64,000 bases of DNA from Rhynchosporium graminicola (taxonomy: Eukaryota > Ascomycota > Leotiomycetes > Helotiales > Ploettnerulaceae), in contig FJUW01000007.1 in the NCBI GenBank assembly GCA_900074885.1, positions 395,898 through 459,897 on the forward strand, written 5' to 3'. The translations under genes and the position numbers were made by a program. Under the pieces are notes generated by a model that saw nothing but the letters and a program-made list of their open reading frames with translations, ran no database searches and was not told the DNA's origin. The stretch's first letter is position 1; each line of letters starts with the position of its first letter. Shown in pieces: positions 1-64,000 of this stretch.

Positions 1-690
1 AAATACTTTCTCTATAGAACGCCTTAAAGCCTAAGTCTCTACTAATTATATAGTAGTAATCTCTAACGTAATAATAGGAGTAGTAGATTTCGCGAGATAA
101 TAGATCCGATTAATAGCTTTATAGGTAGCTATAATACTACCTTAATTCAGCTCTGTATCCTTAGCTTCGCTACTAGGAAGTAAACCGGATAAAATAGTAT
201 ACTCTGTATTAATATAGTTAGGTAACTATAACGCGTTAGTATATATAACTATATTTATATTTAAGTAACTTATATGCTTATAACTACTCTTTAACACCGA
301 ATAATACTTATAAAGCTTAGAGTTAAGCTTATTAAACGAGTATAGGAGTTCTAAAATAGGAGTATTATTATACTTTATCTTAAGGAAGGCGCGAATATAT
401 CGTAAGTAATATATACGATATGCTGCTAAAAGAACACCGGCAGGAACTAGTAAAGGCACTATAGGAGTCAGCGTTATAGATCTGTGAAACCCCTGTACCG
501 CACTTGAAACTATCCCTAAAACTAAGATAGGAAACTTACTTATATTAAGAGAAAAGTTAATTAGGTCGATTAATATATAAGATTATAGTAGACTACTATA
601 GTAGTTAGTAACGATACTTACTCTAGGAGCTGTATTATAGTCTAGGGAGAGTAAACTTATAAGTTAAAGTAGTTATCGTAGTTGAAAAGG
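1..690 (-). pseudogene. Antisense reading frame (aORF) of GM copy 1, partial
   Basis: On the strand opposite gag-pol, one frame can be followed from about 690 down to the window edge with only scattered stops that look RIP-made (TAA near 590, TAG after the segment ending VIYTNAL). The longest uninterrupted stretch is 459 to 226 and contains AAYRIYYLRYIRAFLKIKYN and ELLYSFNKLNSKLYKYY, rich in Tyr, Lys and Leu. The same protein segment appears in GM copies 2 and 3. A TATA-like box (TATATAA on the minus strand, about 719-727) lies just upstream. The start codon is not evident. I do not recognise the product. Exon 2 would lie beyond the left edge. Confidence 0.5.
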
Positions 691-988
691 AAAGGCTCTA
701 ATGTTAATAAACCTCTTCTTTTATATACCCTACGCCCTACTTAAACTCGACTCCTACTGTAAACAGATAAAGTAAATACTGCTTACCGCCCGATTTGGAA
801 GCTACGACTAATATAGTACTATTATAGCGACGTAACTAGTTAGAACCTGATAAAGAATTTACTATTACTAAAGAGCGGCTAGCGCCTATTACGCGAATAT
901 CGACGAAAATAGTTATAATAAAGATTAATTCTAGTATAAATTATAACTTTCCGAGCTTAGGGTTAAGCTCTTCTTAGGGGGGGGGTAA

Positions 989-1256
989 TATAATAATAGC
1001 TCACCTGAATATCATATGAGAAGAAGGATAGATACCAGGGCCTAAGTTCACAGGTATCCCGGCAGAACTAGTATCCGACTCGGTATAGTATCGGGCTAGT
1101 ACCGGCATATGTATATAAGGTGCCTTATACTCTATCTCTCTTCTTCTTCCTTCCTTATCTTTTTATTTCCTTCGTAGTAGACTATATAAGATCGCTCTTA
1201 GCCTCCCTACTCGTTTATTCTTGCTTATATACCGCCTTGAGTCTTGTGTCGTTACA
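989..1256 (+). repeat. 3' LTR of GM copy 1 (268 bp)
   Basis: It begins TATAATAATAGC, the RIP form of the family start TGTGACGACAGC, and ends GTGTCGTTACA. Length matches the other GM LTRs (267-269 bp). A TATATAAGG box lies near 1112-1120. The last 91 bp (1166-1256) are nearly identical to the end of the TR-GAG LTR. Confidence 0.85.
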
Positions 1257-2040
1257 ATTATAAGCTACCTTATTCTATATCACTTAACCTCCTTCTCTCC
1301 TTCCCTTTCCCTTTCTACCTCTTCTTATCCTTTCCTAACTCTCTATCTCTCACTCGTCTAATCCCTAAACCTCTCCGAAAACTCCTAATATTATAAATAC
1401 TATCTTTCGCTTCATTTCGCACTCTCTATTTCCTCCCCTTAGCTTTAAGGAAAATCTTATCTATATCTGATAATTCGTTACCTTACTACTTAAGACCCTC
1501 CTAATACCTTTCCTTATTATCGAGATTCCTTGCCTCTATATAACTATAATCCTATCCCTATCCCTAGCTCCTAATATCCTAATCTTTAGAGAAGATAATA
1601 CTAAGCGTACGCTAGATAATTATAAAAAAGTAGTAGAGATAAAAAGGAATCCGAGAATTAGGAAAATCGAGACTACTAATTACTCTTAATACCTAGGTTA
1701 GCGTTTTTCTTAATCTATTCGCCGGGATTAAAGGCTCGAAGGGCTATTACTGCGGATTAAGATAATATTATAGTAGCTGCAGGAGCGGCGGTTCTTATTC
1801 CTATTCCTATTGAAGTATAAGTGGGGTATAGATATAAAAAAGGTATACTCTCTCTGATATACTACTTATGGGAGGTTTATACACTAGACGAGATAAGAAG
1901 GAAAGAATATACCTGATATAATTATAAGGTTTAGATTAATCGAAGAAGAGATAAAGCCTGCTAGACTAATAAGCTCAACACTAGATGATAGTAGGACTAA
2001 AGTAGAAAGGGTAATAGCTATGCCACTTGATTCCGAACCT
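1257..2040. other. Unassigned RIP-affected stretch with a pyrimidine-rich first half
   Basis: No gene or known element is visible. About 1260-1460 is strongly C/T-rich on the plus strand (runs such as CTCCTTCCCTTTCCC). The rest is TA-rich with stops in all frames and looks RIP-mutated, so it may be a very old repeat. No LTR, terminal inverted repeat or target duplication was found. Confidence 0.4.
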
Positions 2041-3182
2041 TCAGTAAGCGTGACCTGAGAGACCACTTGAGAAACTATGACTTTTGAGATGACCTGAGAA
2101 ATTATCTGAAATATTCGCTGTCTTTTTGTGATGTGTTGGTTCTTCGGTGATTCCCACAAGGCGCAACACTTTCGAAGAAGAAGACGACAGAAAAGACTCA
2201 CTTATAAATTGCACTTGTTTTCTAAAGTATGAGTAGGTCTCTAGAATGGAAGGAAAGAGCGGAATCATTCTCAACTTGCAGTGTAGTCTCGATGGAGAGG
2301 GTCATGCTGCTGATAATAGTTATGCGTAGCTTTAAAATAGTAGCTTAAATCTTTTGTATTATGAATCTTTTTTGGCGTAAATCTGCCTCTTAGACCTCAC
2401 TACATTTCTCAAGATACTTCTTTAGAAGCGCAGTAAATTATTACTGCCAACTCAACATCCATTGTCAATATTTATTATCCTATCATGACCCCACTCCTCG
2501 AGAGAAGGAGCTACTATTAGCAATATCATACTATACAGGCTCGAATAAGGGATCCTAATGAAGGGATTCATGTAAAGCCTTGCGGAAACACAATCTTCAA
2601 TACGTCTCGATAACGTAGAGTTTGCAAATTCTCCTGTGGCTAGTCTCTACTTAGTATTGTAGAAGGGAGTTAGAAGTCTTGTCCCCGGGCTGTTGGCCGC
2701 ACCTTTACACACAAAAGGAAGAAGAGGTTCATCTACAAAACGCCAAGACTAGAGAAGAGAACTCAAGATAAAATCTGAAACTCTTTAAAATAGGCACAGG
2801 CTTTTAGAAAGTGTAAAGAACTGAACTCATCAGGTGTTTTCTCATCCGAAGTACTTCTCTTGCACTTATAAGAAACGAGAACATATGGAGTCTATAAAGT
2901 TTCTTTGAACTCAAGAGTATAAGACTACTTTGTTGTCCGCGCGAGAACAAGTACAATAGGTTCCTCCCTTTGATTTAGGATAAGAAGAAGAGAAGGCAGC
3001 CATCTTCTCACTTTGGTGGAATTTTCTTTATTTCAAGGTCAGCTGTGTTACGGTGGTCGGAATAGTTATGCTCAAAAAAGAATAATTGGAGTGTTTATCT
3101 TATCTACAGTCTAACAGCTAGATTTTCCTTGCCCGTTGTTTTAATCGTCAATTGAGTGGCCGCTGTCGGTATTGAAGCTACT
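2041..3182. other. Near-normal composition, no gene recognised
   Basis: Base composition is closer to ordinary genomic DNA. Two overlapping minus-strand open stretches exist (1884-2201 and 2041-2274). The first contains a short imperfect repeat with SQV and SKV units around 2041-2115. Neither shows a recognisable domain and I cannot choose between them. The last bases (3178-3182, ctact) are the left target duplication of C1. Confidence 0.3.
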
Positions 3183-3435
3183 TGTTGGATTTGAATTCGA
3201 TGGAGGTTCAATTTCTATGGAAGGAAGTAGCTATATATATAGGTATCTGTACAGTAATCCAAGTAATCCAAGTACGTACCTTACGTACTATCGACGGTAC
3301 TTCCGGTACTTCCGGTACTAGCAAATTAGTTGAGTACGCTATTCAACTCCGGTACTTCCGGTACCTTCGGGACGTTAAATACGCTACTCCGTACCATAAT
3401 CTGTACTGTACTGCTAGCACTACCTATACTTAACA
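3183..3435 (-). repeat. C1 3' LTR (left copy) with short-period internal repeats
   Basis: Begins TGTTGGATTTG and ends CTTAACA, giving TGTTG...(C/T)AACA ends. It contains the short tandem units AGTAATCCA and CGGTACTTC, the latter repeated around 3298-3370. The 83-residue open frame at 3182-3433 lies wholly inside the LTR and is not a gene. Confidence 0.9.
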
Positions 3436-3479
3436 GCCCCCTTACTTCATACTATAGAACCCTACAAAACCACCGCCTA

Positions 3480-6400
3480 TAGCCCTAGCTACTACTTCCC
3501 TAGGAAGTCACGAATATACCTCTTAAAGGCTATATTCGGTAGAGGTTTTATCAGTATATCAGCTATTATCTCCGTAGTATTCAGATATTTAATACTGATC
3601 ATACCCTAATTTACTAGTTACCTGATATAGTAGTATCTGACCTCAATATGTTTCGACTTTGCATAAGCCACAAGGTCTTTTACAAGCGTAATACAAGCTA
3701 TATTATCGCTGTAAATAGGTACTAACAGACCTATAGACAGGTATTACATATACCCTAATTCGATCAGAAGTCCTCTGATCCATATTCCTACTTTGCAAGC
3801 TTCTATAACTACTATATACTCTGATTGACTAGTAGAGAGTACTACAGACCTCTGCTTAGTACTAGACTATATTACTAGTCCATTATTTAAGGTAAATATA
3901 TACCCTGAAGTCGACAATCGATCTTCTAGGTCTCCGGCGTAGTCAGTATCGCAGAAACTATGCAATTTAACTCCCGGGGAGTCAGATTCACCTTCTAATT
4001 TGAGCTTCTAACTCTTAGTACCCTTAATATACCTTATAGTACGGGTCTATGAATTCCGGTGCTATATCGCCGGATTACTGCAAAATCTTAATAATTGCCT
4101 AATAGAGTACGATACATTAAACCTCGTACTACGTGCTAACTATATAGCAGTACTAATAGCACTCTAGTACTCTGATTGATCAGTTAACTCCTCTCCTAGT
4201 TCTGAAGCTATATAGGCGTTTCGATCAGAATCAGGTATATTAACTGCACTCGCTTCCTGAAGTCGGAACCTTTCTAGTATACTATTTATGACGGCGCATG
4301 GTATATGTAGCAGATACGGGCCAGTATCGGTGCCTTAGGCATACCCTCCTTATATATATAGAAGGTGCAGACTCCTTCAGAGCTCTGCATCTTTCTGTTT
4401 CCTTCGTACCAGACCATATAAGATCGCTCTTAGCCTCCCTACTTGTTTATTCTTGCTTATATACCGCCTTGAGTCTTATGTCGTTACACTATTTATATAG
4501 ACCTCCTAGTCTAACTATAATATACGCCTCTTTCTATCTCTAGTAACTCTTATGCTAAGAATCACCTATACTTCTCTAAGATCTTTAATCTCCTATAGAG
4601 CTCTAATAGCGTCTATAGTACTCTATACTTTCTAGAGATCTTTTCTAATAACTAGCATATCATTAACATAGAGGAGTATAATCTCTCCTCTCTTCTTATT
4701 AATAAATATACTAGATTCATTGAAAATAGGTTCAAAACCTAGTGTTTTCAACCCCCTATATCCGGTAATATACTACTCCCTTCTAGACTATTTCAGCCCG
4801 TATAAGGCTAATAAGAGTAATAGTACTTACTAGTTTATAATTCTAATAGCTTTTCGGAGAGCCTTAGTAGGTCTCATATAGACCTTAGCATATAGTTCAG
4901 GCCTTAGATAGGCTAAAACTACGTTATATTAATAGTATTCCAGGTCCTCTTACGCTACTATAGCTAGTAATATACGTAGGCTTTCCATCTTCAAGGTAAG
5001 GCTAAAGGTTTCCAGGTAATCTTCACCTAACCTCTGGCTAAACCCTTAAGCTATAAGTCTAGCCTTAAATCGATCAATAAGACTAGAAAGTATCAATTTA
5101 ACTGCAAATACTATACGGCAACCTATAGTCCTTTAACCTTTAGGTAAATCGACTACCTTCTAGGTATTAAGAGACTATAGCTTAGCTACTTTAGTAGCAA
5201 TTGCCTCCTCCTAGTATGACTTATTCTCACTAGCTAGGGCTTCTGCTTCAGTATTTAGAACTATAATAGAGCCTTCTGAAGTAATATAGGCCCCCTAAGC
5301 CGAATAATCACTCTAATCAAAGTAGTCTTCTTTAATAGATTCTTAGACTTTTACTATAAGGTCTTCTTAGAGGGTGAGAGCTTTTATAGCTTTCTAAGTG
5401 CTAGTACGAACCCTAGCTAACCTTCTAGGAACTATTAGAATAGAGTCTAATTCAGACTCTTCTTTAGCTCCCTCTTCTTCTTCTGCTTCTGATACCGTAT
5501 TACGAGTACGATCTTCTTCAGCTCCCTCTTCTTCTTCTGCTTCTAATACCGTATCACGAGTATAATCTTCTTTAGCTCCTATATCTATAATAATTATATT
5601 ACCGTTAATCTCCTAATCTTCTAGAGTATTAGAAGGGTATTTAGAGCTTCCGGCCCCCTGACCCTCTCTACTCTCTTCCGGTAGCTAGAGTAGTAGTTTC
5701 CCTATATAAATAGGTAGCTGAACCCTATCCTATTTATCCCAGGGTAATACCAGGTCTCCAATTTGCCTGTTTTCTCCTTAGTTATACCGTAGCTTCTTAT
5801 CCTTATAGAAGACCGGACTTGAAGACTTAATAATCTTCTTACTTATTAGATTATAGAACTTCCACTACTCTATAGTATTCTTATATCTAATGAATATAAC
5901 TAGCATTCTAGTAGGTTCCAGTTTACTTACTCTATGCTCCTTTAGTACATATATATAAGCTATATAACCCTATACCCTTAAATGCTTTATAGATAGTATT
6001 TTACCTATCTAAGCTTCTATAGGAGTCTTTCCCTCCGGCCCTATAGGAGTCCGGTTACGTATATACGCACAAGTAAGGGCTGCTTCAGCCCAGAAGATCA
6101 AGAGTAATTAAGCCTCTATTAGTATAGCACGTATTAGGGTAATCAAGGTTCTATTTAACCTTTCTAACACTCCGACCTGCCACTAAGAGTATACCGTAGT
6201 AAACTCAAATTATACTACTCCAAATTTAACCTCCTGTATAGCTCTTAAAGCCCGGAATTCAGGAGTATTATCTAGCCTAATAGAGAGCAGTTTCTCAGTA
6301 CTCTCTACTTCTACTTCTAACTTCCATTTAGTCAGAATTTCGTCGATATCTCTCCGGTGCCCAAATAGCATCTAAATACGTCAAGTCGCCTTATTAGTTA

Positions 6401-8150
6401 TTATAAGTATTATAGTATCTCCCTCAAGGCTAGGAGTACTAATTAGTCCCTACTAGTCGATATGAACCTTTCTAAGGATTCTGTCGGTTCTTTCTAGACG
6501 AGTTCTATTAATAATCCGAATAGCCTTTACTATAGCACACCCGGCATAGTGATCTTAGAGCTTCTATACCGGTATATCTAATCCAGAAGTCACTTTATCG
6601 ACTCCTTTTATAGTACTATAAGATAAGTAACTAAGTCGTCGGTATAAGAGGGTTACTTACTTCCCTATATCTTCTGTACTAGTAACATAAGCTATTTCTA
6701 CTACATTTAAGAAGTAAGCTCTTCTAATTCTATGAGCTACTCTAATTACTCTCTCCTAGAGAGTAAGAAGTAGCCCCGTATCAGGTGCTTCCTCTATACG
6801 TATCGATATACCTCTATCTTAGAGCTAGAGTACTGAAATTAGGTTTCCAGAAAGACCTAGTATATGAAGTACTCCGGTAATCTTAACTATACGCCTTTCT
6901 CTATATACCAGGATATCTAGGGATATAACGCCTTTAGCGATTCCTTCTAGTATACTACCGTTTATAGTACTGATCTTAACTATATGATTTAGAGGTTTAT
7001 AAGTATTAAAAACACTCCGGTTAAACGTCATATATCAGGAACACCTAGAGTCCACTATCCAATTAGTAGGTGCTTTCGCTCCTACTGCTATCTAGCAATT
7101 ATCTAGAGCTTAATTAGCTACCTCACTCTTCGGCTTCTCTCCAGCTATCGGTAAAGGACTAGTAGAAGGGTCGGTATTACCCTTCTTACCCTCTTTCTTT
7201 AGCTCAGTATACTCTCTTAAGTAGTAACCTATTTTACTGCAATTATAGCACTTGATCTTAGCTTTTACGTTAGTTGCTTTTATAGCTTACTCTTTAGTCT
7301 TCTGAATAATAGACTTTAGTATAGACCTTTCTATCTCTATATACTAGCTGATAATTACTTCCCAGGTTAAATTTCCTCCTAATTCTAGTGATACTAGAGG
7401 GCCGTGGAATTCTGAGTTATATACCCTTAGTGCTTTAAATAGTATAGTTGTTTTAAGTATATCAGAGGGTATCTCCTATATAGAGATCTCTCTAATCTCT
7501 CTCTATAAGCTAGTCAATTTACTAGTAATAGAAATAATATTATAGTCACTCCCTAAGGTAGTTTCAAAGCTTAAGAACTCCCTCAGTTTAGAGGCTAGGT
7601 TCATAGCCGATACTAGTACGTATATCTGCCGTAAAGCCTCCTATTAACCTTTAGCAGTAGGTAATTCTGCTATTAAGATTAATAATTATTAAGAATATAT
7701 ACTAAGTATTATAGTACACGCTTTAGCGTTCTTCCTAGTAGACCTTAAAGGATCTACTACCTCTAGCACCTTAGAATCTTTCCCTTTACTACTCTTCTTC
7801 TCAGGGGTTTCCTTAGTATTCTCGCCTAGTCCTAGGATATTAACCTGTTCTAAAAGACCACTAGAAACACCTCCAAAACCTATTCTAGGGTCACTATATC
7901 TACCAGGGGGATACCCTATACAGCCTAGGGTAGAGTATACCTTAATAATACTCTCCTCAGGCCCCTCTATTACTACTCTCTAGAGCTCCTTACTCTATAG
8001 TAGTAACCTGACTTACAGTGACCAGACTCTATAATTAGAGCCTATTAGCCTTACCACTCTCGGCTTCTCTCCTCCGTAATCACTCATACTTCCGTATAGT
8101 ATAGTAATATACCTATTAGTAAAGAAGTAGTAGAAAAGGTACTGAAAGTA
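3480..8150 (-). pseudogene. C1 Gag-Pol polyprotein, degenerate
   Basis: Read 3'-5' across the window. A CCHC-type knuckle (K-C-Y-N-C...I-G-Y-Y) is at about 7257-7213 with the His and last Cys mutated. The protease/pre-integrase region is at 7031-6825, with the segment MTFNRSVFNTYKPL and then VLHILGLSGNLISVL, typical of Copia. The reverse transcriptase box YVDD is present as YVND at 4670-4659 followed by MLV, an Asp to Asn change fitting RIP. RNase H near 3950-3790 shows TDYAGDLEDRLSTSGYIFTL and STSQSEYIVV. An acidic stretch is encoded by a two-copy repeat of about 56 bp near 5458-5570. Many stops make the protein non-functional. Confidence 0.88.
4287..4488 (+). repeat. Solo LTR of the TR-GAG family inside C1
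   Basis: A 202-bp copy starting TATGACGGCG (RIP form of TGTGACGGCG) and ending GTCGTTACA, flanked by a perfect 5-bp duplication CTATT at 4282-4286 and 4489-4493. No internal sequence is present, so it is a solo LTR left after recombination. It interrupts the C1 RNase H/RT region and is therefore younger than C1. The open frame at 4298-4543 is LTR sequence, not a gene. Confidence 0.92.
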
Positions 8151-8225
8151 ACTTTTAATAGTTCTTGAAAGAATTCAATTTCAACGGTCTTATATAAGTA
8201 AAATAACGCTACGGGGCTCAGAACC

Positions 8226-8478
8226 TATTGGATTTGAATTCGATAGAGGTTCAATTTCTATAGAAGGAAGTAGCTATATATATAGGTATCTGTATAGTAA
8301 TCCAAGTAATCCAAGTACGTACCTTACGTACTATCGACGGTACTTCCGGTACTTCCGGTACTAGCAAATTAGTTGAGTACGCTATTCAACTCCGGTACTT
8401 CCGGTACCTTCGGGACGTTGAATACGCTACTCCGTACCATAATCTGTACTGTACTGCTAGCACTACCTATACTCAACA
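8226..8478 (-). repeat. C1 5' LTR (right copy)
   Basis: Same length as the left copy (253 bp). It starts TATTGGATTTG (TG to TA) and ends CTCAACA, followed by the target duplication CTACT. The differences seen by eye between the two LTRs are mostly C/T and G/A transitions, as RIP would give. Confidence 0.9.
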
Positions 8479-9120
8479 CTACTATCAATCGCATACGAAA
8501 AGCTTGACTTGAATCATGCTAAGCACCTCCAATCAAACGATTAACTATAATCGCACTTTCAAAACTTCAAAAGAAAATAACGTTATTCGATAATCAGATG
8601 AGATAATCAGATGATTAGTCATAGTCGACAAGTGCAAAGCATGGGATTGCTGCTACTGCTTGAGCCAGAACGAGTTTTTTTAAGGTTCTTTTTGCTCTAA
8701 AGTCAAGACTAGATTTATGAATATAAGCTTGAGAAAGACTTTCTGATAGCTAACATGAAGACTATAAGGCAGACAGAAACGTAGTTTCAGTTTTATGAGA
8801 AGAAGCAATAGCTGTTATATATGAGTAGAATGAAAATGAATATGCGAGATAATATGTAGAAGAAAGACAACTTGAGTTTGAAATCTAGAAATTCAAAGAC
8901 TCGCCTTGAATAGTTCTTGTTGTATAAATACTATTCAGGGCTCCTAGTATTAATCTGTACAGTCGGTATTCAACTAATGACTCTATTGAAGATAGCGAAG
9001 TCCCTGATTCAAATCACCCATTTCCTCCCCTATTTTCTAGAGTAAATCCATAGAAATGTATATATATAAATATCTATTGGAATTTTCTAATATTATATAC
9101 AATATGTTAAAGATGTTTAA
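8479..9120. other. No gene recognised
   Basis: Composition is close to normal and stops occur in all frames. I see no conserved motif, repeat or RNA-like structure. It could hold the promoter of the pseudogene that starts near 9121. Confidence 0.4.
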
Positions 9121-10831
9121 ATGAAGCAAATAAACTATTCTCATTTTCTGACCAGTTGTCAACACAAGCTTCTCCATCGTTTTCAAAAGCTGTGAAGTGA
9201 TGTAATTCGATTAAAATAAGAGCATTGGTTCAATCGCTCCTCTAGGGTTGGATCAGAACTAGCACAAGAAAGAGATGAATTCAAGGAAAGCAATTTGGAT
9301 AAATGACACCCTAGGTTCGATTGGAGAGTCTTCGATAAGAGAATTGTAATGACTTTCGACGGAACATCTGAGTTTGAGATATAAGGAAGCGAAAGACTTA
9401 TCACAACGTACGACAGTTTGATTGAATCCGGGATGGTATGGTAAGAGTGATTATGGTTGCAGTATGGCAGTGGACAGCCCAGATGTGGTTTTATGATAAT
9501 ATTAGAATATAAATACTCACGAATGAATCCTTGAGATACAGTAATGGGGAGTGGTGGAGCATTTGAGGCGTGACAAGTTGAAATTGCTTTTAAATTGGCG
9601 ACAATGAAAGAAAAGTATGTGAAGTAATGACAAGGACTCAAGTAGAGACAGGTTACAATCATGACAAATTCCATCGAGAGTAAGGTTGGATTTACTCGGG
9701 TCTTCGATAGAGTATAGCTAGAAAGGATAACACTACGAGAGAGAGGTGTTATCAAGTCTATTTCGTTTCTCATACAATCTTTCGGTATCAAGAAAATATT
9801 TTCAAGAATTTCATGTATTCTCTTCTCAGTTATCAGTAGAGCTTGGCTGACTAGTATCAAGAGGTATATTAATGTAGACTTATGGCAAGTAATATTGATA
9901 CCAAGTGCTTGACTTGACACAAGCTGTAGCGTCGCTCAGCGACATCAATTTTCTCGTTCTGAGTCATTCTCAAATTGGCCTTTCGCGAGATGTAGAGATT
10001 AAAACCATAAGGATAGCTCTCAATTTATAGTTCTATTTATAGAAGTTGCTAAAGATATCCGGGAGAAGATTATGAGGGAAGGACTGAATCTACGATAGAC
10101 AGATTACAGGAGAACAAAGCTGCGGTCTTTGTGACGACCTGAAATCTTTATGAGCGTAATGCCAGAAATATGTCCTTCAGTATCACGAAACGGAAAATCA
10201 CAGAAAGAAATCATTAAGCGTAAGAAGTTTTAAAGGACATGGATTGCCCCGAAATTTTAGGTAAACAGAGCGACAATCAGCAGTGCTGCTATCACCAGTA
10301 GACTAAGGAAGAGGATTATCTACTATTCTCAAGATCAGAATCACGATAGCAAAAAGTAAGCTCAAATTTGCTTATCTATTCATTCTGTGCTAGATAACGG
10401 GTGGCTACCTCATACCAAGAGCTTCCTTCAAAGAGGAGGCGAGCCTGAGAGTGCCCTCAAAATTTTGTTTGAGCACACCAGAGATGATGATAATTGGGCT
10501 GGAGATGGCACGCACATGGAGGACTTTGAGGAGGATGTTATGGCTTTGCCAGAGTGTCGGAAAGATCATGAGATCGGATTTACGGCTTTGGCTTGCGGAA
10601 TGCCAAAATGGATTCGTTTATATTTTAAGAAATATACAAAGTTCCCTTCAATGCTAGAATCATTGTCGCTTTCAAATACTGCAATCTGTTATTGAGAGTA
10701 ACGATGACCTTCTGAAAGTAGAATTACTGAATTCTATTCTCCGTGAGATGTCTGCTAATCTGGCTGTCGGAAATGGAGTCACTCGAGTAAGACTTTTGAT
10801 AGAAAGATTACGGAATTTCAAGTTTCCATGA
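9121..10831 (+). pseudogene. Decayed protein-coding gene, function not recognised
   Basis: Protein-like sequence runs along the plus strand in changing frames. 9121-9534 reads in one frame (possible ATG at 9121; segments VGSELAQERDEFKESN and FDKRIVMTFDGTSEFEI). From about 9540 to 9920 an adjacent frame looks better. About 10045-10360 contains NMSFSITKRKITERN. 10387-10677 is open (PHTKSFLQRGGEPESALKI, HEIGFTALACGMPKWIRLYF), and 10679-10831 continues in a third frame (SVIESNDDLLKVELLNSILR). Stops at 9193, 9217, 9304, 9382, 9442, 9448 and 9532 are TAA or TGA where CAA or TGG would fit. Frame changes could be introns or indels and I could not place them. The 245-residue minus-strand open frame at 9183-9920 is the antisense of this region. 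No domain was recognised. Confidence 0.45.
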
Positions 10832-11526
10832 TAAGGTGGATTGTATTGAGTGCTACGCATGTTATTTTCTGACATCAGTAATTCAATGAGCTCATCATCA
10901 TTCAGAAACCCTGAATAGCTGCTCAGGAGCACGGAATCCTTTTTCAAAGACTTTGAGGGATATTGAGTGACTCTAATAAAATATTGCTTTTTCTATCGAA
11001 GTAGTAGTCAGATAGAGCGCGTTTGTAGAACGATTTACAAGGCGGTATGTTGATATAATGCTCTTTTCAGAGGAAGTGCCCGTACTTTAGTGTAGAGGGT
11101 TCGTCCAAAGGGAGTATAAACCTTATCAAATGACTGACAGCGAGCAAAGACATCATCAAGATAGAAGAAAAGTTTGTGTTTATCATAGGAGAAACATCAG
11201 TAATATTCAAATAAATAATCAGAAACAATATGCGTTGGGTGCAAAATTCTCTTGATTATCCGATGTATCGGATAATTTCAATGGCGCAGATGGTAAAATC
11301 GTAGGCGATTCATGAATGAAGGCTTCCAGATTAAATCCCTACTGTCGAATGATCCTGCGTTGTACAGTCGCTTCTTTATAGACCTTTCACCTAAAAAAAA
11401 TTGAACAGATTTCCCCCTGATTTATAATGGGTTCAAGAATCTACAGGATCTCAAATCACCAACTTTCCGAACCTTGGATCAAATACATCTTTTGGGAAAT
11501 GACTCTCTAAGCTTGAAACTCCTTGA
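10832..11526. other. No gene recognised between two pseudogenes
   Basis: Short coding-like fragments occur (for example around 10900-10960), but no frame is convincing and the strands disagree. A run of eight A lies near 11394-11401. No repeat or RNA gene is visible. Confidence 0.35.
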
Positions 11527-12493
11527 TTTGCTCATGTATGGACGGATAGTGGAAATCATGCTGTATCAGGAGCTACAATCGCTGAAGAAGTCTGTCTTCT
11601 TCATCTAATTTCTCATCCTCTACCTCATCATTCTTCTAGAATGGGAGCTTTAAATACTATGAAATTGTTGTGATGCACTTGCTGGAATTGCATCCTCACA
11701 TTCTCCTTTGGAGGCGGGTAACATTGCCGAAAATATTGAACTACACAAGGAAATCTTGGCCTCGGACTGCATGGTCTATAAAAAGACAATCAATCCTGCA
11801 TCTCACTCGTATGATCTTCCTAAGCGCTCTGCGGCCGCGGTTCCCCAAACACCAAGATCTCAGTATCGCATCGAACACACACCCATTGGCCTGCTGGTCG
11901 GCCTATGAAGATGACCTGGAAGATGCGATGCCCTTCAGTCACCTTTCCAATTCCCAACCTTCGAACACACGCTCTCAAAAACGGGTCAAGCGGGCGAAGC
12001 ACACGGAACACAACGATATGGAAACCCCTTCTTCCCATTCCCTCAGCATCGCAAAACAAGTGACTACAGCCACCTCGTCTGTCAATATGCAGGAGAGCGA
12101 AGAGATCCCTATCCGTGGATACTAGACGCTGAGTACTATCGAATCAAAATCGTGTACTGTCTTACATTTTCTTAAGAAATCTTACTGGAACCTTATGGAA
12201 TATCGCAGAGAAAATCCATCCCCAGGAGCGTCTCGAGCAGCAGGGGCAGGAAAGACTCGGGACCGTCGCCTGTGCAAGAACGGGATATAAATAGACCTCG
12301 TAGGAATCTGCGATTCTCGTCCGACAACAATAAACTTCTACTATAGCTGAAAAGAAAGGGTTTATCGTGGGACGAGGTCACAGACTACTTCCCGGGGAGA
12401 AGCAAAGGGACATTGCAGGTGCATTATAGTACTAAGTCAAAGCCTCGTTCAGGGACGTCAAAGAGTGCAAAGAAACGCCGAAGGTCTAGATAA
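11527..12493 (+). pseudogene. Myb/SANT-like DNA-binding protein remnant
   Basis: Coding-like blocks on the plus strand in three successive frames: 11539-11670 (WTDSGNHAVSGATIAEEVCL), 11680-11908 (GNIAENIELHKEILASDCMV), 11890-12125 (a Ser/Thr and basic linker with QKRVKRAKHTEHND) and 12176-12493. The last block carries the recognisable part: GLSWDEVTDYFPGRSKGTLQ, matching the second and third helices of fungal Myb/SANT domains, followed by a Lys/Arg-rich tail (SAKKRRRSR) that could act as a nuclear signal. A single in-frame TAG at 12344-12346 lies just before the domain, where CAG would restore a helix; this fits one C to T change. Block borders may be introns or frameshifts. Product likely a nuclear transcription-factor-like protein, now broken. 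Confidence 0.55.
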
Positions 12494-12770
12494 ATTAAAG
12501 GCCACCTCTGTGCATAGTTAGGCATTATTTCAGAACAGTGATTCATCTACAGCATGGTGTTGTTCATACTCGAGAATTATATTGCGTTGAAACCCTTGAC
12601 ACATCTGGATCAATTTCACAACACACCTTCTAGCATTTTCTCTATATCGAACCCACCCTTGTGATCTTTTCATATCTCAACTTCAAGGCAACTTGGCATA
12701 AGCCGAGGCATTCATTCCGTACCCTACGTCTTTAATATCCTCTTCCATATATCCATTTCCTCGAAAGAAC
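12494..12770. other. Non-coding stretch after the Myb-like remnant
   Basis: No coding signal seen. The C/T-rich tract at about 12740-12768 resembles fungal promoter sequence and is followed by ATG at 12772, but the frame after it is broken. Confidence 0.3.
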
Positions 12771-12771
12771 T

Positions 12772-13030
12772 ATGTCTATTGCTCAAGGATATCACTAGTG
12801 GCTACGGGGAGGATTATCCTAATGCTTTTATATCGTCCTTCTATCTGGATGCCGAAGTATACTAGAAGTATTAGTAATTTAAATACATATAGTAGATTGT
12901 GTGACGTACGACAGGCACTACTGAGCTTCTAGCCAAGTTCGCCCGCTGCTTCCTCTATGAGTTAGTTAAGTATATATCTGGATATCGCGGTCGACATTAA
13001 AACGGAAGACTAGTGCTATATCTCCAGGTC
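12772..13030 (+). pseudogene. Possible short coding remnant, unrecognised
   Basis: A plus-strand frame reads KDITSGYGEDYPNAFISSFY and, after several stops, TELLAKFARCFLYELVKYIS, with third-position bases typical of coding DNA in the second block. The stops are TAG, TAA and TGA, compatible with RIP on Gln and Trp codons. The opposite strand is also partly open, so strand choice is tentative. No family recognised. Confidence 0.25.
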
Positions 13031-13031
13031 A

Positions 13032-13265
13032 GTGGAAGGCGCTAGCCCTTTGATATTTCCCAATTCCCTTGCATATGACTGCCTATCTTCAATAACAAGT
13101 GGACTTATGTGCTGCTCTATCTCATCTATTTGCTTCTTAGCTAGGGCCCTTTCTGTTTGTTCCATAGCTACTAAACTTCTCAGTGGCACCTTCTGGTCGA
13201 TATGCCTGATGCATAGACGGTAATACTTATTGAGAGCTCCGATATTACGTTTGAAGCATATAAGT
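13032..13265 (-). pseudogene. Possible coding remnant on the minus strand, unrecognised
   Basis: Read leftwards, this stretch gives a Glu/Lys/Leu-rich segment including MEQTERALAKKQIDEIEQHI and VIEDRQSYARELGNIKG, which looks like a real helical protein rather than noise. It is open for about 75 residues. The 63-residue plus-strand frame at 13032-13223 is its antisense. No start, stop or family could be assigned. Confidence 0.35.
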
Positions 13266-13282
13266 TGTCCTTATAAAGTAAT

Positions 13283-13417
13283 ATGACTGAATTCGATTAT
13301 TATAAGAAATATCTAAATACTGTCCCTACCGCGAAAGCCGTGCTGTATTACAGGGATAAGTCGTTCATTCAGGTCGAGAGATAGGTAGTCTCCGGGACTA
13401 TCGTGGGCTTGCTATAA
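13283..13417 (+). pseudogene. Short coding remnant, unrecognised
   Basis: ATG at 13283 opens MTEFDYYKKYLNTVPTAKAV followed by LYYRDKSFIQVER. TAG at 13382-13384 interrupts it and the frame then runs to TAA at 13415-13417. The interrupting TAG could be a mutated TGG or CAG. It may continue the remnant at 12772-13030. No domain is recognised. Confidence 0.3.
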
Positions 13418-13460
13418 TCCTTAAGATGTTTTGTAAAGATACGGCGATCGCTGTTGCAAC

Positions 13461-14490
13461 TTAAGACAAGTTGAGTAAGCTCAAGTGAACACGAGACAAG
13501 TAAGGCGGGTAAGAGGTCACACTACACGGTATATCATAAGTTCTACTAGTAATTAATATCCAACTACTGAAGATGCCCAGAGAATCGATTGTTAAGATCA
13601 TTTAGCTGTCGAAAGCCTATGTATCATTGCCTGCCCTGCCTTTACTATTTACTCTTTTCACAGCTCGTTCGTCCTAGTCCTGAAACGTCAAGTTGATTAC
13701 TCGTTCTACTCTCCTTTATCACTCCCTCCTTCACGTATCTCGTGTGATTTAGATGCGTTCGAGTTGCCCGGTTCCAGGTTAGATAGTCGAGGCGCAGCCC
13801 ACCTCCTTGGTATATATTACAGTTTGCGTTTCCCAATCCCATCTTACGCCCTGTACTACTATCAATAGAAAATAGCCGAGATATTAGCGAGCCAGAAGTC
13901 CAAGTTCTTAAGCAGCCACTCTCCTTTCATCCGAGGTTTTAGGACCCGATCCAGGATCTACTACAGTCGACAGGTCTAGGTCGATCTAGTAATAGTAGAA
14001 TACAATACAAATATAGTCCCTGATTTCTTAATCCGCAGTATACTACTTCTTGACGCGTGAGGGTAGTAGTAACCTCCAATAATTGCGTACCAGAGCTTCG
14101 ACCTGTTGATAGCGACCAGGAGAATTCTCCGGAACTAAAACCTCGATGAATCTAGCCGGATTCTTAGACCTAGCAAGAGGGAGGAAGAACTAGCATATAT
14201 ATTATGATTTCGTTCTCTCTATCCTTAGTTTGCTATACACTTTGCTCTCCGAATGAATGAGTCTGCTTGTAAAGTATTTCGATAATATCCATTATGACAG
14301 GATCCACTTCGAAATTTGTGCAGCCTTTGAATGTATATATGGGCCCTTGGGTAAAGGACTGTGCTAGAAGCTCCGGATTTTCAGTCCTCAGAGACTGAAA
14401 TGTGGCGAAATGGAAGGTAAATAGTATCTCCTCAGTAGATAGTATTGAGCACGATCTGGCGTTCGTGTAAATTTTAAGGGGCTGCACCAT
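13461..14490 (-). pseudogene. Two-exon gene of unknown function, stopped by RIP-type nonsense codons
   Basis: Exon 1 runs 14490-14239 (84 codons, ATG, segments MVQPLKIYTNARSCSILSTE and NFEVDPVIMDIIEILYKQTH). A 49-bp GT-AG intron (14238-14190) joins in phase 0 to exon 2 (14189-13461), which stays in one frame for 243 codons to TAA. Exon 2 includes ARFIEVLVPENSPGRYQQVE, VEALVRNYWRLLLPSRVKK and GVRWDWETQTVIYTKEVGCA. In-frame stops, for example TAG at 14045-14043, sit mostly where Trp or Gln would suit. The predicted length is 326 residues. I do not recognise the family. The frames at 13645-13842 and 14388-14576 are off-frame shadows. It lies head-to-head with the gene at 15228, with 737 bp between them. 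Confidence 0.6.
14190..14238 (-). other. Intron of the 13461-14490 pseudogene (49 bp)
   Basis: GTATAG at the donor and ATGCTAG at the acceptor on the minus strand, with an AACTAAG branch-like motif near the donor side. Removing it keeps phase 0 on both sides. Size is normal for filamentous ascomycetes. Confidence 0.6.
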
Positions 14491-15227
14491 TTTGAGCTTC
14501 TTGAATTACTAAGGTAGTAAGAGATAGTCGTCGAGGTAAGCGGTGCAACGGTGATCAGACGATCTAAAGACACCATAAGATCATAAGGGAGAAGGTCAAT
14601 ATATACATAAGAGCCCGCCCTGTTTCCCTGCCTCGTTTACCTTATAATGGTGATTTGGGTGACTACAATGATCCCATAAAATCAATTACTTAAACTGCTA
14701 TGGCAAACCCTAAATGTCGGGACTAGGGTGGTAAGTTAAGCGACAAATGGGGGGCATGTTTGCATAGTCACATGTGTTTCTTTTTTCACCCTCAAAGCTC
14801 CCCAGGCAATTTCGTGCAGCTTCTGAATCCTGGTAGCCTGAGGTTATTGAGGTGTCAACGCCAGGAAGTAGTAGATTCACAGAATATGAAATCAGCTATA
14901 TCAAATGTCGCGTATGTATAGATGCGATATGATTTGAAGAGCCGTGGTTTACATTTGATAGCCTCATGATTCTGCACTTGGGCTTTTAATTACGTATAGA
15001 CGAATAGATAAAGGCGTGAGCAGAAAGAATTTGTTAACAGCAGGATCCAAGAAAAGGTTGGTAAAATCAGGTAGTGATAACAAAGGAAGGTGACTAGAAG
15101 GCCTATGGTATTTCGCCTGTCTACCTTAAACTATAGATCATAACCGAGAATGCTGTAAAGGATACTATATGAATCCCACTAGCGCCCTTCCTTGTATTTA
15201 TTAACCTTTCCAATTTGAATCATATAT
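14491..15227. other. Shared upstream region of two divergent pseudogenes
   Basis: No coding signal seen. It separates the start codons at 14490 (minus) and 15228 (plus), so it would have held both promoters. AT-rich patches occur near both ends. No repeat recognised. Confidence 0.4.
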
Positions 15228-15920
15228 ATGAACGGCTAAAGTAATCATGGAGTCCCTCCTTTAGAGTAGTAGTCTCCTAACGTAAGCTAAACTTTATTCC
15301 GCATATATTAATTTCTTCTAACCTTATATCACCAGGCTCGGCTATCTAGATATGCGTATAACAAGTCTCCTCGCTTCGTCTTAGAGGAGAGAAAACCGGG
15401 ACTGCTTAGTGAATTCTCGGATTTTATTAATCTTCCCGAAAGCCTCCCTTTTAGTACTGATTCGTGTATCTGGATTAGAGAGCTATATCTACTAATCAAA
15501 AAGAGCCGCTCTCCTCTGCGGATATCAGGACCTTCAGCTGTTATCCGAATATTAGTAGACGATTGCTTTCGTAACCCATATTGCTAAAGCTAGGTAAGAC
15601 ATCTCTAGGGATAATTGCTAAAACGCTCGGCCAGAATCAAGGTCCCTGCTAGAGACCTCTCTAAAGTACACGTATCGGCTATAGTATATTGATTGTCTCT
15701 AGATAAGAGAAAGACTATAGGTAATGCCTCTAACAAAATTCTGAAGTTATACTGGAAAATGTTAATAGATACTACTGAAGATAGCTGGAGGGTGCGTATA
15801 ATTGTCGATTCGTTAGTGTCTGAAGATATGATACTAGACGTCCTAGTTAGACTCTTTAATGAGGCGGAAACTAGAGACTTGATCGAGTCGTTCATCGTGC
15901 TGCGTGACGGACAAGCGTAA
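15228..15920 (+). pseudogene. Two-exon gene of unknown function, stopped by RIP-type nonsense codons
   Basis: Exon 1 is 15228-15281 (18 codons, ATG). A 54-bp intron (15282-15335) has GTAAGC, a CTAAC branch motif and ACCAG, and joins in phase 0 to exon 2 (15336-15920, 195 codons including TAA). Exon 2 reads in one frame: LLSEFSDFINLPESLPFSTD, SRSPLRISGPSAVIRILVDD, NKILKLYWKMLIDTTEDSWR and VLVRLFNEAETRDLIESF. Seven or eight internal stops are TAA, TAG or TGA, all reachable from Gln or Trp by one or two RIP transitions. Predicted length is about 212 residues, mainly helical, soluble. No family recognised. The minus-strand frame at 15605-15895 is antisense. Confidence 0.65.
15282..15335 (+). other. 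Intron of the 15228-15920 pseudogene (54 bp)
   Basis: Donor GTAAGC, branch CTAAC at about 15319-15323, acceptor CAG at 15333-15335. All three signals are canonical for filamentous fungi and both flanking frames are phase 0. Confidence 0.7.
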
Positions 15921-16759
15921 TTGCACGTCTTCTGTAATGGATTACCAATTTGGGTCGGTGAGAAGATGAAGTGAGGCGAACCGATATGTAGCGATGATAA
16001 TGAAAGTGGTAGGGCGGGCGTGTGCAGTTTGCTTTGTTCTGCGACTCCTTTTTCTACGTTGAATTAGCTCCCATTAAAAACAAGGAAGTGTATCTGGCAC
16101 GGGCAGCAAATATAAAATCAACCAAATTCGAAGACTTTTAGGAAAACTGCAGCCAGATTAGTGTAGCAAGACAAGCCGAGCCGCCTTCAGAACCCTTGTA
16201 ACTACGTCCGGACGTTCGACGAGGCAATGATTGATGCACTAATCTTTCTCATGCGCTTGTCTACCTTCGTAGGGATATCACACCAAGATTAATGGATTTC
16301 ACGAAGGCCAGAAATTGTGAGAGGATGACCGATTGGCAGTGACCTGCGACCCATACTACACGGATCAGGGTTCCACATACGCGCTGCCAATGGGCACTCG
16401 TGAGTGTAAACAAGGGTCAAAGTGCCATCTGGCACTTTGACCTCTAACTACGTTCTCCTCTTCTTTCCCAACTTTCCTGCACATCTCACTTCTCGACCAT
16501 CCTGTGTCGTGCAAGTAACACTGTCACAAATGCGCCAATGTATTAGTAGTAAAGAGGTCTGATTGACTCCCAGTGCTTCCTGGTCCCTCGCTGATTGAAA
16601 ATTTAGACATACCCGGTTCCTAAGGCTGTGGCCCTGAAGGTTAATGAACTTGGATTGCTTCTCTGCTCTGTTGGTGATGAGGTTTGTTACCACACCTCTA
16701 ACAGTATGCCGCTCTAACCCTTTTGCACAAACCAGGAGGCGGGAACCCTTCTTAAAGAT
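15921..16759. other. No gene recognised; probable upstream part of the Tc1-like element
   Basis: No convincing coding frame. A minus-strand frame at 16448-16693 is open for 81 codons but shows no domain. A perfect 12-bp inverted repeat sits at 16415-16442. Terminal inverted repeats of the Tc1-like element were searched for by eye and not found. Confidence 0.35.
16415..16442. repeat. Perfect 12-bp inverted repeat with 4-nt loop
   Basis: GGTCAAAGTGCC, loop ATCT, then GGCACTTTGACC. It is GC-balanced and survives unmutated in a decayed region. It could be a palindromic protein-binding site or part of a terminal inverted repeat of the neighbouring transposon. Confidence 0.6.
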
Positions 16760-17843
16760 GTGTGTAGCACCCCAGATCTACTCTCCCTACGCACAGCTTT
16801 TCTCAAAGTCGGACGTGCAGATCGGTCATTAGATGCTATCGAGACGCCTTTGCAAACCGATATATCGCCAAAAGAATTACGGCTCCGCGAATTCGTCTCG
16901 CTTGAGGGCTTACGCCTTCACCCAAAAATGACTTACGAAAAGCGTCGAGAGTATACCGGCCTCCAAATGAGTAACTCCTATATCTACCGCCTTGTAACTG
17001 ATTAAGGTCTCTCCCACTGGCGTGCAAAGAAGAGACCGGAGCTTACACCTGAAGTAACTGCTCTACGGCTTCTTTGGTGTCGGTGTAGAGCTCATTGGAA
17101 GACTGGAAGGTGGAGGAAATACATATGGAGTGACGAGTCTTCAGTACAGCATATATTTAGACCCGGCTATATGGCCCCGTATGAGCGAGCCTGTGAGTTT
17201 GGAGCTGCTTTAACAGGGGGGAAGCCAGTTTTGCAAGCGACTGTAGAGAGAGGGAAAGGAGGGGAGGTTGTTTGGGTTTAGGGCTACTCGACCGATAAAT
17301 GGAAGCCTATATACGTTACAACTTATAAGAAGGGGAACATGCGTGTGATGGTTTCGGTAGCCTTTTGGCGTGACGGGCAAAGATCTGATCTGCTTGGTTT
17401 AGAGCCAGACTTTGAGTCTAAGAAGGATGGGTACTCGGCTAACTCATACCTTGATATTCTTGAAGAATTAGTACTACTATATTATACTGACGACCTTATA
17501 TTCATGTAAGATAACGCCTCGATCTATACTGCTCGGAAAGTCACGGAATAGTTCTGCGAATATGGAATAGAGGTTACTGAAAGGCCCCCCCTACTCCCCG
17601 GACTTAAATCCAATCGAACACGCCTGGAAGCGACTGAAAGATTTAGCCTCAAAGATGTTCCCTGAGCTCTAGAAGTCGAGTAGCCACTCAGAAGAAGACT
17701 GAACTGCAATGGAAGAAGCTTTCAAAGAAGCGTAAGCTACGATACCTGTATCTTTCTTTGAGGAGCTGGTAGGGTCTGTGGAGAGGAGGGTAGAAGCTTG
17801 TATTACAGCAGATGGGTGGCATACGAAGTGCTGGAGGTACTAA
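16760..17843 (+). pseudogene. Tc1/mariner-type (DD34E) transposase, degenerate
   Basis: Cut-and-paste transposase of the Tc1 group. The N-terminal helix-turn-helix part includes LRLREFVSLEGLRLHPKMTY and reads through a TAA at 17003-17005 into HWRAKKRPELTPEVTALRLL. Catalytic residues are visible: first Asp in WSDESSV (17132), second Asp in DNASIYTARK (17510, preceded by TAA where CAA is expected) and Glu in PDLNPIEHAWKRLK (17616). The second Asp and the Glu are 106 nt apart, that is 34 residues between them plus one extra base. The extra base is probably in the seven-C run at 17585-17591, which shifts the frame. The C-terminus runs FFEELVGSVERRVEACITAD to TAA at 17841-17843. Moderate RIP damage only. 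Confidence 0.85.
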
Positions 17844-18476
17844 GGAAAATTCTAGAGTAGGGAAATTATAGAGGAGCTTTCTACAATTGTTTTCTACTAT
17901 CCAGAATTATAGTGCGATATCTAGTAGTTGATTAATTAGTAAGTGATTACTTCTGGTGTTTGATAATTTCATGGTTTTGGTGGCTCCGGCTCAAACTTCA
18001 AACGGAGTACTGTATTAGCTTGGTATCTTGGGCCTGCATATAGAGGCCTACGCACAGAGGTGGCTCCGCCGCCAGCTGTGCTCATTAAAAATTTACGTTC
18101 ACCTAGAGCGTATGTTTAGAAGAGGAAACTGTACGTGTCGGGAAGCCGTATGTATCTATTTCGACTCCAGTAAGACGAATCTGTAAAATCATGCTTCCTA
18201 GGGGGTACGAGTTTAAATTTGCGTGTGGTTATCTTTATAGCGTGTTAAGGATTTCCTTAGTATCCTTGTCACGAGTTTGTCACGAGGGCCTATGCTTGAA
18301 CAAGGTATGCCTAAACCGAGTCTGCCGTTCCGCCCTCTGGCGCTGAGTCCTGGGGCGTATGCTTGAATTCGCGTGTGCTCAAGAACGATCGTGCGAACAA
18401 AAGATTTCTAGTGACGCTTATTGTGAGGAGATCGGTCGTTTTCTTGAATTTAGACTTAGTTTAGCAAGGCAGGAAG
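17844..18476. other. No gene recognised
   Basis: Mixed composition, stops in all frames, and no terminal repeat of the Tc1-like element could be identified. The plus-strand open frame at 18359-18583 is mainly antisense to the end and intron of the BTB-domain remnant. Confidence 0.4.
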
Positions 18477-18988
18477 TTAGATACAAAACACAGTACTCTC
18501 GGTGCAATAGAAGCTGGAATCAAAGTTCGCCTGTAAACATCAGTAAGCAATCTTTGTATCGAGGCCAAGAAGCTTACCTATGAAGCACATGTGAAAGGAT
18601 TCCCTTGGCTTGGGCGAACATGTCTAATCAGCAACACAGCAAGCTTGTCATCACGCAACAAATTTTCAAGCCTTTGCACGTCTTGCCTGAGGGCCATCAA
18701 GTTCCAGCTAGCGTATCTTCCCAGCCAATCGAGGAGAGGGTCATTATCACTGAGGTATAGCAAAGCATATTCGAGGAGGCCAAAAATCATAGTCGTATAA
18801 GAGGCTTTCGACGGGGACCTTTCCACTTTCTGAAGGTACTCGATCATCTTTCGCCTGGAGACAACTTGCAGACCATCAATTAGGTATATGTTAGCGAAGA
18901 CGTAGAGTTGTATGTGAAGCGATAGCGGGTCGACATTATTGGTCTTCCCTGTAGAGAATCCTTCTTCTCTCACCAGCAGGCTGGTCAT
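18477..18988 (-). pseudogene. BTB/POZ-domain protein, C-terminal half, truncated
   Basis: The main exon (18988-18578) encodes the second half of a fungal BTB-type protein: LHIQLYVFANIYLIDGLQVV (the conserved yvfAdkY..dgL region), then helices with TTMIFGLLEYALLYLSDNDP and GRYASWNLMALRQ. The N-terminal BTB core expected upstream is missing, and ATG at 18988 lies inside the domain. The TAG at 18580-18578 abuts GTAAGC; a CAG there would make a perfect donor, and a 47-bp GT-AG intron (18577-18531) then leads to a final exon (18530-18477) ending in TAA. So the stop may be a C to T change at a splice junction. Such proteins usually act as adaptors or in transcription; the exact role is unknown. Confidence 0.6.
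18531..18577 (-). other. Probable intron at the end of the BTB-domain remnant (47 bp)
   Basis: Donor GTAAGC, branch-like CTGAT, acceptor TTTACAG on the minus strand. The exon base before the donor is the third position of a codon now TAG, and the frame continues 17 codons to TAA. Confidence 0.5.
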
Positions 18989-19149
18989 GTCTCTCCGATG
19001 GTGTCTTTGAAGTTGCAGGCGGGGATCTCATCCACGTGAAGATTATGTGTTGGTCCATAGTTGCGGTTCATAGTCACGTGTAGTGGAACCGAGGATTAGC
19101 CGGCGCGAGTAGGTATATCTCGACTCTCTTGTCGAGATCTACCTTGATT
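18989..19149. other. No gene recognised upstream of the BTB remnant
   Basis: A short minus-strand frame (MNRNYGPTHNLHVDE) lies here in a different phase from the BTB frame. It may be an upstream exon fragment, but this is not supported further. Confidence 0.25.
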
Positions 19150-19699
19150 CTGTAGCCACGAATACAACTACTATTACTACCTATAATACTACTGTAATAC
19201 TGGCTCAGTTAGACTACTTCACTGTACGTACTAGCATAGAGTAATACCGACATTGATCAATAGACGCATAGATCAAATCACTCTTCAGAAATAGCTGAAT
19301 TATTGAAATTCAAGCTATAGAGAAGAGCGCATGTCGATAGGTACTCGAAGAGTAGAGAGATATCTACTACAGTAACACTTCAACTACAAGGGAAGTCTCT
19401 TTTGTACTATCTTAAATTACCCCCTTTTCATTTAGTACTCGATTTCTACCTGCAAAGGGAGACTTCAAGTACTCCGCCACTTTCTACGTACTTCGACTAC
19501 CTACGCACCTTACCTGCGCACCTTACAGAAGACTCTCTACTCTCTCTACTACTTTAATACTTTGATTACTTCGATTTTAGCTGTTTTTATTCACCTAGAA
19601 CGCGTCAAATTCGACCTTTGCGACAGATTCCCCGCGCTACGCTAGCGCTTCTGAAGAAAAACATAACTACCTCTCTTTAATACTTCAAAGTTACTTCGC

Positions 19700-21423
19700 A
19701 ACTATAACTCTAAATCGAGCGCAAGTAATACTAAAATCACCAGAATAACGATATCCATAAGATAGCTAAACCAAATACTATAGATATTAGTAGTACGCCA
19801 TCGATACCACAGAATTCATACCACGAGCCTGCTGAGCAGCCCGAACCGGCTACACTAGCACTAAAACCTCCTCCCGAGCTAGGCTAAATTAAGGCTACTA
19901 GAAAGACTCTCGTAAAGGATATAAAAGCCTCTATATACTCTAATAGAGCTTACTACTCGCTATTTAAGGAAAAATTCGAAGGATAGACGGAAAATAGCTT
20001 TCTACTAGCCCCTACTTTATAGAACAACAATCTTATTACCTCTCTACGCTCTAAAAGAGTATTCCTCCTAGACGATAGTAACCTAGCTTTAGAGCTATTA
20101 AACCTAATCGATACTCTATAGAAGCAGGTACGCGTAAGATAGATAGCGGAAGAGCTTAAGAGTATAAAAGGCGAGAAAATATTATCGGAATAGCTTAAGT
20201 ATAAGGTCTAAAGTATTATATAAGGCGCTATAGCTTAATATATAATATACTAGAAGTTGATCGAGAGCAGATTATCGACGAAATAGAGAAGTTAATACTA
20301 AATACTCTACAGTAGGATATAGATAACGCTAAATTTAAGAAATATAGTACGGAATTTATTAAACAAAGGAATAGACGCTATAGTACTATATACCTTACTG
20401 CTAATAGTAACTCATTCAACTTCGATGAAGACGCCTGCGAGCCTCCTCCCCTACCTCCTACTCCTTCGATTCGATCTGCTACTAGCACTATACTACTATA
20501 GTAACTAAAGCGATAGTCACCTGATTAAGAATTATATACCGAAAAGATATACAGAAAGGAAATCTCCAATTTCACGCGCCTCTACTTAGAAGGTATAAAA
20601 TTCAAGAGAGATAGCAATAGCTTTAGTAGTAAGATCAGAGTATTCTACGATATCTGCTCTTAGAGCGATATTCCTCCAGAAGTATACATGAAAGCCTTTC
20701 CTTTAATACTTACAGGCGCTACGCTAGATCACTATTACTATAGTCTAAATAGCGTTCCAGGAGCTCCTCTTCTTATCGACTTTAAAAGTATACTCCGGAA
20801 TTATATAGAGCACTTTAAGAGCGATAAATATAATAGAGCTTCACTAACTACTTAGAATCATCTGACGCTCGATACCGTAAAAGCCGAAAATTCTGGAAAA
20901 TCTACCTCTATATACTTTAATCTACTTACTATAAAGATCAGATTACTACGCTATAGTATTCTAATAGAGCTTCGACACGAGAAGTTCATAATTAATAAGC
21001 TAGTAATAGCGTATCAAGGCTCTTCAGCATATACTATTACTTTAGTAATACTTATAATCACCCTAGAAAAGACAATTACTTTATTTAAGAGCTATATCGT
21101 TAACTATAAGCATACTAACCTACCGGAAAGCTTTAATACAGGTAATAATTCCAATTCCGAATCATACTATACCGATAGACGCTTTCACTAAAGTAACGAC
21201 TATAAAGGAGGAAACCGTGGAGGAAACCGTAGAGGTAGAGGAAGATCTTCCGAAGGGAGATTCTAATATAAGGATAGCGGTTTTCAAGGCAAATTCAATA
21301 GATCTAGCTATAAAAGAGACCGGAAGGAAAATAAGCTAGATAAGGAAGGAAATAAGCTAAAGTACTAAGTTTATGATAAGACTAATCATATATCTTAGGA
21401 ATACCTAATAGAAGAGGTGAAAT
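19700..21423 (+). pseudogene. C2 Gag region with RG-rich segment and zinc knuckle
   Basis: A RIP-damaged frame reads VYMKAFPLILTGATLDHYYY (about 20680-20740), typical of fungal Copia Gag, then an Asn/Arg/Gly-rich nucleocapsid segment (about 21195-21270, NRGGNRRGRGRSSEGRF) and a knuckle near 21360-21400 read as K-Y-stop-V-Y-D-K-T-N-H-I-S-stop-E, where Tyr replaces Cys through TG to TA. The frame continues after the GM copy 2 insertion at 44723. Gag would form the cytoplasmic particle and package the RNA. Confidence 0.7.
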
Positions 21424-21692
21424 TATAACGACACAAGACTCGAGGCGGTATACGAGCAAGAATAAAACAAGTAGGGAGGCTAAGAGCGATCTTATATAGT
21501 CTACTACTAAGGAAACAAAAAGATAAGGAATGAAGAAGAAGAGAGATAGAGTGCGAGGCACTTTATATATATATACTAGTACTAGTCTGATACTATACCG
21601 AGTCGGATACTAGTTATACCGGGATACCTGTGAACTTAGGCCCTAGTATCTATCCTTCTTCTTATATGATATTCAGATGAGTTATCGTTATA
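21424..21692 (-). repeat. GM copy 2 left (3') LTR, 269 bp
   Basis: Starts TATAACGACACAAG and ends GTTATCGTTATA, the RIP form of the reverse complement of TGTGACGACAGC. It is followed by a C-run, the polypurine tract read on the minus strand. Confidence 0.88.
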
Positions 21693-21954
21693 TTACCCTC
21701 CCCCTAAGAAGAGCTTAACCCTAAGCTCGGAAGGTTATAGTTTATACTGGAAATTAGTCTTTATTATAACTGTTTTCGTCGATATTCGCGTAATAGGCGC
21801 TAGCTGCTCTTTAGTAGTAGTAAATTCTTTATTAGGTTCTAACTAGTTACGTCGCTATAATAGTACTATATTAGTTATAGCTTCTAAATCGGGCGGTAAG
21901 CTATATTTACTTTATCTGTTTATAGCGGGAGTCGAGTTTAAGTAAGGCGTGAGG

Positions 21955-22479
21955 TATATAAAGGAAGGGGTTTATTAATATTAGAGCCTTTCCTTTTCAA
22001 TTACGATAATTACTCTAACTTATAAGTTTACTCTCCTTAGACTACGATACGGTTCTTAGAGTAGGTATTATTACTAACTACTATAATAGTCTGCTATAAT
22101 CTTATATATCAATTGATCTAATTAAGTTAGTTCCCGCTGGTACTCTTTCGGCGGCGTATCGTATATATTACTTACGATATATTCGCGCTTTCCTTAAGAT
22201 AAAGTATAATAATACTCTTATTCTAGAACTTCTATATTTATTTAATAAGCTTAACTCTAAGCTTTATAAGTATTATTCAGCGTTAAAGAGTAGATATAAA
22301 TATATAAGTTACTTAAACTTAAAAGTAGTTATATATACTAACGTGTTATAGTTACCTAACTATATTAATATAGAGTATATTATCTTATCTAGTTTACTTT
22401 CTAGTAGTAAAGCTAAAGACGCGGAGCTGAATTAGGGCGGTTTTATAGCTACTTATAAGGCTATTAATTAGATCTATTA
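21955..22479 (+). pseudogene. aORF of GM copy 2, first part of exon 1
   Basis: TATA-like box at 21955-21962, then the antisense frame containing AAYRIYYLRYIRAFLKIKYN near 22155-22210, as in GM copies 1 and 3. This copy lacks about 110 bp near 22125 that the others have. G1 inserted into the frame at 22480; it resumes at 32325. Confidence 0.5.
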
Positions 22480-22714
22480 TGTGACGACTGGTCAGGTTTA
22501 GAGGTCTCTCCCTATTAGTAGAAACACTTACTGCTAAGCGAGATTACACGAGTAGAGTTTAGGGGCCCCTTTTCATATATATACTTCTATTCTCTCTCTA
22601 CTTCTTCACTCCTTAGTTATAGATTCTCAAGTAATTCTTAATAATTAATATTAATAGAAATATAAGGTCTTATTACTAAAGTAGTTTTAAGACCTTTCTA
22701 GAGTAAGTATTATA
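22480..22714 (+). repeat. G1 copy 1 5' LTR, 235 bp
   Basis: TGTGACGACTGGTCAGG at the start and GTATTATA at the end, the RIP form of GCGTCACA. TGTGACG and CGTCACA make a 7-bp terminal inverted repeat. TATATATAC lies at about 22577. Confidence 0.88.
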
Positions 22715-25700
22715 TTATCTATAACTCTTTTACTTATATCTAGGAAAATAGTAAATATCTACTTATATTATACCTCTATGCCTAGAGCTACTAAACGCAG
22801 GAGACTACGCTATATAGAGAAGGCTTATACTAAGTATAAACTTGAAGAATAGTACTTAAACTAAAGTAACTTAAGTCCGATAAATCAATTACTAGTTCTC
22901 CGACTCCCTCTACTTCCTATTCTTTAGCGACTCGTAATACTCGCTGTAACTTACCTCTCTCTATAGTAAAGAGTACTTACGATAACGCCTCGTCCGAGTT
23001 AAGCTCCTTAACTCTTACTATAATTAACGAACTTACTAAGTCGCTAAACCTCCCCGATAATACTCCTATATTAATAGTAACTATAAGTAACTTATAGGAA
23101 GACCGCGCTTACTAGCTATAAGAAAAAGAAAGGAAACTCGCGGAAGAGAGATAATTAAAAACAAACTTATCTAAAGAACTAAAATAGTTATAGGACGAGT
23201 TCCTAGAACTACGCTAGTTAACTACTTAGCGCTCTACTAAGTCTATATTATTTAATAACGTTTAATCGCGTATAATACTACTACTATTAATTAAAGAAGA
23301 TAACGCTACTCTTACGCCTAATAATCGTTATCGAGAATAATCTACCGGAGGAATATCGTTAATATTATACGCTAAATATATAGAGAAGATACTAAACCTT
23401 CTAAATAAGCTCTCTAATAGAATCGACTACTCTCTAAAACTCTAGGAAGTATAGATACATAACGCCCTCTAGCGCTACTCTAGCTACTTTATTAACGAAG
23501 ATCACTATAAAGATTAGTTATTTAACTAAACAGAAGGAATAGCTAGAACTTACCTAGAACCCTCGTTCTTAGAACTAGAATATAATAAAAAAAGCAGTAT
23601 AATCGATTCACTCGATATAATCACTTAACTCGTCTTCTTCTTATCTAATCTATACGACTAATAAACTGCAAGAGCTAGCTACTCCGCGCTAAAGATAAAT
23701 TATAAATAGACTTTCTAGACGTTCTACTACGAGTTTCGTACGCTAGCTTATAAAGCTAGAGTAAATAATCAATCGACTCTGAAAATAGACTTATAAGAGA
23801 AGCTACCTATATAGCTACGGAAATAGCTCTTCTAATAGTACTAAATATTAAGAACACTAGAAGAATACATTAAGGCTATATAAGCTGAAGACTAAGGTTA
23901 ATTTATTAAAAAGACCTACTATTCCGAGTCTTCGGCTAAAGCTAGCGCGACTCGGGAACGCCCTATAAATACCTCCTCTTAGCGCTATAGTACTAACTCC
24001 TCTTCTTATCCGCAAATTAGTCTTCCTACGCCCGAGAATACTAGTACAACTAGTAAATAAGCACTATACTCTATACGAAATGATACGCCTCGTATATAAT
24101 CGCTAGCGAATACTCCTCGTCACTTTACGCCTACCTTATACCTACGCTCGTCGTCAGCTCGACCTAATACTCCGTATCGAATCAATATAATTAATACTAA
24201 TAACGACGTTAACAGCGAGCTAGAAGAAACGTACGATAACGCCTAGGAGTATGTTAAACCGCTAGTAAAAGACCACGCCTAGGGAAAGACTCCTTCCTAG
24301 GTAGTATATAAGATATGCGATATCTTGACCTTACGAAGCTTCTTAGTAATTAATCGTTTATTATACGTACTACTCTTACTAAGAATAGACTCTTATATAA
24401 GCTACTCGCACTTCTCGATTCTGGAGCTAATAGATACTATTTTAATAATTATTCTTTTCTTAAATCACTTTCATTCTTCTTAAAACCTTTAATTAACACT
24501 CTACTAAACGCAATACCTATTAAAGGCTTCAATAGCGTTAATAGTAGTACTATTAGTTACTATACGATACTTAATTTAATAGTAGATTATCACGTTCAGG
24601 TATTTACCCCCTTTCTTATTACTACTCTCGGAAACTATAGTATTATACTCAGAAGGACCTAGCTTTCGGAATATTAAGTACTCTTAGATGCCTCTAAATA
24701 ACAGATCATTTAGCTACTATATACTCCTCATAGTAACGTTTATAGCTCTCTAATCGAGATTAAAGACTTACGTAAATACTATACCTACTAGCGCTACTAA
24801 TACGATGCTAACGAACGAAACGAACGCCTCGATCAGTTCTGAGAAGCGTACGAGGAATAGTAAAGCGCAGCTAACTCTCCTATTAATATTCGAGCTATTA
24901 TTAACTCTATTTCTATTATTAAACGACTATTACTAGCTCAGAAGCGTATTTCTAGGGAGACTTATAGCTATAAAAACATCTAAAACTCTCCCCTAGAGAG
25001 TATTCTATAAGTAACTAACTCTCTATTACTACTACCGATTAGTTAGGACCGTTTCTCTAGCGTTTATACTACTTATTATAGATACGATAAGCCTAAGTAT
25101 TTATTACCTAAAGAATAAGAACAAAGTAATAAAGAGAAGTCTTTATACTCCAGAGAAGCTACTAATATATAGCCGAAATATATACGATTTAGCAATATTA
25201 TCATCTATATCCCGCGTGAATCTCTACTTTAACCCTAATTAGAAGTCTCTATATTAAAGACCTACGTATAAGATTACGCTTATATAATTCATACTATAGA
25301 CTAATAGTTACTCGGAATACTATCTCGCGACTTAATAGAAGCTACTTAAAGTATAAAAATAGCTACTACGATATTTCGGAAGCAATAAAGATCACCTCGT
25401 ATACTTAGACCTCTTCTAGAGCTTCCTACGCTAGAGATTTACACGATTAGCAGCTTAGCTTTCTATCTCTTATATAAATACTAGAAGTCTTCTAATAATA
25501 AGATCTTCTTTACTACTCTTCACGAGATAGATAAGCTTCTTAATAACCGAATCGCAGTTTAGTAATATAATACTACTATCATATCTTTAACTATCGACCT
25601 TACGGAATATCGTAAAACCGCTTAGTAATTTGCTATTAGCTTAAGCGAATTAGATTCAGAACTATAGATCCCTTATAAGTATAGCTAGTAGGTATACGTC

Positions 25701-25994
25701 TTTTCTAAGGAAGCTAGCGATATTCTCCCTCCTTATCGCTTATACGATCACCGAATTAAGCTTAAGGAAGGGACTAAGAAGAACATTAAATACTCCCCCT
25801 TATATAAGATATTAGCTAAAGAACTTAAAGTCGTTAAGGTGTATATTACTAATAACTTAGCTAAAGGTTTTATCGAACCTTCTCAAGTACTATACGCTAT
25901 ACTTATTCTTTTCGTTAAGAAAGCTAATAGAAGTCTAAGATTCTATATCGACTTTCGCGCACTTAATAACCTCACGAGAAAAGATCAATATCTA

Positions 25995-28295
25995 CTACTA
26001 TTAATCGATAAAACGCTAGCTAGAATCTCTACTACTAAGATATTCACTAAACTAGATATTCGCCAGGCGTTCTACCGAATTCGAATAGATCTAGCCTCTG
26101 AAGAGTATACGACCTTCCGGACCTATTATAGTATATATAAGTATAAGGTACTCCCTTTCAGTCTGACTAACAGCCCTACGACATACTAGCGATATATGAA
26201 TAATATCTTATTCGACTACTTAGACGACTTCTATATAGTATATCTAGATAATATTCTGATCTACTCTAACGATCTACTATAGTATTAATTATACGTATAT
26301 AAGGTACTATAACGATTACAAGACGCTAGATTATAAGCCGACCTTAAGAAATATAAATTCAACGTTACTCGCACTAAATACCTTAGATTTATTATCTCTA
26401 CTTCTAAGATCGAGGTAGACCCTAAGAAAGTTAATATTATATAATCTTAGAATTACCTAACTATAATTAAGAGCGTATAATTATTCTTAGGCTTTTATAA
26501 CTTCTACTAACGATTTATTAAAGACTATAGAATTATCATAAAACCTCTTATATAACTCACTAAAAACAATATATTATTTCAGTTCGCTAAGGAGTATAAA
26601 GATACCTTTAATCACCTAAAGCACGCTCTCACTTCAGTACTACTCCTCCACTACTATTAGTAATATCTACCTTATATAATCGAAATAGACGCTAGTAATA
26701 GAGTAATAGTAAGTATACTATCGTAACAATACGATAAAGACTAATTCCTAGTAGCCTACTTCTCTAAGACTATACTACCTGCCGAGCTTAATTACGCTAT
26801 TTATAATAAGGAAATACTTACAATTATACGATCTTTCAGTAACTAGAGATCTGAGCTCATAAGCGTACTATATCAGATCCGCGTCGATACTAATTATAAA
26901 GCTCTTAAGTACTTTATAACCTCTAAATAGCTAAACGTACGATAAGCCCGATAGGCCGAGCTACTCGCAGATTATAACTTTATAATTACCTATCGACCTA
27001 GGAAGCATAATCCACTCGCTAATACTCTCTCTCGCAGAATAGATAAATTAGATAACTAGAATAATACTAAAAGAACCTAGCGTTTATAGCAGCTACTACG
27101 CGAAGACCAAATCGATCTAGTACTACTTATAAGTAACCTCCGGAATAGCTCCGACTCTATAGATAACTTTAAGCTTATTAACGCCTTAGAAGTCGCCGAC
27201 CTATCGCTAGTCTTTTCTATAGTATAATAAGTACTTAATACTAATCGCACTACGCTATCACTCTAAGCTTTACAGAAATAAGCTCTCTCTACTACTCCTA
27301 GAAAACTAACTATAGAAAAAGATCTCCTACTCTATAAAAGAAGACTAATCGTACTTAACGTCTTATACCTTCGCACGCTACTTATACGCGAAGTACACGA
27401 CCGATTAGAGACTATCTATCTAAGTACAAAGAAGACCTTATAACTACTAGTATTATAATACTAGTAGTATAGAATCGCTTTAACTATTAACTAGTATTAC
27501 TATAACTATTATACTTACCGACGAATTCAAGTGCCGTATGATAAGAAACTAAGCCTCCTCTAACCTCTGCTTATACTATCACGTCTATAGGAGCATATTA
27601 TAGTTAACTACTATAGCTTTAACCGCGATAAATATAGCTATAATAACGTTCTCGTATTTATTAACCGTTTTAGTAAATAAGTAATCAGTATTCTATACTG
27701 AAAGACCTCCGATACGCGCAACCTTATAAAGCTTTACTTATACTATATATACTACTATTTCGGAGCTCTATTAATAATTACCTCTAATAGAGGGCCTTAA
27801 TTCGTTTCCCGTTTTTAGACTATAGTTATCATAATTCTTAGCACTAAAAGATAGCTTTCTGCAGCAGACTACCTATAAACAGATAGCTAAATAGAGATCT
27901 ATAACTAATATCTCTAACGCAGATTACGACCTTTTATCTCTTACTATTAAGATAACTAGTCGGAATTCTTACCTATTATAGACTACGCCTAGATAACTCT
28001 CCCTCACGAATCCCTTAGAGGTCTCTTACCCTTTAAAGTCGTTCATAGATATATACCCTACGTTAATTAGAATTAGAAAGACCTACCTAACTCTACTATA
28101 CCTACTAATAAGTTGAATACTTAATAAGCTCTAGATTACGCTAATCGCCTGCGCGATACCTAAACTACTACTTAATCTAGCCTCTAATATATATAAGCTA
28201 AGATATCCTAATCTTATAATCGCTCACGCTATAAAGTCGACTTCACTATAGACGACTTTATCTAGCTAGATATACGCTACTTTATAAGTACTCGA
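25995..28295 (+). repeat. 2301-bp segment present again at 28297-30597, joined by one N
   Basis: Offset 2302. The block covers RT, RNase H and integrase of G1. The second copy starts directly after the single N at 28296 and is almost identical (I noticed T/A differences at about 27134 versus 29433+3 and near 28061 versus 30361). An element with two successive RT-integrase blocks makes no biological sense, so this looks like overlapping contig ends that were not merged. Confidence 0.85.
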
Positions 28296-28296
28296 N

Positions 28297-30597
28297 CTAC
28301 TATTAATCGATAAAACGCTAGCTAGAATCTCTACTACTAAGATATTCACTAAACTAGATATTCGCCAGGCGTTCTACCGAATTCGAATAGATCTAGCCTC
28401 TGAAGAGTATACGACCTTCCGGACCTATTATAGTATATATAAGTATAAGGTACTCCCTTTCAGTCTGACTAACAGCCCTACGACATACTAGCGATATATG
28501 AATAATATCTTATTCGACTACTTAGACGACTTCTATATAGTATATCTAGATAATATTCTGATCTACTCTAACGATCTACTATAGTATTAATTATACGTAT
28601 ATAAGGTACTATAACGATTACAAGACGCTAGATTATAAGCCGACCTTAAGAAATATAAATTCAACGTTACTCGCACTAAATACCTTAGATTTATTATCTC
28701 TACTTCTAAGATCGAGGTAGACCCTAAGAAAGTTAATATTATATAATCTTAGAATTACCTAACTATAATTAAGAGCGTATAATTATTCTTAGGCTTTTAT
28801 AACTTCTACTAACGATTTATTAAAGACTATAGAATTATCATAAAACCTCTTATATAACTCACTAAAAACAATATATTATTTCAGTTCGCTAAGGAGTATA
28901 AAGATACCTTTAATCACCTAAAGCACGCTCTCACTTCAGTACTACTCCTCCACTACTATTAGTAATATCTACCTTATATAATCGAAATAGACGCTAGTAA
29001 TAGAGTAATAGTAAGTATACTATCGTAACAATACGATAAAGACTAATTCCTAGTAGCCTACTTCTCTAAGACTATACTACCTGCCGAGCTTAATTACGCT
29101 ATTTATAATAAGGAAATACTTACAATTATACGATCTTTCAGTAACTAGAGATCTGAGCTCATAAGCGTACTATATCAGATCCGCGTCGATACTAATTATA
29201 AAGCTCTTAAGTACTTTATAACCTCTAAATAGCTAAACGTACGATAAGCCCGATAGGCCGAGCTACTCGCAGATTATAACTTTATAATTACCTATCGACC
29301 TAGGAAGCATAATCCACTCGCTAATACTCTCTCTCGCAGAATAGATAAATTAGATAACTAGAATAATACTAAAAGAACCTAGCGTTTATAGCAGCTACTA
29401 CGCGAAGACCAAATCGATCTAGTACTACTTATAAGAAACCTCCGGAATAGCTCCGACTCTATAGATAACTTTAAGCTTATTAACGCCTTAGAAGTCGCCG
29501 ACCTATCGCTAGTCTTTTCTATAGTATAATAAGTACTTAATACTAATCGCACTACGCTATCACTCTAAGCTTTACAGAAATAAGCTCTCTCTACTACTCC
29601 TAGAAAACTAACTATAGAAAAAGATCTCCTACTCTATAAAAGAAGACTAATCGTACTTAACGTCTTATACCTTCGCACGCTACTTATACGCGAAGTACAC
29701 GACCGATTAGAGACTATCTATCTAAGTACAAAGAAGACCTTATAACTACTAGTATTATAATACTAGTAGTATAGAATCGCTTTAACTATTAACTAGTATT
29801 ACTATAACTATTATACTTACCGACGAATTCAAGTGCCGTATGATAAGAAACTAAGCCTCCTCTAACCTCTGCTTATACTATCACGTCTATAGGAGCATAT
29901 TATAGTTAACTACTATAGCTTTAACCGCGATAAATATAGCTATAATAACGTTCTCGTATTTATTAACCGTTTTAGTAAATAAGTAATCAGTATTCTATAC
30001 TGAAAGACCTCCGATACGCGCAACCTTATAAAGCTTTACTTATACTATATATACTACTATTTCGGAGCTCTATTAATAATTACCTCTAATAGAGGGCCTT
30101 AATTCGTTTCCCGTTTTTAGACTATAGTTATCATAATTCTTAGCACTAAAAGATAGCTTTCTGCAGCAGACTACCTATAAACAGATAGCTAAATAGAGAT
30201 CTATAACTAATATCTCTAACGCAGATTACGACCTTTTATCTCTTACTATTAAGATAACTAGTCGGAATTCTTACCTATTATAGACTACGCCTAGATAACT
30301 CTCCCTCACGAATCCCTTAGAGGTCTCTTACCCTTTAAAGTCGTTCATAGATATATACCCAACGTTAATTAGAATTAGAAAGACCTACCTAACTCTACTA
30401 TACCTACTAATAAGTTGAATACTTAATAAGCTCTAGATTACGCTAATCGCCTGCGCGATACCTAAACTACTACTTAATCTAGCCTCTAATATATATAAGC
30501 TAAGATATCCTAATCTTATAATCGCTCACGCTATAAAGTCGACTTCACTATAGACGACTTTATCTAGCTAGATATACGCTACTTTATAAGTACTCGA
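28297..30597 (+). repeat. Second copy of the 25995-28295 segment
   Basis: Repeats the RT box YLDN at 28543-28554 and everything to the end of integrase, then continues into unique 3' sequence of G1. Confidence 0.85.
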
Positions 30598-31060
30598 CCT
30601 AGCAAAAAACTCGACTTCCCGACTAATAGACCCTTCCGTATAATTAAAAAGGTCAGAAGCTCTTATCGCCTAGAGCTCCCTGCTAGTATAAAAGTACATA
30701 ACGTATTCCCTACTACTAAGCTATAGAAGTATCTAAACAACCCCTTACTAGGATAAACCTTACTGCTACTACTACCTATTAATATTACTAGTAACAATAA
30801 ATAGGAGATCGAAGATATACTTACGTGCCGCAAGCAGCGCAATAGCCTCTTATACCGAGTTTCCTAGTTAAATCAAGACGTCGATCTCATATAGTACGAC
30901 GCTATAGACGTTAAATACGCTCCCGCTAAGCTATAATAATTCCACCTTAATAACTTAACGTAAGCTAGACCTCCTGCTAGACTACCTAATTAGCTAAAAG
31001 CTTTCTACGATAGAATTAATAATTACGACTACCTTAATAATAACAAGGAGATAAACTAAC

Positions 31061-31095
31061 GCTCGAGGGCGAGCTTTTTTCGGAGGGGGGGGTAG
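31061..31095 (+). promoter_or_regulatory. G1 pre-PPT inverted repeat and polypurine tract
   Basis: GCTCGAGGGCGAGC (31061-31074) can fold as a 5-bp stem with a 4-nt loop and is followed by a T run and a G run of eight or more before the LTR. The same 14 bases precede the tract at 32050, 51781, 43346 and 48028. The tract would prime plus-strand DNA synthesis. Confidence 0.7.
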
Positions 31096-31340
31096 TATAA
31101 CGACTAGTCACGACTAGTCAGGTTTAGAGGTCTCTCCCTATTAGTGGAAACACTTACTGCTAAGCGAGATTACACGAGTAGAGTTTAGGGGCCCCTTTTC
31201 ATATATATACTTCTATTCTCTCTCTACTTCTTCACTCCTTAGTTATAGATTCTTAAGTGATTCTTACTACTTCATATTCATAGTAATATGAGGTCTTATT
31301 ACTCAGGTAGTTTTGAGACCTTTCTAGAGTAAGCGTCACA
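31096..31340 (+). repeat. G1 LTR, 245 bp, with a 10-bp duplication
   Basis: Same LTR with CGACTAGTCA duplicated near its start (31101-31120). It ends AAGCGTCACA and is followed by G1 internal sequence, not by a target duplication. Confidence 0.85.
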
Positions 31341-32084
31341 TATATACTCTATATTAATTAGAATTAGAAAGACTTACCTAACTCTACTATACTTACTAAT
31401 AAGTTGAATACTTAGTAAGCTCTAGATTACGCTAATCGCTTACGCGACGCCTAGACTACCGCTTAATCTAGCCTCTAATATGCATAAGCTAAGATATCCT
31501 AATCCTATAATCGCTTACGCTATAAAATCGACTTCACTATAGATAACCTTATCTAGCTAAATATATACTACTTTACGAGTACTCGACCTAGTAAAAAACT
31601 CGACTTCTCGACTAACGGACCTTTCTATGTAATTAAAAAGGTTAGAAGCTCTTATCGTTTAGAGCTCCCTACTAGTATAAAAGTATATAACGTATTCCCT
31701 ACTACTAAGTTATAGAAGTATCTAAACGACCCCTTACTAGGATAAACCTCACTACTGCTACTACCTATTAATATCACTAGTAATAATAAATAGGAGATCG
31801 AAGATATACTTGCGTGCCGTAAGTAGCGCAATAGCCTCTTATACCGAGTTTCCTAGTTAAATCAAGACGTCGATCTTATATAGTACAACGCTATAGATAT
31901 TAAATACGCTCCCGCTAAGCTATAATAATTCCACTTTAATAACCTAACGTAAGCTAGACCTCCTGCTAGACTACCTAATTAGCTAAAAGATTTCTATAAT
32001 AGAATTAATAATTATAACTACCTTAATAGTAATAAGGAGATAGATTAACGCTCGAGGGCGAGCTTTTTTCGGAGGGGGGAGTAA
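31341..32084 (+). repeat. Extra G1 3' internal fragment between two LTRs
   Basis: Matches 30350-31095 (end of integrase, chromodomain-like tail and polypurine tract) but with independent RIP changes, so it is not a simple copy of it. An LTR-internal-LTR-fragment-LTR order suggests unequal recombination between G1 elements. Confidence 0.75.
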
Positions 32085-32319
32085 TATAACGACTAGTCAG
32101 GTTTAGAGGTCTCTCCCTATTAGTAGAAATACTTACTGCTAAGCGAGATTATACGAGTAGAGTTTAGGGGCCCTTTTTTATATATATACTTCTATTCTCT
32201 CTCTACTTCTTCACTCCTTAGTTATAGATTCTCAAGTGATTCTTACTACTTCATATTCATAGCAATATGAGGTCTTATTACTCAGGTAGTTTTAAGACCT
32301 TTCTAGAGCAAGCGTCATA
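32085..32319 (+). repeat. G1 copy 1 outer 3' LTR, 235 bp
   Basis: Ends GCGTCATA and is followed by TATTA, which matches the duplication before 22480, then GM sequence. Confidence 0.88.
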
Positions 32320-32324
32320 TATTA

Positions 32325-32889
32325 TCTCGCGAAATCTGCTACTCTTACTATTATATTAGAGATTACTACTATATAATTAGTAGAGATTTAAGCTTTAAGG
32401 CGATCTATAGAGAAAGTATTTAAGGAGTTAGAGTTTATTAAAGTAATAAGTTAAGATCCTTAAACCTTTAGATACTAGTATAATAATAAAAAAATATAAG
32501 ATTTAGATCTTCTAATAGTAGATTCAGCGAAATCTAAGATAATAGTATAAATAGCGTTAAAGTAAATAAAGGAGTTAAATACTATTATATAGGAATTCGC
32601 GAAAAAAGCTATATTTAAAGCTACGATATCTGATACTAGAGGAAAAAGGAATTTGCCTTCTAGTTAAGAGATAATATCAGATCTAGAGACTCCTAGACTC
32701 TCTCTAAAGAAGAAAGCCCGTAAGATTAGCTATTATATTTAGTCTATTACTAGAGCTATATTAGTAAATTTAGGTAAGAAGTTAGATATAGTAATTCTAG
32801 TTCCAGATATTCTAGATTTACTAGAAGCTCCGGAGAACTTAGAGGAGAAAGCTAATAAAGTAGAAGTAGTAGAGGAAGTAGAGATTTAG
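32325..32889 (+). pseudogene. aORF of GM copy 2, end of exon 1, intron and exon 2 (first contig)
   Basis: Exon 1 resumes after G1 and runs to 32442. The intron is 32443-32499 and exon 2 runs 32500-32889 to TAG. Exon 2 contains SDTRGKRNLPSS and LKKKARKISYY as in GM copy 3. The stretch at 32483-32525 differs from the duplicate (35744 onwards) and has an A run, perhaps a sequencing problem. Confidence 0.5.
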
Positions 32890-34250
32890 ATATAGTATTA
32901 TTATAGAGTATAATCAAGGGATTATCCTTATTAATAAATTTTTAATACTAGTAATTATAATAGTTTATTATCCTCTAAGTAACTATAGTTATTTATTCTG
33001 TCTTCCTAAGCTTTAATCTACTAATCTAGTTTATATAAAGGTTTAGGTTTATTTAAGTTAGTAGTATAGAAGTCTCTAAGCTTATACGAAGTACTTATTA
33101 AGTCGGAAGCGTTATACTAAGTTAGATCCGAGTTATAGCTTAACTAGCTAACTTAATACTTCAGATTACCTCTTAGGAGCTATATAGTAAGTATATCTTA
33201 TAACTCTTACTCTTCTTAAGTAGCGATAACCTCCGGGGGTAGGTTTAGTAGCTTCTAGCCTAGTAATAGATTATCTAGGTCCATAAAGAGTAATTCGGGA
33301 GCGAATATATCGTATATAGAAGATCTAGGGGGTAAATCTAGCTTATAGGAGTATCCGATCTTAGCTAGGACCTAGTATAGTCCTGCTTAGAGGCTAGATA
33401 GCTTCTTACTTAGCTAGTAATTCTTAAGGTTCTTTATAGAAAGAAATACCTTATCTCTAACTTCCTAATCGATATTACGCTGTTTCGGGTCAGTTATAGC
33501 GCTTATCCTCTGCTAAGTAGCTAGTATATTAGCTTTTATAACCTCGATAGCGGATTTAGTATATTTAGCTAAGGATTTAGTATTAGTATAGTTAAGCTTC
33601 TCTTACGATATCGATACGATAGGTTACTTCTAATCCTAGCTATTCCGTAGTAATATATTATATTTAAGAGTATATAGCGCTATACTAATAGAATCATAAG
33701 GTAGAGTTACTTAAGCGCGGTCTATTATTAGTAGTAGTTCGCCCTAGTTACTCTAGTAGTAATTAACAAAAGGTCTAAGGCGTTAGTTAATATACTAATT
33801 TATAATCTCTATTTATTCGTTAGTTTACTAGTAGAAGGAGGTAGAGAGCTTAATCTTAACTCTAATTATATAGTAAAACTCTTACTAGAAAGATAAGATA
33901 AACTAAGCTCCTTAGTCAAATATAATTCACTTAGGAGTATATCTAAATCGATATATCTATTAGATAAATAATATCGCTATCCTACGGGTATCGATATTAT
34001 AGTAGTACAGTATCGATATAAAGTCCTTCCTTAGGCGGTTAATAAATACTAATATCTTATTAAACTCCTAGTTATCAGGCGAGAAGTCCTTAATATCTAT
34101 AGCTAAGTACTATATAAGGTAGCTAAGTACTAGTAATAGATAAAGGAATCCTTACTATTTCGTCTGCTTTAGATAAGAGTACTAATAGAAGCGGTAATTA
34201 TAAGTATACTATTTTATATCTAATATAAGTCCTTTCTAGTAGTAATAAGT

Positions 34251-34370
34251 NNNNNNNNNNNNNNNNNNNNNNNNNNNNNNNNNNNNNNNNNNNNNNNNNN
34301 NNNNNNNNNNNNNNNNNNNNNNNNNNNNNNNNNNNNNNNNNNNNNNNNNNNNNNNNNNNNNNNNNNNNNN
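34251..34370. other. Assembly gap of 120 N
   Basis: The bases on either side belong to two copies of the same 3.1-kb sequence. Confidence 0.99.
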
Positions 34371-37300
34371 ACGACTAGTCAGGTTTAGAGGTCTCTCCCT
34401 ATTAGTGGAAACACTTACTGCTAAGCGAGATTACACGAGTAGAGTTTAGGGGCCCCTTTTCATATATATACTTCTATTCTCTCTCTACTTCTTCACTCCT
34501 TAGTTATAGATTCTTAAGTGATTCTTACTACTTCATATTCATAGTAATATGAGGTCTTATTACTCAGGTAGTTTTGAGACCTTTCTAGAGTAAGCGTCAC
34601 ATATATACTCTATATTAATTAGAATTAGAAAGACTTACCTAACTCTACTATACTTACTAATAAGTTGAATACTTAGTAAGCTCTAGATTACGCTAATCGC
34701 TTACGCGACGCCTAGACTACCGCTTAATCTAGCCTCTAATATGCATAAGCTAAGATATCCTAATCCTATAATCGCTTACGCTATAAAATCGACTTCACTA
34801 TAGATAACCTTATCTAGCTAAATATATACTACTTTACGAGTACTCGACCTAGTAAAAAACTCGACTTCTCGACTAACGGACCTTTCTATGTAATTAAAAA
34901 GGTTAGAAGCTCTTATCGTTTAGAGCTCCCTACTAGTATAAAAGTATATAACGTATTCCCTACTACTAAGTTATAGAAGTATCTAAACGACCCCTTACTA
35001 GGATAAACCTCACTACTGCTACTACCTATTAATATCACTAGTAATAATAAATAGGAGATCGAAGATATACTTGCGTGCCGTAAGTAGCGCAATAGCCTCT
35101 TATACCGAGTTTCCTAGTTAAATCAAGACGTCGATCTTATATAGTACAACGCTATAGATATTAAATACGCTCCCGCTAAGCTATAATAATTCCACTTTAA
35201 TAACCTAACGTAAGCTAGACCTCCTGCTAGACTACCTAATTAGCTAAAAGATTTCTATAATAGAATTAATAATTATAACTACCTTAATAGTAATAAGGAG
35301 ATAGATTAACGCTCGAGGGCGAGCTTTTTTCGGAGGGGGGAGTAATATAACGACTAGTCAGGTTTAGAGGTCTCTCCCTATTAGTAGAAATACTTACTGC
35401 TAAGCGAGATTATACGAGTAGAGTTTAGGGGCCCTTTTTTATATATATACTTCTATTCTCTCTCTACTTCTTCACTCCTTAGTTATAGATTCTCAAGTGA
35501 TTCTTACTACTTCATATTCATAGCAATATGAGGTCTTATTACTCAGGTAGTTTTAAGACCTTTCTAGAGCAAGCGTCATATATTATCTCGCGAAATCTGC
35601 TACTCTTACTATTATATTAGAGATTACTACTATATAATTAGTAGAGATTTAAGCTTTAAGGCGATCTATAGAGAAAGTATTTAAGGAGTTAGAGTTTATT
35701 AAAGTAATAAGTTAAGATCCTTAAACCTTTAGATACTAGTATAATATTAACGCGATATAAGATTTAGATCTTCTAATAGTAGATTCTGCGAAGTCTAAGC
35801 TAATAGTATAAATAGCGTTAAAGTAAATAAAGGAGTTAAATACTATTATATAGGAATTCGCGAAAAAAGCTATATTTAAAGCTACGATATCTGATACTAG
35901 AGGAAAAAGGAATTTGCCTTCTAGTTAAGAGATAATATCAGATCTAGAGACTCCTAGACTCTCTCTAAAGAAGAAAGCCCGTAAGATTAGCTATTATATT
36001 TAGTCTATTACTAGAGCTATATTAGTAAATTTAGGTAAGAAGTTAGATATAGTAATTCTAGTTCCAGATATTCTAGATTTACTAGAAGCTCCGGAGAACT
36101 TAGAGGAGAAAGCTAATAAAGTAGAAGTAGTAGAGGAAGTAGAGATTTAGATATAGTATTATTATAGAGTATAATCAAGGGATTATCCTTATTAATAAAT
36201 TTTTAATACTAGTAATTATAATAGTTTATTATCCTCTAAGTAACTATAGTTATTTATTCTGTCTTCCTAAGCTTTAATCTACTAATCTAGTTTATATAAA
36301 GGTTTAGGTTTATTTAAGTTAGTAGTATAGAAGTCTCTAAGCTTATACGAAGTACTTATTAAGTCGGAAGCGTTATACTAAGTTAGATCCGAGTTATAGC
36401 TTAACTAGCTAACTTAATACTTCAGATTACCTCTTAGGAGCTATATAGTAAGTATATCTTATAACTCTTACTCTTCTTAAGTAGCGATAACCTCCGGGGG
36501 TAGGTTTAGTAGCTTCTAGCCTAGTAATAGATTATCTAGGTCCATAAAGAGTAATTCGGGAGCGAATATATCGTATATAGAAGATCTAGGGGGTAAATCT
36601 AGCTTATAGGAGTATCCGATCTTAGCTAGGACCTAGTATAGTCCTGCTTAGAGGCTAGATAGCTTCTTACTTAGCTAGTAATTCTTAAGGTTCTTTATAG
36701 AAAGAAATACCTTATCTCTAACTTCCTAATCGATATTACGCTGTTTCGGGTCAGTTATAGCGCTTATCCTCTGCTAAGTAGCTAGTATATTAGCTTTTAT
36801 AACCTCGATAGCGGATTTAGTATATTTAGCTAAGGATTTAGTATTAGTATAGTTAAGCTTCTCTTACGATATCGATACGATAGGTTACTTCTAATCCTAG
36901 CTATTCCGTAGTAATATATTATATTTAAGAGTATATAGCGCTATACTAATAGAATCATAAGGTAGAGTTACTTAAGCGCGGTCTATTATTAGTAGTAGTT
37001 CGCCCTAGTTACTCTAGTAGTAATTAACAAAAGGTCTAAGGCGTTAGTTAATATACTAATTTATAATCTCTATTTATTCGTTAGTTTACTAGTAGAAGGA
37101 GGTAGAGAGCTTAATCTTAACTCTAATTATATAGTAAAACTCTTACTAGAAAGATAAGATAAACTAAGCTCCTTAGTCAAATATAATTCACTTAGGAGTA
37201 TATCTAAATCGATATATCTATTAGATAAATAATATCGCTATCCTACGGGTATCGATATTATAGTAGTACAGTATCGATATAAAGTCCTTCCTTAGGCGGT

Positions 37301-37511
37301 TAATAAATACTAATATCTTATTAAACTCCTAGTTATCAGGCGAGAAGTCCTTAATATCTATAGCTAAGTACTATATAAGGTAGCTAAGTACTAGTAATAG
37401 ATAAAGGAATCCTTACTATTTCGTCTGCTTTAGATAAGAGTACTAATAGAAGCGGTAATTATAAGTATACTATTTTATATCTAATATAAGTCCTTTCTAG
37501 TAGTAATAAGT
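34371..37511. repeat. Second copy of 31110-34250
   Basis: Includes a G1 LTR without its first 14 bp (34371-34601), the G1 3' fragment, the last G1 LTR (35346-35580), target bases TATTA (35581-35585) and GM copy 2 sequence. It continues into unique GM sequence at 37512, so this copy is the one joined to the rest of the element. Confidence 0.85.
35586..36150 (+). pseudogene. aORF of GM copy 2, second contig: exon 1 end, intron, exon 2
   Basis: Exon 1 part 35586-35703; intron 35704-35760 (57 bp, GTAATA donor, ATTAAC branch-like motif, acceptor now AA where GM copy 3 has AG); exon 2 35761-36150, 129 codons plus TAG. Exon 2 has the same length as in GM copy 3 and the same frame, with segments KKAIFKATISDTRGKRNLPS, PDILDLLEAPENLEEKANKV and EVVEEVEI. 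A 1-bp length difference from GM copy 3 falls inside the intron. Several stops are CAG or CAA to TAG or TAA changes. Confidence 0.6.
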
Positions 37512-38352
37512 AGAAATCATTTCAGCGGTCTTATAAGTATTTAGATAGGCGAAAGAAAGTTAATTATAGATTTCGCTAATTAAATAAGTATATAGTAGGG
37601 TATAGCGTTATACGTATAAATAACTATTATAAAGTAGTAAATTATTATTAATAGTATAGCTATTTCCTAATATATTCTGTTTATTAGAGAATAATTCTTA
37701 GTTAAATTAGTATAGTTTCTCGATTAAATTAAAAGAGTTACGTGCAGGTTCTAATAGCGTATTAGTCTCTAGCGATATTAGGTATATATAACTAATTAGA
37801 TCGATATAATATTCAGCTAGTTCTATATTAATCCTAGGGTCTAAGTAATCTAGAGATAATAAAACCCGAGATCTACTATCCTATTTCTATTATTCTTATA
37901 TCCTTAGGTCTTATTCTCTATAGCTAAGGATATTAGCTTTAGCGTTATTTTTATTAAGCGTATATATAATTTAGAAGTTAAATTCGGAAAGGAATTCTAT
38001 TTATCTAGCTTATTTACTAGTTAGGACCTGAGTAATTATAAAGTATTCTAAGGATCGATAGTTCGTATATATACTAGTATAATATTATAGAGATATAAGT
38101 TTAAGTCTCTATTTCCAGAAAGACTTAATAATAGTATATAATTCCTTATTATAGATCTCCTAGTTTAGTTCGTATCTATTAAGAATATAGAAGTAGAATC
38201 TAATTAGATACTACTAGTTATCTTTATATAATTAGGAGATAACTCTAGCTATTATACTATTAGAAGTATTAGTTTCTAGTTTAATCTATAATTCAGGGTC
38301 GAAATAATATAGTTTCTATACTAATAGTAGCTATTAATATAAATCGTCGAAG

Positions 38353-38976
38353 TATTTCTTATAATCGTTAGTAAAATCCTATAGTACTATAAGCTTAGTA
38401 AGTATTAAGAGAGGTTTAGTAATAAGGCCGAAATTCCGAATAAATTAATAATAGAAACTATAGAATCCTAGGAAAGATTTTATAGCTATTACTATTTTAA
38501 GGTACTTCTAGTCTACTAATAGTATTACCTTCTCGGGATCTAGCTCGATTCTATTAGTAGTAACGATATATCCGAGGTATTTAGTCCGAGTAATATAGAA
38601 CTCGCTTTTCTTAATATCTACTTAGAGTCTAGTATCTATTAAGTATTATAGTATTAATTTAATATATTTCTTATAATCGTTAGTAAAATCCTATAGTACT
38701 ATAAGCTTAGTAAGTATTAAGAGAGGTTTAGTAATAAGGCCGAAATTCCGAATAAATTAATAATAGAAACTATAGAATCCTAGGAAAGATTTTATAGCTA
38801 TTACTATTTTAAGGTACTTCTAGTCTACTAATAGTATTACCTTCTCGGGATCTAGCTCGATTCTATTAGTAGTAACGATATATCCGAGGTATTTAGTCCG
38901 AGTAATATAGAACTCGCTTTTCTTAATATCTACTTAGAGTCTAGTATCTATTAAGTATTATAGTACTAATTTAATA
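38353..38976 (-). repeat. 312-bp tandem duplication within the GM copy 2 RT region
   Basis: Units 38353-38664 and 38665-38976, almost identical. GM copy 3 has a single unit at the matching place (about 57181-57495). 312 is a multiple of three, so the frame was kept when it arose. No N is nearby. Confidence 0.8.
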
Positions 38977-41387
38977 TATTCCTTATATTCCTAGAGCGTT
39001 TCCGAGTATATAAGGATATTATCTAGATAAGCTATATAGAAGTTATCTAAGTAGCCTAATAGTATATTATTTATATATTATTAGTATATACTAAGTCTAT
39101 TATAAAGCTTAAAAAGTAGTACTTTATATTTATAGGATCTGAAGTAGGTTCGGAAAGTAATATACTCCTCTGATTCAGGATCTATATAAATATAATTAAA
39201 TACTACTCGGATATCTAGTTTAATAAAGATTATTACTTTAGATATATAAGTTAAGAGCTTATTAATCCTAAGTATTAAGTATAAATCCTTTCGAGTGATC
39301 GTATTAAGCTTACGATAGTTAATATAGAAGCGTAATCCTCTATCGGCTTTCTTAATAAATAATATAAGTAATACGAAAGGACTTTAGCTAGATTCGATAA
39401 ATCCCTTTTCTAAGTTCTCTATAAAGTACTCTTTAGTTACTTATAATTTATCTATAGATTACTAATATAAAAGTAAATATATATTAAGTAATAGTTCTTC
39501 TAGAATAATTTTATAATCGTATAAGTAATATAGTAGAAGAATATTAGAATCCCGCTTAGAAAAAGCCTCCTTAAGAGTATAGTACTATTCTAATAGCTTT
39601 TTAGCTATAAGTTATTTAGTATTAGGATCCTTAGGGGAGTTACTATTTAGATAGTCTTATAAGAGGCAGTCTATCTTATAGATACTAGTAAAGAATAATT
39701 TAGAGCTTTTATATTTTATATTAAAATAAAAAGCTATAGTACTAATTTAGTAAATCAGAACTAGTTTCTAGATCCTCAGAGGTTAAGAGAGGTACTTATA
39801 GTAAGGTTTTAGTATAAGTACTTTTCTCGATGAATTCAGAGCGGAAAAGGGTTCGGGTTCCTTAGTAATAAGCGGAAATAAGTTAAATAATAAGGATAAT
39901 ATATTAATATATTATATTACTACTATTTAGGGTAATTAGTATTAGTCTAGCTAGTTTATAGTAAAGTCCTGCGCGTTAGTATTAATTTAATAAGATCGAT
40001 TAGTACTAGGTTTATAAAGTAGTAGAATTATAATTATCTTCTTATTATATTAGAAAGTAACTAAATATTATTCCGGCTATAATAGCTTATAATAGAGCGT
40101 ATCTAGCTTAACTTAGAATCGTTATATCTATTTAATACTAATAATTATATCTTATTATCCTAAATTAAGGAGAATAAAAGAGTAGTTATAAATAAGCTTA
40201 TTATTAATAGAAAAGTATAAATATATAAAATAAGTAATATAAGTTCTAACGGATTATTAGAACTTACGTATTAGAATAGAATAAGATAGTAGCTCGATTT
40301 TGATACTTAGGGCCTCTAATAGTCGTTTAGTAAGAATATAATTAATAAATAAATAACTATTCGCTCTAGTATCGATTAAGCTATTTATAGAGACTCTTAG
40401 CTTATTTATACGAACTATAGTTAAGTATATAAATTACTTATCTCTTATTAAGGAGTTAAGATTAAGATTAGAGAGATTATACTTATATAGACCTAGAAAA
40501 GAGTTTTTACTTAAGCTTTATTATTTCCCTTTAGTATTAGTTCAGATTCGGAAAGTATATCTTCTATTACTTCTTTAGTTACTCTTTCCTCTTCTGGAAA
40601 TTTATTAATTAATTAAACCTTAAGCGAGTTAGGGTAATCTAGCTTAATATAACTAAGCTATCTATAGTTGTAATACCTAAGGGGTTCTTCGGTCGAGGTA
40701 GCAGGGCGTTTTAGCGCGGAGGAAGTACTAGCTTATACCGGGGTAGAGGTACGTATATATAGTGCGAGAGTAGTTTATTAAGGGGCTAAGCTTAGGGACT
40801 AGTAAGGAGTAGAACTAGTAGAGGTTATAGTAGTAATAATAGGCTTATAGTATTATACTTAGGTAGTAGCTTTCTCGGGATAGGTGCGTTCTAAGTTATA
40901 GTAATACTTAGTATTAAAAGAAAGTAAGAATCTAACTATAGAAGTATAGTTCTTATTCTATATTAGTTTAATAATAAGAGTTAAAGCGTATAAGAATAAT
41001 ATAATCTTATCTTATATATAGAAGAACTACTTCTTCTTTTTAACTTTACTTTAAATAGTAGCGCTTTGAAATCGATTACGAAACTCGGTAAAGGTCTCGC
41101 GTATATAGCTAAATTATTATATTTCTAAGTAATAGAAAGTGTTATAGTAGTTATCTTCTTCTAAACTAGTAGGAAAGTTCTCCTCTAATAAGAAGATTAT
41201 TTTATCGCTAGTCTTAAACTTATTAGCTAAGTACTAAGGCGTAAGATACTCCTTAGCTAATCTAGTAACTAGTGCCTATACGAGAACGCGCTAGGAGAAG
41301 TCCATAGGGTAGTAGTCGGCGTTTATAGCTAGCTAGTCTCGTATCGATACTCTCTATTAGAGAAAAGTAGAGTCTGATCTATTATCT

Positions 41388-41589
41388 TGTGACAGCGCAT
41401 AGTATACGTGGCAGATACGGGCCAGTATCGGTGCCTTAGGCATACCCTCCTTGTATATATAGAAGGTGCAGACTCCTTCAGAGCTCTATATCTTTCTGTT
41501 TCCTTCGTACTAGACTATATAAGATCGCTCTTAGCCTCCCTACTTATTTATTCTTACTTATATACTGCCTTAAGTCTTATATTATTATA
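41388..41589 (+). repeat. TR-GAG 1 5' LTR
   Basis: TGTGACAGCGCATAG at the start, ATTATTATA at the end (RIP form of GTGTCGTTACA). TATATATAG at about 41453. Contains the open frame 41408-41593, which is not a gene. Confidence 0.9.
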
Positions 41590-41899
41590 TTAAATAGAAA
41601 GATTAAGACCGCCGGGGATAGTATTAAATAATATCTTACCTAGAAAACTCGATTCGCACGTACGACTACTAGGGAGCTCTTTACTAAGTTATCTCTACTT
41701 ACTTTAGATTTTTATACTTCGGAATTATATAGAAATAATTAGTACTATTAATTACGAATTCGATAGTTAGGTTTTTAAAAGAGCTGAGATTCTAGAGATC
41801 TCTCAGATAGCTAGGAATTTGAACGTAATTCAGCCTCAGAAGCACTAGTATTACTACGAAGTCACTCTCGGATACTTCGAAACTCGTTCCTTCGTATAT

Positions 41900-43300
41900 A
41901 CGAAGTAAAATAGTAGACGAATTTTAGGTGGAAACTTCCCTATAAGCCCTAATATTTATTAACCTCTTACCTGACTTTAACCTTCCGAAAGTAGCTCTAA
42001 TAGCGAAAAACCTTACTTTTAGGCTAGGACGAAGTAGCTTATTACCTTAGCGGAAATTACCAGAATCCGACTCGTAACCTCTATACCCTAGTATAATTTA
42101 CTCCCCTTAGTAGAATCGACCTCCCTCTACTAGAACCTTTAATTTAATACTTTTTATATCTACTTAACGAAGATATCTAACTCTCTTTAATCTTTCCGCT
42201 TCTTCAGAATTCGATTTCGACTTTCGCTTCTTTTATAACTTTCAAGTGTTCTATTACTTTCGCTTAGCCTTACTTACCTAAGGCTATACCTCCTAAGAAA
42301 GCTCAGCTAGCTCCTACGGCTTTACCGGAATACTCTTATAGCTCCTCTGATTCCGTACTTACCATAGAATTACTTCAATCGATTGAAGACTATTAATTAC
42401 AGATAGAATCGACTACTCGGGAGCTTTCTATTAGTATTAGTCGCATCGAATAGATATTTGCCGAGTTTTTACGTACTTAGGCATAATCGATAAACCTTAG
42501 ACCTTTAGTAAACTCGGTATTATAATTACTAATAGAACTTACCTTTAAATACTCTTTAATTAATAATTTATAGACTTCTGGTAAGTCGTAACTAACTGAA
42601 AGTATCGATAATCTTAATATAGGGATTAACTTATCTTTCAGCTAATAGCGTGCTTCTATTCAGGACTAACTAGAAGTTAATTCAGACCGATACCTAATTA
42701 TGCGTACCTATAAAGCGCTAGTCTAGAGCTCTACTTCTAGCTTTATAAGAGGTTACTTAGAACTATAGTATCTCTCGGAAATTACGCCTTTCTCCTCTAT
42801 TAAAGAGATAATTTCAGTACTCGCTTCTTACTACCTTTCCGGACTCGAAACGGAGTAATATCAGACCGAATTTCATGAGCTTTTAATAAAAAAGGAGTCC
42901 TTTTTATAATTCCGTATAAAGTTCTAAAGCTCGGTAATTCTCGGAGGTATAGCTGAATTAGAGTAGTACTTTTACCTCTAGCTGAAGCTTACTATATAGC
43001 TATATATAGCTACCGCTCTAATTAAGTACTCTTAGAAGACTGATTATTCAGCTATAGTCTCTTCTCTTACGGCACTCGATTTAGAACTCTCTTAACTACT
43101 TTTAATACCTCGAGCTACTCTAGCTATACCGATAGTTAGTATATCTTCTGAGCCCTTAATACTTATTAAGGAAGTATAATATTACTACTATAAGAAGTAT
43201 AGTCACTATAAGGTCGATTATCCGATATTGAAGACAAAGAAGGAGTGATTTATATCTTACGCTTTAGATTAATAATTACTTAGATTTTATTTGGAATTCG
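41900..43300 (+). pseudogene. TR-GAG 1 Gag protein with mutated zinc knuckle
   Basis: A long RIP-damaged frame includes LLQSIEDY, SISISRIE and, near 43170-43230, Y-Y-Y-Y-K-K-Y-S-H-Y-K-V-D-Y-P. Spacing fits CX2CX4HX4C exactly with all three Cys codons now Tyr (TG to TA) and the Gly now Ser. This places a nucleocapsid knuckle at the C-terminus. No pol domain follows before the polypurine tract. Gag would package the element RNA into particles. Confidence 0.7.
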
Positions 43301-43380
43301 GCTAGATTTAACTCTCTTTTCTTTCGTTTCTTATTACCTTTAAAGGCTCGAGGGCGAGCTTTTATCTTGGAAGGGGGTAA

Positions 43381-43582
43381 TATGATAGCGCATAGTATAC
43401 GTAGCAGATACGGGCTAGTATTAGTGCCTTAGGTATACCCTCCTTATATATATAGAAGGTGCAGACTCCTTCAGAGCTCTATATCTTTCTGTTTCCTTCG
43501 TACCAGACTATATAAGATCGCTCTTAGCCTCCCTACTTATTTATTCTTACTTGTATACCGCCTTGAGTCTTGTGTCGTTATA
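43381..43582 (+). repeat. TR-GAG 1 3' LTR
   Basis: Same 202-bp LTR, ends GTGTCGTTATA and is followed by the TATCT duplication. Confidence 0.9.
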
Positions 43583-44448
43583 TATCTATAGGTAAGATCT
43601 TCTTAGTAAGATAAGACTTCTTAGAGCGTAACTCTATCGATTCGGCGCTAAGAGAGGGAGATAGTTTATTAAGAATAATATCCTCTCTCTTAGTATTATA
43701 TATTAGAATAGAGTTTATTAGCTTATTAAACTCTAGAATATATAGAGATTATAGTATTAGTTCTAATAGGAGAGTCGAAAATAGGCGGGAGACCCTTATA
43801 AGGAACTTATCTTATACGAAGATTAGTTTATCTATAGTATCTTCTAAAGAGTTATTCTTTTCCTCTTAGTTTACTAATTGTTATAAGAGGGAATAGATCA
43901 GGTTCGAGTTATCTATAGTAGTAAGAGTACTTAGCGATTATACTCCTAGGGAATTTCGCTTTTATTTTCTTTTCCCTCTTAGTTAATACTTCTTTAATAA
44001 GATATTAATATTCTCTAGTATAAGAGATATTTAGAGTAAGGAAAAGTATAACGGATTAGGTTCAGAGGTAGAGTAAGAGGGGTCGCGTCAGGTTCCCCTA
44101 GAACTAGAGAGGTCTCTAGTTTATTAGTTAGGAGCTATAATAGTAGCTTAAAAAGGGGTATATTAGGGCTATTTCGGCGGTAATACGTAGAGATTAAAGT
44201 TCCGGAGTATTTATTATACTTTATTCAAAATCTATCTATAATTCCTTTATACTAAGAGGGTTATTAAAAGAGTATTAATAAAGACCTTCTCTATTATATT
44301 ATTTATAATAAGCTGAATTAAACCCTGATTTATAGCTATCTAAGAGATCTCTAGTATCTTAGCTATATACGAGTACTTATCGAATAACTAACTTAGTAAT
44401 AAGATATTATAATAAGCTATCTTCGGCTTTCTTAATCTTTTTATTTAA

Positions 44449-44717
44449 TATAATAATATAAGACTCGAGGCGGTATATAAGTAAGAATAAAATAAGTAGG
44501 GAAGCTAAGAGCGATCTTATATAGTCTATTACTAAGGAAATAAAAAGATAAAGAAAGAAGAAGAAGAGAGATAAAGTATAAGGTACCTTATATATATATA
44601 CCGGTACTATTTCGATACTATATCGAGTCGGATACTAGTTATACCGGGATACCTGTGAACTTGGGCCCTAGTATCTATCCTTCTTCTCATGTGATATTCA
44701 GGTGAGCTGTCGTCATA
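44449..44717 (-). repeat. GM copy 2 right (5') LTR, 269 bp
   Basis: Starts TATAATAATATAAGAC and ends GTCGTCATA, followed by AAAAT. Better preserved at its right end than the other GM LTRs, which reveals the family start TGTGACGACAGCTCACC. Confidence 0.88.
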
Positions 44718-44722
44718 AAAAT

Positions 44723-44841
44723 AAGTAAAGAAGCGCTTTAAGGCGAGAAACGCCTCTAAATTCAACGGTAATTTCAGTACTAAATTCGATCAGATATATC
44801 GCTAATACGTCGCCGACTACGAAGGTACTAAAGAGCAGTAT
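44723..44841 (+). pseudogene. C2 fragment between GM copy 2 and TR-GAG 2
   Basis: Reads VKKRFKARNASKFNGNF and YVADYEGTKEQYY in the frame that continues from the Gag knuckle at 21423 and into 48387, so it restores one Gag/protease linker when the insertions are ignored. Confidence 0.75.
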
Positions 44842-45043
44842 TATGATAGCGCATGGTATACGTGGCAGATACGGGCCAGTATCAGTGCCTTAGGTATACC
44901 CTCCTTATATATATAGAAGGTGTAGACTCCTTTAGAGCTCTATATCTTTCTGTTTCCTTCGTACCAGACTATATAAGATCGCTCTTAGCTTCCCTACTTG
45001 TTTATTCTTACTTATATACCGCCTTAAGTCTTATATCGTTATA
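44842..45043 (+). repeat. TR-GAG 2 5' LTR
   Basis: TATGATAGCG (RIP of TGTGATAGCG) to ATCGTTATA; 202 bp. The leader TTAAATAGAAAGATTAAGACC follows. Confidence 0.9.
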
Positions 45044-45647
45044 TTAAATAGAAAGATTAAGACCGCCAGGGATAATATTAAATAATATCTTACTTAGAAA
45101 ACTCGATTCGGACGTACGACTTCGACTATTAGGGAGCTCTTCGCTAAGTTATCTCTACTTACCTTAGACTTTTATACTTCGGAATTATACGGAAATAGTT
45201 AGTACTATTAATTACGAATTCGATAGTTAGGTTTTTAAAAGAGCCGAGATTCCAGAGATCTCTCGGATAGCTAGGAATTTGAATATAATTCAGCCTCAGA
45301 AGCACTAGTATTACTACGAAGTCACTCTCGGATACTTCGAAACTCGTTTCTTCGTGCGTACGAAGTAAAATAGCAGACGAATTTTAGGTGGAAACTTCCC
45401 TATAGGCCCTAATATTTATTAACTCCTTACCCGACTTTAACCTTCCGAAAGTAGCTCTAATAGCGAAAAACCTTACTTTTAGGCTAGGACGAAGTAGCTT
45501 ATTACCCTAGCGGAAATTATCAGAATTCGACTCGTAACCCCTATACCCTAGTATAATTTATCCCCTTCGGCAGAATCGACCTCCTTCTACCAGAAAAGAA
45601 CCTTTATCCCCTCACCCGACTTCAACCTTCCGAAAGCAGCTCTAATA

Positions 45648-47469
45648 TAGTGAAACCCCTATTATAACGATCACCGTTATAACGATATTTCCATTATAGC
45701 GATATATTTCTATAGACGGAGCGTTTTCTCATATAATTCCTAATATCAACGATATCGTTACTAAATTACTATATATCGTTATATTAGTTCAGCTCGGTAT
45801 ACCTCGAATATTAATTACAATTAAGCAGCGATAAGCTCTACGACGCTAGCGAAGCTCCTAAACGCCTACACTATCTCATAAGGCTTATATTAATTAGTTC
45901 TATACTCAATTTAACTATAAGATTAGCTAGTTAACTATATCAGAGTCTCTTAGAGCTTATTTCTCCCACCTTAACGATACGTCTATAGCTTCAGTAATTG
46001 ACAGCATATAGTCACGACTACGAGTAGGCTATTAGGAAGACTTAGAGCAGATTCTTATATAATAGTAGCTTCGGATTGAGGCTCGCGGAGGGTTTATAAT
46101 AGGTGAAATCATACGGCAGAAGGCGTAGACTCTCTAGCACTAATTACCTTAATATCAGGGTAAGCCTTGCCCTGAATTCAGTAAACGCTAGCTTGAAAGC
46201 TATAAGAAGAGATATAACGTATAAGTATAATAGCGCTTTAGAGAAGACGCCTCTATACCAGAATCGACTAAAGACAAGATAAAGGCTCTACGAATACTAG
46301 CCGGCGAATATAACAAGGAGGATATATATAATATGGACGAAACCGGCTTATTCTAGAGAATAACCCCTTCTCGCGGTCTATTAATATAACCCCGCGCTAG
46401 CCTGAAGAAGGATAAGTCTCGAATATCTCTTATTATTTATATAAACGCCACAGGAAGTGATAAGCTTCTAATATAGTATATTAGAAAGTATAAAACGCCG
46501 CGCGCTTTACGGAATATCAGCGTTTCGACTATAGGAGGCGAGTAGCGGTAGAATAAGAAGGCTTAGATGAATACAGTTATTATAGTTAACTAGCTAAAGG
46601 CTTTCTATCGCTATATTAGTAATAGAACTATCTTACTAGCTATAGACAACTTCTTAGCTTATTATACTAGCTTAGAACTATATCCGCTACCTGCGAATAT
46701 TCGGATTTACTAGCTACCTCCAAACTCGACGAGTCGTTTCTAACCTCTTAATTAAGGTATTATTCAGAATCTCAAGGCCTATTACTATCGTTATTAGCTA
46801 TAATATATAATCGACTGCCTTGAAAGAGGAGATAAGCTAGTATAATCTATGAACATCCACTTAGCTCTACGATAGGTATTCCGGAGTTAGTTTATAAACG
46901 TTAGTAATACGATAATTTATAACTACTTCCGGAAATCAACTCTAGTCGTAGCTCTAATAGCTCTTCCGATATCACCTCAGCTAGCTGATCTTATATAGCT
47001 TTATCAATAAGCTTCAATAGTAGTAGATATCAGGGACGCTATAAGTTTAAGTAACTTCTTAAACCCCCCGGAAGAAGCTATAACAGACGCAATTAATATA
47101 GAGAATAAGCAGACTGATAACGCTTTATTATAAGAGATAATAGAAGATCACTTGCAAAGCGAAACTCCAGAGGATAAAGACGAGGCTAGAGACTTAGTTC
47201 TAGAGCCAGAATACTCTATTCAAGACGTAAGGTAAGCTTTAAAGGTATTACTTTACTTTATAGAGAAGCAAAGAACTATGAATATAAGTTATATATAAGT
47301 AATTAAGCGCTACGAGCAGGAGTTGCAGTCTATAGAGAGAGACTCGCTCTCCCAGGGTTCCCTTAATAGGTAGCTTATATAATATAAACTCGTTCCTTTA
47401 TAATGATATATCCGTTATAACGATATTTTTGACTGTCCCGAATCAATCGTTATAACAGGGGTTTCACTA
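45648..47469 (+). mobile_element. Fot1/pogo DNA transposon, 1822 bp, inside TR-GAG 2
   Basis: Perfect terminal inverted repeats (TAGTGAAACCCC at the left, GGGGTTTCACTA at the right) and a TA target duplication (45646-45647 and 47470-47471). The interrupted host sequence CTCTAATAGCGAAAAACC is visible intact in the other TR-GAG copies. Encodes one transposase on the plus strand. It is the youngest layer of this branch, yet is itself RIP-mutated. Confidence 0.95.
45880..47340 (+). pseudogene. Fot1/pogo-type transposase (CENP-B/DDE family), degenerate
   Basis: Cut-and-paste transposase acting in the nucleus on its own terminal repeats. An N-terminal helix-turn-helix part is followed by a CENP-B-type segment (ESYKKRYNV...PESTKDKIKALRILAG). 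The DDE domain shows NMDETGLFW with the first Asp at 46336, LLAIDNFLAYYTS with the second Asp at 46645, and LPPNSTSRF then PLN-stop-GIIQNLKAYY. Many Gln and Trp codons are now stops, for example in the LNQG motif. The family and orientation are clear; exact ends of the frame are not. Confidence 0.88.
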
Positions 47470-47504
47470 TAGCGAAAAACCTTGCTTTTAGGCTAGGACG
47501 AAGT

Positions 47505-47720
47505 AGCTTATTACCCTAGCGGAAATTGTCGGAATTCGACTCGTAACCCCCGTACCCCGGTATAATTTGTCCCCCTCGGCAGAATCGACCTCCTTCTACC
47601 AGAAAAGAACCTTTATCCCCTCACCCGGCGGAAATTGCCGGAATCTGACTCGTAATCCCTGTACCCCGGTATAATTTGTCCCCCTCGGCAGAATCGACCT
47701 CCTTCTATCAGAAAAGAACC
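47505..47720. repeat. Tandem duplication of about 110 bp in TR-GAG 2
   Basis: The block from GCGGAAATTG to the CAGAAAAGAACCTTTA end occurs twice in succession (from about 47519 and about 47629). Another partial copy of the same sequence stands left of the Fot1 insertion. Confidence 0.75.
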
Positions 47721-48062
47721 TTTAATTTAATACTTTCCATATCTACTTAATAAAGATATCTAACTCTCCTTGATCTTTTAGCTTCTTTGGAATTCGATTT
47801 AGACCTTCGTTTCTTTCGCAACCTTTAAGTGTTTCAATCACTCGCTTAGCCTCGCTTATTTAGCAAAACTCAGTATCATAATTACCGGAGATTACGTTTC
47901 CCTCTGCAGAAGAGATAATCTCGGTACTAAATTAGTATCTACGGTTTCTATTTAATAGAATAATTAGAGGTTATTGTATTTAACTGCGTTTTATACCTAC
48001 TTTGTTTCCTTTGTTCGATTCTTCAAGGCTCGAGGGCGAGCTTTTGTCTTGGAAGGGGGTAA

Positions 48063-48264
48063 TGTGATAGCGCATAGTATACGTAGCAGATACGGGCTAG
48101 TATCGGTGCCTTAGGCATACCCTCCTTATATATATAGAAGGTGCAGACTCCTTCAGAGCTCTGCATCTTTCTGTTTCCTTCGTACTAGACTATATAAGAT
48201 CGCTCTTGGCCTCCCTACTTGTTTATTCTTACTTGTATACCGCCTTGAGTCTTGTGTCGTTACA
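48063..48264 (+). repeat. TR-GAG 2 3' LTR
   Basis: TGTGATAGCG to GTGTCGTTACA, the least mutated LTR of this family in the window. Confidence 0.92.
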
Positions 48265-48381
48265 CTCCTTCAGAGCTCTGCATCTTTCTGTTTCCTTCGT
48301 ACTAGACTATATAAGATCGCTCTTGGCCTCCCTACTTGTTTATTCTTGCTTGTATACCGCCTTGAGTCTTGTGTCGTTACA
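48265..48381 (+). repeat. Extra 117-bp copy of the TR-GAG LTR 3' end
   Basis: Repeats 48148-48264 from CTCCTTCAGAG to GTTACA. Its end is followed by AGTAT, so the target duplication lies outside the extra copy and the duplication happened before or at insertion, or by slippage within the LTR. The frames at 48206-48505 and 48270-48452 are artefacts of it. Confidence 0.88.
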
Positions 48382-48386
48382 AGTAT

Positions 48387-49552
48387 ATAGCTATAGCATT
48401 CGACTACTACGAAATAGACTCCGATACAGACGAGGAAAGCCCAGAAACTCACTTTATAACCTCTATAGGGCTACTCTCCGTAGAGGCTGCATAGCAACTA
48501 ACTGAATCACTATAAAACACCGCGTTTCTACACTAAATTCAAGATACCGAAGTTTCGCCAGCTAAAGCCGAAGCTAAGACCGATACCGAAGCTAAGGTTA
48601 TGATTAGTAACCCATAGTATGATTCTACTGTTTTCCGAGGTATTATGATCGATACTAGAGTAGCTAAGGTATCTACTATAGTTAAAGGTTAATACGAAGC
48701 TTATAAGGCTATATTTAAGACTGAACTCTTACCTTTAAGAGGAATCAGCGTTAAATTTAGTATAAGTAATACGTCTTCTATCGAAGTTATAGTTATACTA
48801 TCACCTATCGGATCGATCAAATTCGAGGTAATAACTATAGATATACCTTTTCTACTCTATTTAGATAATATAGATAAGCACTAAGTAATACTTAATTGCC
48901 TACGGAACGTTCTGATCACTCCCTAAGGCGAATTACCTATTATACGAAGATTCGGCTATCTATTCCTTATTTAGGAAAGCTCCCTTGAAGTATATATTAC
49001 CGAATCACTCTAGAACTAAACAAACGCCCTACGGAAGCTAATCTACGCTATCTATACTAACGATTCGGCTATCCCTCCGTATAGAAGCTAGAAAACCTAC
49101 TTGAGTAATCAGGCTATAACTATAATTCAGAGATACTACAGAAGCTTACAAAGCTCTATAAGTACTATTAATTATACAGTAGATCACCTGATAGGTTCAA
49201 ATTCAAGCTATACGACAATATTAACTTCAATTATACTATAATCGTCGATATTATATAGTTAGAAGACCGCTAAGTACTATATATTATCGATAAGGCAACT
49301 ACCTTTCAGAATAGAGGTTTCTTGAAGAATATCTCTGCAGAGCACGTTTAAGATCGATTCAAATAGCTTTAGATTGATACCTTTCTTAGCCCTCCTGATT
49401 TCATTATAACTAACGCTAGTACGCAATTTAAATCAAAGTAATTCGTATAAAGCGTTAAAACAGAAGGTTCTATAGTTAAAACCGTACTAGTTAAAGCTCA
49501 CTATTTAATTAGTAAGATAGAGCGCTATCATACTCCTTTAAAGAGAGCTTAT
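48387..49552 (+). pseudogene. C2 protease and integrase region, degenerate
   Basis: Frame continues from 44841: FDYYEIDSDTDEESPETHFI, then the protease segment FRGIMIDTRVAKVS with DTG changed to DTR at 48651-48659 (GGA to AGA), then SNTSSIEVIVILSPIGSIKF and FLLYLDNIDKH typical of fungal Copia-like polyproteins. The integrase part follows from about 49190: RFKFKLYDNINFNYTIIVDI, DRFK, PPDFIITNASTQFKSK and KIERYHTPLKRAY. TR-GAG 2 and G1 copy 2 flank the piece. Stops are RIP-like. Confidence 0.78.
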
Positions 49553-49787
49553 TATGACGACTGGTCAGGTTTGGAGGTCTCTCCCTATTAGTAGAAACAC
49601 TTACTACTAAGCGAGATTACACGAGTAGAGTTTAGGGGCCTCTTTTCATATATATACTTCTATTCTCTCTCTACTTCTTTACTCCTTAGTTATAGATTCT
49701 TAAGTAATTCTTATTACTTCATATTCATAGTAATATAAGGTCTTATTACTTAGGTAGTTTTAAGACTTTTCTAGAGTAAGCGTTATA
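49553..49787 (+). repeat. G1 copy 2 5' LTR, 235 bp
   Basis: TATGACGACTGGTCAGG to GCGTTATA. Preceded by CTTAT. Confidence 0.9.
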
Positions 49788-49988
49788 TTATCTATAACTC
49801 TTTTACTTACGTCTAGGAAGATAGTAAATATCTACTTATATTATACCTCTATACTTAGAGCTACTAAACGCAGGAGACTACGCTATATAGAGAAGGCCTA
49901 TACTAAATATAAACTTAAAGAATAGTACCTAAACTAAAGTAACTTAAGTCTAATAAATCGACTACCGGTTCTCCGACTCCCTCTACTN

Positions 49989-51780
49989 GCAGATTATAAC
50001 TTTATAATTACCTATCGACCTAAGAAGTATAATCTACTCGCTAATACTCTCTCTCGTAGAATAAATAAATTAGATAACTAGAATAACACTAAAAGAACTT
50101 AGCGTTTATAGTAGCTACTACGCGAAGACTAAATCGATCTAGTACTACTTATAAGTAACCTTCGGAATAGCTCCGACTCTATAGATAACTTTAAGCTTAT
50201 TAACGCCTTAGAAGTCGCCGACTTATCGCTAGTCTTTTCTATAGTATAATAAGTACTTAATACTAATCGCACTACGCTATTACTCTAAGCTTTATAGAAA
50301 TAAGCTCTTTCTACTACTTCTAGAAAACTAACTATAGAAAAAGATCTTCTACTCTATAAAGGAAGACTAATCGTACTTAACGTCTTATACTTTCGCACGC
50401 TACTTATACGCGAAGTATATAATTAATTAAAGACTACTTATCTAAGTATAAAGAAGACTTTATAACTACTAGTATTATAATACTAGTAGTATAGAATCGC
50501 TTTAACTATTAACTAGTATTACTATAACTATTATACTTACTAACGAATTCAAGTGCCGCATAATAAGAAACCGAGCCTCCTCTAACTTCTGCTCGTACTA
50601 TCACGTCTATAGGAGTATATTATAATCGACTACTATAGCTTTAACCGCGATAAATATAGCTATAATAACGTTCTCGTATTTATTAATCGTTTTAGTAAAT
50701 AAGTAATTAGTATTCTATACTAAAAGACCTCTAATACGCGCGACCTTATAAAGCTTTACTTATACTATATATACTACTATTTCGGAGCTCTATTAATGAT
50801 TACTTCTAATAGAGAGCCTTAATTCGTTTCCTGTTTTTAGACTATAGTTATTACAATTCTCGATACTAAAAGATAGCTTTCTATAGTAGACTACTTATAA
50901 ATAGATAGCTAAATAGAGATCTATAACTAATATCTCTAATATAAATTACGACTTTTTATCTCTTACTATTAAGATAACTAGTCGGAATTCTTACTTATTA
51001 TAGATTACGCTTAGATAACTCTCCCTTACGAATCCCTTAGAGGTCTCTTACCCTTTAAAGTCGTTTATAGATATATATCCCGTATTAATTAGAATTAGAA
51101 AGACTTACCTGATTCTATTACGCTTACTAATAAGTTGAATACTTAGTAAGCTCTAGATTACGCTAATTACCTACGCGACGCCTAGACTACCGCTTAATCT
51201 AGCCTCTAATATATATAAGCTAAGATATCCTAATCCTATAATCGCTTACGCTATAAAGTCGACTTCACTATAGACGACCTTATCTAGCTAGATATACGCT
51301 ACTTTATAAGTACTCGACCTAGTAAAAAACTCGACTTCCTAACTAATAGACTCTTCTATATAATTGAAAAGGTTAGAAGCTCTTATCGCCTAGAGCTCCC
51401 TGCTAGTATAAAAATATATAATATATTCCCCATTGCTAAGCTACGGAAGTATTTAAACGACCCTTTACTAAGATAAACCTTACTACTGCTATTACTTATT
51501 AATATTATTAGTAACGATAAATAGGAGATCGAAGATATACTTACGTGCCGTAGGCAGCGTAATAGCCTCTTATATCGAGTTTTCTAATTAAATTAAGATA
51601 TCGATCTTATATAGTATAACGCTATAGATATTGAATACGCTCCCGCTAAGCTATAATAATTCTACCTTAATAACTTAACGTAAGCTAGACCTCCTACTAG
51701 ATTACCTTATTAGCTAAAAGCTTTCTATAATAGAATTAATAATTACGACTACTTTAATAGTAATAAGGAGATAAACTAAC
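49989..51780 (+). pseudogene. G1 copy 2 RNase H end, integrase and chromodomain-like tail
   Basis: Matches 26970-31060 of copy 1 without the duplicated block: end of RNase H, integrase zinc-binding and core region, then the Leu/Asn-rich chromodomain-like tail ending just before GCTCGAGGGCGAGC at 51781. Stops throughout. Confidence 0.8.
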
Positions 51781-51815
51781 GCTCGAGGGCGAGCTTTTTT
51801 CAGAGGGAGGGGTAG

Positions 51816-52146
51816 TATAACGACTAGTCAGGTTTAGAGGTCTCTCCCTATTAGTAGAAACACTTACTACTAAGCGAGATTACACGAGTAGAGTTTAGGG
51901 GCCCCTTTTCATATATATACTTCTATTCTCTCTCTACTTCTTCCTATTAGTGGAAACACTTACTACTAAGCGAGATTACACGAGTAGAGTTTAGGGGCCC
52001 CTTTTCATATATATACTTCTATTCTCTCTCTACTTCTTCACTCCTTAGTTATAGATTCTTAAGTGATTCTTACTACTTCATATTTATAGTAATATGAGGT
52101 CTTATTACTCAAGTAGTTTTAAGACCTTTCTAGAGCAAGCGTCACA
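51816..52146 (+). repeat. G1 copy 2 3' LTR, 331 bp, with a 96-bp tandem duplication
   Basis: A normal 235-bp LTR plus 96 bp: the segment starting CCTATTAG (about 51847-51942) is repeated at 51943-52038. The repeat includes the TATATATAC box. Ends GCGTCACA, followed by CTTAT. Confidence 0.88.
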
Positions 52147-52151
52147 CTTAT

Positions 52152-52839
52152 ACGATCATTCGCAAGGAGCTTCCTCACCTCGATCGAGATATAGCACTAT
52201 AGATAGCTTTCCACGTAATCAACTATATTATAGGACCTAAAGGAATTATACCTGTTTTACTAGTATTTAGAGCGTACTTACGAATAGTAGAGATAGATAT
52301 ATTATTACTATCGGTAACCTAACGGGCTACTACGCTACATAAAGCTACGGAAGAAATTCGGAAATTACGAAGTAAGCGCTAAGTTAATAATACCTTAAAT
52401 ACTCGGAATAGGCTAAATTCCTGTTTAGTAAAGAGCTTACTATTAAATTCTTTAGTTTTAGTATAGAGAGAGGTACGCGGAAACCCACGTAAAGGCTATT
52501 AGGACAGCCTATACCTACTTCTCTCCGTATAAGGCGAAAATTATATCGTAGAAAACGATTCTAGACTTATAACCTTCCGATCTACCTCGATCAAGCTATA
52601 GTACGAAGAAGACTTCGATTCAAGTACTTCTAGAGACGAATTAGAGGAAATTATAATATTAATTCCTACCTAAGAGGTAATTTCGCTTAATACCTCGCTT
52701 AAGACTAAGCCTATAGTAAAAGTTAAGAATTCAACTTTAACTTTAAAGAAACTACCTATACGAGAGCGCCGAAAGTCAGTACGATTCCGAGATAATATAG
52801 AGGTATTCCCCTCTATTGCCGACGAATTTTCGGAGCCTT
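52152..52839 (+). pseudogene. C2 pol sequence after the integrase core
   Basis: Continues the frame from KRAY at 49552: TIIRKELPHLDRDIAL, AFHVINYIIGPKGIIPVLLV, KATEEIRKLRSKR and RRKSVRFRDNIEVFPSIADE, as in the linker between integrase and reverse transcriptase of fungal Copia-like polyproteins. The reverse transcriptase itself is absent because TR-GAG 3 starts at 52840. The minus-strand frame at 52670-52852 is antisense. Confidence 0.7.
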
Positions 52840-53254
52840 TGTGACGGCGCATGGTATACGTGGCAGATACGGGCTAGTATCGGTGCCTTAGGCATACCCT
52901 TCTTATATATATAGAAGGTGCAGACTCCTTCAGAGCTCTATATATTTCTGTTTCCTTCGTACTAGACTATATAAGATCGCTCTTAGCCTCCCTACTTGTT
53001 TATTCTTACTTATATACCGCCTTAAGTCTTATATCGTTATATTAAACAGAAAGATCAAGACCGCCGGAGATAGTATTAAATAATATCTCACCTAGAAAGC
53101 TCGATTATAGACGAACTCTTTGACCTCTTTATTAAGTATTCTATTATCTACTTTAATATAGTTTCGGCTCTGATTCGACGGTTAGGCTTTCAAAAGAGCT
53201 AAGATTCCGGAGATCTCTTAGATAGCTGGAGATTTAGGTATAATCGACGCTCAA
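52840..53254 (+). mobile_element. TR-GAG 3: 5' LTR and leader only, cut by GM copy 3
   Basis: LTR 52840-53041 (TGTGACGGCG to ATCGTTATA, 202 bp), then the family leader TTAAACAGAAAGATCAAGACC and about 190 bp of interior. GM copy 3 begins at 53255. The rest of the element would lie beyond GM copy 3, outside the window or lost at the N. Confidence 0.85.
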
Positions 53255-53522
53255 TATAACGACATAAGACTCAAGGCGGTATATAAGCAAGAATAAACGA
53301 GTAGGGAGGCTAAGAGCGATCTTATATAGTCTACTACGAAGGAAATAAAAAGATAAGGAAGGAAGAAGAAGAGAGATAGAGTATAAGGCACCTTATATAT
53401 ATATGCCGGTACTAGCCTGATATTATACCGAGTCGGATACTAGTTCTGCCGGGATACCTATGAACTTAGGCCCTAGTATCTATCCTTCTTCTTATATAAT
53501 ATTCAGGTGAGCTATCGTTATA
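53255..53522 (-). repeat. GM copy 3 left (3') LTR, 268 bp
   Basis: TATAACGACATAAG to GCTATCGTTATA. Followed at 53523-53535 by TATTACCCCCCCC, the polypurine tract in reverse. Confidence 0.9.
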
Positions 53523-53783
53523 TTACCCCCCCCCTAAGAAGAGCTTAACCCTAAGCTCGGAAGGTTATAGTTTATACTAGAATTAGTCTTTATTATAACT
53601 GTTTTCGTCGATATTCGCGTAATAAGCGCTAGCCGCTCTTTAGTAGTAGTAAATTTTTTATTAGGTTCTGACTAGTTACGTCGCTATAACAGTGCTATAT
53701 TAGTTATAGCTTCTAAATCGGGCGGTAAGTAGTATTTACTTTATCTATTTATAGTAGGAGTCGAGTTTAAGTAGGGCGTAGGG

Positions 53784-53790
53784 TATATAA
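53784..53790 (+). promoter_or_regulatory. TATA-like box upstream of the GM antisense frame
   Basis: TATATAA in the context GGGTATATAAAGGAAGGGG, followed about 30 bp later by a C/T-rich tract (GCCTTTCCTTTTC). The box and tract are conserved at 21955 in GM copy 2 and, inverted, near 719-727 in GM copy 1. Confidence 0.5.
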
Positions 53791-53829
53791 AGGAAGGGGT
53801 TTATTAATATTAGAGCCTTTCCTTTTCAA

Positions 53830-54978
53830 CTGCGATAACTACTTTAACTTATAAGTTTACTCTCCCTAGACTACGATACGGCTCCTATAGTAAGTATTAT
53901 TACTAACTACTATAGTAATCTGCTATAATCTTATATATTAATCGACCTAATTAACTCTTCTCTTAATATAAGTAAGTTTCCTATCTTAGTTTTAGAGATA
54001 ATCCTTAAGTGCAGTACAGGGGTTTCACGGATCTATAACGCTAACTCCTATAATACCTTTACTAGTTCCTGCTAGTACTCTTTCGGCGGCGTATCGTATA
54101 TATTACTTGCGATATATTCGCGCTTTCCTTAAGATAAAGTATAATAATACTCCTATTTTAGAACTCTTATGCTCGTTTAATAAGCTTAACTCTAAGCTTT
54201 ATAAGTATTATTTAGTATTAAAGAGTAGTTATAAGTATATAAGTTACTTAAATATAAACGTAGTTATATATACTAACGCGTTATAGTTACTTAATTATAT
54301 TAATACGGAATATACTATTTTATCCGGTTTACTTTCTAGTAGCGAAGCTAAGGATACGGAGCTAAATCGGAGTAGTATTATAGCTACTTATAAAGCTATT
54401 AATCGGATCTATTATCTCGCGAAATCTACTACTCTTACTACTACGTTAGAGATTACTACTATATAATTAGCAGAGACTTAAGCTTTAAGGCGTTCTATAG
54501 AGAAAGTATTTAAGGAGTTAGAGTTTATTAAAGTAATAAGTTACGATCTTAAACCCTTAGATACTAGTATAATACTCACGTGATATAGGATTTAGATCTT
54601 CTAATAGTCGATTCGGCGGAGTCTAAGTTAATAGCTGAAATAGTATTAAAGCAGACGAAGGAATTAAATAGTATTATACGGGAATTTATAAAGAAAGCTA
54701 TATTTAAAGCTACGATATCTGATACTAAAGGAAAGAGGAATTTACCTTCTAGTTTAGAGATAGCGTTAGATCTGGATACTCCCGGACCTTCTCTAAAGAA
54801 GAAAGCCCGTAAGATTAGCTATTACACTTAGTCTACTATTAGGGCTATATTAGTAGATTTAGGTAAGGAGTTAGATATAGTAGTTCTAGTTCTAGATATT
54901 CTAGATTTACTAGAAGCTCCGGAGAACTTAGGAGAGAAAACCGGTAAAATAGAAGTAGTTAAAGAAGTAGAGTTCTAG
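53830..54978 (+). pseudogene. aORF of GM copy 3: spliced antisense reading frame of unknown function
   Basis: It lies on the strand opposite gag-pol. Exon 1 reads to 54532 in the frame of 54065 (AAYRIYYLRYIRAFLKIKYN; LLSSSEAKDTELN; ALRRSIEKVFKELEFIK), with stops that look RIP-made and one probable 1-bp indel near 53995 relative to GM copy 1. A 56-bp intron (54533-54588: GTAATA, CTCAC, ATAG) joins phase 0 to phase 0. Exon 2 (54589-54978, 129 codons plus TAG) is almost free of stops: ESKLIAEIVLKQTKELNSII, SDTKGKRNLPSSLEIALDLD, LDILDLLEAPENLGEK. The product, perhaps 300-350 residues, is charged and helical with no recognised domain. The start codon is unclear. It could be a regulator, a captured host gene or an accessory factor; this is open. 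Confidence 0.6.
54533..54588 (+). other. Proposed intron of the GM antisense frame (56 bp)
   Basis: GTAATA donor, CTCAC branch-like motif at 54575-54579, ATAG acceptor. The only length difference to GM copy 2 in this neighbourhood (57 bp there, 35704-35760) falls inside it, and the reading frame resumes in both copies. Confidence 0.55.
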
Positions 54979-55049
54979 ATATAGTATTATTACGAAGTAT
55001 AATTAGGGGATTATCCTTAGTAATAAATTCTAATACTAGTAACTATAAT

Positions 55050-58000
55050 AGCTTATTATCCTCTAAGTAACTATAGTTATCTATTCCGTCTTCTTAGGCC
55101 TTAATCTATTATTCTAGTTTACGCGGAGGTCTAGGTTTACTTAGGTTAGTAGCGTGGAAGTCTCTAAGCTTATACGGAGTACCTATTAGGTCGGAAGCGT
55201 TATACTAAGTTAGGTCCGGGTCGTAGCCTAGCTAGCTAACTTAATACTTCAGATTACCTCTTAGGAGCTATATAGCGAGTATATCTTATAACTCTTACTC
55301 TTCTTAAGTAGCGATAACCTCCGGGGGTGGGTTTTATAACTCCTAGCCTAGTAATAAGTCGTCCGGGTCCTTAAAGAGCAATTCGGGAGCAAATATATTA
55401 TAAATAGAAGATCCTGGGGGTAAATCTAGCTTATAGGAGTATCTGATCTTAGCTAGGACCTAGTATAGTCTTGCTTAGAGACTAGATAGCTTCTTACTTA
55501 GCCGGTAATTCTTAAGGTTCCTTATAAAGAGAAATACCTTATTTCTAACTTCCTAGTTAATACTGCGCTATTTCGGGTCGGTTACGGCGCTTATCTTATA
55601 CTAAGTAGCTAGTATATTAGCTTTTGCAACCTCGATAGCGGATTTAGCACGTTTAGCTAGGGATTTAGTATTAGTATAATTAAGCTTCTCTTGCGATATC
55701 GATCCGGTAAGTTACTTCTAGTCTTAGCTATTCCGTAGTAGTATACCGTATTTAAGGGTATATAGCGCTATACTGATAGAGTCGTAAGGTAGAGTTACTT
55801 AGGCGCGGTCTATTATTAGTAGTAGTTCGCCCTAGTTACTCTAGTAGTAATTAACGAAAGGTCTAAGGTATTAGTTAATATACTAATTTATAATCTCTAT
55901 TTATCTGTTAGTTTACTAGTAGAAAGAGGTAGAGAGCTTGACCTTAACTCTAATTATATAGTAAAACTCTTACTAGAAGGATAAGACTAACTAAGCTCCT
56001 TAGTCGGATATAATTAACTTAGGGGTATATCCGAAACAATATATCTATTAGATAAATAATATCGCTATCCCGCAGGTATCGATATTATAGTAGTATAGTA
56101 TTGATATAGAGTCCTTCCCTAGGTAGTTAATAAATACTAATATCCTATTAAATCCTTAGTTATTAGGCGGGAAGTCCTTAAAATCTATAGCTAGGTACTA
56201 TATAAGGTAGCTAGGTACTAGTAATAAGTATAGGAATCCTTATTATTTCGTTTGCTTCGGATGAGAGTACTGATAGGAGCGGTAATTACAAGTATACTAT
56301 TTTATATCCGATATAAGTCCTTTCTAATAGTAATAGGTAGAAATTATTTCGGTAGTCTTATAAGTATTTAGATAAGTAGAGGAAACTTAATCGTAGATTT
56401 CGCTAATTAAACAGGTATATAGCGGGGTATAGTATTATATATATAGATAACTATTATAAAGTAGTAAACTATTATTAATAGTATAGCTATCTCTTAATAT
56501 ATTCCGTTTATTAGAGAACGATTCTCAGTTGAATTAGTATAGCTTCTCGATCAAATCAAAGGAATTACGTGCGGGTTCCGGTAGCGTATTAGTCCTTAGC
56601 GATATTAGGTATATATAGCTAATTTGATCGATATAATACTTAGCTAGTTCTATATTAATCCTAAAGTCTAGGTAGTCTAGAGGTAGTAAAACCTAAGATC
56701 TACTATCCTATTTCTATTATTCTTATATCCTTAGATCTTATTCCCTATAGCTAAGGATATTAGCTTTAGCGTTATCTTTACTAAGTATATATATAATTTG
56801 AAAGTTGAATTCGGAAAGGAATTCTATCTATCTAGCTTACTTACTAGTTAGGACCTTAGTAGTTATAAAGTATTCTAAGGATCGATAGTCCGTATATACG
56901 CCGGTATAGCGTTATAAAGATATAAGTTCCGGTCTCTATTTCCGGAAAGACTTAATAATAGCGTATAGCTTCTTATTATAGATCTCCTAGTTTAGTTCAT
57001 ATCTATTAAGAACATAGGAGTAGAATCTAATTAGATACTACTAGTTATCTTTATATAATTAGGAGATAACTCTAGTTATTATATTATTAGAAGTATTAGT
57101 TTCTAGTTTAGTTTATAATTTAGGGTCGAAATAGTATAGTTTCTGCACTAATAGTAGCTATTAATATAAATCGTCGAAGGACTTCTTATAATCGTTAGTG
57201 AAATTCTATAGTACTATAGGCCGAGTAAGCACTAAGAGAAGTTTAGCGATAAGGCCGAAATTCCGAATAAATTAATAGTAGAACTTATAGAATCCTAGGA
57301 AGGATTTCATAGCTATTACTATTTCGGGGTACTTCTAGTCTATTAATAGTACTACTTTCTCGGGATCTAGCTCGATTCCGTTAGTAGTAATAATATATCT
57401 AAGGTATTTAGTCCGAGTAATATAGAATTCGCTTTTCTTAATATTTACCTAAAGTCTAGTATCTATTAAGCGTTATAATACTAATTTAATATATTCCTTA
57501 TATTCCTAGAGCGTTTCCGAGTATATAAGGATATTATCTAAGTAAGCTATATAGAAATTATCTAAGTAGTCTAGTAGTATATTATTTATATATCGCTAGT
57601 ACGTACTAGGTCCGTTATAGAGCTTAAAAGGTAATACTTTATATTTATAAGATCCGAAGCGGGTTCGGAAGGTAGTATACTCTTCTGATTCGGGGTCTAT
57701 ATAGATACGGTTAAATACTACCCGGATATCTAGTTTAGTAAAGATTACTACTTTAGATATATAAGTTAAGAGCTTATCGATCCTAGGTATTAGGTATAAA
57801 TCCTTTCGAGTGATCGTATTAAGCTTACGATAGTTAATATAGAAGCGTAATCCTCTATTAGCCTTTTTAACGAATAATATAAGTAATATAAAAGGACTTT
57901 AGCTAGATTCGATAAATCCCTTATTTAGGTTCTTTATAAGATACTCTTTAGTTACTTATAATTAATCTGTAGATTACTAATATAAAGGCGAATATACGTT

Positions 58001-60700
58001 AGGTAATAGTTCTTCTAGAATGATTTTATAATCGTATAAGTAATATAGCGGAAGAATATTAGAATCCCGCTTAGAAAAGGGTTCTTTAAGGGTATAGTAT
58101 TATTCCGGTAGCTTTTCGGCTACGAGTCGTTCGGTATCGGGATCCTTAGGAGAGTCACTGTTTAGACGGTCTTATAAGAGGTAGTCTATCTTATAGATAC
58201 TAGTAAAGAATAATTCGGAACTTTTATATTTTATATTAAAGTAAAAAGCTATAGTACTAATTTAGTAAATCGGAACCGGTTTCTAGATCCTTAGAGGTTA
58301 AGAGGAGCACTTATAGTAAAGTTTCGGCGCAAGTACCTTTCTCGATGAATTCGGAGCAGAAAAGGGTTCGGATTCCTTAGCGATAAGCGGAAATAAGTTA
58401 AAGGGTAGGGATAATATATTAATATACTATATCGCTACTATTTAGTATAATTAGCGTTAGTCTAGCTAGTTTATAGCTAAGTCCCGCGTATTAGCGTCGA
58501 TTTAGTAAGATCGATTAATATTAGGTTTACGAGGCGGTAAAGTTATAATTATCTCCTTATTATATCAGAGAGTAGCTAGATAGCGTTCTAATTATAGTAG
58601 CTTATAGTAGAGCGTATCTAGCTTAACCTGAAATCGTTATATCTATTTAATACTAATAATTATATCTTATTATCCTAAATCAAGGAGAATAAAAGGGCAG
58701 TTATAAATACGCTTACTATTAATAGAAAGGTATAAACGTATGAAATAAGTAATATAAGTTCTAATAGACTATTGGAAACTATATATTAGAATAGAATAAA
58801 GTAGTAGCTCGATTTTGATACTAAGAGCTCCTAATAGTCGTCTAGTAAGAGTGCGATTAATAAATAGATAACTGTTCGCTCCGGTATCGATTAGGCTATT
58901 TATAGAGACTCTTAGCCCGTTTATATTAACTATAGTTAGGTATATAAATTGCTTACTTCTTATTAAGGAGTTAAGGTCTAGATTAAAGAGATTATACTTA
59001 TATAGACTTAAGAAGGAGTTTTTACTTAGGCTTTATCGTTTCCCTCTAGTATTAGTCTAGATTCGGAGGGTATATCTTCTACTACTTCCTTAGTTACTTA
59101 ATCCTCTTCCGGAAATTCGTTAATTAATTAAACCTTAAGCGGGTTAGGGTAGTCTAGCTTAATATAACCGAGCTATCTATAACTATAATACCTAGGGGGT
59201 TCTCCGGTCGAGGTAGTAGGGCGTTTTAGCGCGGAGGGAGTACTAGCCTGTACTAGGGTAGAAGTATATACGTATAGTATAAGAGTAGTCTATTAAGGAG
59301 CTAAGCTTAAGGACCGGTAAGAGGTAGAACTAGTAGTAGTCGTAGTAGTAATAGTAAGCTTATAGTATTATACCTGGGTAGTAGCTTTCTTAGGATAAGT
59401 ACGTTTTAAGTTATAGTAACACTTAGTATTAAAAGAAAGTAAGGATCTTACTATAGAAGCGTAGTCCTTATTCTATATTAGTTTAATAATAAGGGTTAAA
59501 GCGCATAAGGATAGTATAATCTTATCTTATATATAGAAGAACTACTTCTTCTTTTTAATCTTACTTTAGATAGTAATACTTTAAAATCGATTATAAAACT
59601 CAGTGAAAGTCTCGCGTATATAGCCGGGTTATTATATTTCTAGGCGGTAGAAAGCATTATAGTAGTTATCTTCCTCTAAACTAGTAAGAAAGTTCTCCTC
59701 TAATAAGGAGATTATTTTATCGCTAGTTTTAAACTTATTAGCGAGGTACTAAAGCGTAAGATACTCTTTAGCTAATCTAGTAACTAGCCCTTAAACGAGA
59801 ACGCGCTAAAAGAAGTCCGTAAGGTAGTAGTCGGCGTTTATAGCTAGCTAGTCTTATATCGATACTCTCTATTAGAGGAAGGTAGAGTCCGATCTATTAT
59901 CTAGAGGTAAGATCTTCTTAGTAAGATAAGACTTCCTAGGGCGTGACTCTACTGATTCGGCGCTAGGAGAAGGAGATAGTTTATTAGGAATAGTATCCTC
60001 TCTCTTAGTGCTATATATCGGAATAGAGTTTATTAAGTTATTAAACTCTGCTATACGCGGAGATTATAGTATTAGTTCTAGTAGGAGAGTTAAAGATAAG
60101 CGAGGGACCCTTATAAGGAACTTATCTTATGCGGAGATCAGTCTATCTATAGTATCTTCTAGAGAGTTATTCTTTTCCTCCTAGTTTACTAATCGTTATA
60201 AGAGGGAATAAATTAGGTTCGAGTCACTTGTAGTAGTAGGAGTACTTAGCGATTATACTCCTAGTGAATTTCGCTTTTATTTTCCTTTCCCTCTCGGTCG
60301 GTACTTTCTTAATAAGGTATTAACGTTCTCTAGAGTAGGAGACGTTTAGGGTAAAGAAGGGTATAACAGATTAGGTTCAGAAGTAGAGCGGGAGAGATCG
60401 CATCAGGTTCCCTTAGAACTAGAGGGGTCTCTAGTTTATTAGTTAAGAGCTATAATAATAGCTTAAAAAGGAGTATATTAGGACTATTTTAGTAGCGATA
60501 CGTAGAGGTTAAAGTTCCGGGGTATTTATTATACTTTCTTTAAAATCTATCTATAATTCCTTTATATTAAGGGAGTTATTAAAGGAGCGTCAGCGAAGAC
60601 CTCCTCTATTATACTATTTGCGATAAGCTAAATTAAACCCTAATTTATAATTATCCGAGAGATCTCTAGTATCTCGGCTATATACGAGTAGTTATCGAAT
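55050..60700 (-). pseudogene. GM copy 3 Gag-Pol, degenerate
   Basis: Minus strand, right to left. Gag is at about 60650-59100, with a basic region and a remnant Cys/Tyr knuckle (K-C-Y-Y-N) near 59420-59370. The protease LIDTGANSYLFI has its catalytic IDTGA at 58891-58877, intact. Reverse transcriptase carries the YLDN box at 57544-57533 (AYLDNILIYSETL), where YLDD is expected. RNase H and integrase follow down to roughly 55300. Upstream of RT, a segment RYINNILLDYLDNFYIAYLD is clear. Stops are numerous and of RIP type. The product would be a Ty3/Gypsy polyprotein. Confidence 0.82.
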
Positions 60701-60763
60701 AACTAACTTAGTAGTAAGATATTATAGTAAGCTATCTCCGGCTATCTTAATCTTTTTATTTAA

Positions 60764-60806
60764 TATAACGATATAAGACTTAAGGCGGTATATAAGTAAG
60801 AATAAA
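60764..60806 (-). repeat. GM copy 3 right (5') LTR, first 43 bp
   Basis: TATAACGATATAAGACTTAAGG, then broken off by the N at 60807. Confidence 0.85.
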
Positions 60807-60807
60807 N
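60807..60807. other. Single N at an assembly joint
   Basis: Sequence after the N restarts inside GM at the position equal to 57614. Confidence 0.95.
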
Positions 60808-63800
60808 GTTATAGAGCTTAAAAGGTAATACTTTATATTTATAAGATCCGAAGCGGGTTCGGAAGGTAGTATACTCTTCTGATTCGGGGTCTATATAGAT
60901 ACGGTTAAATACTACCCGGATATCTAGTTTAGTAAAGATTACTACTTTAGATATATAAGTTAAGAGCTTATCGATCCTAGGTATTAGGTATAAATCCTTT
61001 CGAGTGATCGTATTAAGCTTACGATAGTTAATATAGAAGCGTAATCCTCTATTAGCCTTTTTAACGAATAATATAAGTAATATAAAAGGACTTTAGCTAG
61101 ATTCGATAAATCCCTTATTTAGGTTCTTTATAAGATACTCTTTAGTTACTTATAATTAATCTGTAGATTACTAATATAAAGGCGAATATACGTTAGGTAA
61201 TAGTTCTTCTAGAATGATTTTATAATCGTATAAGTAATATAGCGGAAGAATATTAGAATCCCGCTTAGAAAAGGGTTCTTTAAGGGTATAGTATTATTCC
61301 GGTAGCTTTTCGGCTACGAGTCGTTCGGTATCGGGATCCTTAGGAGAGTCACTGTTTAGACGGTCTTATAAGAGGTAGTCTATCTTATAGATACTAGTAA
61401 AGAATAATTCGGAACTTTTATATTTTATATTAAAGTAAAAAGCTATAGTACTAATTTAGTAAATCGGAACCGGTTTCTAGATCCTTAGAGGTTAAGAGGA
61501 GCACTTATAGTAAAGTTTCGGCGCAAGTACCTTTCTCGATGAATTCGGAGCAGAAAAGGGTTCGGATTCCTTAGCGATAAGCGGAAATAAGTTAAAGGGT
61601 AGGGATAATATATTAATATACTATATCGCTACTATTTAGTATAATTAGCGTTAGTCTAGCTAGTTTATAGCTAAGTCCCGCGTATTAGCGTCGATTTAGT
61701 AAGATCGATTAATATTAGGTTTACGAGGCGGTAAAGTTATAATTATCTCCTTATTATATCAGAGAGTAGCTAGATAGCGTTCTAATTATAGTAGCTTATA
61801 GTAGAGCGTATCTAGCTTAACCTGAAATCGTTATATCTATTTAATACTAATAATTATATCTTATTATCCTAAATCAAGGAGAATAAAAGGGCAGTTATAA
61901 ATACGCTTACTATTAATAGAAAGGTATAAACGTATGAAATAAGTAATATAAGTTCTAATAGACTATTGGAAACTATATATTAGAATAGAATAAAGTAGTA
62001 GCTCGATTTTGATACTAAGAGCTCCTAATAGTCGTCTAGTAAGAGTGCGATTAATAAATAGATAACTGTTCGCTCCGGTATCGATTAGGCTATTTATAGA
62101 GACTCTTAGCCCGTTTATATTAACTATAGTTAGGTATATAAATTGCTTACTTCTTATTAAGGAGTTAAGGTCTAGATTAAAGAGATTATACTTATATAGA
62201 CTTAAGAAGGAGTTTTTACTTAGGCTTTATCGTTTCCCTCTAGTATTAGTCTAGATTCGGAGGGTATATCTTCTACTACTTCCTTAGTTACTTAATCCTC
62301 TTCCGGAAATTCGTTAATTAATTAAACCTTAAGCGGGTTAGGGTAGTCTAGCTTAATATAACCGAGCTATCTATAACTATAATACCTAGGGGGTTCTCCG
62401 GTCGAGGTAGTAGGGCGTTTTAGCGCGGAGGGAGTACTAGCCTGTACTAGGGTAGAAGTATATACGTATAGTATAAGAGTAGTCTATTAAGGAGCTAAGC
62501 TTAAGGACCGGTAAGAGGTAGAACTAGTAGTAGTCGTAGTAGTAATAGTAAGCTTATAGTATTATACCTGGGTAGTAGCTTTCTTAGGATAAGTACGTTT
62601 TAAGTTATAGTAACACTTAGTATTAAAAGAAAGTAAGGATCTTACTATAGAAGCGTAGTCCTTATTCTATATTAGTTTAATAATAAGGGTTAAAGCGCAT
62701 AAGGATAGTATAATCTTATCTTATATATAGAAGAACTACTTCTTCTTTTTAATCTTACTTTAGATAGTAATACTTTAAAATCGATTATAAAACTCAGTGA
62801 AAGTCTCGCGTATATAGCCGGGTTATTATATTTCTAGGCGGTAGAAAGCATTATAGTAGTTATCTTCCTCTAAACTAGTAAGAAAGTTCTCCTCTAATAA
62901 GGAGATTATTTTATCGCTAGTTTTAAACTTATTAGCGAGGTACTAAAGCGTAAGATACTCTTTAGCTAATCTAGTAACTAGCCCTTAAACGAGAACGCGC
63001 TAAAAGAAGTCCGTAAGGTAGTAGTCGGCGTTTATAGCTAGCTAGTCTTATATCGATACTCTCTATTAGAGGAAGGTAGAGTCCGATCTATTATCTAGAG
63101 GTAAGATCTTCTTAGTAAGATAAGACTTCCTAGGGCGTGACTCTACTGATTCGGCGCTAGGAGAAGGAGATAGTTTATTAGGAATAGTATCCTCTCTCTT
63201 AGTGCTATATATCGGAATAGAGTTTATTAAGTTATTAAACTCTGCTATACGCGGAGATTATAGTATTAGTTCTAGTAGGAGAGTTAAAGATAAGCGAGGG
63301 ACCCTTATAAGGAACTTATCTTATGCGGAGATCAGTCTATCTATAGTATCTTCTAGAGAGTTATTCTTTTCCTCCTAGTTTACTAATCGTTATAAGAGGG
63401 AATAAATTAGGTTCGAGTCACTTGTAGTAGTAGGAGTACTTAGCGATTATACTCCTAGTGAATTTCGCTTTTATTTTCCTTTCCCTCTCGGTCGGTACTT
63501 TCTTAATAAGGTATTAACGTTCTCTAGAGTAGGAGACGTTTAGGGTAAAGAAGGGTATAACAGATTAGGTTCAGAAGTAGAGCGGGAGAGATCGCATCAG
63601 GTTCCCTTAGAACTAGAGGGGTCTCTAGTTTATTAGTTAAGAGCTATAATAATAGCTTAAAAAGGAGTATATTAGGACTATTTTAGTAGCGATACGTAGA
63701 GGTTAAAGTTCCGGGGTATTTATTATACTTTCTTTAAAATCTATCTATAATTCCTTTATATTAAGGGAGTTATTAAAGGAGCGTCAGCGAAGACCTCCTC

Positions 63801-64000
63801 TATTATACTATTTGCGATAAGCTAAATTAAACCCTAATTTATAATTATCCGAGAGATCTCTAGTATCTCGGCTATATACGAGTAGTTATCGAATAACTAA
63901 CTTAGTAGTAAGATATTATAGTAAGCTATCTCCGGCTATCTTAATCTTTTTATTTAATATAATAATATAAGACTTAAGGCGGTATATAAGTAAGAATAAA
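60808..64000 (-). repeat. Second copy of 57614-60806 (GM RT to 5' LTR start)
   Basis: Offset 3194, reaching the same end point (LTR start at 63958, 43 bp of LTR) at the window edge. It looks identical throughout by eye except near the LTR start, where AACGATATAAG (60767 onwards) is AATAATATAAG (63961 onwards). Contains protease and RT of GM again. Most likely an unmerged overlapping contig or a misplaced read of the same element; a true second GM copy would be expected to show many RIP differences. Confidence 0.85.

What the first reader, a model, noticed from the sequence alone, without database searches (positions are those of the whole stretch)
53784..54978. Conserved, apparently spliced antisense gene in the 3' region of a Ty3/Gypsy element
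Seen directly: on the strand opposite gag-pol, GM copies 1 (459-226 minus and beyond), 2 (22155-22479, 35586-36150) and 3 (53830-54978) share the same reading frame, a TATA-like box and a C/T tract. In copies 2 and 3 a 56-57-bp segment with intron signals joins two frames in phase 0. Exon 2 has identical length (387 nt before TAG) in both, and the only local length difference is inside the intron. Known: antisense frames have been reported in some plant LTR elements but are unusual. Inference: GM carries an extra gene with its own promoter, transcribed against the genomic RNA. It might regulate the element or be a captured host gene.
Basis: partly seen in the sequence, partly recalled or inferred. 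Interest (0 to 1): 0.85.

Follow-up and report, generated by a model that had tools for sequence, protein, structure and literature searches.

The report
Antisense gene in dead fungal retrotransposon
A family of mutated jumping genes in a barley-pathogen fungus carries an extra, probably spliced, protein-coding gene written on the opposite strand near one end; the gene looks real, but antisense genes in this position are already known from Botrytis and plant elements.

Summary
Between pol and the 3' LTR of a RIP-mutated Ty3/Gypsy element, a conserved frame lies on the strand opposite gag-pol and ends at TAG 54976-54978. A short intron-like segment (54536-54588 or 54533-54588) joins two exons in phase. 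In 77 aligned copies, frameshift indels number 5 inside the coding exons and 35 in an equal length outside (p=7e-7); in-frame indels are 8 of 13 inside and 5 of 40 outside (p=0.001). RIP makes transitions, so it cannot cause this. Fourteen annotated 'uncharacterized' Rhynchosporium proteins match the gene. Corrections: coding does not start at 53830 but after about 54015 (candidate 54035). No copy of 79 is free of stops. A transversion codon-position test was not significant. Protein searches found nothing outside the genus, no significant Pfam domain and no usable fold. Antisense genes in this place are known: brtn of Boty (Botrytis, Sclerotinia; same order), gene23 of maize Grande, TRP28 ORFs of Retand; HTLV-1 hbz is comparable. 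I read it as a lineage-specific accessory gene, probably a nuclear regulator of the element; that function, the promoter and the splicing are inferred. New member of a known kind.

The parts
53253..53525 (-). 3' LTR of GM copy 3
   Evidence: repeat matched to 44447-44717; the same repeat at 21424-21692 and 998-1245; inner edge set by the G run beside it
53526..53535 (-). polypurine tract (AGGGGGGGGG) next to the 3' LTR
   Evidence: sequence printed; the role is general knowledge of LTR elements, not tested
53784..53792 (+). TATA-box-like TATATAAAG, putative promoter of the antisense gene
   Evidence: TATATAAA in at least 66 of 79 copies, 3 have no sequence there; function inferred
53816..53826 (+). 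C/T-rich tract downstream of the TATA-like box, putative start-site region
   Evidence: function inferred
53827..54034 (+). probable untranslated leader; a GTAAGT at 53972 suggests a leader intron 53972-54014 (weak)
   Evidence: 10 indels at 53859-53961, 9 frameshifting; further shared 1-nt indels at 53849 and 54003; intron-like ends
54035..54535 (+). coding exon 1 (167 codons), candidate start at 54035
   Evidence: stop counts; indel test; no copy has ATG at 54035, 77 of 79 read ATA
54536..54588 (+). intron (donor GTAAGT-like at 54536, or GTAATA at 54533), branch-like TACTAA[C/T], acceptor AG
   Evidence: 27 of 79 loci are 1 nt longer here and one is 2 nt longer
54573..54579 (+). branch-point-like TACTAAC (TACTCAC in this copy)
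   Evidence: TACTAA[C/T] in 69 of 79 copies
54589..54978 (+). coding exon 2 (129 codons) and stop TAG
   Evidence: stop is TAG in 71 and TAA in 6 of 79, 2 absent; 0 of 129 codon columns is a stop in every one of 30 copies
54962..55600 (-). C-terminal part of pol (SH3 Tf2-1-like, weak); possible pol stop at 55043-55045, convergent with the antisense gene
   Evidence: Pfam SH3_Tf2-1 E=5.5e-4, below the curated cut-off; stop in 76 of 77 copies; shared 1-nt indel at 55027
57599..57898 (-). reverse transcriptase core of pol
   Evidence: RVT_1 8.6e-9; PDB 4ol8 7.9e-16, 7q5b 2.9e-15
58772..59032 (-). protease-like piece
   Evidence: Asp_protease_2 E=0.031, below the cut-off
22128..22480 (+). GM copy 2, part of antisense exon 1, cut by a nested insertion
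35578..36150 (+).
1..663 (-). GM copy 1 (inverted), part of the leader and antisense exon 1 up to the window edge

Best explanation
GM is a Ty3/Gypsy element that carries an accessory gene between pol and the 3' LTR on the opposite strand. Supported by test: a two-exon frame of about 296 codons was kept largely free of frameshifts while the copies diverged, so it made a protein while GM was active; every one of the 79 copies examined now has stops in it. Inferred: a promoter inside the element (TATA-like box at 53784) drives a transcript converging on pol. Its intron can be spliced only from that strand, so it would survive copying through the genomic RNA. The protein has an invariant basic run (SLKKKA) and an acidic tail, and probably acts in the nucleus as a regulator of the element's own expression or DNA. 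I put about 0.9 on 'real antisense coding gene', 0.8 on 'spliced', and 0.35 on 'nuclear regulator of the element'.
For: Indel test on 77 copies: 5 frameshifts inside against 35 outside over 891 and 892 nt, p=7e-7; in-frame 8 of 13 against 5 of 40, p=0.0011. Stop counts against the five other frames and against the AT-rich window. Intron signals, and the one length change shared by many copies in 54035-54978 lying inside the intron. 14 annotated proteins from three Rhynchosporium species match the frame; S-L-K-K-K-A is invariant in all 14. 65 of 79 aligned copies run from the LTR to beyond 55100.
Against: Transversions by codon position are not significantly periodic in either exon. Two codon columns in exon 1 (54284, 54464) are stops in every copy that has them and a third (54479) in 77 of 79; at 54637 the stop alternates with codons that RIP would not turn into a stop. 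In exon 2 one minus-strand frame is also fairly open (3.1 stops per copy). The acceptor AG is missing in 24 of 79 copies. The pol stretch after 55043, a control, has few indels too, but only 2 of 6 small ones are in-frame. The exon limits were set after seeing the data. No transcript data. The structure model has no confidence (pLDDT 51.9). The nuclear role rests on a motif judged by eye.
Confidence: 0.75

Rival explanations
1. The open frame is a by-product: RIP removes CA and TG and makes stops in a frame-dependent way, or the frame is the shadow of a coding frame on the pol strand.
For: RIP is extreme here: (CA+TG)/(AC+GT) = 0.15 in 53253-64000 against 1.04 in 12000-13500. A minus-strand frame over exon 2 is also open (3.1 stops per copy).
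Against: Frameshift indels are depleted and in-frame ones enriched in this frame's exons. Over 54002-54532 the minus frame contiguous with the open one has 24 fixed stops, and the one in the same register to the + frame has 9, against 3 in the + frame. A shared 1-nt indel at 55027 suggests that pol has already ended.
Confidence: 0.07
2. The gene is the orthologue of brtn, the antisense gene of Boty-like elements in Botrytis and Sclerotinia, inherited or exchanged within Helotiales.
For: Same element class, same place, same strand (texts citing Zhao 2011), same fungal order. A Monilinia transcript matches BRTN at 63% identity, so brtn occurs in related genera.
Against: Three protein searches, two of them seeded with annotated proteins, returned only Rhynchosporium.
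Confidence: 0.35
3. The antisense transcript itself, not its protein, is what matters: it pairs with genomic RNA and feeds RNA silencing or dampens the element.
For: Proposed for such genes in the review PMC7264820 (passages). The transcript would converge on pol.
Against: A purely RNA role would not protect the reading frame from frameshifts. Both roles can coexist.
Confidence: 0.15
4. A host gene captured by an ancestor of GM.
For: It has an intron and a promoter-like region of its own, as a captured genomic segment would.
Against: No significant Pfam domain in the 4 annotated proteins scanned, and only Rhynchosporium proteins among the hits. The 279 matches in the genome, from 128 scored of 1898 candidates, would swamp a weak host relative, so this is not excluded.
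Confidence: 0.15

Closest known systems
brtn, antisense gene of Boty-like Ty3/Gypsy elements (Botrytis cinerea, Sclerotinia sclerotiorum; Zhao et al. 2011, seen only through citing papers)
   Same: Fungal Ty3/Gypsy element, extra gene between pol and the 3' LTR, antisense to gag-pol, same order of fungi
   Different: No sequence relation detected here and none could be tested directly; whether brtn has an intron was not seen
gene23 of maize Grande and related antisense ORFs (RIRE2, PvRetro13)
   Same: Position and strand; Grande has a promoter upstream of gene23 and its product is nuclear (PMC7264820, passages)
   Different: Plant elements; no plant protein among the hits
Retand antisense ORFs with the TRP28 domain (PF04195)
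   Same: Position and strand; proposed DNA-binding regulator (PMC11963269, passages)
   Different: No PF04195 match in the four Rhynchosporium proteins scanned
HTLV-1 hbz
   Same: Antisense gene, spliced form, nuclear product that down-regulates the provirus (PMC10186651, passages)
   Different: hbz starts in the 3' LTR; here the promoter-like site lies inside the element. Some automatic gene models do seem to start in the LTR

Membership tests
Ty3/Gypsy LTR retrotransposon | Reverse transcriptase of the Ty3 type | tested here: met
   RVT_1 8.6e-9; Ty3 Gag-Pol chain 7q5b 2.9e-15
Ty3/Gypsy LTR retrotransposon | LTRs, polypurine tract beside the 3' LTR | tested here: met
   repeat pairs, G run at 53526-53534. 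The other LTR of copy 3 was not located
Ty3/Gypsy LTR retrotransposon | Integrase after RT and RNase H, on the same strand | tested here: inconclusive
   Integrase_H2C2 E=9.8e-4 and SH3_Tf2-1 E=5.5e-4, both below curated cut-offs, in order after RT on the minus strand
Antisense additional ORF between pol and 3' LTR (aORF-3R) | Position between pol and the 3' LTR, strand opposite gag-pol | tested here: met
Antisense additional ORF between pol and 3' LTR (aORF-3R) | Coding constraint on the frame | tested here: met
   indel test; the transversion test gave no significant result
Antisense additional ORF between pol and 3' LTR (aORF-3R) | Present in most copies of the family | not tested
   copies were picked by having the gene, so the share of GM copies with it was not measured
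Antisense additional ORF between pol and 3' LTR (aORF-3R) | Antisense transcript | not testable with these tools
   no RNA data
brtn family | Sequence homology to BRTN | tested here: inconclusive
   no hit outside Rhynchosporium; BRTN sequence not available, paper not held
TRP28 (PF04195) antisense proteins of Retand | PF04195 domain | tested here: not met
   four proteins, E up to 1
Chromovirus (Boty-like) | Chromodomain at the end of pol | tested here: inconclusive
   no Chromo match in the C-terminal piece of this mutated copy, read with X at stops

The most novel reading that the evidence does not exclude
Rhynchosporium GM has an independently acquired, intron-bearing antisense regulatory gene, unrelated to brtn and to plant antisense ORFs, so that antisense accessory genes have arisen repeatedly at the same spot in Ty3/Gypsy elements and act like hbz of HTLV-1.
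Probability: 0.3. Interest if true: 0.65.

Novelty: new member of a known kind. Interest (0 to 1): 0.45.

Why it matters
The function of antisense accessory genes of retrotransposons is not known (PMC7264820). A family with many copies and a measurable coding constraint, in a genus of the same order as Botrytis, makes it possible to ask whether these genes share an origin or arose again and again at the same place, and whether their introns and promoters are used. It also suggests that 14 database proteins annotated as 'uncharacterized' are products of transposon copies.

Tried and rejected
Rejected: coding from 53830 (frameshifting indels). Not adopted: a further intron ending at 54286, whose acceptor side (ATACTAACGCGTTATAG) closely resembles that of the accepted intron, but whose in-phase donor GT at 54215 is seen in only 30 of 79 copies among the variants listed; this leaves the stop at 54284 unexplained except as RIP. 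Led nowhere: transversions by codon position, structure prediction (no fold search was run on so poor a model), Pfam on the gene's four pieces and on four annotated proteins. The first alignments used mis-oriented loci or wide flanks and were replaced. Rows dropped: L058 (same place as L001) from the 59- and 79-copy counts; L077 (truncated) and L063 (taken as a near-duplicate of L062) from the test. The coding limits used were set after seeing stops and indels, so its p-values are somewhat flattering. The four '0 of 0' rows are codons split by insertion columns and were not counted.

Full report
What the window is. The window lies in a 55.3-Mb assembly. One annotated hit of the antisense protein, from Rhynchosporium graminicola, sits on a contig of 1,113,126 bases, the length of contig C42 of this assembly, so the genome is very probably R. 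graminicola; R. commune is the same taxon in the NCBI taxonomy. Its genome paper, PMC5118889, I saw as passages and one section: gene models came from de novo predictors, Botrytis and Sclerotinia proteins and ESTs. Much of the window is nested repeats. RIP is extreme: (CA+TG)/(AC+GT) is 0.15 over 53253-64000 and 1.04 over 12000-13500.

Anatomy of the element. The minus strand carries a reverse transcriptase at 57599-57898 (Pfam RVT_1 8.6e-9; Ty3 chain in the PDB), then weak integrase zinc-binding and Tf2-1-like SH3 matches in the right order, both below Pfam's cut-offs. The LTR at 53253-53525 is therefore the 3' LTR, and a G run at 53526-53534 beside it fits a polypurine tract. The frame in question is on the + strand, between pol and that LTR.

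Is the frame real? In 30 copies, exon 2 (54589-54975) has a mean of 1.9 stops per copy. The other frames have 26.6 and 14.0 (+) and 17.8, 3.1 and 16.5 (-). The stretch 54002-54532 has 4.2 against 21.6, 21.3, 18.9, 12.1 and 30.2. In the part of the window with GC up to 0.40, 318 of 106,378 windows of 129 codons have at most one stop. They fall in 8 places: three are this gene (both exons here, exon 1 of copy 1), two are the RT core (one beside a gap with duplicated flanks), one overlaps another element's RT, and two are unidentified (20664-21263 +, 9162-9944 -).

A test that RIP cannot fake. RIP makes transitions, not indels (general knowledge). I aligned 79 copies and counted indels against the window copy. 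Two copies were dropped (L077 truncated, L063 taken as a duplicate). Between 53260 and 55042 the coding exons with the stop (891 nt) hold 13 indels, 8 in-frame. The rest (892 nt) holds 40, 5 in-frame. Frameshifts are 5 against 35 (p=7e-7); in-frame share p=0.0011. Of indels shared by three or more copies, 0 are in the exons and 11 outside. As a control, the pol stretch after 55043 has six small indels, none shared by two copies and 2 in-frame: low density like the exons, but no excess of in-frame ones at this small number. The limits of the exons were fixed after looking at stops and indels, so the p-values are somewhat flattering. The transversion test by codon position gave no significant periodicity (minor count at least 2, both exons added: 21, 12 and 25 at positions 1, 2 and 3).

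Intron and ends. The 30-copy alignment shows no indel from 54004 to 54978. In the 79-copy set, 27 loci have one extra base inside the intron and one locus has two. Copies read GTAATAAGT (48 of 79) or GTAGTAAGT (12 of 79) at 54533-54541, with 19 others, so the donor is either GTAATA at 54533 or GTAAGT at 54536, both in phase. TACTAA[C/T] stands at 54573-54579 in 69 of 79, and the acceptor AG is kept in 54 of 79. The stop is TAG in 71 and TAA in 6 of 79, with 2 missing. The coding part begins after about 54015; 54035 is the best start candidate, and no copy has ATG there. Upstream, TATATAAAG at 53784 and a C/T tract at 53816-53826 look like a promoter. A GTAAGT at 53972 may mark a leader intron.

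State of the copies. None of 79 copies is free of stops; the range is 3 to 21, median 6. Ten codon columns carry stops in at least 10% of copies. At 7 of them some copy has a CAR, CGR or TGG codon, of which CAR and TGG are direct RIP targets. At 54637 the alternatives are not of that kind. Two (54284, 54464) are stops in every copy that has them. At 54284 the stop is also the end of a motif very like the acceptor of the accepted intron, but the in-phase donor is not conserved. I leave this open.

Relatives. Three protein searches found 14 proteins in all, 'uncharacterized', from R. graminicola, R. secalis and R. agropyri. A run S-L-K-K-K-A is invariant in all 14. Pfam gave nothing significant for the gene's four pieces or four of the proteins, and AlphaFold2 gave pLDDT 51.9. 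Several of the automatic gene models begin with a peptide like one read from the LTR. They were probably predicted on mutated copies and are not independent evidence for that start.

What is known. Antisense genes between pol and the 3' LTR are a known kind. For fungi, brtn of Boty-like elements was described by Zhao et al. 2011; I saw only citing texts: PMC8365987 (passages), PMC7264820 (passages), PMC5987419 (one passage), PMC4227169 (passages). For plants I saw passages of PMC7264820 and PMC11963269, and for HTLV antisense genes passages of PMC10186651. In the search listings for Rhynchosporium with Gypsy retrotransposons (8 papers) and for further cases (3 papers, 20 of 1,025 listed) no other fungal antisense gene was evident from titles and abstract starts; most of these papers I did not open, and subscription journals are mostly not held.

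Mechanism. Supported: past protein-coding constraint. Inferred: an antisense transcript from an internal promoter, spliced once in the coding part. Such an intron would not be lost when the genomic RNA is copied, because its splice signals stand on the other strand; its persistence in copies of both intron lengths fits this. A basic run and an acidic tail suggest a nuclear protein, as for the Grande product and HBZ, but this is analogy.

Noticed in passing
window 28296, 34251-34370, 60807: Three of the four N gaps are flanked by near-identical duplicated sequence (25995-28299 = 28297-30601 at 99.9%; 31110-34250 = 34371-37511 at 99.7%; 57614-60806 = 60808-64000 at 99.9%): these look like unmerged overlapping contigs, so apparent tandem copies here are probably assembly artefacts.
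   Followed up: partly
window 25689-26279 (+): A nearly stop-free reverse transcriptase of a second element (RVT_1 4.3e-12 for 25839-26186), about 69% identical to the GM RT region, on the opposite strand.
   Followed up: partly
window 9183-9920 (-): An open frame of 245 codons in an AT-rich stretch with no Pfam match; identity unknown.
   Followed up: partly
window 20517-21395 (+): A long frame with few stops (177 codons with two) just outside the left LTR of GM copy 2, unidentified.
   Followed up: no
window 54270-54286 (+): ATACTAACGCGTTATAG closely resembles the branch-acceptor module of the accepted intron (ATACTAACGCGATATAG in 27 of 79 copies) and ends on an in-frame stop present in every copy that has the codon; no conserved in-phase donor.
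   Followed up: partly
L002, L005, L008, L009, L013, L018, L026, L029, L030: These loci hold a second, partial match to the antisense region within about 4 kb, from nested or rearranged elements or assembly duplication.
   Followed up: no
window 53540-53791: A + frame and a - frame are both nearly open here (2.9 and 3.1 stops per copy), upstream of the TATA-like box; meaning unclear.
   Followed up: no
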